Positions 1 to 40,933 of a stretch of DNA of 40,933 nt are shown here, in pieces. The stretch is taken from IMG/VR virus record IMGVR_UViG_3300042939_000312, positions 1 to 40,933 of that record; one strand, 5' to 3'. Numbering within the stretch: position 1 is the stretch's first letter; each line of letters begins with the position of its first letter. Below the pieces are notes generated by a model, which searched no databases, was not told where the DNA came from, and saw only the letters and a program-made list of their open reading frames with translations. Source of the DNA: a virus. The position numbers and the translations under genes were made by a program.

Positions 1-600
1 TTAAACGCTCAACGCTCTTACCGGCGAACCTAACCAACCGGCGGTTCTCATCAAGCCAGTAAAGACTATTCTCATCCTCAATCACAGCATTAGGCGCAGA
101 GCACCCAGACTGAATGAATCCACCAGGCACGCGAGCAAACGGAGTCGTTCCATCGTTCTCCCATATCTCAATGCTTCGCTGACCAAAGAGGTAAATCTCT
201 CTGTTGTACACCTTAATCGCGTTCAAAAGGTCAGGGCTTCCGGCAGCAGTAGCAAAGCTAAGGGCGTTCCAGCTTGTTCCCGCATTTACATCGGACCAAT
301 AAAACCTATTCGTGCTATCAATCGCTAGGATGTAGCCATCAAGAAAAGCTATCTGAGTTGCCGTGGTTGGAGCATCGGGGTCAGCTATGTAGGCAGGAAC
401 ACCACTAACAGGTGTATAAACAATCTTACCACCGTTGCAGCAGTAGAAGTTAGTGCCGTCCACCGTCATCGAGACAGGAGCACCCTGATTGAGTAACGGC
501 GATGAAGTAAGCTTGGTGACTACAGGCGTGTTAGAAACATAAGTAAGCTGGTAAATATCACCGCCACCCACGAGCATCGCGACATCCTTCTCCGCCCAGT
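1..600. repeat. Left copy of diverged 600-bp terminal overlap
   Basis: Aligns without gaps to 40334-40933. I counted about 68 mismatches in 600 positions (about 89% identity), most of them silent in the shared gp10-like reading frame. The overlap is bounded exactly by the two ends of the window, as expected for a circular or permuted molecule, but identical termini would be expected from a single clone. Confidence 0.95.
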
Positions 601-790
601 AGAAGATTCCATCAACACCAACTCCGAGAGCAGCGCTTGCGGTAAACAGGGTCTTTGAGCCAGGGCGCTTGGTGGTGCCACCAGTCAGAGTGCGATAGCC
701 GTCAAACAAAGAGAAGTTCTCATCCGTAAGCTCAATGCCGTCTACGCCTTTCTGAACCGGAGCAAAGATGGGGATTTTGACGGTGGGCAT
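1..790 (-). CDS. Packaged-DNA stabilisation / tail hub protein, P22 gp10-like (N-terminal part)
   Basis: This is the N-terminal ~263 codons of a P22 gp10-family protein, the tail factor that sits below the portal and adaptor and keeps packaged DNA in the head. The start is the ATG at 790-788, three bases after the stop of the upstream chaperone gene. The reading frame runs off the window edge. Recognisable family segments are SIEIWENDG, FARVPGGFIQSGC and the beta-propeller-like repeats around YCCNGGKIVYTP. Joined to 39705-40333 across the ends it gives exactly 472 codons, about the length of P22 gp10. The gene is therefore cut by the window boundary and is probably not broken in the phage. 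Confidence 0.85.
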   Translation of the reverse strand, partial: MPTVKIPIFAPVQKGVDGIELTDENFSLFDGYRTLTGGTTKRPGSKTLFTASAALGVGVDGIFYWAEKDVAMLVGGGDIYQLTYVSNTPVVTKLTSSPLLNQGAPVSMTVDGTNFYCCNGGKIVYTPVSGVPAYIADPDAPTTATQIAFLDGYILAIDSTNRFYWSDVNAGTSWNALSFATAAGSPDLLNAIKVYNREIYLFGQRSIEIWENDGTTPFARVPGGFIQSGCSAPNAVIEDENSLYWLDENRRLVRFAGKSVERL

Positions 791-793
791 TGG

Positions 794-1039
794 TTACTTT
801 GGGGGCTCAGGAAATACAATCAGTTTAGGGTCGTCATTCTGCTTGAGCATTTCTCGCAACTGCTGGCGATAGTCTGCCCAGGCTTGCACCTTGTCGCTGG
901 CGAGAGCAACATCGGGAAGCTGAGTCCAGTCTGATGCAGCTAGTTGAGCGTTACGCCATCCGCGAATAGAAGAGAATACTGCCGCATTCGTTGCGTTATC
1001 TTCAGAGATGCACCAAGGTAATATATCTTTCCAATTCAT
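794..1039 (-). CDS. Tail fibre assembly chaperone-like protein
   Basis: An 81-aa protein with the pattern of the phage tail-assembly chaperone family: a short hydrophobic N-terminus, then RNAQLAASDWTQLPDVAL and a W-x-x-YRQQLR helix, ending in a proline-rich tail. Such proteins help tail fibres fold or trimerise and are normally encoded directly downstream of the fibre, as here (the fibre gene ends at 1042, two bases away). The family assignment is from the conserved RNxxLxxSDWTQLPD-like motif. The fibre partner is inferred from position. Confidence 0.8.
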   Translation of the reverse strand: MNWKDILPWCISEDNATNAAVFSSIRGWRNAQLAASDWTQLPDVALASDKVQAWADYRQQLREMLKQNDDPKLIVFPEPPK

Positions 1040-1041
1040 AA

Positions 1042-2592
1042 CTACTCCGAATAATAGAAGCCATTTATTGCAACAGCGGCTGCACCAGTTAATATGTTGT
1101 TTTGTGCATATCCATACATTCTGACGGTTTCATTTGATAACGGGCTAGTGATAAGTCCGAAACCACTTGCAAGGCTATTGCTTATTGACATTCCCCCGTT
1201 TATGAATTGCGTGTGACCAAATGCCCTAACTGGCAAGGTTACCGTCACACTTGTTGTTGAGGCAGTATTTTGCGTCCAGGTGGTATAGGTGTTTAAATAA
1301 ACAATGCCGTCTTGTTTTCTGAAATGAAACCAAAGTGAGGAAACGCCAGAAGCTGTTCCTGCTGCTGGCACAATAGTTCCAGAGTAATTTATCCATCCAC
1401 CAGGATCGTTTGTGATGATAAAATCGGTTCCGTCATAAATAACTTCCATAATGGCACCAGCTATCCAATCCCCATAAGTAGGATTGTTGCCGCTCAGTCG
1501 CTTAATGTTTTTAGGCCCAGAAATTCCATTGATTTGTAGAGTGTGCGGGGTCCGTGTCGTTCCGGTAGATCCCAATCCGCTACCAATTTTCATGCGAAAC
1601 TTCTGTCCCGCCTTATAAGTTGTAAACTGTGGGGCGCTTGTTGCAGTCATCGCCGTAGCAGTTCCAGCAGTAGTGCCAAGCCAGATGTAGTCTCCATCCT
1701 GAACCTGTCCAACGGAAGCGGGTAGAGTCCTCGTGCTCGCACTCATCGCTGGATTTAGCAGCTGAAACTGAGTCCCATCGTAGACAGCTTCGTGGTAAAG
1801 GTTCTGACCAATCTCTCCGTTTACAAGAGCAGCGTTATTGAACTGGACGGCCTTTGCTCCAAGATTGTTTAGATTAAGCGTTGCGGGTCCAGTGGTGCTA
1901 TTGGCAGCCTTTAAGCGAACAACCTGACCAGCCTCGTATGCACTGGGCGCAGGAGAAAGATTTGCGGTGATAGTATTCGTTCCAGCTACGCTACCAGCGA
2001 GAGCAAGCCGAGACTGCTGCACATCCGCTACAGTCGGATAATCCGTAAGCCTAAACGCTCCACCATGATACGTGGCCGTATACATCTGACCAGCGATTAA
2101 ATCTCCTGCCTGCAAACTAGAAGGTGTGGGGCCTTTAACAAGGTTAACTGCTGAAAGACTATTGAACTGAAGAGTAGTAGCGCCAGTGTTAGTAAAGCCA
2201 GCAATAAACGAGATAGTTTGTCCATTCGCATAACTTGTCACCGTAGCGGGAACACTTACAACCTGAGCGTTGGCTGCCCCCGTAGACGTACCACCGTACA
2301 ACACAGTTGTGTCATCGAATCCGTAAAGCAAATTATCAAGCGTATAGAGCGTTACATCGGCGCTAGTCTTAACAACAAACTTATATCGCCCATCAGCCCA
2401 GACCTGAGCCTTGCCGTTCCCGTCAAGAATTATCGGGTTAGTCGCCGAAGTGCTCTTATCAGACGCAGTAAACAAAGATACTGGCGTTGTTGTGCCAGCG
2501 GAGTAAGTGTAAACCTTACCAGCGCCTAAAGGCTGACCACTGTTATCAGTTAGCCCGTTCCAAAGTGACTCTACCTGAACCGCCGTTGCCAT
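1042..2592 (-). CDS. Tail fibre / tail spike protein
   Basis: A 516-aa virion protein. Residues ~10-95 (SLWNGLTDNSGQPLGAGKVYTY ... NPIILDGNGKAQVWADGRYKF) match the common N-terminal particle-binding domain of podovirus fibres. The middle consists of repeated beta-rich units containing GQxxxFxAgftNTGATTLQFN and GQVVRLKAANSTTGPATLNLN, and the C-terminus is glycine/aromatic-rich, as in receptor-binding tips. It lies between the adaptor (22-bp overlap) and the fibre chaperone, which supports a fibre role. The receptor is unknown. Confidence 0.8.
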   Translation of the reverse strand: MATAVQVESLWNGLTDNSGQPLGAGKVYTYSAGTTTPVSLFTASDKSTSATNPIILDGNGKAQVWADGRYKFVVKTSADVTLYTLDNLLYGFDDTTVLYGGTSTGAANAQVVSVPATVTSYANGQTISFIAGFTNTGATTLQFNSLSAVNLVKGPTPSSLQAGDLIAGQMYTATYHGGAFRLTDYPTVADVQQSRLALAGSVAGTNTITANLSPAPSAYEAGQVVRLKAANSTTGPATLNLNNLGAKAVQFNNAALVNGEIGQNLYHEAVYDGTQFQLLNPAMSASTRTLPASVGQVQDGDYIWLGTTAGTATAMTATSAPQFTTYKAGQKFRMKIGSGLGSTGTTRTPHTLQINGISGPKNIKRLSGNNPTYGDWIAGAIMEVIYDGTDFIITNDPGGWINYSGTIVPAAGTASGVSSLWFHFRKQDGIVYLNTYTTWTQNTASTTSVTVTLPVRAFGHTQFINGGMSISNSLASGFGLITSPLSNETVRMYGYAQNNILTGAAAVAINGFYYSE

Positions 2593-3269
2593 GTACTGTG
2601 CGCTCCTTCACAAAATTCAAACTCTGCTCGCTCACGATCCCCGACCTTTGCTTCTTGAAAAGTCTTAATCGCCTGGTCCTCTAAATCTCTTCGCTCTGAT
2701 AGCGGGAGCCCATACTCATAGGAGAGCGCATGAGCCAGTCCGTAAGTAAGAGCTTCGATGTACCTAACTGGGAAATCGGGATTACCGCCCGCAGTGTCAA
2801 AGTCTTTAAGCTTAACAATCGCAGAACAGTACAAAGTGCGCGTCTGAGTCGGCACCGGCCAAACATAAAGAGTTGGCGTCATAGCAGTATCAAGCGCTAG
2901 TACCGTCGGGTCACCCTTAGCTGTCTTATCTGGAATGTCTACATACTGCCGCCAGGATGCTACATCTACGGGCTCGTCCAGATTGTTTATGCGAAGATAC
3001 GCCTTGTCGATTGCTAGTATGGGTGGGTCAATGGTGGCTAGAGAGTAGGTAGCCGTGTTTGTGGAGAGCGTTTGAGTGAACTCGCGTAGTGTCCAGAGAA
3101 AACAGTTGCGGCTCTGCCAGGCCTTTACCATCGCATTAAGAGCAATCACAGCCTGAGTGAGCATCTCACCAGACATGGTTTCGCCCATAGAGAGCTTGCC
3201 TATAATACGATACGCCCGCTCGATTATCTCGTTCCGGGTTACGTTAAAGTCGTAGTCGCTAAGAGCCAT
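2571..3269 (-). CDS. Head-to-tail adaptor, P22 gp4-like
   Basis: A 232-aa protein resembling the P22 tail accessory factor gp4 family, which forms the ring under the portal. Family-like features are the N-terminal helix TRNEIIERAYRIIGKL, the GEMLTQAVIALNAMVKAWQSRNCFLW segment, and a C-terminal half with FPVRYIEALTYGLAHALSYEYGLPLSERRDLE. It is longer than P22 gp4 (about 166 aa), as is common in environmental relatives. It sits downstream of a terminator that follows the capsid genes and upstream of the fibre and gp10-like genes, matching the tail-module order of P22-like phages. Confidence 0.8.
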   Translation of the reverse strand: MALSDYDFNVTRNEIIERAYRIIGKLSMGETMSGEMLTQAVIALNAMVKAWQSRNCFLWTLREFTQTLSTNTATYSLATIDPPILAIDKAYLRINNLDEPVDVASWRQYVDIPDKTAKGDPTVLALDTAMTPTLYVWPVPTQTRTLYCSAIVKLKDFDTAGGNPDFPVRYIEALTYGLAHALSYEYGLPLSERRDLEDQAIKTFQEAKVGDRERAEFEFCEGAHSTWQRRFR

Positions 3270-3279
3270 AGTCTAAACC

Positions 3280-3312
3280 AAAAAGGGGAGAGCCCCCGAA
3301 AGAGCCCTCCCC
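3280..3312 (-). terminator. Intrinsic terminator after capsid genes
   Basis: On the minus strand a GGGGAG / CTCCCC stem (3312-3307 with 3290-3285) is followed by five U residues (3284-3280). It lies between the capsid-associated gene and the adaptor gene, so it may attenuate transcription after the highly expressed head genes. Confidence 0.7.
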
Positions 3313-3319
3313 GTACAAC

Positions 3320-3730
3320 CTACTGCATTGTGTAAATGACGGTCATCGTCACTACAGCTCCGGTAGCCGGAGTGCCGTTGGTAGCGATTCTCACGTCGAT
3401 TGTATCCTCGGATGTGTACTTATATCCGTGACCAATAGCGCGATCCATTCGCACCAATCCCTGCGCTCCATTACCAAAGTTAGCAGCAGCGAAGAATCGA
3501 TCCGTATCTCCACCATCGCCAATCTCTACAGTGCTAGTAGCACCAAGAGAAGCAGTGGTTGAGAGGACGATCTCCTGAATGGTAGCTCCAGCCGGAACCT
3601 TAACCATTTCAAGAATATCGCTAGCTGCAAGGTTTGTGCCGATAGTTAAGCTCTCAGTCTGCGAAGTAATATCAATACCCGCACGAGCTTGCTCACTAAC
3701 AGCAACCCCAGATGTTCTATACGTTGGCAT
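3320..3730 (-). CDS. Capsid-associated structural protein (possible decoration protein)
   Basis: A 136-aa protein with no signal peptide, rich in beta-prone segments (TIQEIVLSTTASLGATSTVEIGDGG, TVIYTMQ at the C-terminus). It has the strong ribosome site AAGGAGG nine bases before the ATG at 3730, and it is encoded directly after the major capsid gene. Position and composition suggest a head decoration or minor capsid component. I do not recognise a specific family, so the function is inferred from context only. Confidence 0.7.
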   Translation of the reverse strand: MPTYRTSGVAVSEQARAGIDITSQTESLTIGTNLAASDILEMVKVPAGATIQEIVLSTTASLGATSTVEIGDGGDTDRFFAAANFGNGAQGLVRMDRAIGHGYKYTSEDTIDVRIATNGTPATGAVVTMTVIYTMQ

Positions 3731-3747
3731 ATTCTAGTCCTCCTTAA

Positions 3748-4794
3748 TTACGCGCCAGCTACGTTCGTTCTTGAGAGGTAAACCCCAAAAGACCCGTAAT
3801 CAAGCGAGTTAAACTTCGACTTAGCTACACCAGCGATCATCGAGATTCCGTAGCCTTCCTCGTTCTTGTAATCAAACGTCTCCTGAATTACTTCAGGACG
3901 CTGACCCCAAGCCCAAACAAGCGCTTGAGCGCCAAGGAACACAGCCTTCGTCCAAGGAACGTTAGATCCTGAACCAGCATCAGTGCCAATAGCGCAATTT
4001 TCATGCTCATGGACGATCACGGAGTCGAAAACGCCCGCCGCACCTGTGAACAGGGGGTTGGTTTTTCCTCTATCTGCCGCCTCACGCTGAGCCTGCTGCC
4101 ACTCTGAAGTTGCCTTCAGATCAAACAGAGCGTCTGGGTGAACCAACATGACAAAATACTCCTTGCCGTCGATCTTTACAGGACGAAGAGGAACATACGT
4201 GCGGTTTCCACCAGTCTTAGCGAACGCCTTAATGAAGCTCATGAAATTCAAAGTAAGCTTTGAATCTGCTGCTACAAGTGCGCTCTTTGCCGTTGCTGCT
4301 GTTCCAGTAGCCAAGAAGGTGCTAGCACCCGTCTTGTAGAATATCTTGGAAGGATCAACCGTAGCTCCTGCACCAACGCCAATAGCGTCAAATGCGAGCT
4401 GATCAACCTTCTCGGACATCCAATCCTTGATTGCAGAACGAGCCTCATCCGAGATAGAGAACATCGCACGTTGGCGATCTATTGCTCCCGCATCTCGAAC
4501 GGCATGACGATACTGCTCAAGGGTTACTGAGTTGCTGTGAGTAACAAGACGCTCTTCGTTTCCTTCGAGGATCTGACCTGACACAACACCTGCGCCGGTA
4601 AGCCTCATACGGAGACCGAAGGTAATCTTATCGCCCTTATCTTTTGTTAGCTGCTCCTTGACCTGCACGATCGAATCCGATCCTGCGCCCTGGAACTTGC
4701 TGAAATACGCCTCTTTTACAGAGTCGCGGTACAGTTTCTCTTCCCACGCCTTTTTAGTAAGGTCGTTAGAAGTACTAAACGCTGTCTTTGACAT
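3748..4794 (-). CDS. Major capsid protein, N4-gp56 family
   Basis: A 348-aa protein that matches the N4-gp56-type major capsid family: an N-terminal LTKKAWEEKLYRDSVKEAYF, then KGDKITFGLRMRLTGAGV, EERLVTHSNSVTLEQYRHAVRDAG, and a C-terminal FVMLVHPDAL...VFLGAQALVWAWGQRPEVIQETFDYKNEEGYGISMIAGVAKSKFN. This protein forms the icosahedral shell. It is preceded by the scaffold gene and followed by a candidate decoration gene. The combination of an N4-gp56-type capsid with P22-type portal and tail proteins is a mosaic worth noting. Confidence 0.92.
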   Translation of the reverse strand: MSKTAFSTSNDLTKKAWEEKLYRDSVKEAYFSKFQGAGSDSIVQVKEQLTKDKGDKITFGLRMRLTGAGVVSGQILEGNEERLVTHSNSVTLEQYRHAVRDAGAIDRQRAMFSISDEARSAIKDWMSEKVDQLAFDAIGVGAGATVDPSKIFYKTGASTFLATGTAATAKSALVAADSKLTLNFMSFIKAFAKTGGNRTYVPLRPVKIDGKEYFVMLVHPDALFDLKATSEWQQAQREAADRGKTNPLFTGAAGVFDSVIVHEHENCAIGTDAGSGSNVPWTKAVFLGAQALVWAWGQRPEVIQETFDYKNEEGYGISMIAGVAKSKFNSLDYGSFGVYLSRTNVAGA

Positions 4795-4813
4795 TGTTTA
4801 TCCCTAAAAGTTT

Positions 4814-5692
4814 TTAGCCTTTCAGGAATTCCTCCAACTCAGAGTCGCTCATCAAAGACGGATCTACAGCTCGGTTACCACCAACCTGTCCAGTGCCACC
4901 CGCTGATCCTGTTACTTGGGGTGACTGTCGCAGAGCAGATGACACATTCTTAAGCACGTTTTGCGGTAAAGCCTTTCGCTCTTCCAAAAGCTGCCGAGTG
5001 TAAGGAACGATCTGCTGGAGAACCTTCTCCATCTCTCGAACCTTCTTCTCTGCGCTAGCTCTCTTAGCGAGCTGGATTAGAGTCTCCGGTAGTGCGGCTT
5101 GATAAGGATTAGCTACAAAAGTCTTTACGAACTCTTGCGGCATACCATCGTCAATCAATGACTGCGCGACGGCCTCAATATCAAGATTACCCTGCCCTAC
5201 ATGGTGCTCTAGTAATACCTGTGCCTGATGTGCATTTGTTAAGGCCTCTTCCTCTGCCTCTGCCTCTTGAAGCTTTTGCTGAGCCATCTCTACCTGCCGC
5301 GCTTTGGCGTAGGCTTGAGTCGGTGACTCTAACCACTGTTCGTCAAGATTCTGAGTATTTTGAGCTATGAACTCCCGAAGCTGCTTCTTAACCTCTGCGA
5401 GATCGCTTGTGCGTCTCTTTAAGAGTAATTCCTGTCCTTCGACTCGCTTCCTTAAAGCCTCATAGTCCTCTCGGCTCACTTGAGCTTCTGGCTTCTTTGG
5501 CTCCTCTGGTAGCGGGTCGCTCTTCTGTTCTGTCTTTGCTTCGGGGTCAGCTTGCGGCTGCTCTACCGGGGCTTGCTCCTGTGACTCTGGGGCGTTCAAA
5601 AACGCCTCTAGATCCGCATCGCTTGCCTCATGTAGCTCAACGAACTCCTGACTCGTTCCCTCTTGAGTTGTCTCTACGCTCTCACCTTCCAT
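4814..5692 (-). CDS. Scaffolding-like protein
   Basis: A 292-aa, acidic, proline- and glutamine-rich protein with a long predicted coiled coil (about residues 75-150) and no membrane segment. It lies between portal and major capsid genes, the usual place for a scaffolding protein that directs capsid assembly and is then removed. Short similar acidic motifs occur near both ends: SDADLEAFL (about residues 24-32) and SDSELEEFL (about 282-290). Sequence families of scaffolds are poorly conserved, so the role rests on location and composition. Confidence 0.8.
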   Translation of the reverse strand: MEGESVETTQEGTSQEFVELHEASDADLEAFLNAPESQEQAPVEQPQADPEAKTEQKSDPLPEEPKKPEAQVSREDYEALRKRVEGQELLLKRRTSDLAEVKKQLREFIAQNTQNLDEQWLESPTQAYAKARQVEMAQQKLQEAEAEEEALTNAHQAQVLLEHHVGQGNLDIEAVAQSLIDDGMPQEFVKTFVANPYQAALPETLIQLAKRASAEKKVREMEKVLQQIVPYTRQLLEERKALPQNVLKNVSSALRQSPQVTGSAGGTGQVGGNRAVDPSLMSDSELEEFLKG

Positions 5693-5699
5693 CCATCAC

Positions 5700-7862
5700 C
5701 TACATTATCCCCGGACCTTGATTGGCCTCCATCGGGGGCTGTTCTTCTTGCGGTTGTTGGATAAGAAACTTTTGCTGTACTGCTGGCGGTATCTGCCCTT
5801 GAGCGATGAGAGTCTTCTGTATCTCTGCATCCGCCTTAGCTTGCTCTGCACTCGCCTGGGCTTGTCCTTGTTGCGCCATCATACTTACGAGTTTATTACG
5901 AACATCACTCGGCATGTCAGCAAACTCCAGAAGCGCCTCTGGCGGTATCGGCTGACCACTCCTAGCCAGCTCAGAGAGGAGCATGAACGTCGATAGACGC
6001 ATACTCGGGCTCCAAGTGCTTTCAGTGACCTCAACGTCGTATTGCTCTAAGTCAGTAGTGGTAAGCATGTCCATGATGTCCTGGTCAGAGAACTCGTCTA
6101 CTGGCTGCCCTGCCAACTCAACCGGGTCTTTGGACGATGCGTTTCGGACGATTCGTGTGATTCTGTCAGGCGTATAATACTTCTGAATAAGCTTGATAAG
6201 TAAGCGCCCTAGCTTCTGCTTAGCAAAAGAAAGATTATCAAACAGGTACTCTGACCCAAGGAGCTTGTCGTTCCTTCTTTGAGCAAACAAGTTCCCCGAC
6301 TCGTTAGCGCCGTTAGGAGTGATGATAATGTTCATCTGCTCGGTAATCTCGTTCTTGCCAAGCTCCATAAGGTTAATAAGCTCAGACGGGAACTTAGTCC
6401 CCTCTACCTTCATCGGAGGCTGAGCAACCGACGTTAGCTCAATCATGAATCCAGGGCTGCTCGATAACCGCTTAAACTTCTCGCGCTCATTCTCAGGGAA
6501 AGTGCCGCCATCATAGAACCAGCCATACGCCGACATCTTGTTACCGATATCAAGCGCAAGCGAGTAATTCTTATTGACGTACTTCTGTGCGTCCTTGGCA
6601 CTCTCAACCTTGCCCCAGAACTCGTAGCCACGCTTCTTGGCGTATACAGGGATTACAAAGAAATCATCTGCCGGTAGCTCCGCTGGGAACTCATCCGACA
6701 ACACCACCCCGCCAGCAACCTTGGTTACCCTAAACTTGGTAATGTTATTCTCAATGACAAAAAACCCAGGGATAGTCCTAGCGCTTCTTAGGTCCTTAGC
6801 GTCCCAGCCGTACGCATTAAAGTAAAAGTCCTCCTGCGCGTTAGCTACAACCGAAGCCTTCTCGTAAACCTTGCGCCAGCACTCAAGTACCCGGTACTCC
6901 TTCTTAGCCAGGTTAACCAAGATGTCCCCACCTACGGCATAGGTGTTGTCGCTACTAGCGTACTGGTCATGGGAGTACTGAACATGGGGCTCAGGGAGTA
7001 AGTAATCCTCAAAGTCCTTCTGAATCTCATCAACCTTATCCGGCCAGAGCTGCTCGAGCTTAGCCTTGGAGAACCAACGATGCTTAACCAGATACTCACA
7101 GTCGGACAGGTCTAGCTTCTCGTGCGGTCCAAAAACCACGTCCAGGTACGGGAACTTCTCTACGACAATCTCCCCGCGCAGGTCGTTATCAAACCGAACA
7201 AACACATTGAACAACCCACGGCCAGCAATAACCGCATCCTCAAATACAGCGCTCTCCTCCCGGCTAAAGAAGCAGCGATTAAGAATATGCTTTGTGGTTA
7301 CATTAAGAATGTCCGCAACTTTCTGGTCACCGCCTTCTTGAGGGACAAAACGAATGTCCGTCCTCTCTTGACGCTGCATACCACAAATCTGGTCAACGTT
7401 CTTTTCAATCTTGTTAATCGTGACCGCAGCGCGGCTAAGGCTTTCAAGCCTGTTCCTTTCTTGCTCATCCCAATGTTTCCCTGCGTAAAAGTCCTCTGAC
7501 TCCTTTGCCTTCTTAAGAGAATCCTTCTCCAGGTCGCGTCCAGTCTTAAATAGCTCGCGTACGTCAGCGAGGACCTGCGCCTCATCCTCCTTTTTTTTTG
7601 CCGCTTTGAGAGTGTACTCCTGAATCTCGTGGGTGTGCCCATCAAGAGCCGGTTGAACAAAAAACCCACCAGGTGACCCAGGGGCTATCTCGTTACCCAT
7701 CTCGTCTAACTGCGGCTGAACCGGAGGCTGATACACAATCTCGTGAGTGTGCCCCATGTCAGTAGAGCAAAGCCCAACGCCAGTCTCGTCATTCAGATAA
7801 ATTATATGCCCGTGAGCCGCTCTGCCTAATCCTGACCGTGATAGTTTCTTTAAGCTCTTCAT
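5700..7862 (-). CDS. Portal protein, P22-like
   Basis: A 720-aa portal subunit, the dodecameric ring through which DNA enters and leaves the head. The P22-portal-like body begins near residue 90 (ADVRELFKTGRDLEKDSLKKAKESEDFYAGKHWD, INKIEKNVDQICGMQRQERTDIRF) and runs to a glutamine-rich C-terminal tail. The first ~88 residues are an unusual extension with three H-x-H motifs (HGH 17-19, GHTHEI 37-42, GHTHEI 75-80). A run of nine A residues (complement of 7591-7599) separates this extension from the portal body. The start codon overlaps the TerL stop codon by one base, so the two are translationally coupled. Confidence 0.9.
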   Translation of the reverse strand: MKSLKKLSRSGLGRAAHGHIIYLNDETGVGLCSTDMGHTHEIVYQPPVQPQLDEMGNEIAPGSPGGFFVQPALDGHTHEIQEYTLKAAKKKEDEAQVLADVRELFKTGRDLEKDSLKKAKESEDFYAGKHWDEQERNRLESLSRAAVTINKIEKNVDQICGMQRQERTDIRFVPQEGGDQKVADILNVTTKHILNRCFFSREESAVFEDAVIAGRGLFNVFVRFDNDLRGEIVVEKFPYLDVVFGPHEKLDLSDCEYLVKHRWFSKAKLEQLWPDKVDEIQKDFEDYLLPEPHVQYSHDQYASSDNTYAVGGDILVNLAKKEYRVLECWRKVYEKASVVANAQEDFYFNAYGWDAKDLRSARTIPGFFVIENNITKFRVTKVAGGVVLSDEFPAELPADDFFVIPVYAKKRGYEFWGKVESAKDAQKYVNKNYSLALDIGNKMSAYGWFYDGGTFPENEREKFKRLSSSPGFMIELTSVAQPPMKVEGTKFPSELINLMELGKNEITEQMNIIITPNGANESGNLFAQRRNDKLLGSEYLFDNLSFAKQKLGRLLIKLIQKYYTPDRITRIVRNASSKDPVELAGQPVDEFSDQDIMDMLTTTDLEQYDVEVTESTWSPSMRLSTFMLLSELARSGQPIPPEALLEFADMPSDVRNKLVSMMAQQGQAQASAEQAKADAEIQKTLIAQGQIPPAVQQKFLIQQPQEEQPPMEANQGPGIM

Positions 7863-9484
7863 TAAACGTATAACCAGCTATCTCGCTTAGACGACTCCTT
7901 CCTGCGGTACTTGCCTTCCCACCGCTCATCCTCCCCGTCTGGACTACTCGTCCCAAAACGAAAATCGCGGATCATGTCGTACACGTAGGAAATCGCATCC
8001 AGCGCGTCATCGTGCCAAAACGGGAACTTGTGCATCTCTATCTTTAGCCTCTCCCGATACGCGCTCGGTACAGCCGTGCTGATAAACAACTTCCCATTTA
8101 GCAAAGGCCATTGTAATGCTGACTCAATTCGTTGTTGCTTGCTTCTACCGCCAGGTCTAAGCACGACAAGGCCCTTATTCTCGACTGTAAGACTTCTGTT
8201 TCGAGCATGTAAGGCTTTCGCAATATGAACTTCAGCCGTGCTAATTCCAACTTTCTCAACGCCAATCTGTCTTATCTGTCCATGACGGCAAAACATCTGA
8301 ACAATGTTGTTCAAAGCCTCAGCCTCAGTCATAGGCTCAACCATCATGTCTAGGATAAACACCCTGCTCGCGCCTAAGTCATCCCGAAACGGCTCCACCC
8401 CAGCAACCACTATCGCCCAGGAATCCCCCTGCCGCTTATCGCTCTTTCGCTCCCCCGCCGGGTCAATCGCCATGAACTTAAACAGACGGCTAGGAATCTC
8501 AGCCGGAGTCGCCTCCCTAAGCATGTCCTTATCAAGCTTCTGCGTGCCTTGAGGCGTTGGGTCCAATAACTGCTGGCTGTAAAACATCTGCTTGTTAATC
8601 CTAAGCTCAGCTAACCGCTGCTCAGGCAAATAAGCACTGGGACCATTAGGCGTACCATCAACCGTAGCAGGCTTAACCCGTGTCAGATAAACAGGCGTCC
8701 CGTCAGCCGTAACCTTGTTCCTAAGATTTACTAGCAGGTCCTCATGGTGATACGTCGTCCCAATAACCTTATGCCACCCGTCCACCGTTCCAAGGTTCTG
8801 ACTCATGTCAAAGCTATCCTTAAGCTTCGCCATAACATCAGGACTGTTCACCAAGTCCGCAGTCACCACGTCGTCATAAACCCGACCGCTAAAGTGCTTA
8901 CCAGTCGGCATACCCTCCACCAACCCCCAAGCCTCTAACGTAGCCTCCTTGTAAAAGCCCTTACGCTTAACTATAAGCCCGTCAGTCTCGCTCCACTTCT
9001 CAGCCTCACTCCGTGGGTCAGTGTAAAGAATATCGGGAAAGCACGCCTTTAATAGCGCACTCCCCTCAAGTATCTGCTTAATGCCGCGCAAGATAGACAG
9101 CGCCGCTGGTCTGGAATACGAGAAGATTCCTATCCGCTCCTCGGGGTTTAGAAGTATCTGCCGTATCGTCTCAGCCTGGGTAATAATCGTGGTCTTTCCA
9201 GCCTCTCGATGCCACAGGTCTAACGTGTGACTCTTCGGCCCAGACTGCACATCAAAACAGCAATCCACCCACCACGGGTGATTCGCTATTGATACCCTCA
9301 TCCCAAAGTAGATCAAAAACCATAGGTCGTTCTGAAGCATCCACCGGCAACAGTCCTCAAACCGAGCACCCTTAGCCTTCCAGTCCTTAAAGAACCGCTC
9401 ATACCCACACGCATACCTAACCCCAGGAATAGGGTCCCACTTGATCCCGTCAATCTCTAACACCGGGGCCGAATCATTGGTCAT
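7862..9484 (-). CDS. Large terminase subunit
   Basis: A 540-aa ATPase/nuclease that cuts and pumps phage DNA into the head. The Walker A-like motif is HREAGKTT (92-99), preceded by the LDLW strand. Walker B is VYDDV (202-206), and TTYHHEDL follows as a likely coupling motif. The RNase H-like nuclease shows AIDPAGE (D341), a second acidic residue at GVEK (E410) and HDDALDA (492-498). The gene overlaps the upstream 113-aa gene by 11 bp and the portal start by one base. The lack of the classical GxGKT loop is common in terminases. Confidence 0.95.
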   Translation of the reverse strand: MTNDSAPVLEIDGIKWDPIPGVRYACGYERFFKDWKAKGARFEDCCRWMLQNDLWFLIYFGMRVSIANHPWWVDCCFDVQSGPKSHTLDLWHREAGKTTIITQAETIRQILLNPEERIGIFSYSRPAALSILRGIKQILEGSALLKACFPDILYTDPRSEAEKWSETDGLIVKRKGFYKEATLEAWGLVEGMPTGKHFSGRVYDDVVTADLVNSPDVMAKLKDSFDMSQNLGTVDGWHKVIGTTYHHEDLLVNLRNKVTADGTPVYLTRVKPATVDGTPNGPSAYLPEQRLAELRINKQMFYSQQLLDPTPQGTQKLDKDMLREATPAEIPSRLFKFMAIDPAGERKSDKRQGDSWAIVVAGVEPFRDDLGASRVFILDMMVEPMTEAEALNNIVQMFCRHGQIRQIGVEKVGISTAEVHIAKALHARNRSLTVENKGLVVLRPGGRSKQQRIESALQWPLLNGKLFISTAVPSAYRERLKIEMHKFPFWHDDALDAISYVYDMIRDFRFGTSSPDGEDERWEGKYRRKESSKRDSWLYV

Positions 9485-9815
9485 TATACTGAATCCTTAA
9501 AACATAAGGGTTTTTTCTCAGTGTATGACGATTCGTAATCACATGCCGGATAAGCTTCCTCCGGTCTATTCCAAGCACCTCACAAATCCAACTACAGCTC
9601 CCGACATACCGCCGCTTGTCCCTCAATAGCCAATAACGATCCCGGTCGCCCCAGCCCCTCAAGTCCTTAGTCCGATAACTACCAATCGCCGTAGCTATCC
9701 CTTGAGTCAGACAATACGCCCACAACTTCGCCTCTGGCTGCTTCTTAATCAGCTCCCCAAACTCCACAGGGAACAATAACTTTACAGCCTCTTCCTCCTT
9801 ATCCCTCGCGCTCAA
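9474..9815 (-). CDS. Small helix-turn-helix-like protein upstream of TerL
   Basis: A 113-aa basic protein. The segment WICEVLGIDRRKLIRHV (about 77-93) has the spacing of a helix-turn-helix. No membrane segment is visible. The frame opens at TTG 9815, where GGAGGG sits unusually close to the start; an in-frame stop lies just upstream, so the exact start is uncertain. It overlaps TerL by 11 bp, which makes it one of two candidates for the small terminase (the other is at 11343-11813). Alternatively it is a small regulator of late genes. Confidence 0.65.
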   Translation of the reverse strand: MSARDKEEEAVKLLFPVEFGELIKKQPEAKLWAYCLTQGIATAIGSYRTKDLRGWGDRDRYWLLRDKRRYVGSCSWICEVLGIDRRKLIRHVITNRHTLRKNPYVLRIQYNDQ

Positions 9816-9941
9816 CCCTCCGAATTACTCCCATAGAAATTCCCCCATGCGCACATTGTAATTCACACCAGCAAAAATACCGGCAAAAAAAAGAGTGTTT
9901 TTACTAGACGAGCTACTGCTGACCTGTGGTAAAATCTCAAA

Positions 9942-10371
9942 AAGAACATGCGCCCCATACGCCAGAGGTGGGGGAAACAACGCATAAGGAAACTACTCGG
10001 GAACAAAAGGGGTCTGCTGAGTGCTCCGACAGGAGTAACAAAAGTAGAAGGTGAAAACTGAGGGTTTGCCGACTTGGCCCTCCCCCCGCTTCTGGTGGTT
10101 GCCGCGAAAGCTGCCAGGTAAAGCGAAACTAGGAAGAGTGCTGGTGTCGAAGAGACGTGACTGCACAACGCCTATCAAGCTGCGAATAAACGAGGAGGAG
10201 AGTAACCCTTCTCACCCATACGCGAGAACACTACCCACGTGATTCTCGATGGGCGCATCCGCGGTCGTGCTGGCCTAAAGCCTCCACGAACTATTAACGA
10301 CTTACCCTCCCTGCTTGCCTCGCTGCAAGACCGGGGATCAAGTCGTATGGCCTGAAAATGGGATTTTCAGG
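9942..10371 (+). ncRNA. Candidate large structured noncoding RNA
   Basis: No convincing reading frame covers the gap 9816-10442, but the plus strand folds into back-to-back helices that I paired by eye. They are 9953-9957 with 9969-9973; 9993-9997 with 10043-10047, enclosing CTCC-GACA-GGAG at 10024-10035; 10060-10063 with 10079-10082; 10092-10095 with 10114-10117, enclosing GC-GAAA-GC; 10138-10141 with 10163-10166, enclosing 10146-10156; 10215-10219 with 10249-10253, enclosing CGAGAA/TTCTCG; 10265-10269 with 10285-10289; ACGACTT 10297-10303 with AAGTCGT 10340-10346, enclosing CTTGC/GCAAG; and a perfect 9-bp stem at 10351-10371. Purine-rich joints and a GNRA loop favour the plus sense. A possible -10 box, TAAAAT, lies at 9930-9935. 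The class is unknown to me. It could be a GOLLD-, ROOL- or HEARO-like ornate phage RNA. Confidence 0.55.
10351..10371 (+). terminator. Perfect 9-bp hairpin at the end of the structured region
   Basis: CCTGAAAAT pairs with ATTTTCAGG around a GGG loop. There is no U-run on either side, so it may be the 3' hairpin of the RNA candidate, not a standard intrinsic terminator. The 70 bases after it (10372-10442) are AT-rich and show nothing else recognisable. Confidence 0.4.
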
Positions 10372-10442
10372 GTAAATGATACTAAAACAGGTTGTTTCTA
10401 TAGCATTGATAGCTAGTAAGAAATGATAATTGATTGACTGAG

Positions 10443-10622
10443 ATGAAAGGTAATTCTGCAAAACGATCAAACAGACATAAGCGCAAAGGTAAAACGAAAC
10501 TGTCATTTATGGCCAAACGCCTGGCAGAGATCCTAGCTTGGGATATGTTGCCGAATCGTCCAGTAGACGAAGCAGAAGAGAGATTTAAATTGGCGCTGGC
10601 GAAAAGTGACCCTGCAATCTGA
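10443..10622 (+). CDS. Small basic peptide upstream of the HNH gene
   Basis: A 59-aa protein whose first 20 residues are strongly basic (KRSNRHKRKGKTK), followed by an amphipathic helical part (RLAEILAWDML, DEAEERFKLALAK). The ATG at 10443 is chosen over an upstream TTG at 10434. No strong ribosome site is visible. It overlaps the downstream HNH gene by 17 bp, so the two are probably co-translated. The basic N-terminus could bind nucleic acid. No family was recognised, and it could be spurious. Confidence 0.45.
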   Translation: MKGNSAKRSNRHKRKGKTKLSFMAKRLAEILAWDMLPNRPVDEAEERFKLALAKSDPAI

Positions 10623-11082
10623 TCAGATCAAACAGTGCTTTGAGTGTGGAGAGCCAGCAAGCTACAACCACCACGTAGTCCCAGAATCATTAGGCGGTAC
10701 AAAAACAGTCCCACTATGCGGCTACTGCCACCCAAAAGCTCATGGCGAAAATGGGTATTGGAAGACTGGCGACTTGGCTAAACAAAGACTCGCTAAGCTT
10801 AGAGCTAACCGCCAATGGACCGGAGGTCACGCACCATACGGATATAAACTAACAAGCGACCGTCGCCTAACCTGGATTCCAGAAGAATGGCAGGTGGTCA
10901 AAACAATCCTCATCTGGCGACTAATGGGTGTGCCGTTTCGCAGAATCACCGCTCGGCTAAATGAGCTGGGGGTAAAAACTAAAAGAGGTGGCGATGTTTG
11001 GGAGCGCTGCACTGTAAAGCAAATCGTTAGACGGCGGGGGAAGAAAACGTGGCGAAACAAAAAGACGAGAGCGCCGCTATAA
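10606..11082 (+). CDS. HNH-type zinc-binding nuclease fused to a recombinase-like DNA-binding domain
   Basis: A 158-aa protein with a GTG start. The N-terminal half has an HNH/zinc pattern: C11-x2-C14, NHHVVPESLGG (H22, H23), then C38-x2-C41-H42 and H46. The C-terminal half (about 74-142) resembles the 'Recombinase' DNA-binding domain of large serine recombinases: GGHAPYGYKL, IPEEWQVVKTILIWRLMGVPFRRITARLNE, GVKTKRGGDVWERCTVKQIV. No catalytic serine-recombinase domain is present. It is plausibly a homing-type endonuclease whose C-terminal domain reads the DNA target. It lies on the plus strand inside the leftward late block, directly after the structured RNA candidate. Confidence 0.8.
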   Translation: MTLQSDQIKQCFECGEPASYNHHVVPESLGGTKTVPLCGYCHPKAHGENGYWKTGDLAKQRLAKLRANRQWTGGHAPYGYKLTSDRRLTWIPEEWQVVKTILIWRLMGVPFRRITARLNELGVKTKRGGDVWERCTVKQIVRRRGKKTWRNKKTRAPL

Positions 11083-11342
11083 AAAAATAGGGCGGAGTTA
11101 GGCATGGGTCTTAATTAAAGTTGATGTGAACGTCGGCGAATCTCCACCCCCACTCCCCCCCCCTCTACCTGCCTGCATGTACCCGCCAGCCTATACACTC
11201 GAGCTTTTCTCCACCTACCCACACCGATAGGGCGGGCAGCCGGGCAGTGACGGGGTATGGGCATGGGTATCAGGCACGAGCCGATGGCACGAGCCGAAAA
11301 GGGGGCAACGATTCTAAGGGGTTATGTTAGTTTGACCGATAA
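11083..11342. other. Intergenic region with C-tract, clustered G-tracts and 13-bp tandem repeat
   Basis: No gene is visible. The plus strand carries a C-rich tract at 11141-11163 including nine consecutive C. It also has six G3-4 tracts at 11230-11232, 11234-11236, 11242-11244, 11252-11255, 11259-11261 and 11265-11267, which fit a G-quadruplex pattern. GGCACGAGCCG is repeated exactly at 11273-11283 and 11286-11296. Lying next to a terminase-like HTH gene, this is a candidate packaging (pac/cos) or regulatory site. Confidence 0.5.
11273..11296. repeat. Tandem GGCACGAGCCG repeat, 13-bp period
   Basis: Two exact 11-bp copies separated by AT, within the G-rich intergenic stretch. The arrangement looks like a pair of protein-binding sites. 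Confidence 0.7.
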
Positions 11343-11357
11343 TTATGATTGTCGTTC
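11332..11357. promoter_or_regulatory. Imperfect palindrome of two TGAnCGAyAAT half-sites
   Basis: TGACCGATAAT (11334-11344) faces ATTGTCGTTCA (11347-11357), the complement of TGAACGACAAT. It covers the stop end of the HTH gene at 11343. The same half-site recurs at 12128-12140 and 16218-16276. Confidence 0.4.
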
Positions 11358-11813
11358 ACGGTAATCGTCACCGCTTACGGTAACTTGGATCGATTGTGTG
11401 CTTACGTTGCTAGTGCTTTCACCACGTTCTAATCGCGAGTGTTTGTTGAGTATGTCGTAGCTACATGCAAGCGCGCGTAGGTCGGCTTGTTCCACCTTAC
11501 TCGGATTTACAATCTCTTTTAGCACCGTCAAAGATGCCGCATCGATGATGTCACTTTTAACTTGTCGATATGATTCAACGTTTCCAAGCTCAGCAAAGAG
11601 CGGTTTGAATTGTGCCAGAATCATCGACACTGACGCGTCGGACACGCCAAATTTCTTTGCTATCTCAGTTTGCTTCATCCCGCGCGCATAGTCTGTAGTG
11701 ATTAGCGCTATCTCGTGTTGACGCAGTTTGCTCACTGCACGCTTAACCCCTTTGGGCCTACCTGCTTTCCGCTTCACCGGCGCGATTACTTCCGCCTCGA
11801 TTGTCTCACTCAT
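11343..11813 (-). CDS. HTH DNA-binding protein, possible small terminase subunit
   Basis: A 156-aa protein. A basic linker (KRKAGRPKGVKRAVSKL) precedes a clear helix-turn-helix, YARGMKQTEIAKKFGVSDASVSMIL (about residues 42-66). This is followed by a helical segment ending in YDILNKHSRLERGES and a low-complexity tail. The layout (HTH, then helical oligomerisation region) is typical of small terminase subunits, which recognise the packaging site and recruit TerL. It sits upstream of TerL on the same strand, with the HNH island between them. It could instead be a transcription regulator. Confidence 0.65.
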   Translation of the reverse strand: MSETIEAEVIAPVKRKAGRPKGVKRAVSKLRQHEIALITTDYARGMKQTEIAKKFGVSDASVSMILAQFKPLFAELGNVESYRQVKSDIIDAASLTVLKEIVNPSKVEQADLRALACSYDILNKHSRLERGESTSNVSTQSIQVTVSGDDYRERQS

Positions 11814-11839
11814 TCATTAAGTATGACGCGCTCGAGCTA

Positions 11840-12070
11840 CTATCCGTCAAGTCCGTGCTCATCTTTGAGCAACTTCCAAAACTGCGACACTGTGAGCCCA
11901 CTCACTTCCTGTAATTTGATCAGAACACTAACGCGCACACCTCGAGAGTTGTTTTGCAGCATGTACTCGAGCGCTTGGGGAGTGATCCCCAACTCTTTTG
12001 CTAGCTGATACCGCGATATTTTCCGCGCATCTAAAATTTTTTTTATCGTCGTTTTCACAGTCATGTTCAT
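11840..12070 (-). CDS. XRE-family repressor, Cro-like
   Basis: A 76-aa single-domain DNA-binding protein. The HTH is SRYQLAKELGITPQALEYMLQNN (about 19-41), followed by VRVSVLIKLQEVSGLTVSQFWKLL, a typical XRE helix 5. It lacks a C-terminal cleavage or oligomerisation domain, as Cro does. It is transcribed away from the ArdC operon, and three CAAG-N4-CTTG palindromes lie between the two start sites, so it very likely binds these and controls the divergent promoters. The start is either ATG 12070 or the ATG two codons later. Confidence 0.85.
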   Translation of the reverse strand: MNMTVKTTIKKILDARKISRYQLAKELGITPQALEYMLQNNSRGVRVSVLIKLQEVSGLTVSQFWKLLKDEHGLDG

Positions 12071-12097
12071 AGCTTATCACGGGCCCGGGGTATACAT

Positions 12098-12170
12098 CAA
12101 GTTTTCTTGCTCAAGAATACTTGCATCTGAACGATAACTATCTTAGTCTTAGAGGCATCAAGGAAACTTG
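12098..12170. promoter_or_regulatory. Operator array: three CAAG-N4-CTTG palindromes
   Basis: CAAGTTTTCTTG lies at 12098-12109, CAAGAATACTTG at 12112-12123 and CAAGGAAACTTG at 12159-12170. The first two are centred 14 bp apart. They occupy the space between the Cro-like gene and the rightward operon. A leftward -10-like TATACC (complement of 12089-12094) and a rightward TTGCAT/TAGTCT pair (12121-12126, 12144-12149) overlap or flank them, as expected for a phage genetic switch. Confidence 0.75.
12128..12140. promoter_or_regulatory. TGAACGATAACTA site
   Basis: This 13-mer recurs as its exact reverse complement at 16218-16230 in front of the replication operon. It is a candidate binding site for a second regulator. 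Confidence 0.4.
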
Positions 12171-12177
12171 ATTAACT

Positions 12178-12186
12178 GACTAGCAA
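12178..12186 (+). promoter_or_regulatory. GACTAGCAA motif, copy 1
   Basis: First copy on the rightward map, within CTGACTAGCAA, 72 bases before the ArdC-like start codon and just after the operator array. Confidence 0.7.
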
Positions 12187-12193
12187 ATAAAAA

Positions 12194-12257
12194 GCCCTGG
12201 AAGGTACGGCAATACCAACCAAGGCACGTCTACACAAATTAACCATAAGGGGGTTAA
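12194..12257 (+). promoter_or_regulatory. Structured 5' leader of the ArdC-like gene
   Basis: A hairpin with three paired blocks spans 12194-12225: GCC, TGG and GGTA pair with TACC, CCA and GGC, separated by symmetric internal loops. A second stem, TTAACC (12239-12244) with GGTTAA (12252-12257), brackets the ribosome-binding G-run right before the ATG at 12259 and could hide it. Translational control is inferred. Confidence 0.5.
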
Positions 12258-12258
12258 C

Positions 12259-13161
12259 ATGCATAGTTCTGACGATACTAACACAAGCGCCAAGGGTGAC
12301 AAGGCAACAGTCTACGAGATAATCACCGAGCGCATAATCGAGCGAATAGAAACAGAAGGCCGGTTGCCCTGGAATAAGCCATGGATCGATGGATTCGCTC
12401 GTAACCTAGTTAGCAAAAAACACTACAGGGGGTCAAACGTTTGGTTGCTTAACATGGCACCATTCACAAGCCCCTATTGGCTAACCTTCAAGCAGGCAAA
12501 AGAGCTAGGCGGATCAGTTCGCAAGGGTCAAAAGGGCTGGCCGGTAGTTTATTGGAATTGGTTCGATACTAAGGACAAGCTAACAGGCGAAGACAAAACC
12601 ATTCCGGTTCTTAAATATTATACCGTCTTCAACCTCGAACAGTGTGACGGCATCGAAGCCCCTGCAAGCGAATCAAAGCGCATGAATAGCGACGAGAGTC
12701 TCGAAGCGTGCGAGCAGGTGGTAAAGGCTATGCCGAAGCGACCGGAGATCAGGCACGAGAGGAATGAAGCTTTCTATATGCCCCGGTTCGACTATGTGAA
12801 CATGCCCAAAAAGGAAATGTTTCACGATGCGCCTAGCTACTATCACGTTCTATTTCACGAGTTAACGCACGCGACTGGGCATGAGTCGAGGTTGGGTCGA
12901 ATAAAGGGGGATGCCGTACTAGCTAAGTTCGGATCAGAACCGTACGCAAAAGAGGAGTTGGTCGCGGAGTTGGGGGCCTCGTATCTCTCAGGCGTGGCCG
13001 GTATTCAGGCGACACAAGAAGACAACTCGATTGCCTACCTTCAAGGCTGGATCAAAGCCCTGAAGAATGATCCAAAGCTTCTGGTGCAGGCAAGCGCACA
13101 AGCGCAAAAGGCTGCTGACTTCATTCTGAATGTGAAGTTCGGCGAAAAGGGTGAGGAGTAA
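12259..13161 (+). CDS. ArdC-like antirestriction protein with zinc metallopeptidase domain
   Basis: A 300-aa protein. The N-terminal ArdC-type ssDNA-binding domain spans about residues 15-130 (LPWNKPW, RGSNVWLLN, WLTFKQAKELGGSVRKGQKGWPVVYW, LKYYTVFNLEQCDG). The C-terminal metallopeptidase domain carries HELTH (H200, E201, H204), TGHESRL and a downstream E237 in EELVAELGASYL. ArdC proteins protect incoming DNA from restriction. As the first gene of the rightward unit it would be made early, which fits. Expression is likely set by the operator array and leader hairpins upstream. Confidence 0.9.
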   Translation: MHSSDDTNTSAKGDKATVYEIITERIIERIETEGRLPWNKPWIDGFARNLVSKKHYRGSNVWLLNMAPFTSPYWLTFKQAKELGGSVRKGQKGWPVVYWNWFDTKDKLTGEDKTIPVLKYYTVFNLEQCDGIEAPASESKRMNSDESLEACEQVVKAMPKRPEIRHERNEAFYMPRFDYVNMPKKEMFHDAPSYYHVLFHELTHATGHESRLGRIKGDAVLAKFGSEPYAKEELVAELGASYLSGVAGIQATQEDNSIAYLQGWIKALKNDPKLLVQASAQAQKAADFILNVKFGEKGEE

Positions 13162-13171
13162 CATCAGGATC

Positions 13172-13189
13172 GGGGGCGATTAAGCCCCC
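13172..13189 (+). terminator. GGGGGC hairpin after the ArdC-like gene
   Basis: GGGGGC (13172-13177) pairs with GCCCCC (13184-13189) around GATTAA. Only a weak U stretch (ATATTT) follows, so it may act as a weak terminator, attenuator or mRNA stabiliser. Confidence 0.5.
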
Positions 13190-13199
13190 ATATTTCGGA

Positions 13200-13208
13200 G
13201 ACTAGCAA
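13200..13208 (+). promoter_or_regulatory. GACTAGCAA motif, copy 2
   Basis: The motif forms the spacer between GGAG and the ATG at 13211, so here it lies inside the ribosome-binding region. Confidence 0.7.
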
Positions 13209-13210
13209 CA

Positions 13211-13651
13211 ATGGAAACAGCAATAAACACAACACAAAAGATCGGCGTTCGTTCGGTGAAGGTTCATCGAGCTGAGGGGCCGTCGCATCTATGCAGGACT
13301 CACACGTTCAAAACACTAAGAGATGCCAATCTGTTTTTAATTCAAAGCGCATCAACGGTGACAGTTTATCCCGACTGCAAAGGGGGCTATGACAAGCACG
13401 ATTTTTGGATCGAGTTTGAAGACGGCGAAACCTACCAGGGCCGCATTGATCTGCATCATCCTAGCTATGCACCAACAGAGCGAATCGGGAAGCATGTAAG
13501 GGACTTTGTGCGGTTTTATGGCGGTTTGTTAGGCCCCGACGAGTTGCCCCGTCACATTAAGCCCAGAGAATACATGCATTTCGTTGCTATGTCCGGGGCC
13601 GACCCTGTTGAGTATCGCGCATGGTTGGAAAAGTACGAGCTGAGCGACTAA
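13211..13651 (+). CDS. Small accessory protein, LPD25-like
   Basis: A 146-aa soluble protein. The central FWIEFEDGETYQGRIDLHHP block is similar to the 'large polyvalent protein associated' small domains (LPD25-like) found next to antirestriction and polyvalent proteins in phages and plasmids. The C-terminus has IKPREYMHFVAMSGADPVEYRAWLEKYEL. Its position behind the ArdC-like gene supports a role in early takeover or defence evasion. The domain name is a recollection of the motif, not a search result. Confidence 0.7.
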   Translation: METAINTTQKIGVRSVKVHRAEGPSHLCRTHTFKTLRDANLFLIQSASTVTVYPDCKGGYDKHDFWIEFEDGETYQGRIDLHHPSYAPTERIGKHVRDFVRFYGGLLGPDELPRHIKPREYMHFVAMSGADPVEYRAWLEKYELSD

Positions 13652-13684
13652 CCCCAGGATCGAAAGCAACTACAACCGACGGGT

Positions 13685-13700
13685 AGCCCCTGCGGGGGCT
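13685..13700 (+). terminator. AGCCCC-TGCG-GGGGCT hairpin
   Basis: A 6-bp perfect stem with a 4-base loop between two early genes. No U-tract follows, so it is a weak or attenuator-type element. Confidence 0.45.
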
Positions 13701-13731
13701 CCCTCTCGGGTGATGTATGCCCGCACCAGGA

Positions 13732-13740
13732 GACTAGCAA
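13732..13740 (+). promoter_or_regulatory. GACTAGCAA motif, copy 3
   Basis: Same arrangement as copy 2: GGAG-ACTAGCAACAA-ATG, three bases before the start codon at 13744. Confidence 0.7.
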
Positions 13741-13743
13741 CAA

Positions 13744-14028
13744 ATGGAAAGTACACAGTTAGCGAAACAAATTATCGACTTGATCGGCGGCGATGAAATG
13801 CTGACCCGGTTACATGCAAAGCAGATTGAAACTGTACCGCTTGGGGTGCAGTTCGTGGTTCACAAAGACAACCCGGGGGACGTGACGATTAGGATCACTT
13901 TGTCGGCTGCTCGGTATGACGTTGATGTTAGTGGGTCGCTGCTACTCTTTGGAGAGCACAAGCTAACCGAGCTTCAGGACTGGCAGGTTAAGGAGTTGTT
14001 TAAAACGGTGGAGTGGTTCGCGAAGTGA
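13744..14028 (+). CDS. Hypothetical early protein, 94 aa
   Basis: A soluble alpha/beta protein with an N-terminal helix (QLAKQIIDLIGGDEMLTRLHAKQIE), a beta-rich middle (VQFVVHKDNPGDVTIRITLS, YDVDVSGSLLLFGEHK) and a C-terminal helix. No family was recognised. It lies between two stem-loops and is preceded by GGAG plus the GACTAGCAA leader, so it appears to be a discrete cassette, perhaps an accessory gene acquired as a unit. Confidence 0.7.
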   Translation: MESTQLAKQIIDLIGGDEMLTRLHAKQIETVPLGVQFVVHKDNPGDVTIRITLSAARYDVDVSGSLLLFGEHKLTELQDWQVKELFKTVEWFAK

Positions 14029-14037
14029 TCCTTGTAG

Positions 14038-14057
14038 GCCGTCTCTGGGGAGGCGGC
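14038..14057 (+). terminator. GCCGTCTC / GAGGCGGC hairpin
   Basis: An 8-bp stem with one G-U pair and a TGGG loop, just after the 94-aa gene. No U-run follows. Confidence 0.45.
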
Positions 14058-14089
14058 ACGCAAGCATCGCTGGTTTAGGGTGTGAAACT

Positions 14090-14098
14090 GACTAGAAA
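14090..14098 (+). promoter_or_regulatory. GACTAGAAA, one-base variant of the leader motif
   Basis: Within CTGACTAGAAACAAAGGTG in front of the lipoprotein gene. It differs from the consensus by one base (C to A). Confidence 0.5.
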
Positions 14099-14112
14099 CA
14101 AAGGTGAAAACC

Positions 14113-14316
14113 ATGAAAAGAGCAATCGCGGTAGCATTAGTGATGAGTGTTTTGACTGGGTGCAGTGGCTTAGAGATCGGTGGCAAGGCGTGGATCGCTA
14201 GCATTGATGAGAAGAGCGAGTCATCAAGGACGTATCGGTCAAACGTGCCCCTTAAGTGCTACTTCACTGACTGTGGTACCTCAGGATCGGAAGCGACTGA
14301 GAGCACGCCGAAATAA
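14113..14316 (+). CDS. Small lipoprotein
   Basis: A 67-aa protein starting at ATG 14113 (AAGGTGA precedes it); a GTG at 14104 is the alternative. It has a positively charged MKRA start, a hydrophobic stretch and the lipobox L14-T15-G16-C17, so it should be lipidated. The remaining ~50 residues are polar with two further cysteines. Together with the adjacent membrane protein and transglycosylase it resembles an outer-membrane spanin or envelope-modifying unit. A role in superinfection exclusion is equally possible. Confidence 0.75.
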   Translation: MKRAIAVALVMSVLTGCSGLEIGGKAWIASIDEKSESSRTYRSNVPLKCYFTDCGTSGSEATESTPK

Positions 14317-14326
14317 TTAAGCCTAA

Positions 14327-14337
14327 GACTAAGCAAC
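14327..14337 (+). promoter_or_regulatory. GACTAAGCAAC, one-base-insertion variant of the leader motif
   Basis: Lies 12 bases before the ATG at 14350 and is followed by AAAAGGAG, the ribosome site of the small membrane protein. Confidence 0.45.
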
Positions 14338-14349
14338 AAAAGGAGAGTT

Positions 14350-14523
14350 ATGTTCGAACAGATTAAAGCAAATATCTTTACGGTGCATGGGATCATTACG
14401 TCGCTTATACACCTCTTCCTGGTTGTGGGAGCGGTTACAGTTTGGATCGGCACGCAGGTGTACGTTCTAGGCAACGACCCTGTTGCACAGATGCAACAGC
14501 AAAGCGTAAAGAAGAAGCCCTAA
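14350..14523 (+). CDS. Small single-pass membrane protein, 57 aa (holin-like?)
   Basis: Starts at ATG 14350 with AGGAG 5 bases upstream and ends at TAA 14521-14523. One strong hydrophobic segment (about residues 14-40, IITSLIHLFLVVGAVTVWIG) is followed by a polar, lysine-ending tail (QQQSVKKKP). It sits between a lipoprotein gene and a transglycosylase gene three bases downstream, so it could be a holin or an inner-membrane anchor. The function is inferred from topology and neighbours only. Confidence 0.75.
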   Translation: MFEQIKANIFTVHGIITSLIHLFLVVGAVTVWIGTQVYVLGNDPVAQMQQQSVKKKP

Positions 14524-14526
14524 AGT

Positions 14527-15030
14527 ATGAGTCAGAAAACCCAGGGGGGTGGCGGCATGGCCGTTGCCCTCCTTTTTTTGGCCTACTCACTAACCCCAAC
14601 CGAGGGATCGGTAGCGAGGTATCACGTGTCGAGGATGCTAGGCGCGAAGCCTGTACCAACGAGGCGGATTATCGAGCACGAGATCAATCGGGTGGCGGAT
14701 GAGTTTGGAATCAAGCGCTCCTTGTTTCGGGCGCTCATCAGGGTGGAGAGCGGAGGGAATCCCAAAGCTTTAAGTCCGGTGGGTGCCCGGGGGATCGCTC
14801 AGGTCATGCCTTACAATCACAAGCGCTGCGGACTAGCGAGTGCAGAAACTTTGTGGGACGTGACGGCTAACCTTAGATGCGGAGCACAGATACTTAGAGA
14901 GGAGATCGATGAGCACAGAGACTTAAACAGGGCGTTGCAAGCGTACAACGGTGGGCCTAAGTGCATTAACAAGTGCAAGGAGTCTATTCAGTATGCGGCA
15001 AAGGTCCTAGCGATAACAAAAAGGGGATAG
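14527..15030 (+). CDS. Membrane-anchored lytic transglycosylase (early cassette)
   Basis: A 167-aa SLT-type peptidoglycan-cleaving enzyme. An N-terminal hydrophobic segment (MAVALLFLAYSL, about 11-22) acts as a signal or anchor. Catalytic Glu is E74 in IRVESGGNPKALSPVGARGIAQVMP, with CGAQILREE and ALQAYNGGP as the later family motifs. The frame opens at 14527, but ATG 14557 has a better G-rich ribosome site and would start right at the hydrophobic segment. It is a second transglycosylase besides the one at 23.5-24.0 kb, and lies in the early rightward region. Confidence 0.85.
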   Translation: MSQKTQGGGGMAVALLFLAYSLTPTEGSVARYHVSRMLGAKPVPTRRIIEHEINRVADEFGIKRSLFRALIRVESGGNPKALSPVGARGIAQVMPYNHKRCGLASAETLWDVTANLRCGAQILREEIDEHRDLNRALQAYNGGPKCINKCKESIQYAAKVLAITKRG

Positions 15031-15049
15031 GCTTTTTAGGGCCTACCCC
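15023..15049 (+). terminator. Hairpin overlapping the transglycosylase stop codon
   Basis: GGGG-a-TAGGC pairs with GCCTACCCC around TTTTTAGG, with one bulged A. The stop TAG lies in the stem. No U-run follows. Confidence 0.45.
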
Positions 15050-15056
15050 CACACCT

Positions 15057-15065
15057 GACTAGCAA
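15057..15065 (+). promoter_or_regulatory. GACTAGCAA motif, copy 4
   Basis: Within CCTGACTAGCAATC, 69 bases before the recombinase start. A 7-bp hairpin AGAAACC/GGTTTCT (15074-15092) follows it in the leader. Confidence 0.7.
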
Positions 15066-15134
15066 TCAAAGTGAGAAACCACGGGGGTTTCTAAGCCATA
15101 GTTTAGTATCTCCCGGCGGTAAGAGGCAAGAATT

Positions 15135-16109
15135 ATGGCTAAGATATTACATCTTAAATCCACTCCTACCCGAGTGAATGTCGCGTTAGCAATTAACCGC
15201 TGGCTTGCATTGAGGCCCGCCAATACGAGGAACCAGTACCTACGACGCGCCAAGAGTTGGAGCATGTACCTCGGGGTGAGCTTGGATGATGACCGGGCCG
15301 GTGCAAGGTGGGTGAAGGCAAAGCATCAAGACGCTCTCGATTACTGTAACGAGATAGCCGCTAAGCGGGCTCAGGATAAGCGCCACGGGACTGTATCGAG
15401 CAGTACCATACGCCAGCACTGCATGGTTTTAAAATCAATCTATGACGAGCTAATCGCTCAAGGTATAGGAGAAACCAACCCATTCGTGCGCGTGGTGAAA
15501 GAGCTAAAACAGCAGGACGCAGGAGAGCGACGCCCGCATAGGCGCATACCCACAGAGACGGTAAAGCAGTTACTAACCTGGGGGCCTCGCACGAAGGAGG
15601 AGAAGCAGGACATGGCAATCATCGCGTTGTTCTTCGGTGCTGCGCTCAGGCGGTCGGAGGTCATCAACATTAGGATCAGCGACGTTCGCACAACGGATAA
15701 AGGGACCACCGTCATTCACCTCTTACAGACCAAAGCGCAGAAGGCGCAGTCGGTGTCTCTCCCAGGGTGGGCGGCAAAGCATGTGATGACCTGGCTTGAA
15801 GTTCGCAGGAAAGAAAAGTTGGGGACGGATTATTTACTTGTGCGGTACGATAACAAAGGGAACGCTCACCAGTTAAGCGACAGTGGTATCTACCGCTGGT
15901 TCAAAAGCATTTGCGCCAGGTTTGGGGTCGGCGACTGGACTCCGCACTGCGCCAGAGTGACAGCCATCACCCAACTACTAGACCAAGGTAAAGACCATCG
16001 CGCAGTACAGGAGTTGTCCCGTCACGCAAGCGTGCAGATGGTGGAGCGCTACGATAAGAAGCGCGTTGATGCTGACGAGTCCGCAAGCAAGGACTTGGAG
16101 TACGATTAG
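15135..16109 (+). CDS. Tyrosine recombinase / integrase
   Basis: A 324-aa recombinase with a SAM-like N-terminal core-binding domain (about 15-115) and a C-terminal catalytic domain. Catalytic residues are visible: R172 in GAALRRSEV, K200 in LLQTKAQK, H271-x-x-R274 in TPHCARVTAI, H297 in LSRHAS and nucleophile Y306 in VERYDKKR. It could integrate the phage or resolve multimers. AAGAGG precedes the ATG at 15135. There is no excisionase gene nearby that I recognise, and no obvious attachment site. Confidence 0.93.
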   Translation: MAKILHLKSTPTRVNVALAINRWLALRPANTRNQYLRRAKSWSMYLGVSLDDDRAGARWVKAKHQDALDYCNEIAAKRAQDKRHGTVSSSTIRQHCMVLKSIYDELIAQGIGETNPFVRVVKELKQQDAGERRPHRRIPTETVKQLLTWGPRTKEEKQDMAIIALFFGAALRRSEVINIRISDVRTTDKGTTVIHLLQTKAQKAQSVSLPGWAAKHVMTWLEVRRKEKLGTDYLLVRYDNKGNAHQLSDSGIYRWFKSICARFGVGDWTPHCARVTAITQLLDQGKDHRAVQELSRHASVQMVERYDKKRVDADESASKDLEYD

Positions 16110-16317
16110 CTGTTAAAACGATTGTCGTTGTAAAAATAGTTGTTGCTGTACGTGTGCGAATCTGGTAGTTTCACATCGTTGTTGGCCGTTCCAATATCAA
16201 CCGGACGGAAGCTCTTTTAGTTATCGTTCATTTTCTGCACGACTTGTAAAGTTATCGGGCAAAAAGTGACTGATAATTATAAGTTCTCCCGTCCCTGACT
16301 AGCAAACGGGGGGTTAC
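16110..16317 (+). promoter_or_regulatory. Control region in front of the replication operon
   Basis: This 208-bp gap holds several copies of a TGAnCGATAA-type site: the complement of TGAACGATAACTA at 16218-16230, and an inverted pair TTATCGGGCA (16252-16261) with TGACTGATAA (16267-16276). A -10-like TATAAG overlaps the end of this palindrome (16279-16284). The stretch GATTGTCGTTGT at 16131-16142 is a weaker relative. Nothing resembling a tRNA or an attachment core was found. Confidence 0.55.
16297..16305 (+). promoter_or_regulatory. GACTAGCAA motif, copy 5, in a hairpin loop
   Basis: CCCGT (16289-16293) and ACGGG (16305-16309) flank the motif, so it is displayed in a loop. The start codon follows 12 bases later. 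Confidence 0.65.
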
Positions 16318-16647
16318 GTGGGGAGAGCAGCACAACGGGACGAGGATCTTATCTCGGTTCCATTCCTTGATGAGCCCGGTTCAGTCTACATGACTGAGAC
16401 TGAGTGGCATGTATTTAAACAAAAGCTTGGCGAGGCGTGCGCACTGTACTGGTGCGAGAAGGCTGAGGCTTATGCCGACGAGTGGCCGAGACGCTGGGCC
16501 AAGTACAAGAATCACTTTCGAACATTGACCAACTGGCACCAGATGAAGGTGGCTGACGGCTACGAGTGGTTTGAGCACCCGGCGCATGGGCCTGGGTATT
16601 ACAAGACCTGGGTTATTGACCGGGCTATGAACGGGGGCCGTCAGTGA
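16318..16647 (+). CDS. Hypothetical protein, first gene of replication operon
   Basis: A 109-aa protein with a GTG start and a G-run ribosome site 4 bases upstream. It is rich in W and Y (WHVFKQKL, ALYWCEKAEAYADEWPRRWAKYKNHF, DGYEWFEHPAHGPGYYKTWV). No known domain was recognised. Its stop overlaps the start of the RepA-like gene (GTGA), so it is probably co-translated with the replicative ATPase and may assist origin or helicase functions. Confidence 0.7.
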   Translation: MGRAAQRDEDLISVPFLDEPGSVYMTETEWHVFKQKLGEACALYWCEKAEAYADEWPRRWAKYKNHFRTLTNWHQMKVADGYEWFEHPAHGPGYYKTWVIDRAMNGGRQ

Positions 16648-17525
16648 AACCCCTTAACGCTAACGAGCTATTGGACCTGGAGACTACGGACCCCTCTCCT
16701 ATCTGGGGCCCAACCATCTGCTCGCACAATCTGGTCATGGTGTACGGCGGCACGGGTATCGGTAAGACCTACGTGTGCATGAAGCTGGCTCACACCATAT
16801 CGGCTGGGGGTGTATGGCTACAGTGGGGCTGCATCAATCCTAAGCGAGTGCTCTACATCGACGGGGAGCTGGGGCTATCAGCTATCAAGCGCAGGTTTAA
16901 GGCGATACAGGCTGAGGCTGCTTACTTTCCCCGGGGGGATTACTTCCGAGTGCTGAGTAAGGATCACTGCGGGCCTAGACTCTGGAACATCTCGGACCCG
17001 GCGGACCAGAAGAAGTACAACGAGGCCATAGGAAACTCTGAGGTAGTTGTCTTCGATAATCTCTTGAGCTGTGTGTTTCCGATGCACAGTAGGGACGATG
17101 ACGTTAAGCAGTGGGAGCGAATCCTTCCTTGGTTTCATGCGCTCAGAGACACGGGCCGCACCGTCATAGTGGTTCACCACACTGGCAAGTCGGGCGCTCA
17201 GCTAGGCACGAGCGTTAAGGAGAACTGGCTAGACACTAACATCGAGCTAAGACTTCCCCTCTCCTCCAGACCTGTTCGCGGCACTGAGTTTGAGTGGCGA
17301 TTTAAAAAGACCCGGGACGTTAAGCGCAGCGACGCGCAGAACATGCTTGTCACCTATGCCGAGGACGAGGACGGGGTATCTCGGTGGATGTGGAGCCCAT
17401 TAAACAACGCGCAGACAGATGTGGTTAGAGACTTAAAGGCTCAAGGTGCTACTCGCCGCGAGGTGGCAAAGCAAACGGGGCTTTCGTTTAAGGAAGTGAA
17501 TGATGCTTGGGAGGTAAACGTATGA
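16644..17525 (+). CDS. RepA-like hexameric helicase / RecA-fold ATPase
   Basis: A 293-aa AAA_25/RepA-type ATPase, the likely replicative helicase. Walker A is GGTGIGKT (35-42), the catalytic acidic motif IDGE is at 72-75, Walker B is EVVVFDN (133-139) and the sensor stretch VIVVHHTGKSG is at 174-184. The C-terminus adds a short helix-turn-helix, GATRREVAKQTGLSFKEVNDAW (268-289), unlike minimal plasmid RepA, which may provide DNA or origin binding. The GTG start overlaps the previous stop. No DNA polymerase or primase gene is present, so the host polymerase is presumably recruited. Confidence 0.88.
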   Translation: MKPLNANELLDLETTDPSPIWGPTICSHNLVMVYGGTGIGKTYVCMKLAHTISAGGVWLQWGCINPKRVLYIDGELGLSAIKRRFKAIQAEAAYFPRGDYFRVLSKDHCGPRLWNISDPADQKKYNEAIGNSEVVVFDNLLSCVFPMHSRDDDVKQWERILPWFHALRDTGRTVIVVHHTGKSGAQLGTSVKENWLDTNIELRLPLSSRPVRGTEFEWRFKKTRDVKRSDAQNMLVTYAEDEDGVSRWMWSPLNNAQTDVVRDLKAQGATRREVAKQTGLSFKEVNDAWEVNV

Positions 17526-17755
17526 GGGAAATGTTTGTACTTGAGTGGAGCCCTAGTCAGCAGTGTTTCCATATTCAGTTGTTGGATGAGGCGCTCGAGA
17601 GTAACCGTCGCAGGTTTTCGGCTAAGCCGCAGGACATGTTTGATTGGATACCGATGTTCATCGGGACCTATCGCGAGTGCGAGATCGTCGCAACTACCAA
17701 CCAGCACAAGCTTGATAAGAAAGAGCTAATGGAGAGCACGAGGTGGACACACTAA
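17522..17755 (+). CDS. Hypothetical protein, 77 aa
   Basis: Starts at ATG 17522 (ATGA overlap with the RepA-like stop; GGGAGG upstream). A small soluble protein with the stretch SPSQQCFHIQLLDEALESNRRRF and no recognised domain. Its tight coupling to the helicase gene suggests a helper role in replication, but this is only context. Confidence 0.75.
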   Translation: MREMFVLEWSPSQQCFHIQLLDEALESNRRRFSAKPQDMFDWIPMFIGTYRECEIVATTNQHKLDKKELMESTRWTH

Positions 17756-18156
17756 GGGCGCTGGAACATTTGAGCAACGTGCTTACCGTTGATGAGTGGC
17801 AACGGTTTAAGAGTACCGACGAGTACTTGTGGATGGTTGCGCGGACGGAGAGGTATCGGGGACCTGCGATGGAGGAGTTGGTGCGTAAGGGGACTAAGCG
17901 TAGGGAGGAAGCGTGGGCGATAGCGCTTGATATGGCGCGGTCCATTATTGAGCAGGACTTGAGAGAGGTATCGGCTGATGTTCCCGAGGAGGCTAGGCGT
18001 GCGGCTATCAAGGGCTTGGCTGAGAAGTTGTTAGTGGAGCAGGACATTGTACCCCCTACCTATACGGCGTGGTGTGACTGTGTTCAGTGTGGTCGGGTTC
18101 CTGTGCCCGAGGAGAGTGATGAGGTGATGGCTGCGTGCCCGTGGTGTAACAAATGA
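17743..18156 (+). CDS. Hypothetical protein with C-terminal zinc ribbon
   Basis: A 137-aa protein with a GTG start and GGAG 8 bases before it. The first ~95 residues are alpha-helical and charged. The C-terminus has C-D-C-V-Q-C-G and CPWC, fitting a small zinc ribbon. It overlaps its neighbours at both ends (13 and 4 bp). It may be a nucleic-acid-binding accessory factor of the RecE-like exonuclease that follows. Confidence 0.75.
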   Translation: MDTLRALEHLSNVLTVDEWQRFKSTDEYLWMVARTERYRGPAMEELVRKGTKRREEAWAIALDMARSIIEQDLREVSADVPEEARRAAIKGLAEKLLVEQDIVPPTYTAWCDCVQCGRVPVPEESDEVMAACPWCNK

Positions 18157-18980
18157 TTTACAAAGACTTAAGTTTTACTGACTACACAAAGATGCGGGGG
18201 CTCAATCAATCCAAGCTTGGGTTGTTGAAGCGTTGCCCGCAGAAGTTTAAGCACTGTCTTAGTATCGAGCGAGACGATACGGACGCGCTAAGAATTGGCA
18301 GGGCTATACACACGGCAGTGTTTCAGCCAGACCTATTTAACGGGGAGTTCCTCTGCTTACCTGACATTGATAGGCGCACCACCAAGGGGCGTGAAGAGTA
18401 TGCAACTATCGTTTGCGCTAACCCAGACAAGACTATTCTAAAGAAGGACGAGTTTAACAGGGCGCTTGAGATTGCAGCAGCGGTACGCAGTGACCGGCAC
18501 GTGTTTAAGCTTATCGACGGAGCGCAGTGTGAGCTGTCGGTGCAGTGGACACACAAAGAAACGGACGTGCTTTGTAAGGCTAGGCTTGATTGCTACAACG
18601 AGGCGCTGGGAATAGTTGTTGACCTAAAGACTACCATTGACGCAAGCCCGAACGGATTCTCTCGCAAGCTGTACGCCTATGGGTACAACCGACAAGCGGC
18701 CTGGTACCTAGATTCGCTAATAGCACACAACGAACCGGCCTATCACTTTGTCTTCATCGCCGTGGAGAAGGAGCCCCCCTATTCTCTTGGGTTGTACCGG
18801 CTATCCGACGAGGCAATCAGATTATCCAGAGCAGAGAACGAAGCGTTACTCAGGAAGTACATGGAGTGTGAGCGCATTGATGTCTGGCCTGGGTATACAG
18901 ATGGGGTTGAGGACATCTCGATTCCTAATTACGGGGTAACGGATATGGAGGAAAACTATGGAACAGAAGAATCCCTTTAG
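18153..18980 (+). CDS. RecE-like exonuclease (PDDEXK fold)
   Basis: A 275-aa nuclease of the exodeoxyribonuclease VIII type, which chews 5' ends to start single-strand annealing recombination. Motifs in order are NQSKLGLLKRCPQKFKH, GRAIH (H53), E127 in CELSVQW, KARLD (D146), DLKTT (D157, K159) and YNRQAAWYL (Q181). It is followed by an SSB-like gene. The ATGA overlap with the upstream gene indicates coupled translation. Confidence 0.87.
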   Translation: MIYKDLSFTDYTKMRGLNQSKLGLLKRCPQKFKHCLSIERDDTDALRIGRAIHTAVFQPDLFNGEFLCLPDIDRRTTKGREEYATIVCANPDKTILKKDEFNRALEIAAAVRSDRHVFKLIDGAQCELSVQWTHKETDVLCKARLDCYNEALGIVVDLKTTIDASPNGFSRKLYAYGYNRQAAWYLDSLIAHNEPAYHFVFIAVEKEPPYSLGLYRLSDEAIRLSRAENEALLRKYMECERIDVWPGYTDGVEDISIPNYGVTDMEENYGTEESL

Positions 18981-19419
18981 TAGAGCGCGTCGAGAGCGCA
19001 AGGTTATTGATGCTGGCATTTATCAAGCGTGTTTGGTTGGCGTTAAGGCCGTCCAGGTGACAGATAAAAAGACCAACGAGAAGAGAGATAAGGTTGTGCT
19101 CAGCTTTTATGTTGATGAGAAGGATGCGGAAGTGGCTGCGTTCTTTACTCCAAGCTGTGCTGATACTGCGTTCATCGTGAAGTTCTTAAAGACTGCGTGC
19201 GGTGATGCGTTCACCCCTGCGATTCAGAATGACCCTGACCTTATGTGGAAGTTTGTGAACGGGCTAGTCGGTCGAGACTTCTCGATTGTAGTTACCCAAT
19301 CAAACGGGTGGAACAACATTCAGACAGCGATGATGGCTAAGCAGCAGCCCAAGAAGGTGGAGCCTGAGTCCCTGACTGAGGATGACCTATTCGAGTTCGC
19401 TGACTCGGTGAATATATGA
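18958..19419 (+). CDS. SSB / gp2.5-like single-strand DNA-binding protein
   Basis: A 153-aa protein with a beta-rich core (GIYQACLVGVKAVQVTDKKTNEKRDKVVLSFYV, DFSIVVTQSNGWNNIQTA) and a very acidic C-terminal tail (SLTEDDLFEFADSVNI), the hallmark of SSB-type proteins that recruit partners. It begins inside the end of the exonuclease gene (23-bp overlap, GGAGG before the ATG). Its likely role is to coat ssDNA made by the helicase and exonuclease. The exact family is uncertain. Confidence 0.7.
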   Translation: MEQKNPFSRARRERKVIDAGIYQACLVGVKAVQVTDKKTNEKRDKVVLSFYVDEKDAEVAAFFTPSCADTAFIVKFLKTACGDAFTPAIQNDPDLMWKFVNGLVGRDFSIVVTQSNGWNNIQTAMMAKQQPKKVEPESLTEDDLFEFADSVNI

Positions 19420-19652
19420 AAACAAAAGAGGTTTACTACGAGCGCAAATTTAACCTCGGCAACTACGAGACTGAATCCATAGGGATACTTGTGGTCGTTG
19501 AAGAGGGAGAGAAGTTTGCTGATGTATTAAACACGGCGCGTAAGGCTGTACTGCAACAGGGGGTGATGCTTCCTAAGCCAAAGAGCGCGCCAGTAAGAGA
19601 GCTTCAAGCGGTGTTGGATAAGAAAACTAACGGTGACGTTGGGACTGTGTGA
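19416..19652 (+). CDS. Hypothetical protein, 78 aa
   Basis: A small protein, beta-rich at first (VYYERKFNLGNYETESIGILVVVEEGE) and then helical (FADVLNTARKAVLQQGV). Its start overlaps the SSB-like stop (ATGA). Its N-terminal half resembles short regulators found beside phage SSBs, but I cannot name a family. Confidence 0.7.
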   Translation: MKTKEVYYERKFNLGNYETESIGILVVVEEGEKFADVLNTARKAVLQQGVMLPKPKSAPVRELQAVLDKKTNGDVGTV

Positions 19653-19794
19653 AGAAGGTACGCCGCTAACCTTTAAGCTGTAGACGCAGCGGGCGGCACT
19701 TAATGTAGTACCCCAAGAAAGACATTAGGGAGCGGGCCGTTCCCCTCAAGGGTTGATTAGTAAACCCAAGCGGCCTTTTAACTTGGAGGGAATA
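19653..19794 (+). other. Structured intergenic region ending in a terminator-like stem
   Basis: GGTAC (19657-19661) pairs with GTACC (19708-19712), enclosing CGCCGCT (19661-19667) with AGCGGGCG (19688-19695). A second element follows: GGCCG (19735-19739) pairs with CGGCC (19771-19775), enclosing GGGTT/AACCC, and runs into TTTT, as in an intrinsic terminator. GATTAGTAA in its loop (19755-19763) resembles the early leader motif. It is the only sizeable gap in the operon. Confidence 0.55.
19735..19779 (+). terminator. Terminator between replication genes and small-gene array
   Basis: The G/C stem described in the preceding gap, with a four-U tail. It could reduce transcription into the downstream small genes. 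Confidence 0.5.
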
Positions 19795-19977
19795 ATGGAC
19801 TGGCAATCAATGATAATTTTCTCGCTCACGCTATCAATCTGTTTTCATGGTGTCGGGCACGTCGCTGGGTATGTAGCGCACAAGCTTAAAGATAAAGCTT
19901 TGGACAGGATGATTAGAGAGATAAGCAACATGGATAAGATTGTAGATGAGTACGCAAAGGTAAGGCGGGTGAAGTGA
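19795..19977 (+). CDS. Small membrane protein, 60 aa
   Basis: Starts at ATG 19795 after TTGGAGGG. A single hydrophobic segment (MIIFSLTLSICFHGVGHVAGYV, about 6-27) is followed by a charged helical cytoplasmic tail (HKLKDKALDRMIREISNMDKIVDEYAKV). No family was recognised. It could be an early membrane-targeted inhibitor or anchor. Confidence 0.7.
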   Translation: MDWQSMIIFSLTLSICFHGVGHVAGYVAHKLKDKALDRMIREISNMDKIVDEYAKVRRVK

Positions 19978-20216
19978 TGAGTGATCAGTACAGACGAATT
20001 GTATCGGCGATTGAGTACACACTGGACCAGATACGTAGCGGGCCTAAGACCAAAGAGATTGGCGAGGGTCCTACTGCGTACGAGCGTCGTGTGGAGCTTT
20101 GGTATACCTGCAAGTACAAGTTCGCTCTGTACGCGATCAAGTGTTTAAAGAGCATTGATAAAGAGAGGGCCGAGGTTTTTCTGTTAGACCTGCGGCAGTT
20201 GGGGGATGACGTATGA
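19977..20216 (+). CDS. Hypothetical protein, 79 aa
   Basis: Starts at ATG 19977 (a GTG at 19974 is the alternative) in a TGATGA overlap with the previous gene. It is helical and charged (YRRIVSAIEYTLDQIRSG, RVELWYTCKYKFALYAIKCLKSI) and probably soluble. Function unknown. Confidence 0.7.
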   Translation: MSDQYRRIVSAIEYTLDQIRSGPKTKEIGEGPTAYERRVELWYTCKYKFALYAIKCLKSIDKERAEVFLLDLRQLGDDV

Positions 20217-20287
20217 GTTTATTAATGGGGTACGTGCTGTTTCTTTCTGGCTTACTTGTTGGTGGATTCTTGGGAGGTGCGCGGTGA
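20213..20287 (+). CDS. 24-residue membrane mini-protein
   Basis: The sequence is almost entirely one hydrophobic helix (MGYVLFLSGLLVGGFLGG). Its ATG overlaps the previous stop (ATGA) and its TGA overlaps the GTG start of the next gene (GTGA), the same coupling seen across this operon, which is why I believe it is translated. A single-helix peptide such as this may regulate a host membrane protein. Confidence 0.6.
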   Translation: MSLLMGYVLFLSGLLVGGFLGGAR

Positions 20288-20535
20288 GCATACTTGTTGA
20301 GCAAATGATTAGGGTGAGCTTGCCTAAGTATACCGTCCGTGTATGGCGGCAGCAGACAGAGGAGTACGAGCACGCCACTCAAGGCATCAGCGATGTAGAG
20401 GCAGCGGCGCACAAGAATCAGGACTTACATCCGAAGGCTTTAGCGCTCTCTATCTTGTTGCTGCCTAACGTGAACGCAGTTGAGGTTCTCGATTGGGAGA
20501 AGGGTGGAATAGTTGTGTATAACGATTGGCCGTAG
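20284..20535 (+). CDS. Hypothetical protein, 83 aa
   Basis: Starts at GTG 20284 with GGGAGG upstream inside the mini-protein gene. It is a compact alpha/beta protein (VRVWRQQTEEYEHATQGISDVEAAAHKNQ, NAVEVLDWEKGGIVVYNDWP). No known domain was recognised. Confidence 0.65.
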   Translation: MSILVEQMIRVSLPKYTVRVWRQQTEEYEHATQGISDVEAAAHKNQDLHPKALALSILLLPNVNAVEVLDWEKGGIVVYNDWP

Positions 20536-20537
20536 GT

Positions 20538-20750
20538 ATGGATAAGCTAAAAGCGATTGAAGAGTTGGCAGAGAGGTGGATTAAGCAGAACAGTTTAACG
20601 GCGGGAGTTCTTGGCCCTCCTACTGGTGAGATTAAGGCGTTCATCGGTGGGTTTACCGAGGCTATGGAGCTGGCAAAAGATAGCTGGGACTCAGGCTATG
20701 AGGCTGGGAAGGCGTACGGAGAGACTATGGTGGAAGGGAAGAAGGTATGA
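20538..20750 (+). CDS. Small helical protein, module A of early array
   Basis: A 70-aa protein starting at ATG 20538. Its pattern AIEELAERWIKQNS ... FIGGFTEAMELAKDSWDSGYEAGKAYG is related to the next two genes, so these are tandem paralogues. The shared feature is an aromatic/glycine heptad-like repeat (GF or GY every 4-7 residues). It is likely a small alpha-helical bundle. Confidence 0.7.
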   Translation: MDKLKAIEELAERWIKQNSLTAGVLGPPTGEIKAFIGGFTEAMELAKDSWDSGYEAGKAYGETMVEGKKV

Positions 20751-20953
20751 GCATGACACCTGAAGAGATGGCGGAGGGGTACGCCGAAGCCTACATAGAA
20801 AGCGATAGCTATTTGTGTAGTAAGGCTTCCTTCCTCGCTGGCTACAAAGCCGGATATGGTAGAGGATTCTGCGAGGCAGGTAACGTTGAATGGAAACATG
20901 CTTTAGAGGAGGCTAAGAAGCAAAATGGAAACACTGAAAGCGATGGCAAGTAA
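20747..20953 (+). CDS. Small helical protein, module A paralogue
   Basis: A 68-aa protein. MTPEEMAEGYAEAYIESDSYL ... FLAGYKAGYGRGFCEAG repeats the GYxxGYxxGF pattern of its neighbours. It overlaps both neighbours, ATGA on the left and 29 bp on the right. Function unknown. Confidence 0.7.
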   Translation: MSMTPEEMAEGYAEAYIESDSYLCSKASFLAGYKAGYGRGFCEAGNVEWKHALEEAKKQNGNTESDGK

Positions 20954-21557
20954 CGCAGCAGCGTTGTGGATTAAGACTTCTGAAACAGAAAACAGCCTAG
21001 CCGATGCTTGCGCTATGTACGGCTACGATTGTGGCTTTCAGGCTGGCTACAAAGCAGCACAGGAACAGTTTGCTGATGTCAGCAAGGTGATGCCGGACCA
21101 TAATGCCGACGCCAGCAAAAAGGTCGATGAGGTTAGCGCCCTGCTGGATGAGAATGAGTTGGTGGATATGAAGCTAAAAAGGCAGTACGGCAAAGCATAT
21201 CTCGATCTTGTTCTCTCTACGCCTGGCTGCAATCCCCTTACTAGCTTCGGTGTGCCTCCACGTAAGCATGATGTGAGTATCATTGGCGAATATGTTGAGC
21301 ACCTAGAGGATGTAATTGCAGCGCGCAGTAGTTCAGGAATCCTTAACAACTGGATTAGCGTGAAGGACAGGTTGCCACCTAAAGGCGAATGGGTGCTGTC
21401 CTGGTATCTCTGGGGGCATGAGGTCAACAAGTTAAAATGGATCAGCCCAAATGGTCAGCTAGATTTTCACCGTGACTACTATGGTGAGAGCGAGAGTGAG
21501 GATGGTGGACCCACTCACTGGATGCCGCTACCTGAGCCGCCGAAGGAGGATAAGTGA
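20925..21557 (+). CDS. Module A fused to a DUF551-like domain
   Basis: A 210-aa protein. The N-terminal ~50 residues (LKAMASNAAALWIKTSETENS ... YGYDCGFQAGYKAAQEQF) are a module A copy. A helical linker follows, and the C-terminal ~65 residues (NWISVKDRLPPKGEWVLSWY ... HWMPLPEPPKEDK) are DUF551-like, a domain common in small phage genes. The DNA for the closing PPKE stretch supplies the AAGGAGG ribosome site of the next gene. Confidence 0.8.
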   Translation: METLKAMASNAAALWIKTSETENSLADACAMYGYDCGFQAGYKAAQEQFADVSKVMPDHNADASKKVDEVSALLDENELVDMKLKRQYGKAYLDLVLSTPGCNPLTSFGVPPRKHDVSIIGEYVEHLEDVIAARSSSGILNNWISVKDRLPPKGEWVLSWYLWGHEVNKLKWISPNGQLDFHRDYYGESESEDGGPTHWMPLPEPPKEDK

Positions 21558-21766
21558 CCGAAGAGCACGACTGGATTAGCACTAAGCAAGGGTACCCGAT
21601 TGAGGATGCGTGGATTCTAGTTTGGATTCCTGTATTCGAGCAGTTCAGGGCTGGTAGACGGAGGAAGGATTCGGAGGGGACCTGGTTTGAGTTTGATTAT
21701 TTCTCAATAGGCATCGACCACGTTAGTCACTGGAAATACATAACGCCGCCGAAGGAGGAATCATGA
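21554..21766 (+). CDS. DUF551-like small protein
   Basis: A 70-aa protein with a GTG start overlapping the previous stop. HDWISTKQGYPIEDAWILVWIP ... VSHWKYITPPKEES has the DUF551 pattern, so it duplicates the C-terminal domain of its neighbour. Its closing PPKE codons again encode AAGGAGG for the following gene. Role unknown. Confidence 0.75.
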   Translation: MTEEHDWISTKQGYPIEDAWILVWIPVFEQFRAGRRRKDSEGTWFEFDYFSIGIDHVSHWKYITPPKEES

Positions 21767-22011
21767 GCCGCGAATGGCACGAGCATAAGTATTGCAGCGC
21801 AGAGAATTTGTGGTGCTGGATTGATGAAGAGATAAGCAAGATTGACCAGACGCTAGAGAGCTATAAGGACCAGTGTGGCGAGAGTTATAAGCTAGCGCTT
21901 ATGAGTCGGCGCGAGATGATAGACAAGCTAGCTGATTGGTTGCATGAGGAGAGCGCTGCGCTCGGAGAGATTGCTCAGTTGTGGGGGTTGGGGGTGAAGG
22001 AGGAAGGATGA
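21763..22011 (+). CDS. Hypothetical protein, 82 aa
   Basis: A mainly alpha-helical, charged protein with a W/H-rich N-terminus (REWHEHKYCSAENLWCWIDEEI) and a leucine-rich C-terminus. It overlaps its neighbours by ATGA on both sides, with AAGGAGG ahead of the start. No known domain was recognised. Confidence 0.75.
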   Translation: MSREWHEHKYCSAENLWCWIDEEISKIDQTLESYKDQCGESYKLALMSRREMIDKLADWLHEESAALGEIAQLWGLGVKEEG

Positions 22012-22253
22012 GTATGGTTAAGTTTTTCAAAGACGGCGATCGCATGGGCGTTGCGACTACATGTAAAAATGAGCACGTTTTCCTGGAGCGGGTTTCGGTT
22101 GCTCTTTCAGACATGATTGACCAGGGGCATCATGAGGGCGACTGGTACTTTCAGCTAGACAGATGGCTCCCCTGTGTCGTTGATATTTGTTATCAGATGC
22201 GGGACTGCGATTATGGGAAGCAGATGTATCAGGCTGGCGATGTGCCCCACTAG
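22008..22253 (+). CDS. Hypothetical protein, 81 aa
   Basis: Starts at ATG 22008 (GGAAGG just upstream, ATGA overlap). A mixed alpha/beta protein with several cysteines and tryptophans (ATTCKNEHVFLERV, DWYFQLDRWLPCVVDICYQMRDCDYG). No family was recognised. Confidence 0.7.
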   Translation: MSMVKFFKDGDRMGVATTCKNEHVFLERVSVALSDMIDQGHHEGDWYFQLDRWLPCVVDICYQMRDCDYGKQMYQAGDVPH

Positions 22254-22281
22254 ACCTAGCCATAACCGAGCGGAAGAACTA

Positions 22282-22653
22282 ATGGTCAACAGTAGAGCCA
22301 AAGGCGCAGCCGGTGAACGCGAACTAGCCAACAGGCTAAAGGAGCTTGGCCTAACCGCAAGGCGTGGTCAGCAATTCTGTGGGGCTAACGGCGATAGCGA
22401 TGTAGTGTGCGAGGAGTTGGCTGCTTACCACCTGGAGGTGAAGCGGGTACAGGCTCTAAACATTCACGACGCTATGAGTCAGGCAGTAAGGGATGGCAAG
22501 GACAAGACTCCGGTAGTTGTTCATAGAAAGAACAATAAGCCCTGGCTTGCCACCCTCTTTTTGGAGGACTTTATTAAGCTAGCTACTTCTTCAGCTTCGC
22601 AACCGCAGCATGACCAACCCCGGCCACGCCAAGCACTGCCGCAACCTGAATAA
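22282..22653 (+). CDS. PDDEXK nuclease, Holliday-junction-resolvase-like
   Basis: A 123-aa protein from ATG 22282 (GGAAG upstream). The start SRAKGAAGERELANRLKELG, a G-D-S-D motif in GANGDSDVVCEEL, and HLEVKRVQ as the E-x-K motif match Hjc-like PDDEXK endonucleases. The last 23 codons lie antisense to the C-terminus of the small minus-strand gene at 22583-22756, so rightward and leftward blocks end in a 71-bp overlap. It probably resolves branched replication intermediates before packaging. Confidence 0.82.
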   Translation: MVNSRAKGAAGERELANRLKELGLTARRGQQFCGANGDSDVVCEELAAYHLEVKRVQALNIHDAMSQAVRDGKDKTPVVVHRKNNKPWLATLFLEDFIKLATSSASQPQHDQPRPRQALPQPE

Positions 22654-22756
22654 GTATCTCCTTAAACGGTGCCACCACTGGAATGAAGTCAGCAACACAC
22701 GCGAGTATTGCAAACACTGATGCTACGGTCCTCTTGGTTCCCTTGCTCTCGAACAT
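22583..22756 (-). CDS. Holin-like small membrane protein, 57 aa
   Basis: Read on the minus strand from ATG 22756 (AGAGGAG 7 bases upstream) to TAG 22585-22583. It has a short charged N-terminus (MFESKGTKRTV), two hydrophobic stretches (VASVFAILACVADFIPVVAP, ILIQVAAVLGVAGVGHAAV) and a basic end (AKLKK), matching a small two-helix holin. It lies last in the lysis cassette. The strong ribosome site and sequence character make it real despite its size. Confidence 0.75.
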   Translation of the reverse strand: MFESKGTKRTVASVFAILACVADFIPVVAPFKEILIQVAAVLGVAGVGHAAVAKLKK

Positions 22757-22766
22757 ATTATCTCCT

Positions 22767-23591
22767 CTACTTAAACTCTCTGCGTAGCCACCCCGTCAGC
22801 GCCTCTATATCGGCCCCAGTTTGAACGCAGTCGCGCTTTCGTGGGTCGATGAATGTCTGACCATGGTGGCCGTTACAATTAAGCCCTACGCTCCACACAA
22901 AGCTCATATCGCAAGCCTTGGTATTACGTAGAAACTTAGGCACAGAGATTTCGTTAGCGTCGATTCCATCAAGGTCAGCTATACACGGGGAAGTAAGACC
23001 TGGATTTGGTCCGTGTCTCTCACAGACGACTCCCCGTATGCAGTTACCGCGAAGAGGATTATCAACGAGAGTACAGCTAGGGAGATAAGAAGCTGTGAGG
23101 CTATGAAGGATCTTTCTTGTGCGTCCATCAAAGTCTGATTCTAGGACAGGGCTAACGTAGCAAGTAAGCGCACCCCTACTCTTGGCTAACCGACTCCGTA
23201 ACCTATCTAGAATCCTCACGTATTTACGTATAATAGCTGGCTTAGTTGCTTTTATGGCCCTCTGCGCCGAACCTATAGTCTCCCCAGCGAACACCTCATA
23301 GCGACCACACCGCTTGTTCCTAAGACATGGGCCATTAGCTATATGCACCCTCACCTCTTTGGGCCTCTCATCCTGCAAGAGCTTATCCACGCACGGGCAC
23401 TGCTCCCCAAACGTCTGCTCCAACCAGCCAAAGCGAATAACAGGCAGCCCGTCAAAGGCTTGTATGGACTTCTCGCACGGCCACTTAGGGTGACACATCC
23501 CAAGGTATGACAAGGCTACGTTCTGAGCCCTAGCCGACGAGCAGGTAATGGTAAGCGCCAGACTCAATATGACGAAGTATCTTTTTGGCAT
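22767..23591 (-). CDS. Secreted cysteine-rich protein in the lysis cassette
   Basis: A 274-aa protein starting at ATG 23591 after GGAGGGG, inside the end of the transglycosylase gene (62-bp overlap). The signal peptide is MPKRYFVILSLALTITCSSARA. The mature part has about 15 cysteines and an alternating strand/helix pattern (IRFGWLEQTF, VRVHIANGPC, LTCYVSPVLESDFDG, CIADLDGID, FVWSVGLNCNG), compatible with a barrel-type hydrolase. I cannot name the family. A role in envelope breakdown is inferred from position. Confidence 0.75.
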   Translation of the reverse strand: MPKRYFVILSLALTITCSSARAQNVALSYLGMCHPKWPCEKSIQAFDGLPVIRFGWLEQTFGEQCPCVDKLLQDERPKEVRVHIANGPCLRNKRCGRYEVFAGETIGSAQRAIKATKPAIIRKYVRILDRLRSRLAKSRGALTCYVSPVLESDFDGRTRKILHSLTASYLPSCTLVDNPLRGNCIRGVVCERHGPNPGLTSPCIADLDGIDANEISVPKFLRNTKACDMSFVWSVGLNCNGHHGQTFIDPRKRDCVQTGADIEALTGWLRREFK

Positions 23592-24003
23592 AGTCAGGGT
23601 CCCCTCCACCGTTCCACCTTAGTAGCGCTTTCTCTGTGGTGTCGTGCTTGTGAAGAAGTGTTTGTAGAAACTCGCTGCCCCATTTGAGGTTTACCGCCGG
23701 GTCGCATAGCTCAGTAAGGAACTCACCCTGGAAGCCTCGCTCTCGAGCCACCTGCCCCATAATCTGCATAAGGCCAAAGGAGGTAGCCCTCATCTGAACC
23801 TCGGTCTGCCAGCTACACTGGCTGGGAACATGCCCGCCTATGGTCTTCTTGGTCTTACTCTCCAGGTAGCGCTTTAAGAAAGCTGGTTCGTATCTGACTG
23901 CGTACGGGTTGCCACTCGATTCCTGGTGGATGAGTGCCGCTAAGAGCTGCGGGTTTATTCCGGTCTGTAAGGCGGTATTGGTAATTATCTGAGCTAGCTT
24001 CAT
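23530..24003 (-). CDS. Lytic transglycosylase, SLT type (endolysin)
   Basis: A 157-aa soluble enzyme without a signal peptide. Catalytic Glu is E28 in LIHQESSGNPYAVRYEP, followed by the family blocks ATSFGLMQIMGQVARERGF, DPAVNLKWGSEFL and ALLRWNGGGDPDYA. It would cleave peptidoglycan at the end of infection. It overlaps the upstream membrane-protein gene by 4 bp and the downstream secreted protein gene by 62 bp, which marks a compact lysis cassette. Confidence 0.9.
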   Translation of the reverse strand: MKLAQIITNTALQTGINPQLLAALIHQESSGNPYAVRYEPAFLKRYLESKTKKTIGGHVPSQCSWQTEVQMRATSFGLMQIMGQVARERGFQGEFLTELCDPAVNLKWGSEFLQTLLHKHDTTEKALLRWNGGGDPDYAKKILRHIESGAYHYLLVG

Positions 24004-24299
24004 GGCGTATTGAAGATGTGAGGGAGGGCAGCTTTGAGGCCAGTGAACCAGAGTATGACGACGATCAGGGAGTAACAGAGAACCTTAATGACGGGGTGGA
24101 TTATGGCTTTTTGCTGCTCTGTTATTTTCTCGACTACGCTTATTGGGATATATCCCTGTTCTCGTAAGGCTTTTAGCTCGCCTGTCACCCCGTCAAAACC
24201 GCTTCTTAAAACCGACTCCAGCGACTCAAACCGCTCTTCTTGTCTGTTGCTAAATACGTGAAAGTCTAAGTGACCGTTGCCGTTTACCTTGTGGTCCAT
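24000..24299 (-). CDS. Membrane protein with one C-terminal segment, holin or lysis accessory
   Basis: A 99-aa protein with a polar, coiled N-terminal two thirds (RQEERFESLESVLRSGFDGVTGELKALREQG) and one transmembrane helix near the C-terminus (VIKVLCYSLIVVILWFTGLKAAL). Being directly upstream of the endolysin suggests a holin, spanin or regulator of lysis. The one-segment topology is less typical for a holin than the 57-aa protein downstream. Confidence 0.7.
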   Translation of the reverse strand: MDHKVNGNGHLDFHVFSNRQEERFESLESVLRSGFDGVTGELKALREQGYIPISVVEKITEQQKAIIHPVIKVLCYSLIVVILWFTGLKAALPHIFNTP

Positions 24300-24378
24300 C
24301 TACATCTGAGCCTGTCTAAATCTGGTAGTCTCTTACTCATTTTTGCTGGATTTAGAGGGGCATGTAAGTTACCCTGGG

Positions 24379-24398
24379 TATAGGACTAGCAACCTATA
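24379..24398 (+). promoter_or_regulatory. GACTAGCAA motif, copy 6, in a perfect hairpin
   Basis: TATAGG (24379-24384) pairs with CCTATA (24393-24398) and displays ACTAGCAA as the loop. It is the only copy outside the rightward early block and precedes an isolated plus-strand gene. Confidence 0.7.
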
Positions 24399-24406
24399 GG
24401 TGAGTT

Positions 24407-24721
24407 ATGAAGAACTTGATATTCGCAGCAGTAATTGGGTTAACAGTGTCGGGACAGGCTTGGGGGCAGGATCGTTACGAGTCGTTCATGGACGCTATTG
24501 CGCGGGGCGAAGCACTAAACAGACTTGAGCAAAGAGAGCAGGCGCGCTACGAGCAGCGCCGCGAGGATCTGCGACGGGACATGGAGGATGTCATCCGCCA
24601 GGAGCGACAGAGAGAGGAAAATGAGAGATACCTCAACAGGCGCTACGGCCTCTCTGATGATGGGGGCGCATCGTATTACGACGATCTCAAGCGAAAGAGC
24701 CGAGACTACGACGACGAGTAG
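24407..24721 (+). CDS. Secreted or periplasmic coiled-coil protein, isolated on plus strand
   Basis: A 104-aa protein. The signal peptide (MKNLIFAAVIGLTVSGQAWG) has a likely cleavage site after AWG. The mature part is highly charged and helical, with R/E-rich repeats (EQREQARYEQRREDLRRDMEDVIRQERQREENER). It is embedded between leftward genes and ends two bases from the stop of the 1315-aa gene. With its own leader hairpin it looks like an independently expressed accessory (moron-like) gene. It could be a spanin-like or periplasmic effector. No family was recognised. Confidence 0.75.
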   Translation: MKNLIFAAVIGLTVSGQAWGQDRYESFMDAIARGEALNRLEQREQARYEQRREDLRRDMEDVIRQERQREENERYLNRRYGLSDDGGASYYDDLKRKSRDYDDE

Positions 24722-24723
24722 CC

Positions 24724-27700
24724 CTACTCCTCTATGCCCATTGGCTGACGCTTTTGTATCTTCCCATAGCGCTTGTAAGCATCTAGCAGGGCTGGCTTAG
24801 CCTTGTTGGGTGCATTGAACAGGGCGCTGAACTGGGGCACCATGTCCTTTTTTACGTTCTTCGTAATCTGCTGCGGGCTTAGGGCAAAAGCTCTTGCCAT
24901 CTTCTCTTCTGGGTCGAGAGACTCAAGGCTAGCATTATACTCTCGGATTTCGTTCATGAGCTGACGCTGGCGCGCCTTGTCCTTGTTGATCAGGGCATCA
25001 GCAAAGAGCTTGTTCCAATCCTTTGGCTTGTCTTTAGCTGCGTTTAGTATCCTGAACTCTTCGGAGATAAGCTCGTTTTGCTTCTGCAATCTTGCTGGAG
25101 TTGCCCCAATCGCTAATGCGCGAGCTTCCCCGCTCGTTACTTCTGGGAGTATCGTTCGGCCTTGATAGTTTTGCAGCCCACCCCCTGATGCAGCCGATTG
25201 ATTAAGCCCCCTGAGCGCCTTTAACGGGCCGCGAGTAAATCTAGGTCCGGCAATCTCAAACGCAGCTATCGGATTGTCCTGCTCCCTAAGAGCCTTGTAT
25301 GCCTTGGGCAGTTGATTGCCAAGATAATCTGCCGTTGGACCAAGGAGCTTGATAAGCCCCTGCCCAGATAAGTCAGATTGCATAAACTCTCCCGGCCCAA
25401 CAGCTCCGCTCACGCTTACACCGGCATCCATTGGCAAACCGTATAAGGCTCTATCTGCCCACTTCTCGTCTGTTACAAACTTTCTAAAAGCTTTAATCGG
25501 AGATAGCCCTAATGACTCTGCAGTTCTCTCTGCATCCCTTGCGAACGGGAGCGCCATAACGCCGCCCAACCCCATCATCGCAGCCAAGCTTAAGCCAACT
25601 ACCGGCAAATCGTCCTTATTGAGATTGTCCCTGATAAAGCGCAGATAGTTAAGCTGAAACGGACGATACTGAGTAAGGATTCTCCCCGTGCCGTGAGATA
25701 TTGCTGGGGGCCTGTTTGCCACGGTCTGGTCGAACTGAGTCGAGGTCACAAAGTCTTTGGCATAGTTGAACAGATCGTCCCCCTTCAAGCCACGGGCCAT
25801 GCCCGCCTCCCTACCCGCTAGTAGCGCAACTGTCCTGTTGGCCTGCTCAGCAGTAGAAAACATAAACATAAGACTGTCGGCTGCAGTCATGTTGCTCTGA
25901 ATCTTTTGGCGCTGATTATAAAGCTCTCTCAACCCCTCAGAGTCAAGGATGCCGGTCTTTGCTGCATTATCAAGAAACGAAAATAGCTCTGGGTTTTTAG
26001 ACCGCAGAATCTTTCCTGCAAACTTGCCGTTTGTTCTATCTGCGAGATAGCTCATGGCCTGCAGGGTCACCTTGCTCAACACCTTGGGAGTTTCTTTCAC
26101 CGCCCCAGGAGCACCGTAAGCCTTGATGAGTTCGCCCTCAAGTTTTGGAAGTGTCGTTGTAAGCGTTTGCGTCGTATTGATAAGTGCAGATGTCGGCACT
26201 CCCGCTAGCTTCATGAAGTTTTGAAACTTTAGCATCGCTTTGGCGATAGGCTTCTCTGGCTTTACTAGCTGCTCATTAGCATATCGTGTTGCGTACCCTC
26301 TAATTGCACTGCCTTCAGGGAGATTTGTAATGAGATCGTCAAGCACCGCCTTAGCGTGCTGCCTCCCATAGTACTTTGAGAATCCAACAGCATAATCAAT
26401 CGTAGACTTTCGTATATCGGGATCGTATCCAGGGATCACCTGCGCCTCTATTAAGTGCCGAGTCCAACCCCTAATCGGTTTGTCGCCTGCAATCTCAGAG
26501 TACTTCTCTGGACGAAACTCTTTTAGCTGATCGGCTAGGTTCGCTGGTAGGTCTGGGAATCCATCCATATCAAGGACAGGATTGGCGAACACGTTGGCCT
26601 TTAATTTCCCCGCCGCTCGATAATCCTTCTTGGCCTGTTCAGCAATCTTACGCGCCTCATTCTTATCGCCAGCGTTTGTTCGGAATACGGTGTTGCCCTT
26701 CTCGTCCTGAATCTGCACGGTCCAGGCGTCCTCGTATCGTCTGGCAGGGAAATAGTTTGTATCGATCATCCCGTTGATATACTCATCAACGTCAGCGTCG
26801 TATTGCTTTTTAGCGTCTTCGCCCCTTACCTTGCGCCCTTGCAACTTCAAGACCTCGCGGAGTCGCTCAAGCCCGTAGTTCATCGCATCTTTGTGGCCCA
26901 ACACAGCCTGAATATCTGCATCCGTAGCTCCAACAGCCCTCATATCAGCTTCAGTTAGTCTTGGGATCTGTCTTGCTTTGATTGCATCGAGCTGTCTATT
27001 TGCCTCTGAGGCCAACTCCTCTGCGTACTGCTTAACGCCTTCAACGTCGCCCGAGAGCTTAACCCTGCCGGACATAATATCCTCAGCCCTGCGTAGAGTA
27101 TCCTTCAGCTTGCCGACAGCTTCTCCCCTCTCCCTCTGGAACTTCTTTGTTAGCTCCCTGGTTTGTCCAATGATGCCGTCTACAATTTGAGGGTTATCCG
27201 CTTTGAAGTAGGGGCGGAGCAGCTCCGTCATTTCAGACGCAACCATAGCCTGATTCTCGACTTCTGCCCGACCACCCTTGAAATACAAATCTTGCGCCTC
27301 TGGGAATTTTCGGGAGATGGTGCGAGGCATCGAGTTCCGTCTAACGGCAGCTAGCACGCTAGACACTACCGGGATATCCCTTCCCCTTACTTGGCCCTGA
27401 AACCAAGCTTGAGTCGGATCGAGCGGCGTAATGTTCAAATCATCTGCTTTCTTTGCAAGCCTTGCCCAGGCGCTTTCGTCAATCTCTACCGTGTTTGCTA
27501 TGTCTGGACCATCATCCGGGTTCGCCCTGTTTTTCTCAACAGAAAGGACTGGCGCCGTGTCGATGTCTTTTACGGGAGTCGGGAAGCTTTCGCCTTCTAC
27601 GTTTGGGGCTTTAATAACCTCTGATGTTTCTACCACTGGATTAGGGTCCGGCAGCACTACGGGCTCTGGGTCAACCAGGTCTGGGTACAGCCGCCCCATG

Positions 27701-28671
27701 CTATTCCTGATCTCATCAATCTGATTCTTTAGCGTCGCGATGGGATCGACCGGGGCTGGTTCTGGAATATTCGGAACCTCTGGCTGGGTCACTGCATCAA
27801 CTGGCGATTGCGCGAGTCCCGGCTCCTCTGCGAGTAGCGTCTGTGTCGCATTCTCTGGCGTAATAGGCGCGGACTCACTCATCGCCTCTGGACGGTTCAG
27901 AAACCTAGACTCAAGCTCGCTTCTAATTGCAGATAGATCAGCCGACCTATCCCCACCGCGCAACCTTCTAGCTCCAGAAACTACAGCGGGCATAGCTGCT
28001 CCGGTTAGAGCGCTGGTAATGGCATTCTCTTTTAAGGGCTCTAGGAGGTCGTATGGGCGCACTTCCGATTGAGTCGCTATGGCATCTGAGTAAGCTTGAG
28101 AGAGTGTCGTGGGGATTGACGTAAGGGTGTTTACTAGCCCGCTAGTTGCTGCGCGTTGAAGGAGTGGCCCCGCTGCTTGCGCTGCTTGAAAAACAGGAAT
28201 AGCCCCCAGGCCACCAGTTGCCCCTTGAAGCAGTGCAGAGCTTTCGGCATTGTCGAAGTCCGCCCCAAGATCCTGCGCTCGGTTAAATTGTTGTCCGGCA
28301 GACAACCCACCACCAACCCCTGCAGCAAACAAGGATGACGGGGAGAGCACCATGGGGATAGCCGTTGTAAGCCCTTCGGTAGCTGCGTTGAGGTAGTATT
28401 GAGGACTGCCGCTTTCTACCCTTGAAAGAATAGCATCGCGCTTGGCTTGTAGATCCCTCTCCTCATCAAGGATCGATTGGCCTAGACCTGTTCCCGTCCC
28501 GAGCTTTGTTTCGCCGTAATCAATTAGTCCGCCCACGCCCTGGGCTATGTTTCCAATGCCCTTTTGAATTGAGGTGCCAATACCAGAAAGCCAGCTTGGG
28601 GGATCCTCTGGAAGGACTTCGTAGCTGATCGGCTGGGGTTCCTCATCGTCGACAATTTCCCAAGTTGCCAT
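24724..28671 (-). CDS. Giant internal virion / ejection protein
   Basis: A 1315-aa protein, the last of the virion genes and encoded after several smaller candidate ejection proteins. The N-terminal ~130 residues are small-residue and Gly/Ala rich with amphipathic helices, followed by a Pro/Glu linker (about 260-390). A long helical body contains RNSMPRTISRKFPEAQDLYFKGG and, towards the end, TSTQFDQTVANRPPAISHGTGRILTQYRPFQLNYLRFIRDNL, a pattern seen in large polyvalent/ejection proteins (LPD38-like). It has no SLT or other peptidoglycan-cutting motif. It is presumably ejected with DNA to build a conduit. Confidence 0.75.
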   Translation of the reverse strand: MATWEIVDDEEPQPISYEVLPEDPPSWLSGIGTSIQKGIGNIAQGVGGLIDYGETKLGTGTGLGQSILDEERDLQAKRDAILSRVESGSPQYYLNAATEGLTTAIPMVLSPSSLFAAGVGGGLSAGQQFNRAQDLGADFDNAESSALLQGATGGLGAIPVFQAAQAAGPLLQRAATSGLVNTLTSIPTTLSQAYSDAIATQSEVRPYDLLEPLKENAITSALTGAAMPAVVSGARRLRGGDRSADLSAIRSELESRFLNRPEAMSESAPITPENATQTLLAEEPGLAQSPVDAVTQPEVPNIPEPAPVDPIATLKNQIDEIRNSMGRLYPDLVDPEPVVLPDPNPVVETSEVIKAPNVEGESFPTPVKDIDTAPVLSVEKNRANPDDGPDIANTVEIDESAWARLAKKADDLNITPLDPTQAWFQGQVRGRDIPVVSSVLAAVRRNSMPRTISRKFPEAQDLYFKGGRAEVENQAMVASEMTELLRPYFKADNPQIVDGIIGQTRELTKKFQRERGEAVGKLKDTLRRAEDIMSGRVKLSGDVEGVKQYAEELASEANRQLDAIKARQIPRLTEADMRAVGATDADIQAVLGHKDAMNYGLERLREVLKLQGRKVRGEDAKKQYDADVDEYINGMIDTNYFPARRYEDAWTVQIQDEKGNTVFRTNAGDKNEARKIAEQAKKDYRAAGKLKANVFANPVLDMDGFPDLPANLADQLKEFRPEKYSEIAGDKPIRGWTRHLIEAQVIPGYDPDIRKSTIDYAVGFSKYYGRQHAKAVLDDLITNLPEGSAIRGYATRYANEQLVKPEKPIAKAMLKFQNFMKLAGVPTSALINTTQTLTTTLPKLEGELIKAYGAPGAVKETPKVLSKVTLQAMSYLADRTNGKFAGKILRSKNPELFSFLDNAAKTGILDSEGLRELYNQRQKIQSNMTAADSLMFMFSTAEQANRTVALLAGREAGMARGLKGDDLFNYAKDFVTSTQFDQTVANRPPAISHGTGRILTQYRPFQLNYLRFIRDNLNKDDLPVVGLSLAAMMGLGGVMALPFARDAERTAESLGLSPIKAFRKFVTDEKWADRALYGLPMDAGVSVSGAVGPGEFMQSDLSGQGLIKLLGPTADYLGNQLPKAYKALREQDNPIAAFEIAGPRFTRGPLKALRGLNQSAASGGGLQNYQGRTILPEVTSGEARALAIGATPARLQKQNELISEEFRILNAAKDKPKDWNKLFADALINKDKARQRQLMNEIREYNASLESLDPEEKMARAFALSPQQITKNVKKDMVPQFSALFNAPNKAKPALLDAYKRYGKIQKRQPMGIEE

Positions 28672-29495
28672 TACGGGATGCGCTCCCCTTTGCGAATAAC
28701 AATCATTTGACCCGTCTGTGGATCTCTAAGCTTCATATCGCGAGGGGCTACCTGGCCAGACTCCATAGTTGCAGATGCTCCACCCCCGGGTGCTACTGCT
28801 TGGCTTAGTCCCCTCTGCCTGTCTGAAAGATCATCAACCGCCTCTCGATTTAAAGAATCAGAAGATAGTCTGTCGATCAGATCCTCTAGTTCGGACCTCT
28901 TAGACTTAAATCCTTGTTGCGCTCTTGCGTTGAACTGTGACTCAGGGACCAGCTCCTCAATTCCATTTGGACCTATCATCTTATAAGCCTTCTCTTTCTT
29001 GGGCTCCCCACTTCCCTTAGTCTTTGGCCTTCTAATTTCGTCGTAGTCAGCTTTTGTCATCCATGGGAATAACTCTCTTGTCTTTTCGTAAGAGTAGTCA
29101 TCCGCTAGCTTTGCTGCTGTAGTCAGCTCAGAGAATTTCTTGGCTGCTTGGCTTTCTTCTTGCTGTCGCAGCTTCTCTTCTATTTGCATCGCTATGTCAG
29201 GATTGCCAGTCTCAAGAGCCTTTCGCCTTTGAAGTTGGTACAAATCTCTTAGAGTCAGCGGAGTATCCATTGACCCGCCCAGTACATCCCCTATCGACTT
29301 CTCATACTCGTTGCGGCGTCGCTTGTCTTCTACTGCGATCTCATCAATGTCGTTACTCAGCTCTGTTCGCCTCAGATTGGCGGCTCTCTGATCCCTGTCC
29401 GTTAAGACATTAGCTACCTGCCCATACTCTCCACCAAACACCCAATCTGGCACTGCGCTTACCATCTGCCCATACATGCTATTTCGTGCTGCCAT
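28671..29495 (-). CDS. Internal virion / structural protein
   Basis: A 274-aa, highly charged, mainly helical protein (NDIDEIAVEDKRRRNEYEKSIGD, YQLQRRKALETGNPDIAMQIEEKLRQQEESQ). The start codon is 5 bases after the upstream stop, and the end overlaps the start of the giant gene by one base. Position within the ejection block suggests a DNA-injection protein. No family was recognised. Confidence 0.65.
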   Translation of the reverse strand: MAARNSMYGQMVSAVPDWVFGGEYGQVANVLTDRDQRAANLRRTELSNDIDEIAVEDKRRRNEYEKSIGDVLGGSMDTPLTLRDLYQLQRRKALETGNPDIAMQIEEKLRQQEESQAAKKFSELTTAAKLADDYSYEKTRELFPWMTKADYDEIRRPKTKGSGEPKKEKAYKMIGPNGIEELVPESQFNARAQQGFKSKRSELEDLIDRLSSDSLNREAVDDLSDRQRGLSQAVAPGGGASATMESGQVAPRDMKLRDPQTGQMIVIRKGERIP

Positions 29496-29500
29496 CGCTC

Positions 29501-30748
29501 TTACCTAAGAAAGCTAAGGATAGAATTGAAGAAGTCGTTGTTTCCGCCTCTATTGCCGTAGTCCATAAGGATCTTATAGAAGTCGGTCATGTTACTTTGC
29601 TGCGGGGGAGGAGGCGTTCCGCCACCACCACCAGATACTCGTGGAGCCTGTGCCATCGTGTTGCCAGTAATTGCTTGAATTAAAGCTTTGGTCAGATCCG
29701 TCTGAGCGCCAAGTCCACTTTGCGACAATCGAGCGATATCGTTCTGGGATTGATACCCAAGAATACTATTAAGGAAGTTAAGCGCTGCCTCCTGTCTGTT
29801 GTCTCCGCGAGTAGCCTCAAACTGAGAGATGTTAGTCTGCCTATCAAGGTCAGTGTTCCACTGATCCCTTAGCGTTTCCCTCTCAGACCTATCAAAGTTA
29901 GCGATAAACTCCATCGCCCGCTGCGATCTATCTCTGTTAGCTTCTGCGTATTGTCGTTGCTTCTCTGCCTCAGTAGCGTTTAGCTGTGCTAGAAAATCAG
30001 AGTTGCCTTGTATCTCAGCACCCGAGCCAGTAAGACCACGAGCGGACATAAGCTTCTCAAGGTCACCCAATCCCTTTTGCTTTTGAAACTGATACAGCGG
30101 GGAGCCCTCAAATGTCTTTGGCTCGTAAGCTTGCATAGTGCTCATACCCTGACCAAACGCTTCCATAAGCGCCTTAGTCATCGGGGACTGATAGCTTGCA
30201 AGCGCAGCTTGGTCTGGAAGATTAGGTGCCGGTGGCTCTGCTTCAGGGGTGTTGGTGGCCGGTGCTGTTGGGGGAGCCTCCTGCGCTGGACCTGCTTGCT
30301 GCGGATTGCCGAACTGATTATACCAATTCTGTAGTCTTTTAATCTCAGGGTCGTTTGGTTTGTTCTTCTGTAGCCACGCAATTCGGTTAGTCACTCGCTG
30401 AGCATTGTTATAGGTGCCCTGATTAACCGGACTGCCGTACTTAGTAAGCCAACCCCTAAGCTGTGCGATCTCTGGATCGTTTGGTCTAATCTTAGAGAGG
30501 TAGTCGATTCGGTTCTGCACCTTTACGGGATCGTTGTACGTTCCCATGTTGATGCCACCAGTCTGAGTGTTCTGGTTTGTGTTAGTAGTCTGAGTGTTTT
30601 GATTCGTATTTGTAGTCTGAGTGTTGGTTCGGTTGGGGGGTGGCTTGGGAGCTTGAGGGACCCCGGTCCTTGATTGAACAAGTTGTCCACCGGACGATCT
30701 ATATACCCCAGGGGATACACGAGTCAGTTTGTTTACGGTCGTTGCCAT
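29501..30748 (-). CDS. Internal virion protein with tandem repeat
   Basis: A 415-aa protein. The N-terminus (VSPGVYRSSGGQ) is followed by an N/T/Q-rich linker (about 41-64). Two 42-residue repeats follow, each with GTYN ... RI(D/A)(Y/W)L.K..PNDPEI..L..W, at about 69-150. A Pro/Ala linker and a helical C-terminal half complete it (FDRSERETLRDQWNTDLDR, AALNFLNSILGYQSQ). No signal peptide. Its place in the late block suggests a virion protein, possibly delivered into the host. Confidence 0.7.
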   Translation of the reverse strand: MATTVNKLTRVSPGVYRSSGGQLVQSRTGVPQAPKPPPNRTNTQTTNTNQNTQTTNTNQNTQTGGINMGTYNDPVKVQNRIDYLSKIRPNDPEIAQLRGWLTKYGSPVNQGTYNNAQRVTNRIAWLQKNKPNDPEIKRLQNWYNQFGNPQQAGPAQEAPPTAPATNTPEAEPPAPNLPDQAALASYQSPMTKALMEAFGQGMSTMQAYEPKTFEGSPLYQFQKQKGLGDLEKLMSARGLTGSGAEIQGNSDFLAQLNATEAEKQRQYAEANRDRSQRAMEFIANFDRSERETLRDQWNTDLDRQTNISQFEATRGDNRQEAALNFLNSILGYQSQNDIARLSQSGLGAQTDLTKALIQAITGNTMAQAPRVSGGGGGTPPPPQQSNMTDFYKILMDYGNRGGNNDFFNSILSFLR

Positions 30749-30751
30749 AGC

Positions 30752-31786
30752 CTAGCGCGTCCTTGGTATCTTATTGCCATAATTCTGCCTCTTCGCATCG
30801 TTTGATGTCAGAGCTTTGGTGGTCTGGCCCCTATCGTTTACGTACACCCCTGGGCTTAGCCTTCCGACCTGCCCTTTGCCGACCTTTGGAACAACTGACT
30901 GTGCTTGTTGCGTTGGAGTGTCTTTGTAGGTAAGCGTGCTTACATCCTCTGGGAGCCCAACCTTATTCCAATCCACGTTGATAGTACCGTGACGCTCGCG
31001 CACAGCCCCAGCATCGAGAGCCTTCTGCCCAATAGCCTTTCTCTGACTGTCGCTAAACTTGTTCCACCAGTCGTCACCGAACCGATCCATGAAGGCTGCA
31101 TAGCCCATGATGTCTTGCGGTTTGAGGTCAGCCTCGTTCCTAGACTGAGCGAAGGCCACGTTCCCGTACTCCCCGCGATCTATCTTTGCCTGTTCCTCTG
31201 CTATGAGTTCTTCCTTAGAGCGCCCCTTCTCGAGCCTGGTTGCGTCAATAAGATTCTGCGGTACGTTGATTCCCTTCTTCTGTAGCCCAAGAAGCCTTCG
31301 ATGCTCCTTGAGGTACATGTCCTTATCGCCAAATGCTGCGCCTAGAAAGCCAGAAGGGATTAGATAATTGCGTGGGTCTTTGGCCGCCTTTCTTAGCGCC
31401 TCTCCGGTTCCCATCGTCTTAGTCTTTTTGGACATGCGATTGTAGTTCACACCGGCAGCTATAGCGCCTATCATGCCCAGGGTTGTTGGGTCTAAGGAAA
31501 ATGCAAACTCGCCCCCGGCACCAGCTCCAGTAGCAGCGCCAGTTCCAGCCCCAGCACCACTCGCCGCCCCAGCTCCCGCACCCGCGCCACTTGCCCCACC
31601 AGCGGCAGCACCGCCAGCAGAACCACCGCCAAGAGATTGAATCAAACGGGAGACACTCCCGAGGACGCTACTACCACCCTGCGGTTTTGGCTGATTACCA
31701 TTTGCCTCTAGATCCCGAAGCCTCAATGCAACGTAGAGCTGTTGTAGTTCTGCGGGGGTAAGATTCTTCAGTGCCTCTGGGTCCAT
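30752..31786 (-). CDS. Structural protein with long Gly/Ala segment
   Basis: A 344-aa protein. Residues ~52-97 are a Gly/Ala low-complexity stretch (GGASGAGAGAGAASGAGAG), ahead of a hydrophobic patch, a possible membrane-inserting element. The C-terminus carries RLSPGVYVNDRGQ, similar to the N-terminus of the next protein. The rest is helical and charged (LGLQKKGINVPQNLIDATRLEKGRSKEELIAEEQAKI). It is probably an ejection or internal virion component, inferred from location. Confidence 0.7.
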   Translation of the reverse strand: MDPEALKNLTPAELQQLYVALRLRDLEANGNQPKPQGGSSVLGSVSRLIQSLGGGSAGGAAAGGASGAGAGAGAASGAGAGTGAATGAGAGGEFAFSLDPTTLGMIGAIAAGVNYNRMSKKTKTMGTGEALRKAAKDPRNYLIPSGFLGAAFGDKDMYLKEHRRLLGLQKKGINVPQNLIDATRLEKGRSKEELIAEEQAKIDRGEYGNVAFAQSRNEADLKPQDIMGYAAFMDRFGDDWWNKFSDSQRKAIGQKALDAGAVRERHGTINVDWNKVGLPEDVSTLTYKDTPTQQAQSVVPKVGKGQVGRLSPGVYVNDRGQTTKALTSNDAKRQNYGNKIPRTR

Positions 31787-32391
31787 TACTTCCTCTTAAG
31801 CGGGTCTTCTGGCATTAGGAACGAAACTGGAGCGCTCTCTGGCACCGTCACCTTGTATGCAGCCTGTGGAATATTCATCTGACTAGCGGGCTTTGGCTGA
31901 GAGCCAAGAAACTCCATAGCCTTTGGCGTTAGGTACTGATTAAGGAGTGCTGTGGTATCTAGAAACTGAGAATAGTTCTGAGACATCTTTGGAGTAAGGT
32001 CGCGTGCTGCATCGGCATACGGCTGATACTGAGCTATGAGAGCCTTGAGCATCTTGCTCTGCTGCTTAAATGCCTTGTTAGCCGCCTTTCTTCTAGCTGC
32101 GTCGTTAGCCCTAGCAGCACCAGCAGCAGCCCCTCTCTGAGCGTTCTGATACTCCCAAAGCCTTCTCTGGTAATCGTTGTCAGCACCCTCTTGTTGGCGG
32201 AGCATATCAAGGATATCACCCCTGGTGCCCTGCCTTGAGTTGTTCATGTCGAAGGTGTTGTAGACCTGCCGACCAAAGTTAAGAATGTCCTTGGCATCGT
32301 TCCAAGAGAAGTCAGTTCCGCCAGATCCCTGAGATTCTACTAAAGACGATGAGCCGCCAAGCCAGCCCCCTATATCACTAAGCCAGCTCAT
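31786..32391 (-). CDS. Small internal virion protein
   Basis: A 201-aa, helical, Ala/Gln/Arg-rich protein (YQRRLWEYQNAQRGAAAGAARANDAARRKAANKAFKQQ, MLKALIAQYQPYADAARDLTPKM) resembling other podovirus internal-core proteins in composition. Its start overlaps the end of the upstream gene by 14 bp, and its stop overlaps the next start by one base. No family was recognised. Confidence 0.7.
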   Translation of the reverse strand: MSWLSDIGGWLGGSSSLVESQGSGGTDFSWNDAKDILNFGRQVYNTFDMNNSRQGTRGDILDMLRQQEGADNDYQRRLWEYQNAQRGAAAGAARANDAARRKAANKAFKQQSKMLKALIAQYQPYADAARDLTPKMSQNYSQFLDTTALLNQYLTPKAMEFLGSQPKPASQMNIPQAAYKVTVPESAPVSFLMPEDPLKRK

Positions 32392-32578
32392 CTTCCTCCT
32401 CTTCTACCTTCTTCTTCTTAGGGATTTTCAACCCGTCGGGCTTCCCCTTACCAATGGAGATAATCGTCATAGCCTTCTTCTTAGGCTCATCCTCGCCCTC
32501 AGCTTTCTCCTCTGGCATATCGCCAAAAAGCTTGTTGAGAGCCTCCATCAAATCCTGCAAAGCTTCCGTATTCATCAT
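32378..32578 (-). CDS. Small highly charged protein, 66 aa
   Basis: It has a helical N-terminus (EALQDLMEALNKLFGD) followed by a run of alternating acidic and lysine-rich patches (EEKAEGEDEPKKKA, IPKKKKVEEEEDELA). It may be a scaffold-like or DNA-associated virion accessory. No family was recognised. Confidence 0.65.
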   Translation of the reverse strand: MMNTEALQDLMEALNKLFGDMPEEKAEGEDEPKKKAMTIISIGKGKPDGLKIPKKKKVEEEEDELA

Positions 32579-32615
32579 ACCTCTAATCGTAAAGTCTCTT
32601 GGTCCTACACGTAAG

Positions 32616-33161
32616 TTATGCGCTTAAAGCAGCCGCCAGCTTAGCTGCGTCTACGGCCTCCTGTACCTTAGCCTGAGTTGACGGGGTTGCAGGGATATTG
32701 TCCGTCTTGGCCTTAATCTGCCCTACCTGGGTTAGCTCTGGGGTAAGCTCGGTCCTTACTGCCTCTGCTAAGTCCTCTGGGGAGGTGCCGCTAGTGGTAA
32801 CTACCGTTGAGTTGGCCGACTGAATTAAGAGGGCTTGGACTCCGGCTGAGTAGGCGATGGGGTCGCCTCCTGGGCCACCGATAAGGTTTCCTCCGGCGAT
32901 GCGGGCAACGTAGTTTCCTGCTGGAAATTTAAGTTGCCACGCCCCCAGTAATTCGACGGTGATACCGACTTGGACGCCTGGACCAAGCTGGTCGAGTCCT
33001 GCTCCTTTTCCGATTCTGGCATAGATAATTCCCTCTTCTGACCATTGGGCCAGCTTAATGGCATCATAAAGTACGTTGCAGTCGACATCTACGACTCCAG
33101 AATCAACCTCAATAAGATTGGTTTGGAAGTTGAAGGTGAACGGTGCAACGTAGTAACTCAT
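32616..33161 (-). CDS. Tail-associated structural protein
   Basis: A 181-aa protein with a beta-rich first 125 residues (FTFNFQTNLIEVDSGVVDVD, GAWQLKFPAGNYVARIAGGNLIG) and a helical tail (SPEDLAEAVRTELTPELTQVGQIKAKTDNI, ATPSTQAKVQEAVDAAKLAAAL), a motif often seen in fibre or baseplate subunits as a trimerisation region. It overlaps the upstream 478-aa gene by one base. Function is inferred from context. Confidence 0.65.
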   Translation of the reverse strand: MSYYVAPFTFNFQTNLIEVDSGVVDVDCNVLYDAIKLAQWSEEGIIYARIGKGAGLDQLGPGVQVGITVELLGAWQLKFPAGNYVARIAGGNLIGGPGGDPIAYSAGVQALLIQSANSTVVTTSGTSPEDLAEAVRTELTPELTQVGQIKAKTDNIPATPSTQAKVQEAVDAAKLAAALSA

Positions 33162-34597
33162 TATACATCACTGTTTCTTGAAGCGTTTACAGAAGCTCCG
33201 GCATTTGTCACTGAAATAGTAGTTGTAAACGGAATGATCGGAGCAACTCCAGAACCGTTACGAACATCTACTCTACAGTTAAAGTTGCTGGCGTATGTAA
33301 ACGAAGAACTCTCGCTTGTCGTTGTAGTCGCTTTGTCGATATACGGTACAAACACATCATCGGCCGTTACGATATTCTCACTCAATGCCGGAGAAAGCGT
33401 GTTAAACGTCTTTGTTCCCGCTGTATACGAAGCATAAGTATAGCGCTTGTTTTTTATGCGGATAACTCCACTGGCTGGTGTATCTGCTTTTATCGACTCT
33501 ACAATAGTTAGTGACGTAGCTCCAGAGCTTGCGGCTACTGGCGTGTACTCATTCTTTAGAATGTTGCCACTACCATCATCGCGAGCAACAAGAACACGGT
33601 CGCCGCTGACGAGGTTTCCGACTGTAATCGTTGCAAATGTAGGCGGTACTTGAGTTGTGCCGTCGTGAGCAATTAGCTGGTAGCGAGTCGATTCCGCTGG
33701 CAGTACGCCGCTAAGATACCAGCCTTGAGCAACGAAGAATGTACCTCCGGCAAATGTTCCAAAAGGCGCTGAAGGCACCTCTGTATATGCTGAGTTAAGG
33801 ACTCGATACCGCCATCCTGGGATGCTGTTAAGAGTAGCAGAGCTGGTTTCCCTGGTCAGATATTGGAGGTACTGGTAAGCCTCTTGAAGCGTACAACCGC
33901 TAGACAGTGCTATCGTTCCTTTGTAAAGTTTAGAACCGTTTCCGTTTCCAAGGTCTTGAGTAGTATCACCAAAAGTGACTGTTACTTTACTTGACAATAA
34001 TGCTGCCTGCCCCTCTGTCAGGGTAATCGCAGAATCAACGGCAGTTGAAAGAGCTGCTGAAGTCTCGCCGCCCGCTGCCAAGTTTACATCAAAGTGCGAA
34101 TAGGTTTGCGCCCATTTGCGCGAAAAAGCCGTTACGTCTCCTGCTGCAATTAAAGTACCGCCAGTCTTAACTTTTACCAGAATCTGAACGTGACCATCTG
34201 CCCAGAACTTCGTGATCTTGCTGCCATTCTGAACAACATAAACTGGAGATGCTGCGACGATACCTCCGATAGTTTTTAATCCAGAATATTGAACGTTAGC
34301 GCTATCCTGCTTAATTGAACCGAAGTTGATATATTGAGCGGCATCATCGTCAATGTTAAATGCGACTGCGCCAGAGGTCAGAAGGTTAAGACGAGAAGCT
34401 ACCGCCGCATCGCGAGGACCGTCTAGCCTGGACGGGTTGGGCGCAAGGATGTCGAGTAGGTCATTACCGCTCGCAGCCGCATCGTCTGCAAGGTCTTGCA
34501 ACCAAGAGTGCAGGGCGAGAACTGAGTATATAGTTGTACCGGAAACATGTCGTATGTCTCCTGTTGCGCTAATACTAAAATCATCTACTATTGCCAT
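33161..34597 (-). CDS. Tail fibre-like structural protein
   Basis: A 478-aa, beta-rich protein of repeated Thr/Ser/Gly strands (AVAFNIDDDAAQYINFGSIKQDSANVQYSGLKTIGG; GDTTQDLGNGNGSKLYKGTIALSSGCTLQEAYQYLQYLTRET; ATITVGNLVSGDRVLVARDDGSGN). It lies between the giant beta-helix protein and smaller tail-associated proteins. It probably belongs to the tailspike complex. The exact family is unknown. Confidence 0.7.
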   Translation of the reverse strand: MAIVDDFSISATGDIRHVSGTTIYSVLALHSWLQDLADDAAASGNDLLDILAPNPSRLDGPRDAAVASRLNLLTSGAVAFNIDDDAAQYINFGSIKQDSANVQYSGLKTIGGIVAASPVYVVQNGSKITKFWADGHVQILVKVKTGGTLIAAGDVTAFSRKWAQTYSHFDVNLAAGGETSAALSTAVDSAITLTEGQAALLSSKVTVTFGDTTQDLGNGNGSKLYKGTIALSSGCTLQEAYQYLQYLTRETSSATLNSIPGWRYRVLNSAYTEVPSAPFGTFAGGTFFVAQGWYLSGVLPAESTRYQLIAHDGTTQVPPTFATITVGNLVSGDRVLVARDDGSGNILKNEYTPVAASSGATSLTIVESIKADTPASGVIRIKNKRYTYASYTAGTKTFNTLSPALSENIVTADDVFVPYIDKATTTTSESSSFTYASNFNCRVDVRNGSGVAPIIPFTTTISVTNAGASVNASRNSDV

Positions 34598-34606
34598 AAA
34601 TCCTCT

Positions 34607-37600
34607 CTATGTATCCAAAATTTGATTAGCCGTTTGATTGTTATTTGAGTTACTCAAAGTCGTAGTCGTGCGCCATTCTTGATAGAAGGGAGCTGCGGTT
34701 GCTTTTCTAACAACAATTTCTACAGGGATGTCAGAAGTATGAGTGTAGCTGTAGGTGAAGGTTCCTGTCGTAACGGCTACATTAGAAATAACTGCCTGTG
34801 TATCAGTTCTTCTTAATAGCAACCTAGAGTTTGTTATAATGTTAGAGACTGTAAGAGTGTATGAAGCCGCAGGGCTATAGTATGTTCCATCATCGGCTTG
34901 CATACGAGCAAAGCCTGGGACTTCATTACCAGAGCCATCAACAATTCTAACGCCTTTGAGAGTTGCTCCTGCTGAACCAAACAGCTGTCCTCGTGCGGTC
35001 TCGAAGTTAGTTCCAACGGCAATTACCATCGCTGGCCACGCCATGTTATGAAATCCACCACCTAGTGAATAAGAGTCTTGGGCGGTCTGCCAGGAAAGGA
35101 ATTGGGCAATAGATGCCGCTGATATTGCACCCGTAACTGTTACAGTGATACTCCAAGTTTTACTGTTCCAAGTGACAGGGCTTGCGCCATGGTTTGTAAC
35201 TGTAATGGCTAAAGCTCCAGGGTTCGTGTCTGCAATAGCGTTGTCAACTTGATTAAGAGGAAAGCTTCCACCGCTTTCGGTAAGCGTAAATGGCGTTTCA
35301 ACTTGGTCCCAGCCAGGTTTGCGAACTCTTAGTGTAACTGTAGTATCGGCATACCACGCAGGATAAAGTCTAGGGAGGGTAGCTGGTTCAATATCAAGTA
35401 AGCGACCATCGCTGTTTCTAAAAATAGCGGCCATTGAGCCCGACTGAATGTTGCTCAACGATACTTGCGGGTCGTTGTACGGATACGGGTTATCAATAAT
35501 TGTTTGTTGAGTGGTGTTACCAAAAATACTAACCGCTCTTAACAAGTTGCTGGCATTAGCTGTCCCGCATACAGCTCGCAATCGCCATCTGAACCCAATG
35601 CTTGGAGAGATTCCAGTTTCAGCCGAAAGGTTTGCTGCTGTTAGAGCTTTAAATGTACCGCTGAATCCAGAGCCCTTATCAAGATCATAACTCAGTGTAA
35701 AGTTTCCAGTGTTGGTTCCGTCCAGTACCGGTGCTGTGTTTTGTAAAGTATTAACGCCAAGAATATACCAGCCCCAAGTCCATGTTACTTGGTCGCCTAC
35801 GTTACGCAGGGCAAGCCCATTGTTTGCATCTCTGATAATTGTACCAGCATCTTCGGTGTAAGCATTAACTGAAAAATCGCTGGTTGTTTTAAGCGAGCCA
35901 GTCATCACCGTAAGCATTATTTCAGTTGCAGAAACTTCTTGCTCTACGAAATGCACACCACGAGCAACAAAAACACTTTGTGTGCGACCGTTAGAAAAAG
36001 AGGCGGAATATGTTTTTTGCCCACCACCGATAGTGCGTCTTGCTCTTCCATTATCGGTAACTGCATTTGCGTAAACGCCTTGTGAGTAGCTCCAACCCGA
36101 ATCTGCAATAGCTACATCTTCATTAGAAGCGCTCTGCCCGATGACGCTGTAATCGTAACCGCTATTGCCACGGAAAAACACGCGGGAGACGCGCACATTC
36201 CGCGAGGTACCGAGGTTCAGGAACTCACGACCGCCGACGTTCAGCGGCGCGCTTCGCGTTGCCACGTTGCGGATGCGGATATTGCGCGAATTCTCCACCG
36301 TCACGAACTGGGTGTTCGGCGGAAGGGCCAAACCACCGAACATCGAAAAGCCATCGACCAGCAGACCGTTCATGTTGTTGGCACGGATAAACTGGAGTGA
36401 CGATCCAGCGAAACCGGCCAACAAGGATGCAAACTGGCAGTTTCGCATCGTGATATTTAGCCCACCACTAAGGGACAGCGCCCACAGATGCGGCCCAACG
36501 AAAGCGCAGTTGTCCAGCAGCACGTTCGACGAGTTGACCACATCCCATCCGCTCGATCCGGCGGTGCGGTTGAACAATTCGCAGCGCGTGAAAATGGCAT
36601 TGTTCAGCGCCGTGAACTGCGCTGGGAACGTGGCGCTGTCGTAGCCGATGATGCGGAACACCGACACATCGGTGAAGTTCACATTCTCCGAGAACGCAAA
36701 GCCGACATTGGCGCGTGACGGGGCGAGGATGCTTGCCGAGCAGACATTGTCGAACACGATGTTCGTGTGGTAGGTCGAGTTCGTTTGCGACGAGCCGTAC
36801 CAACACCCGTCCATCCCAGCACTATTTCGGACTCGAAATAATGTGGTCGATTGCCCCGTTATATTTGCGGTGCTTGATAAATAATTAATGTCTAGCAAAC
36901 CAGGATTTCCTAAGAATCTATAGCGAGAAGTTGGGATTGTGACATTGACTGCATTAAGCGAATAGCCGTTAGAGCCAGTAATTGTAGTAGATGCAGCCGT
37001 CATTGACGCTGAAAGAGTATATGTGCCTGTGCCGCCAGTTCCCGTTCCGAAAGCTGTTATAACTGTATTGTTGCTAATGCTAGTTCCAGTTATTACTGTT
37101 CCAATAGTAAGTACACCCGATGTTACTGCTGTAACGGTTAGAGTGTTCCCAGATACCGAACCAGTTACTACCGCTGTAGTCGGTCCAGAGAAAGTAAAGC
37201 TAGTTCCAGCACCTACAGTCTGAGAAGTTGAAACGATATAAGTACCAGTTCCCCCCACACCGCCGGTCGCAGTAATCTGTGTTGGTGTGCTAACCGTCGA
37301 TGATGCTGAAAGATTATAGGTTCCAGTACCTCCAGTTCCAGTTCCAAAGGATGTAATCGTCGTTCCAGACGTTACGCCAGTACCAGACAATACTTGTCCA
37401 ATAGCAACAGTATTAGAAACGGTTGCAGTTACGGTTAGTGTTGTTCCAGAAATTGTTCCAACGAAAGTACCACTTGGTACCAATGAAGAAACTGTTGTTC
37501 CTGCCGTAACTCCAGTTCCAGTAACTAGAACCCCTGGCACAATCGTACCAGTTGACGAAGTAGTGATATTCATCACTGTTCCAGAAATCGAGCCAGTAGC

Positions 37601-38674
37601 TAACCCGTTTGAACTAGCTGATGATTGATGAATGTTTGGAACCCTAATCTTTGCGCCGTTAGGTGGAATGCGACCAAAAGCTCCTACAGCATATATTGTG
37701 GTAGACGATGCCGATGAAGAGGTTGATAAATTGTAAGTACCAGTACCGCCCGTACCAGTTCCAAAACTTGTAATTGTTGTACCCGCTGTGACATTTGTTC
37801 CCGATAGCACACTACCCACAGTTAGATAGCCAGCGGCGACTGCTGTAACAGTAAGAACAGTACCAGAAATTGAGCCAGTTATTGTGCTTGTGCTAGTACC
37901 ACCACCAAATCTAATTAACCCTGTCGGACTTGATGAAATAAATCTAGCGCGACCATCGGTTGCAATATTTGTGGGGCTAAAGTCCTGAACGGAACAAGCT
38001 CCCCACCATTGATAAACACCAGACCCCGATGCCGTTTCAACTTGTACTCCAGGGCAATAATCAGAAACATAATACTGAAAAGTTTGAGAAGCCGTTCCGT
38101 TTGACGTACCAAGATCAAACCAATCACCATTAACTACAATGCGACCAAGCCCCGTTGCTTGAGTTCTTCCGTTTGCGCCAGTTGATTCTCGTCCAACAAA
38201 ATGTAGCCAACCTCTTTGACCTGCACCAGAAAGCGTGGCTGTTGCTCCTCCTGTGAAAGTAAGAACATCGGCATTTGCAAGAGTCGCACTTCTTCTTCTG
38301 AGTTTAATAAAGCCGCTTGCTGGCATAGCAGTTCCAGCCGCTAAAGGAGCCACCCCAAGTGCGGTAAATATCCCTAGAAACTCTCCGACGCTGCTTCCAC
38401 CTCTTGTAACATCTGGAGTCCCTTGCGTTCCTAAACTTGGAACATTTCCTGAAGATGCGGAGAACGGAACCCACCAAACTTCAGTGCCGTCTATTTTAAA
38501 TTCACCGTCATTTATATCTACGTCACTAACAACGGCAGCATTTTGTCCCCAACGAACATCAGAGTTAATTGTAAGAACTGCACCGCTGTTGATGGTTATA
38601 TTGTCGCCATTTAGCAGTGCAAGATTCCCCGAATCGTCAAAGTTGCTACTTGTGCTGACGGTGATATTAGCCAT
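34607..38674 (-). CDS. Giant beta-helix tailspike/fibre protein with internal repeats
   Basis: A 1355-aa protein. The N-terminal ~300 residues are head-binding/beta-rich ([20 protein letters not shown]). Residues ~270-600 contain four ~60-aa repeats with the signature (T/G)SISGT.LTVTAV ... [21 protein letters not shown] right-handed beta-helix region follows (about 600-880; [56 protein letters not shown]), the typical carbohydrate-binding or -cleaving scaffold. The C-terminal part is a beta-sandwich-like tip. The DNA at about 36165-36825, inside the helix, has distinctly higher GC than both sides. Confidence 0.8.
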
Positions 38675-38675
38675 G

Positions 38676-39203
38676 CTATAATCCCACCACCACTACGCTA
38701 TTGCCCGATGATGCAAAGGGAACGCCAGTTTTATTGACTACTGAAAAGCTATTCACAAAGCTCTCTGGGATATCATTAAACTCTAACCTTTTCTCGCTAG
38801 TCGCCGTTGAGACACTAAGAGTATATGCAGTTAGCCCACTTACTATTTCTACACTAGGAGTGCCTGTTGGTGTAATCTCACCAAGGATGACTACGACACG
38901 AACAAAGCGAGATGTTCCGACGTTGGGATAGGCAAAAGTTGCGGACGTAGCGCCATTAGCCAGACTATCAAGAGCCGTTCCGTCGAGGAGGTAGGTTTCA
39001 AAGTCTGTTAGGTTGTCGATTACCTCAAGAGAGGTTTGCACCTTAGCAAGGGTAGACGCTCCAATATTTGACACTGATAGCAGGGAGCTTTTTCCTGAAG
39101 CGGAGAGGTAGTCCAAAAGATTACTAGGGATGGGGTATGACGAATCGGCACCAGTAGAACCGGAGGGGGCTGGGTATATATCGTATATTCCTGCTGTCGG
39201 CAT
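38676..39203 (-). CDS. Structural protein adjacent to tailspike
   Basis: A 175-aa protein with a helical first part ([47 protein letters not shown]) and a beta-rich C-terminal half ([52 protein letters not shown]). It precedes the giant tailspike gene and may connect it to the virion. No known family. Confidence 0.65.
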
Positions 39204-39204
39204 A

Positions 39205-39708
39205 TCACAACGTCGTCTGAACTATCTCGGCTAATGTTCCATCTCCGTTATAGGAGAATGTCTTTCTTATTATCGAAGTCCCCCTGTGATAATCGACCTG
39301 AGTGAGCACCCCGCTTGTGTAGGTCAACACCTTGTAGTTGCCGCTGTCGTAATCAATCCTGGTTACAAGCCCAGAAGTGTAGGTAAACGCCGGACCGGGT
39401 TCCTCTTCTTGAGGAGGCCCCGCTGGAATGACAAAATCAAGTACGACATTACCGCTAGTACCGCTATTGGTTACGGTCGGAGGATTGCCCCACGCCGTCG
39501 ATATCGTAGTACCCACTGCAACCGTTGCTGGCCCCTGTGGACCCTGTGGACCTGTCGGACCTGTCGGACCTGCTGGCCCTTGTGGACCGGCTGGACCCTG
39601 AATACCCTGCGCCCCAGTTGGACGGTTAGCGTCATAGAAGACCTGCTCCTTCCACTTCCTATCCCGAAGGCCGTCTGTAGACTCCCTCGGTGGACGCTTA
39701 ACGCTCAT
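39205..39708 (-). CDS. Collagen-like tail protein
   Basis: A 167-aa protein. An N-terminal ~30-residue charged part precedes about ten uninterrupted Gly-x-y triplets (residues 32-60, PQG/PAG/PTG type), which would form a triple-helical rod. A C-terminal half follows with two copies of TYTSG(L/V)(V/L)T(R/Q)(I/V)DY. Such collagen-like proteins act as trimeric spacers in phage tails. The start overlaps the gp10-like stop by 4 bp. Confidence 0.8.
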   Translation of the reverse strand: MSVKRPPRESTDGLRDRKWKEQVFYDANRPTGAQGIQGPAGPQGPAGPTGPTGPQGPQGPATVAVGTTISTAWGNPPTVTNSGTSGNVVLDFVIPAGPPQEEEPGPAFTYTSGLVTRIDYDSGNYKVLTYTSGVLTQVDYHRGTSIIRKTFSYNGDGTLAEIVQTTL

Positions 39709-40933
39709 CGCAAGACCTCCACGTCCTCTTCGGCGTTAGAAAAGACAATGTTCACAGCATCAGTGGCAGTAAACTCGTACTGCTTAGTGCGGTATTGGTT
39801 GCGTCTTATGTCGGTAACAATGAAGTCGTACTCGCCTATAGCCCCTAAGCTAAATTCCTTGACGTTCGACCAGGTGCGGTTATCAATCTTGTACCGAAGC
39901 ATAAGCCGTGGAACCCTGTCCGATAGCCCCTGCCCGCGCTTAGCCCTAAAGCGTACCTCGTTACACTGCTTAACCTTGGATGTTCCGTTATCAATATGAC
40001 CAGTCAGCCTTGCAAGCCGGATAACATCACCGTCATCGTCTGCGTATCCCCTGCCTAGCTCTGCAACCTTTAATACATCCCGTCGGCCAATAAGGTGTAG
40101 CCCCCATCTTTCGGCATAGCAGTAAGCACTACCTGCCCAACGCTCATATGCAGCGTCCGATAGATTCCACTTACCCCACTCTCCCCAGTCATCAACCGTC
40201 TGGTTGTACACGAGCGTCCTGCCATCAAACGGGAAGGAGAAGACAAAGAACACGTAGCCATCAATCTGAATCTTTTGCGCGATAGCATCGGATACTTTGC
40301 TCAAGCCCTGAAGCTCTCTATCAAACTTAGTGCTTAAACGCTCAACGCTTTTGCCAGTAAACCTAACGAGCCTACGGTTCTCGTCTAGCCAGTAGAGACT
40401 GTTTTCGTCTTCGATAACGGCACTAGGCGCAGAACACCCAGACTGAATGAATCCACCAGGGACGCGAGCAAACGGAGTCGTTCCATCGTTCTCCCATATC
40501 TCAATGCTTCGCTGACCAAAGAGGTAAATCTCTCGATTGTACACCTTAATCGCGTTCAGAAGGTCAGGACTTCCTGCTGCCGTAGCAAAACTAAGAGCGT
40601 TCCAACTCGTACCCGCATTTACATCAGACCAATAAAACTTATTCGAGCTATCAATCGCCAGGATGTAGCCATCAACAAACGCAATCTGACTTGCTGTAGT
40701 CGGAGCATCGGGGTCAGCTATGTAGGCAGGGGTACCACTAACAGGCGTATAAACAATCTTGCCCCCGTTGCAGCAATAAAAGTTAGTGCCGTCCACCGTC
40801 ATCGAGACAGGAGTACCCTGATTCAGTAATGGCGTTGAGGTTAGCTTGGTGACTACTGGCGTATTGGAAACATAAGTAAGCTGGTAAATATCACCGCCGC
40901 CTACCATCATCACCACATCCTTCTCCGCCCAGT
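39705..40933 (-). CDS. Packaged-DNA stabilisation / tail hub protein, P22 gp10-like (C-terminal part)
   Basis: Carries the C-terminal ~409 codons of the gp10-like protein and runs off the right edge in frame (WAEKDVVMMVGGGD at the edge). The unique part, 39705-40333, supplies KFDRELQGLSKVSDA, the VYNQTVDDWGEWGKWNLSDAAYERW motif and a terminal beta-strand region (YDFIVTDIRRNQYRTKQYEF). The overlapping part, 40334-40933, encodes nearly the same peptide as window positions 1-600, with most changes silent. Confidence 0.85.
   Translation of the reverse strand, partial: WAEKDVVMMVGGGDIYQLTYVSNTPVVTKLTSTPLLNQGTPVSMTVDGTNFYCCNGGKIVYTPVSGTPAYIADPDAPTTASQIAFVDGYILAIDSSNKFYWSDVNAGTSWNALSFATAAGSPDLLNAIKVYNREIYLFGQRSIEIWENDGTTPFARVPGGFIQSGCSAPSAVIEDENSLYWLDENRRLVRFTGKSVERLSTKFDRELQGLSKVSDAIAQKIQIDGYVFFVFSFPFDGRTLVYNQTVDDWGEWGKWNLSDAAYERWAGSAYCYAERWGLHLIGRRDVLKVAELGRGYADDDGDVIRLARLTGHIDNGTSKVKQCNEVRFRAKRGQGLSDRVPRLMLRYKIDNRTWSNVKEFSLGAIGEYDFIVTDIRRNQYRTKQYEFTATDAVNIVFSNAEEDVEVLR
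40334..40933. repeat. Right copy of diverged 600-bp terminal overlap
   Basis: Counterpart of positions 1-600. Mismatches cluster towards both ends of the copy, while positions equivalent to 121-180 have a single change. This suggests two real sequence variants, not random sequencing error. Confidence 0.95.

What the first reader, a model, noticed from the sequence alone, without database searches (positions are those of the whole stretch)
9936..11082. Structured RNA candidate with a basic peptide and an HNH/recombinase fusion as one plus-strand island
About 430 nt without a credible gene fold into at least nine successive helices, including a 7-bp and a 9-bp perfect stem, a GNRA loop and purine-rich joints. 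Right after it come a lysine/arginine-rich 59-aa peptide and an HNH protein. The island sits in opposite orientation between the terminase-side genes. An RNA next to an HNH nuclease recalls HEARO/IscB-type systems, while the size and phage setting recall GOLLD or ROOL. The small HNH protein has no IscB-like RuvC domain, so this could be a new arrangement.
Basis: partly seen in the sequence, partly recalled or inferred. Interest (0 to 1): 0.8.

Follow-up and report, generated by a model that had tools for sequence, protein, structure and literature searches.

The report
New exchangeable structured phage RNA
A group of unisolated aquatic phages carries a roughly 430-letter, elaborately folded non-coding RNA beside its packaging genes that matches no known RNA family and is swapped between phages in two sequence forms, which points to a new kind of phage RNA machine whose job is not yet known.

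Summary
The stretch is a real structured RNA. In 12 further IMG/VR contigs (two identical here) plus one of the window's own virus, the same spot (between the terminase genes, opposite strand) holds a 425-465-nt non-coding RNA, mostly behind a conserved promoter-like region. It occurs in two sequence forms. Form A (9 distinct sequences) keeps 102 pairs, 39 with changes on both sides (shuffled 17.7 +/- 2.5). Form B (window, L016, L019) keeps 124 pairs, 25 with double changes (shuffled 9.2). Neither matches any Rfam family. Both seem to share a 5' hairpin-pseudoknot and a 3' hairpin with a CU(A/C)G(U/C)U-type loop, so they are probably one family.

The HEARO/IscB idea fails. The HNH protein has no RuvC, L016 has the RNA but no HNH anywhere in 30 kb, and the same HNH family sits in dozens of other phages without the RNA. 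RNA forms swap while the HNH gene and flanks stay put: window versus L022 gives 79-83% in flanks and HNH, but shuffled baseline in the RNA.

Best reading: a new free-standing phage ncRNA acting through its fold, exchanged as a cassette whose edge is the HNH gene. Structure and exchange are shown by sequence comparison; transcription and function are inferred.

The parts
9905..9935 (+). probable promoter: -35-like TAGACG, 19-nt spacer, -10 TAAAAT at 9930-9935; start of transcription expected near 9942
   Evidence: Aligned across the loci; closely similar to L022 right through the -10 although the RNA behind it differs. The consensus scan did not list it, because the -35 is weak and the spacer is 19. 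Transcription is inferred.
9942..10371 (+). form-B structured non-coding RNA, about 430 nt (ends approximate)
   Evidence: z = -3.39; 25 of 124 pairs with double-sided changes among window, L016 and L019, shuffled mean 9.2; relatives at the same locus.
9948..10001 (+). 5' domain: H1 AUGCG 9948-9952 / CGCAU 9981-9985; H2 CCCCA 9953-9957 / UGGGG 9969-9973 with an 11-nt loop; pseudoknot CCAGAG (loop) with CUCGGG 9996-10001
   Evidence: H2 and pseudoknot re-paired in L016/L019 with different bases (CCGUA/UACGG, GUCGGA/UCCGAC); same topology in form A. Pseudoknot is 5 of 6 pairs in the window.
10297..10346 (+). 3' long hairpin ACGACUU...AAGUCGU with hexaloop CUCGCU (10319-10324)
   Evidence: A covariance model built only from the form-A 3' hairpin finds 10308-10339 (+) as its best match in 901 nt, 12.2 bits, E = 0.0085.
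10351..10371 (+). terminal hairpin CCUGAAAAU GGG AUUUUCAGG, no T-run
   Evidence: Perfect stem in the window; a hairpin with other bases at this place in L016 and L019.
10443..10622 (+). ORF for a 59-aa basic peptide, inside the exchanged stretch
   Evidence: 46% identical over 43 aa to a peptide in L019 (also form B), none found in L016; no Pfam or PHROGs match.
10606..11082 (+). HNH nuclease fused to a serine-recombinase DNA-binding domain; probable free-standing homing-type endonuclease, neighbour of the RNA
   Evidence: Pfam Recombinase 1e-7, HNH 0.0044; PHROG 95 integrase 9e-15, PHROG 1271 HNH 2e-4; relatives in phages without the RNA.
10612..10633 (+). CTGCAATCTGATCAGATCAAAC: 3' edge of the exchanged cassette
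   Evidence: Identity between window and L022, and between L019 and L020, resumes at this sequence.

Best explanation
The island is a free-standing, promoter-driven non-coding RNA gene of about 430 nt, followed by an unrelated homing-type HNH gene. The RNA belongs to a new family with two diverged forms (A and B) that occupy the same locus and are swapped between related phages by recombination, with edges at the RNA promoter/start and at the start of the HNH gene. Shown by comparison: conserved base-paired structure in each form, conserved position, a conserved promoter-like region, exchange of forms, and independence from HNH. Inferred: that it is transcribed from its own promoter, that A and B are one family, and that it works in trans through its three-dimensional fold (as an RNA-protein particle or a self-assembled RNA particle, as GOLLD and ROOL form) rather than as a guide RNA, an mRNA leader or an intron. 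Also inferred: the HNH enzyme, cutting near its own gene, helps to spread neighbouring RNA alleles.
For: Covariation in form A: 39 of 102 pairs with double changes, 96.7% cells paired against 32-41% in slid controls. Form B: 25 of 124 against 9.2 shuffled, 94.3% against 39-43% slid. Same locus in all related contigs, none in distant TerL relatives. Promoter-like region kept when the RNA form changes. RNA kept without HNH in L016's 30-kb contig. Form B in three separate TerL lineages, three changes forced by supported branches. Identity table: window/L022 TerL 82%, HNH 79%, RNA 63% = shuffled baseline; L016/L019 TerL 71%, RNA 90%. No coding frame. No credible Rfam match even at E up to 10.
Against: No transcript data. 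Only 12 distinct RNA sequences, all from IMG/VR, and form B is in effect two lineages. The predicted fold is also fairly stable on the reverse strand (RNAalifold -212 against -194 for A, -227 against -209 for B), so the strand rests on energy, promoter and synteny together. No intrinsic terminator found, so the RNA may be the front part of a longer transcript in HNH-bearing phages. The mode of action (trans-acting particle) has no direct evidence. The HNH-less member is a single contig, and its promoter-like region is the least well conserved.
Confidence: 0.62

Rival explanations
1. The RNA is a long structured 5' leader (riboswitch- or ribozyme-like) that controls translation or processing of the peptide and HNH mRNA downstream.
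For: It lies directly upstream on the same strand, with no terminator in between; nearly all members have an HNH frame downstream.
Against: L016 keeps a form-B RNA 90% identical to L019's with no HNH behind it or anywhere in 30 kb. The RNA form changes while the HNH gene does not.
Confidence: 0.17
2. The RNA is a guide or cofactor RNA of the HNH protein, a RuvC-less relative of HEARO/IscB.
For: Gene order RNA then HNH on one strand, as in omega RNA-IscB; a weak hit of the HNH part to an IscB HNH domain in the PDB (E = 0.084).
Against: RNA without HNH; the HNH family is common without RNA; no coevolution of RNA form and HNH; no RuvC or RRXRR domain; no RF02033 match. The HNH carries its own serine-recombinase DNA-binding domain.
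Confidence: 0.05
3. The RNA is a component of the packaging motor (pRNA-like), because it sits between the small and large terminase genes.
For: Fixed position beside TerL in all members; the phi29 packaging RNA is a precedent (own knowledge).
Against: The RNA form switches while TerL stays 82-87% identical in DNA; distant TerL relatives lack it; it runs opposite to the late genes; P22-type phages package with TerS and TerL and no RNA (own knowledge; portal type).
Confidence: 0.07
4. The conserved pairing serves DNA, for example a packaging or replication site that extrudes hairpins, and no RNA is needed.
For: The reverse strand also folds, though less well; a C-rich tract lies nearby.
Against: Long-range multi-helix pairing, invariant G-U pairs, GNRA-type loops, a pseudoknot and a conserved promoter-like region at one end fit RNA.
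Confidence: 0.05

Closest known systems
ROOL and GOLLD large phage RNAs (PMC12286853)
   Same: Large, elaborately folded non-coding RNAs of phages with no known function and no known protein partner.
   Different: No Rfam match; about 430-460 nt instead of about 600-850; beside terminase genes, no tRNAs in the window; two exchangeable sequence forms; multimer formation untested.
HEARO / IscB omega RNA (RF02033)
   Same: Structured RNA upstream of an HNH-containing ORF on the same strand.
   Different: No RF02033 match; the protein lacks RuvC and the arginine-rich part; RNA and HNH occur without each other.
Free-standing phage HNH homing endonucleases at recombination boundaries (PMC10448857)
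   Same: The HNH gene lies at the edge of an exchanged stretch next to essential genes, as described for homing endonuclease genes in other phages.
   Different: Here the exchanged cargo is a structured RNA, and the HNH itself stays with the flank.
phi29 packaging RNA (own knowledge)
   Same: A structured phage RNA encoded by a packaging dsDNA phage.
   Different: 174 nt against about 430 nt; different phage and motor type; the RNA form changes without change in TerL.

Membership tests
HEARO / IscB-type RNA-guided nuclease | RNA matches Rfam RF02033 | tested here: not met
   cmscan of window and relatives, gathering and E up to 10
HEARO / IscB-type RNA-guided nuclease | Nuclease with split RuvC plus HNH and RRXRR/PLMP part | tested here: not met
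   158-aa protein; Pfam finds only HNH (weak) and Recombinase
HEARO / IscB-type RNA-guided nuclease | RNA and nuclease occur together | tested here: not met
   L016 has RNA and no HNH; HNH relatives lack the RNA
GOLLD or ROOL | Match to the Rfam covariance model | tested here: not met
GOLLD or ROOL | Homo-oligomeric RNA cage | not testable with these tools
   Needs cryo-EM or native gels
Group I or group II intron | Match to intron covariance models | tested here: not met
   No match at E up to 10
Group I or group II intron | Interrupts a gene whose parts join on excision | tested here: not met
   Lies in an intergenic region opposite to both flanking genes, directly behind a promoter-like region
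Structured RNA family (general) | Compensatory changes beyond shuffled and slid controls | tested here: met
   Form A, form B
Structured RNA family (general) | Forms A and B are homologous | tested here: inconclusive
   Form-A 3' hairpin model finds the window hairpin at E = 0.0085 but L016/L019 only at 7 bits; the 5' hairpin-pseudoknot is at the same place, but the loose descriptor also occurs about 4 times per kb by chance
Phage homing endonuclease (HNH) | Free-standing HNH with separate DNA-binding domain, scattered over unrelated gene contexts | tested here: met
Phage homing endonuclease (HNH) | Cuts HNH-less alleles and is copied into them | not testable with these tools
   Needs a cleavage or mixed-infection assay

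The most novel reading that the evidence does not exclude
A new class of phage RNA machine that exists as two functionally interchangeable but specificity-differing alleles at one locus, moved between phages with help of a neighbouring HNH enzyme and kept diverse by selection, for example because the RNA form decides compatibility with a host factor or exclusion between co-infecting phages.
Probability: 0.22. Interest if true: 0.88.

Novelty: new variant of a known kind. Interest (0 to 1): 0.7.

Why it matters
Large structured phage RNAs are few (GOLLD and ROOL are the main examples) and none has a known function. This one has strong covariation, sits in small phages at a fixed place with a mappable promoter-like region, and comes as two natural alleles in otherwise similar genomes. 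That is a ready-made genetic experiment on what such RNAs do. It also shows that HNH next to RNA does not have to mean an RNA-guided nuclease.

Tried and rejected
Rfam (gathering and permissive) on window and relatives: nothing credible. Direct DNA searches in phage and plasmid records: no match. Group I or II intron, tRNA or tmRNA: no match. Distant TerL relatives L023 and L036-L062 for a third RNA form: gaps of 400-500 nt exist in some (L036, L037, L045), but no similarity to A or B, and fold scores did not favour the RNA strand consistently. The constant 348-nt gap before HNH in another phage group (L082 and others) looked like an RNA; its sequence context points to the coding region of a NinB-NinG-like gene pair (the Nin names are from own knowledge). 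A partner within the RNA for the covarying direct repeat at the 3' end of form A was sought and not found. Search of bacterial genomes for hosts by TerL: one distant Geobacteraceae MAG contig, 38%, so the host remains unknown.

Full report
What was checked. The window is a 40,933-base virus record of a phage with an integrase, a P22-type portal, a major head protein and a TerL. No isolated phage has a close TerL (best 23-25%). At 9936-10370 there is no credible gene: stops occur in all frames, and the + strand folds much better than shuffles (z = -3.39), the other strand not. Downstream lie a 59-aa basic ORF and a 158-aa HNH protein with a serine-recombinase DNA-binding domain.

Relatives. HNH and TerL searches of IMG/VR gave thirteen contigs with TerL at 66% or more: L010 (the window's own virus) and L011-L022 (L013 and L014 are identical here). 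All have the same layout: TerL (-), a ~113-aa gene (-), then on the opposite strand a promoter-like region, 425-465 nt of non-coding sequence and, except in L016, an HNH gene; putative TerS (-) follows where the contig reaches it. The non-coding part has two forms. Form A: L011, L012, L013/L014, L015, L017, L018, L020, L021, L022. Form B: window/L010, L016, L019. Exact-pattern scans for each form in all of IMG/VR returned only these contigs.

Structure. Form A: RNAalifold gives 102 pairs, 39 with double-sided compensatory changes. Against controls: 96.7% of cells paired (shuffled 87.7 +/- 0.6; slid 32-41%), 39 doubly changed pairs (shuffled 17.7 +/- 2.5), covariation 0.330 against 0.152, no shuffle of 500 as high on these measures. 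Form B, three sequences: 94.3% paired (slid 39-43%), 25 doubly changed pairs against 9.2 +/- 2.5, no shuffle as high. The structures were derived from these same alignments, which inflates the slid comparison, and the shuffles ignore relatedness. The covariation is nevertheless spread over most helices. The RNA strand is favoured over its complement by about 18 kcal/mol in each form; single-sequence z-scores are mixed.

One family or two? The forms cannot be aligned by sequence: window against L022 gives 63%, a shuffled sequence 64%. They share an order of elements. A short stem encloses a 5-6-bp hairpin with an 11-12-nt loop whose positions 5-10 pair just downstream (a pseudoknot): form A GGUAGU/ACUACU, window CCAGAG/CUCGGG (5 of 6), L016 GUCGGA/UCCGAC. 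At the 3' end is a long hairpin with a CU(A/C)G(U/C)U-type hexaloop (L018 and L020 have CACGCU). A covariance model of the form-A 3' hairpin finds the window hairpin at E = 0.0085, L016 and L019 only weakly. The 5' descriptor is loose (about 4 chance hits per kb). I put common descent at about 0.65.

Exchange. Window and L022 are alike through the -10 box, then unrelated, then alike again from CTGCAATCTGATCA at the HNH start. L019 and L020 behave the same way at the 3' edge. DNA identities for TerL / 113-aa gene / RNA / HNH: window-L022 82/83/63/79; L019-L020 87/88/61/77; L016-L019 71/71/90/-; window-L019 72/64/74/65. On the TerL tree form B appears in three places, three changes being forced by supported branches. 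So the RNA moves independently of its neighbours.

HNH is not the partner. L016's 30-kb contig lacks HNH but keeps the RNA. A wider HNH scan gave 80 loci, most in other phage groups, some next to a NinB-like gene, and none outside the group carries RNA A or B by profile search. HNH therefore looks like a free-standing homing-type nuclease. Its place at the edge of the exchanged stretch agrees with the report that nuclease genes occupy boundaries of genetic exchange between phages (PMC10448857). RuvC is absent, so IscB/HEARO membership is not met.

How it may work. I favour a trans-acting RNA whose three-dimensional fold does the job, alone or with protein, comparable in kind with GOLLD and ROOL, which are large phage RNAs of unknown function that form RNA-only cages (PMC12286853). 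This step is inference. A leader role for HNH is less likely because of L016; packaging RNA is less likely because the form changes without TerL. Literature searches found no description of this RNA.

Unexplained. In form A a four-letter block after CCUCAG and again after CCUAG, about 80 nt apart around the 3' hairpin, varies in step in all nine sequences (UCAU, UCAC, UGAR, AUGA, AUGG; 35 of 36 letters match, 8 of 200,000 permutations as good; related sequences are not independent). No complementary partner was found in the RNA.

Noticed in passing
Form-A RNAs, e.g. L017:1125-1210 (-): Direct repeat with a covarying four-letter block (CCUCAG-NNNN ... CCUAG-NNNN, 76-81 nt apart) around the 3' hairpin; no partner found. 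Possible protein-binding sites or alternative pairing.
   Followed up: partly
window 11145-11166: C-rich tract between HNH and the putative TerS gene; C- or G-rich runs also occur upstream of TerL in distant relatives L023, L035, L036, L037 and L045. Possibly a packaging site.
   Followed up: no
window 10612-10633; two copies in L020: CTGNAATCTGATCANNNCAAAC motif at the HNH start, duplicated around a different basic peptide ORF in L020.
   Followed up: partly
L075-L144 (HNH loci): HNH plus serine-recombinase DNA-binding-domain proteins form a widespread phage family, in one group placed behind a NinB-like gene and a NinG-like region.
   Followed up: partly
window 12259-13161: ArdC-type antirestriction protein with metallopeptidase domain at the start of the + strand early genes; similar ORFs in L022 and L016.
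   Followed up: no

Follow-up and report, generated by a model that had tools for sequence, protein, structure and literature searches.

The 9-mer GACTAGCAA, which occurs six times in the window (the whole stretch of DNA that was analysed, 40,933 nt, from a virus record of an uncultured phage), looks like a conserved leader element of a temperate-looking phage clade, acting at the RNA level. Its best explanation, to which a probability of roughly 0.45 is assigned, appears to be an element that is read on the RNA and tunes translation of the next gene; translation control seems the most likely mode of action, followed by antitermination or RNA processing.

All six exact copies listed in the earlier note were recovered (Table 1). 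They are situated on the plus strand and between genes, at 72, 2, 3, 69, 12 and 14 nt (in copy order) from start codons chosen with a simple score for the codon itself and its ribosome-binding site; the minus strand holds none, and the reversed pattern of the motif, taken as a control, has no match in the window. According to dinucleotide shuffles of the window, 0.2 copies per strand are expected. The sixfold count by itself is only suggestive, since with every 9-mer as a candidate the best one attains six copies in 5 of 200 shuffles; CACCGTCAT likewise occurs six times in the window. What sets the motif apart is not its count but its placement, which is decisive: all six copies fall within the non-coding 5.7% of the window (about 3e-8 if they are independent). 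The observation as such is real. One-mismatch matches over the whole window show no excess (15 vs. 11.2 expected); concerning the two near variants proposed earlier, the one at 14090 is borne out by its counterpart in the relative G008, whereas the one at 14327 is not supported because it carries an inserted base and is missing from the G008 counterpart. The most frequent 9-mer of the window over both strands is TTATCAAGC/GCTTGATAA, found at 8 places scattered through genes (e.g., 2333, 5097, 6191, 8529, 17710, 19020, 25347, 36872).

Table 1. Positions of the motif, of flanking hairpins and of the second structured leader (window coordinates unless a locus of a relative is named).
Feature	Position	Strand	Context
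GACTAGCAA copy 1	12178..12186	+	First leader, ArdC-like gene at 12259
GACTAGCAA copy 2	13200..13208	+	GGAG-motif-CA-ATG, gene at 13211
GACTAGCAA copy 3	13732..13740	+	GGAG-motif-CAA-ATG, gene at 13744
Variant GACTAGAAA	14090..14098	+	Identical variant at the equivalent place in G008
GACTAGCAA copy 4	15057..15065	+	Integrase leader, gene at 15135; motif kept in seven integrase leaders
GACTAGCAA copy 5	16297..16305	+	Leader of first replication-module gene (16318)
GACTAGCAA copy 6	24384..24392	+	Leader of isolated plus-strand gene at 24407; G016 has orthologue and motif
Inverted repeat ATCAAG-GAAA-CTTGAT	12157..12172	+	5 nt upstream of copy 1; may be DNA operator, RNA hairpin or both
Hairpin GGGGGC-GATTAA-GCCCCC	13172..13189	+	10 nt upstream of copy 2
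Two hairpins (type 2 gap)	13685..13723	+	Upstream of copy 3; retained in relatives, weak covariation
Hairpin	15023..15050	+	Upstream of copy 4
Hairpin GAAACC...GGTTTC	15074..15092	+	Downstream of copy 4; GACACC...GGTGTC in relatives, read by eye
Hairpin CCCGU...ACGGG	16288..16310	+	Loop holds motif; kept in G008
Hairpin TATAGG-ACTAGCAA-CCTATA	24379..24398	+	Loop holds motif
Second leader	12185-12262		Window
Second leader	2432-2508		L031
Second leader	2095-2172		L035
Second leader	8202-8279		L036
Second leader	8081-8158		L060
Second leader	4254-4331		L061
Second leader	11637-11714		L076

Relatives were collected by terminase searches (66-88% terminase identity), one more being found via an intergenic pattern; all are metagenomic and some are fragments, and the eight phages total about 220 kb. 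Absence of the motif from close relatives, which the earlier note had named as evidence against its proposal, was looked for and the opposite was found: the motif recurs in all seven relatives in which the early region is present (G003, G006, G008, G009, G011, G012, G016), at a similar kind of site as in the window. Among the eight phages, 32 intergenic copies lie on the early-gene strand vs. a single one on the opposite strand (in a coding region of G003). Even with the window excluded, GACTAGCAA is the commonest non-homopolymer 9-mer (26 copies in seven phages, one opposite), and one-mismatch variants in the early regions are distributed 11 to 1 in favour of the gene strand, with 10 of the 11 differing in the last three bases only. 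In the fragments G002 and G004, the 9-mer is confined to a coding stretch common to both.

Distant phages related solely via the primase-like or the integrase protein (13 records, 22-32% identity) are without the motif, apart from a single copy taken as chance. Three matches to the pattern GGAGACTAGCAACNATG in a scan of viral contigs, none of them otherwise like the clade and one, examined in detail, inside a gene, were also treated as chance. A DNA comparison of positions 1-25000 of the window with the 50,697 phage records of an isolate collection found nothing, and the best terminase matches in this collection reach about 23-28% identity; among genome contigs, neither a relative by terminase search nor a match to the type 2 hairpin pattern (see below) was found.

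By BLASTP, the genes behind the 32 copies fall into 16 unrelated families, ten of which are singletons. The others include the integrase (seven phages), the first gene of the replication module (five), a small family (four), and, with two phages each, the ArdC-like gene and a short protein whose N terminus is signal-like, the latter encoded by the isolated gene at 24.4 kb and by its orthologue in G016. The orientation of the motif is always that of the downstream gene, including the isolated gene in both the window and G016. Distances to the start range from 0 to 78 nt and are grouped at 0-3, 11-16, 25-34 and 63-78 nt, the last group consisting of the integrases and window copy 12178; 8 of the 32 copies are situated 0-3 nt from the start codon, and 24 lie within 34 nt of it.

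Recurring units make up the gaps of the early operon: a stop codon, often followed by CAGGATCGGAAGC-RACT, then one or two hairpins, ACY or GGA, the motif, a ribosome-binding site and the start codon. Sequences like CAGGATCGGAAGC right after early-gene stop codons are found in the window at 13165, 13655 and 14282, and in many gaps of the relatives; over the eight phages, CAGGATCGG has 13 gene-strand copies vs. 3 opposite. Two classes of gaps were aligned and counted. In type 4 gaps (CCUACAG-hairpin-CGAUAGG-hairpin-ACY-GACTAGCAA), 95.5% of the cells are paired, compared with 39-50% in slid controls, and two-sided changes occur in 11 of 19 pairs vs. 3.6 in shuffles, related copies being treated as independent; RNAalifold adds an invariant outer helix CCUA/UAGG. 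Type 2 gaps (CGGGTgatgtttGCCCG before GGAGACTAGCAA) are 94.9% paired, and support from covariation is weak because two-sided changes are few; the type 2 gaps of G008 and G016 have the same hairpins without the motif. Integrase leaders possess one hairpin upstream and one downstream of the motif, as read by eye and not counted. Altogether, 56% of the copies have a stem of 5 bp or more that ends at most 10 nt upstream of them, compared with 15% of random positions and 21% in shuffles, a figure that includes the copies next to first-leader palindromes and counts kin copies as independent. Stem sequences vary from copy to copy.

The motif itself is mostly unpaired. The display in a hairpin loop described earlier at 16297 and 24384 was found again in relatives: at the former site, in front of the first replication gene, the hairpin is retained in G008 with one A-U replaced by G-U, and at the latter TAGG-loop-CCTA surrounds the variants GACTAGCGA and GACTAGCAG in G003 and G006. 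In the first replication gene leader of G006, G012, G016 and G003 (the last with GACTAGCAC), GCTAG lies upstream, which may be able to pair with the motif and would then set AAGGA in a loop. The placement of the motif between GGAG and ATG at 13200 and 13732 was likewise verified, and the arrangement of the 13732 type also precedes related genes of G003, G006 and G011.

Recurrence in relatives, orientation, position and the adjacent covarying hairpins support a leader signal at the RNA level. Action on RNA is further suggested by the presumed location in transcribed leaders, by the lack of promoter enrichment and by the position downstream of operator-like repeats (both treated below), and control of translation is favoured because 24 of the 32 copies lie near start codons and because of the arrangements around the ribosome-binding site. 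The observed basis consists of recurrence, strand, position, independence of gene family and covarying hairpins beside one class of copies; from these we infer recognition of the 9-mer in trans, tuning of translation and a role of the hairpin. The copies would be located in the transcribed leader or gap of the early/lysogeny region or of an isolated gene, often a few bases 3' of a hairpin of variable sequence. There, the 9-mer would be read on the mRNA by a putative trans-acting factor, be it the ribosome or a protein of phage or host origin, which would tune translation initiation of the downstream gene, while the hairpin would hold the stretch open and insulate the gene from the one preceding it. 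In certain leaders, the loop with the motif would belong to a hairpin that contains the ribosome-binding site; in others its pairing with GCTAG would leave the ribosome-binding site in a loop, such that binding at the motif could switch the exposure of this site. Against translation control stand the 63-78 nt between motif and start in the integrase leaders and at copy 12178, which is far for an initiation signal, the leaders with the same hairpins but without the motif, and the possibility that the first-leader palindromes are DNA operators.

More tentatively, the unit of hairpin plus GACUAGCAA might represent a new class of phage RNA leader, a module that stands at many boundaries between early genes and is recognised by a trans-acting factor. 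If so, one factor would simultaneously control a changing set of early genes via these units, and a temperate phage could bring new early genes under common control by means of the shared leader.

Given the constant spacing of 63-78 nt in the integrase leaders and the two hairpins of each type 4 unit, antitermination or processing is conceivable as well. As an antitermination or elongation site, the hairpins and the 9-mer in the nascent RNA would load onto RNA polymerase, which would then transcribe the early operon processively, much as with put of phage HK022 or with nut sites. The put RNA consists of two adjacent hairpins in an early phage transcript, near early promoters, and the type 4 unit, in which two adjacent covarying hairpins are followed by a fixed sequence, resembles it in layout; moreover, the first leaders have the motif close to the presumed start of the transcript. 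However, the motif is found in most intergenic gaps of the operon and not just once near the promoter, a repetition that is not known for put, and it also precedes an isolated single gene; number and shape of the hairpins vary among copies, and Rfam 15 yields no match at gathering score over the whole window (a lax search of 12080-16400 yields one chance-level match, within the integrase gene). This explanation is rather unlikely.

Less probable still is a site of RNA processing or stability, at which a putative endonuclease would cut at or near the exposed 9-mer, while the preceding transcript would have its 3' end shielded by the hairpin. In line with it, hairpins lacking a T-run tail are situated between the gene end and the motif, which is mostly unpaired, but the first leaders have no upstream gene to be separated, and the motif can pair in some leaders.

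A boundary for recombination, i.e., a short shared intergenic sequence for the exchange of early genes between phages without any role in expression, is improbable. Gene content between the motif copies is variable, and homology between the window and G008 restarts at the 3' end of the motif (12185); however, nine bases are short for homologous recombination, and the 9-mer is kept in orthologous leaders although the flanks diverge, and therefore selection on the sequence itself would be needed. Gene shuffling may be a consequence of the motif and not its function. In T4-type phages, mobile cassettes of promoter and stem-loop recur between shuffled early genes; the recurring intergenic stem-loop unit is similar, whereas no promoter was detected here.

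The earlier note had left open whether the motif is a promoter, a translation signal or an RNA-processing signal. A signal acting in the transcribed leader is supported, whereas the promoter was discarded because copies lie 0-78 nt from the starts, because sigma-70-like sites are not enriched upstream of the motif (best-site mean 6.9 vs. 6.6 in the background, none scoring 9 of 12 or better) and because operator-like repeats precede the motif in the first leader. A sigma-70 promoter, with suitably spaced -35/-10 hexamers at or near the motif, is not supported, and a promoter on either strand was rejected for want of enrichment. That the 9-mer is recognised as double-stranded DNA, as promoter or operator, is very improbable: operator-like repeats just upstream in first leaders (e.g., TGAACGATAA at 12128) and a reverse-strand match TTGCTA..TATAAT at 16305-16276 speak in favour of it, but this match is not general among the copies (9% vs. 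3%), the copies adjoin start codons, and the strand of the motif is that of the gene. The first-leader palindromes, in turn, may be repressor operators, because a TCAAAT..TTTG palindrome is common to G003 and G009, the repressors of which are 87.5% identical, whereas other phages differ; it is doubtful that they belong to the same RNA unit. Operator-like repeats TGANYGATAA together with an inverted repeat TTATCGGTCAAttaTTGACTGATAA are found in regulatory gaps (window 11333, 12128, 16221 and 16267; L036 near 4800) and adjoin a repressor-like gene at 11840-12070.

A target for a small RNA pairing with the 9-mer is hardly credible: a fixed single-stranded stretch of 9 nt by ribosome-binding sites is typical of a seed target, but the lone gene-strand TTGCTAGTC in the eight phages is one G003 copy in a coding region. 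A phage-encoded antisense RNA was rejected, as no suitable complement TTGCTAGTC exists across the eight phages; pairing with a host RNA is possible.

The closest precedent for the motif is the Start-Associated Sequence (SAS) of cluster K mycobacteriophages, a sequence of 13 bp (GGGATAGGAGCCC) that contains AGGAG and is typically situated 3-7 bp from the start, a part of which is extended (ESAS) by 17-bp inverted repeats with a common consensus, unsupported RNA pairing and a putative promoter inside (PMC3203893, PMC11373665). Both are short, fixed and asymmetric sequences with many copies per genome in a single orientation (32 copies before 16 families in the present clade, agreeing with the general definition of SAS), just upstream of gene starts and confined to non-structural genes from unrelated families with large upstream gaps, and in both a subset has inverted repeats upstream. 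Despite this similarity, GACTAGCAA is comparable to SAS but not a member: it has 9 bp and does not match the consensus GGGATAGGAGCCC, the near-fixed Shine-Dalgarno core is usually missing, the distance ranges from 0 to 78 nt, and a separate ribosome-binding site often follows; unlike the shared repeat of ESAS with its promoter, the stems differ in sequence, pairing is kept in type 4, and there is no promoter enrichment. A SAS-like motif (GGGAAAGGACCCC) is also described, in about ten copies at the position of the ribosome-binding site, for Microbacterium cluster EF phages (PMC7302621); it is likewise conserved ahead of start codons and accompanied by a less strongly conserved stretch in the gap, but unrelated in sequence. 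No paper mentioning GACTAGCAA as text was found in the literature searched. Start-associated repeats in actinobacteriophages have been known since 2011, without a known function; GACTAGCAA constitutes an independent case, found in uncultured phages to which the isolate collection searched contains no close relative, and its covarying hairpins, missing Shine-Dalgarno core and lack of a promoter signal speak for the RNA level.

Seven phages share a further structured leader that is separate from the motif (Table 1). One of its hairpins has the loop CNGNAA, ACGTC is conserved, and the ribosome-binding site is covered by a second hairpin; 92.4% of the cells are paired, and 10 of 15 pairs are changed on both sides vs. 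5.0 in shuffles, with kin copies taken as independent. It directly adjoins the first GACTAGCAA in the window, whereas G008 has an additional gene between the two (window 12178-12262 vs. L036 8188-8853). The genes behind it are ArdC-like, DnaJ-like, RadC, one weakly DUF5710-like and two without match. In a search with the model R1, the seven loci used for its training scored E 1e-14 or better, which is to be expected by construction, and no convincing match beyond them was obtained; the element is not in Rfam. Judging from its sequence, it looks like a cis-regulatory, riboswitch-like RNA.

Concerning the window as a whole, its ends (1-600 and 40334-40933) match over 600 bases with 88.7% identity, which would reflect either a terminal repeat whose copies have diverged or the joining of two strain variants during assembly; a whole genome of about 40.3 kb may be covered by the record.
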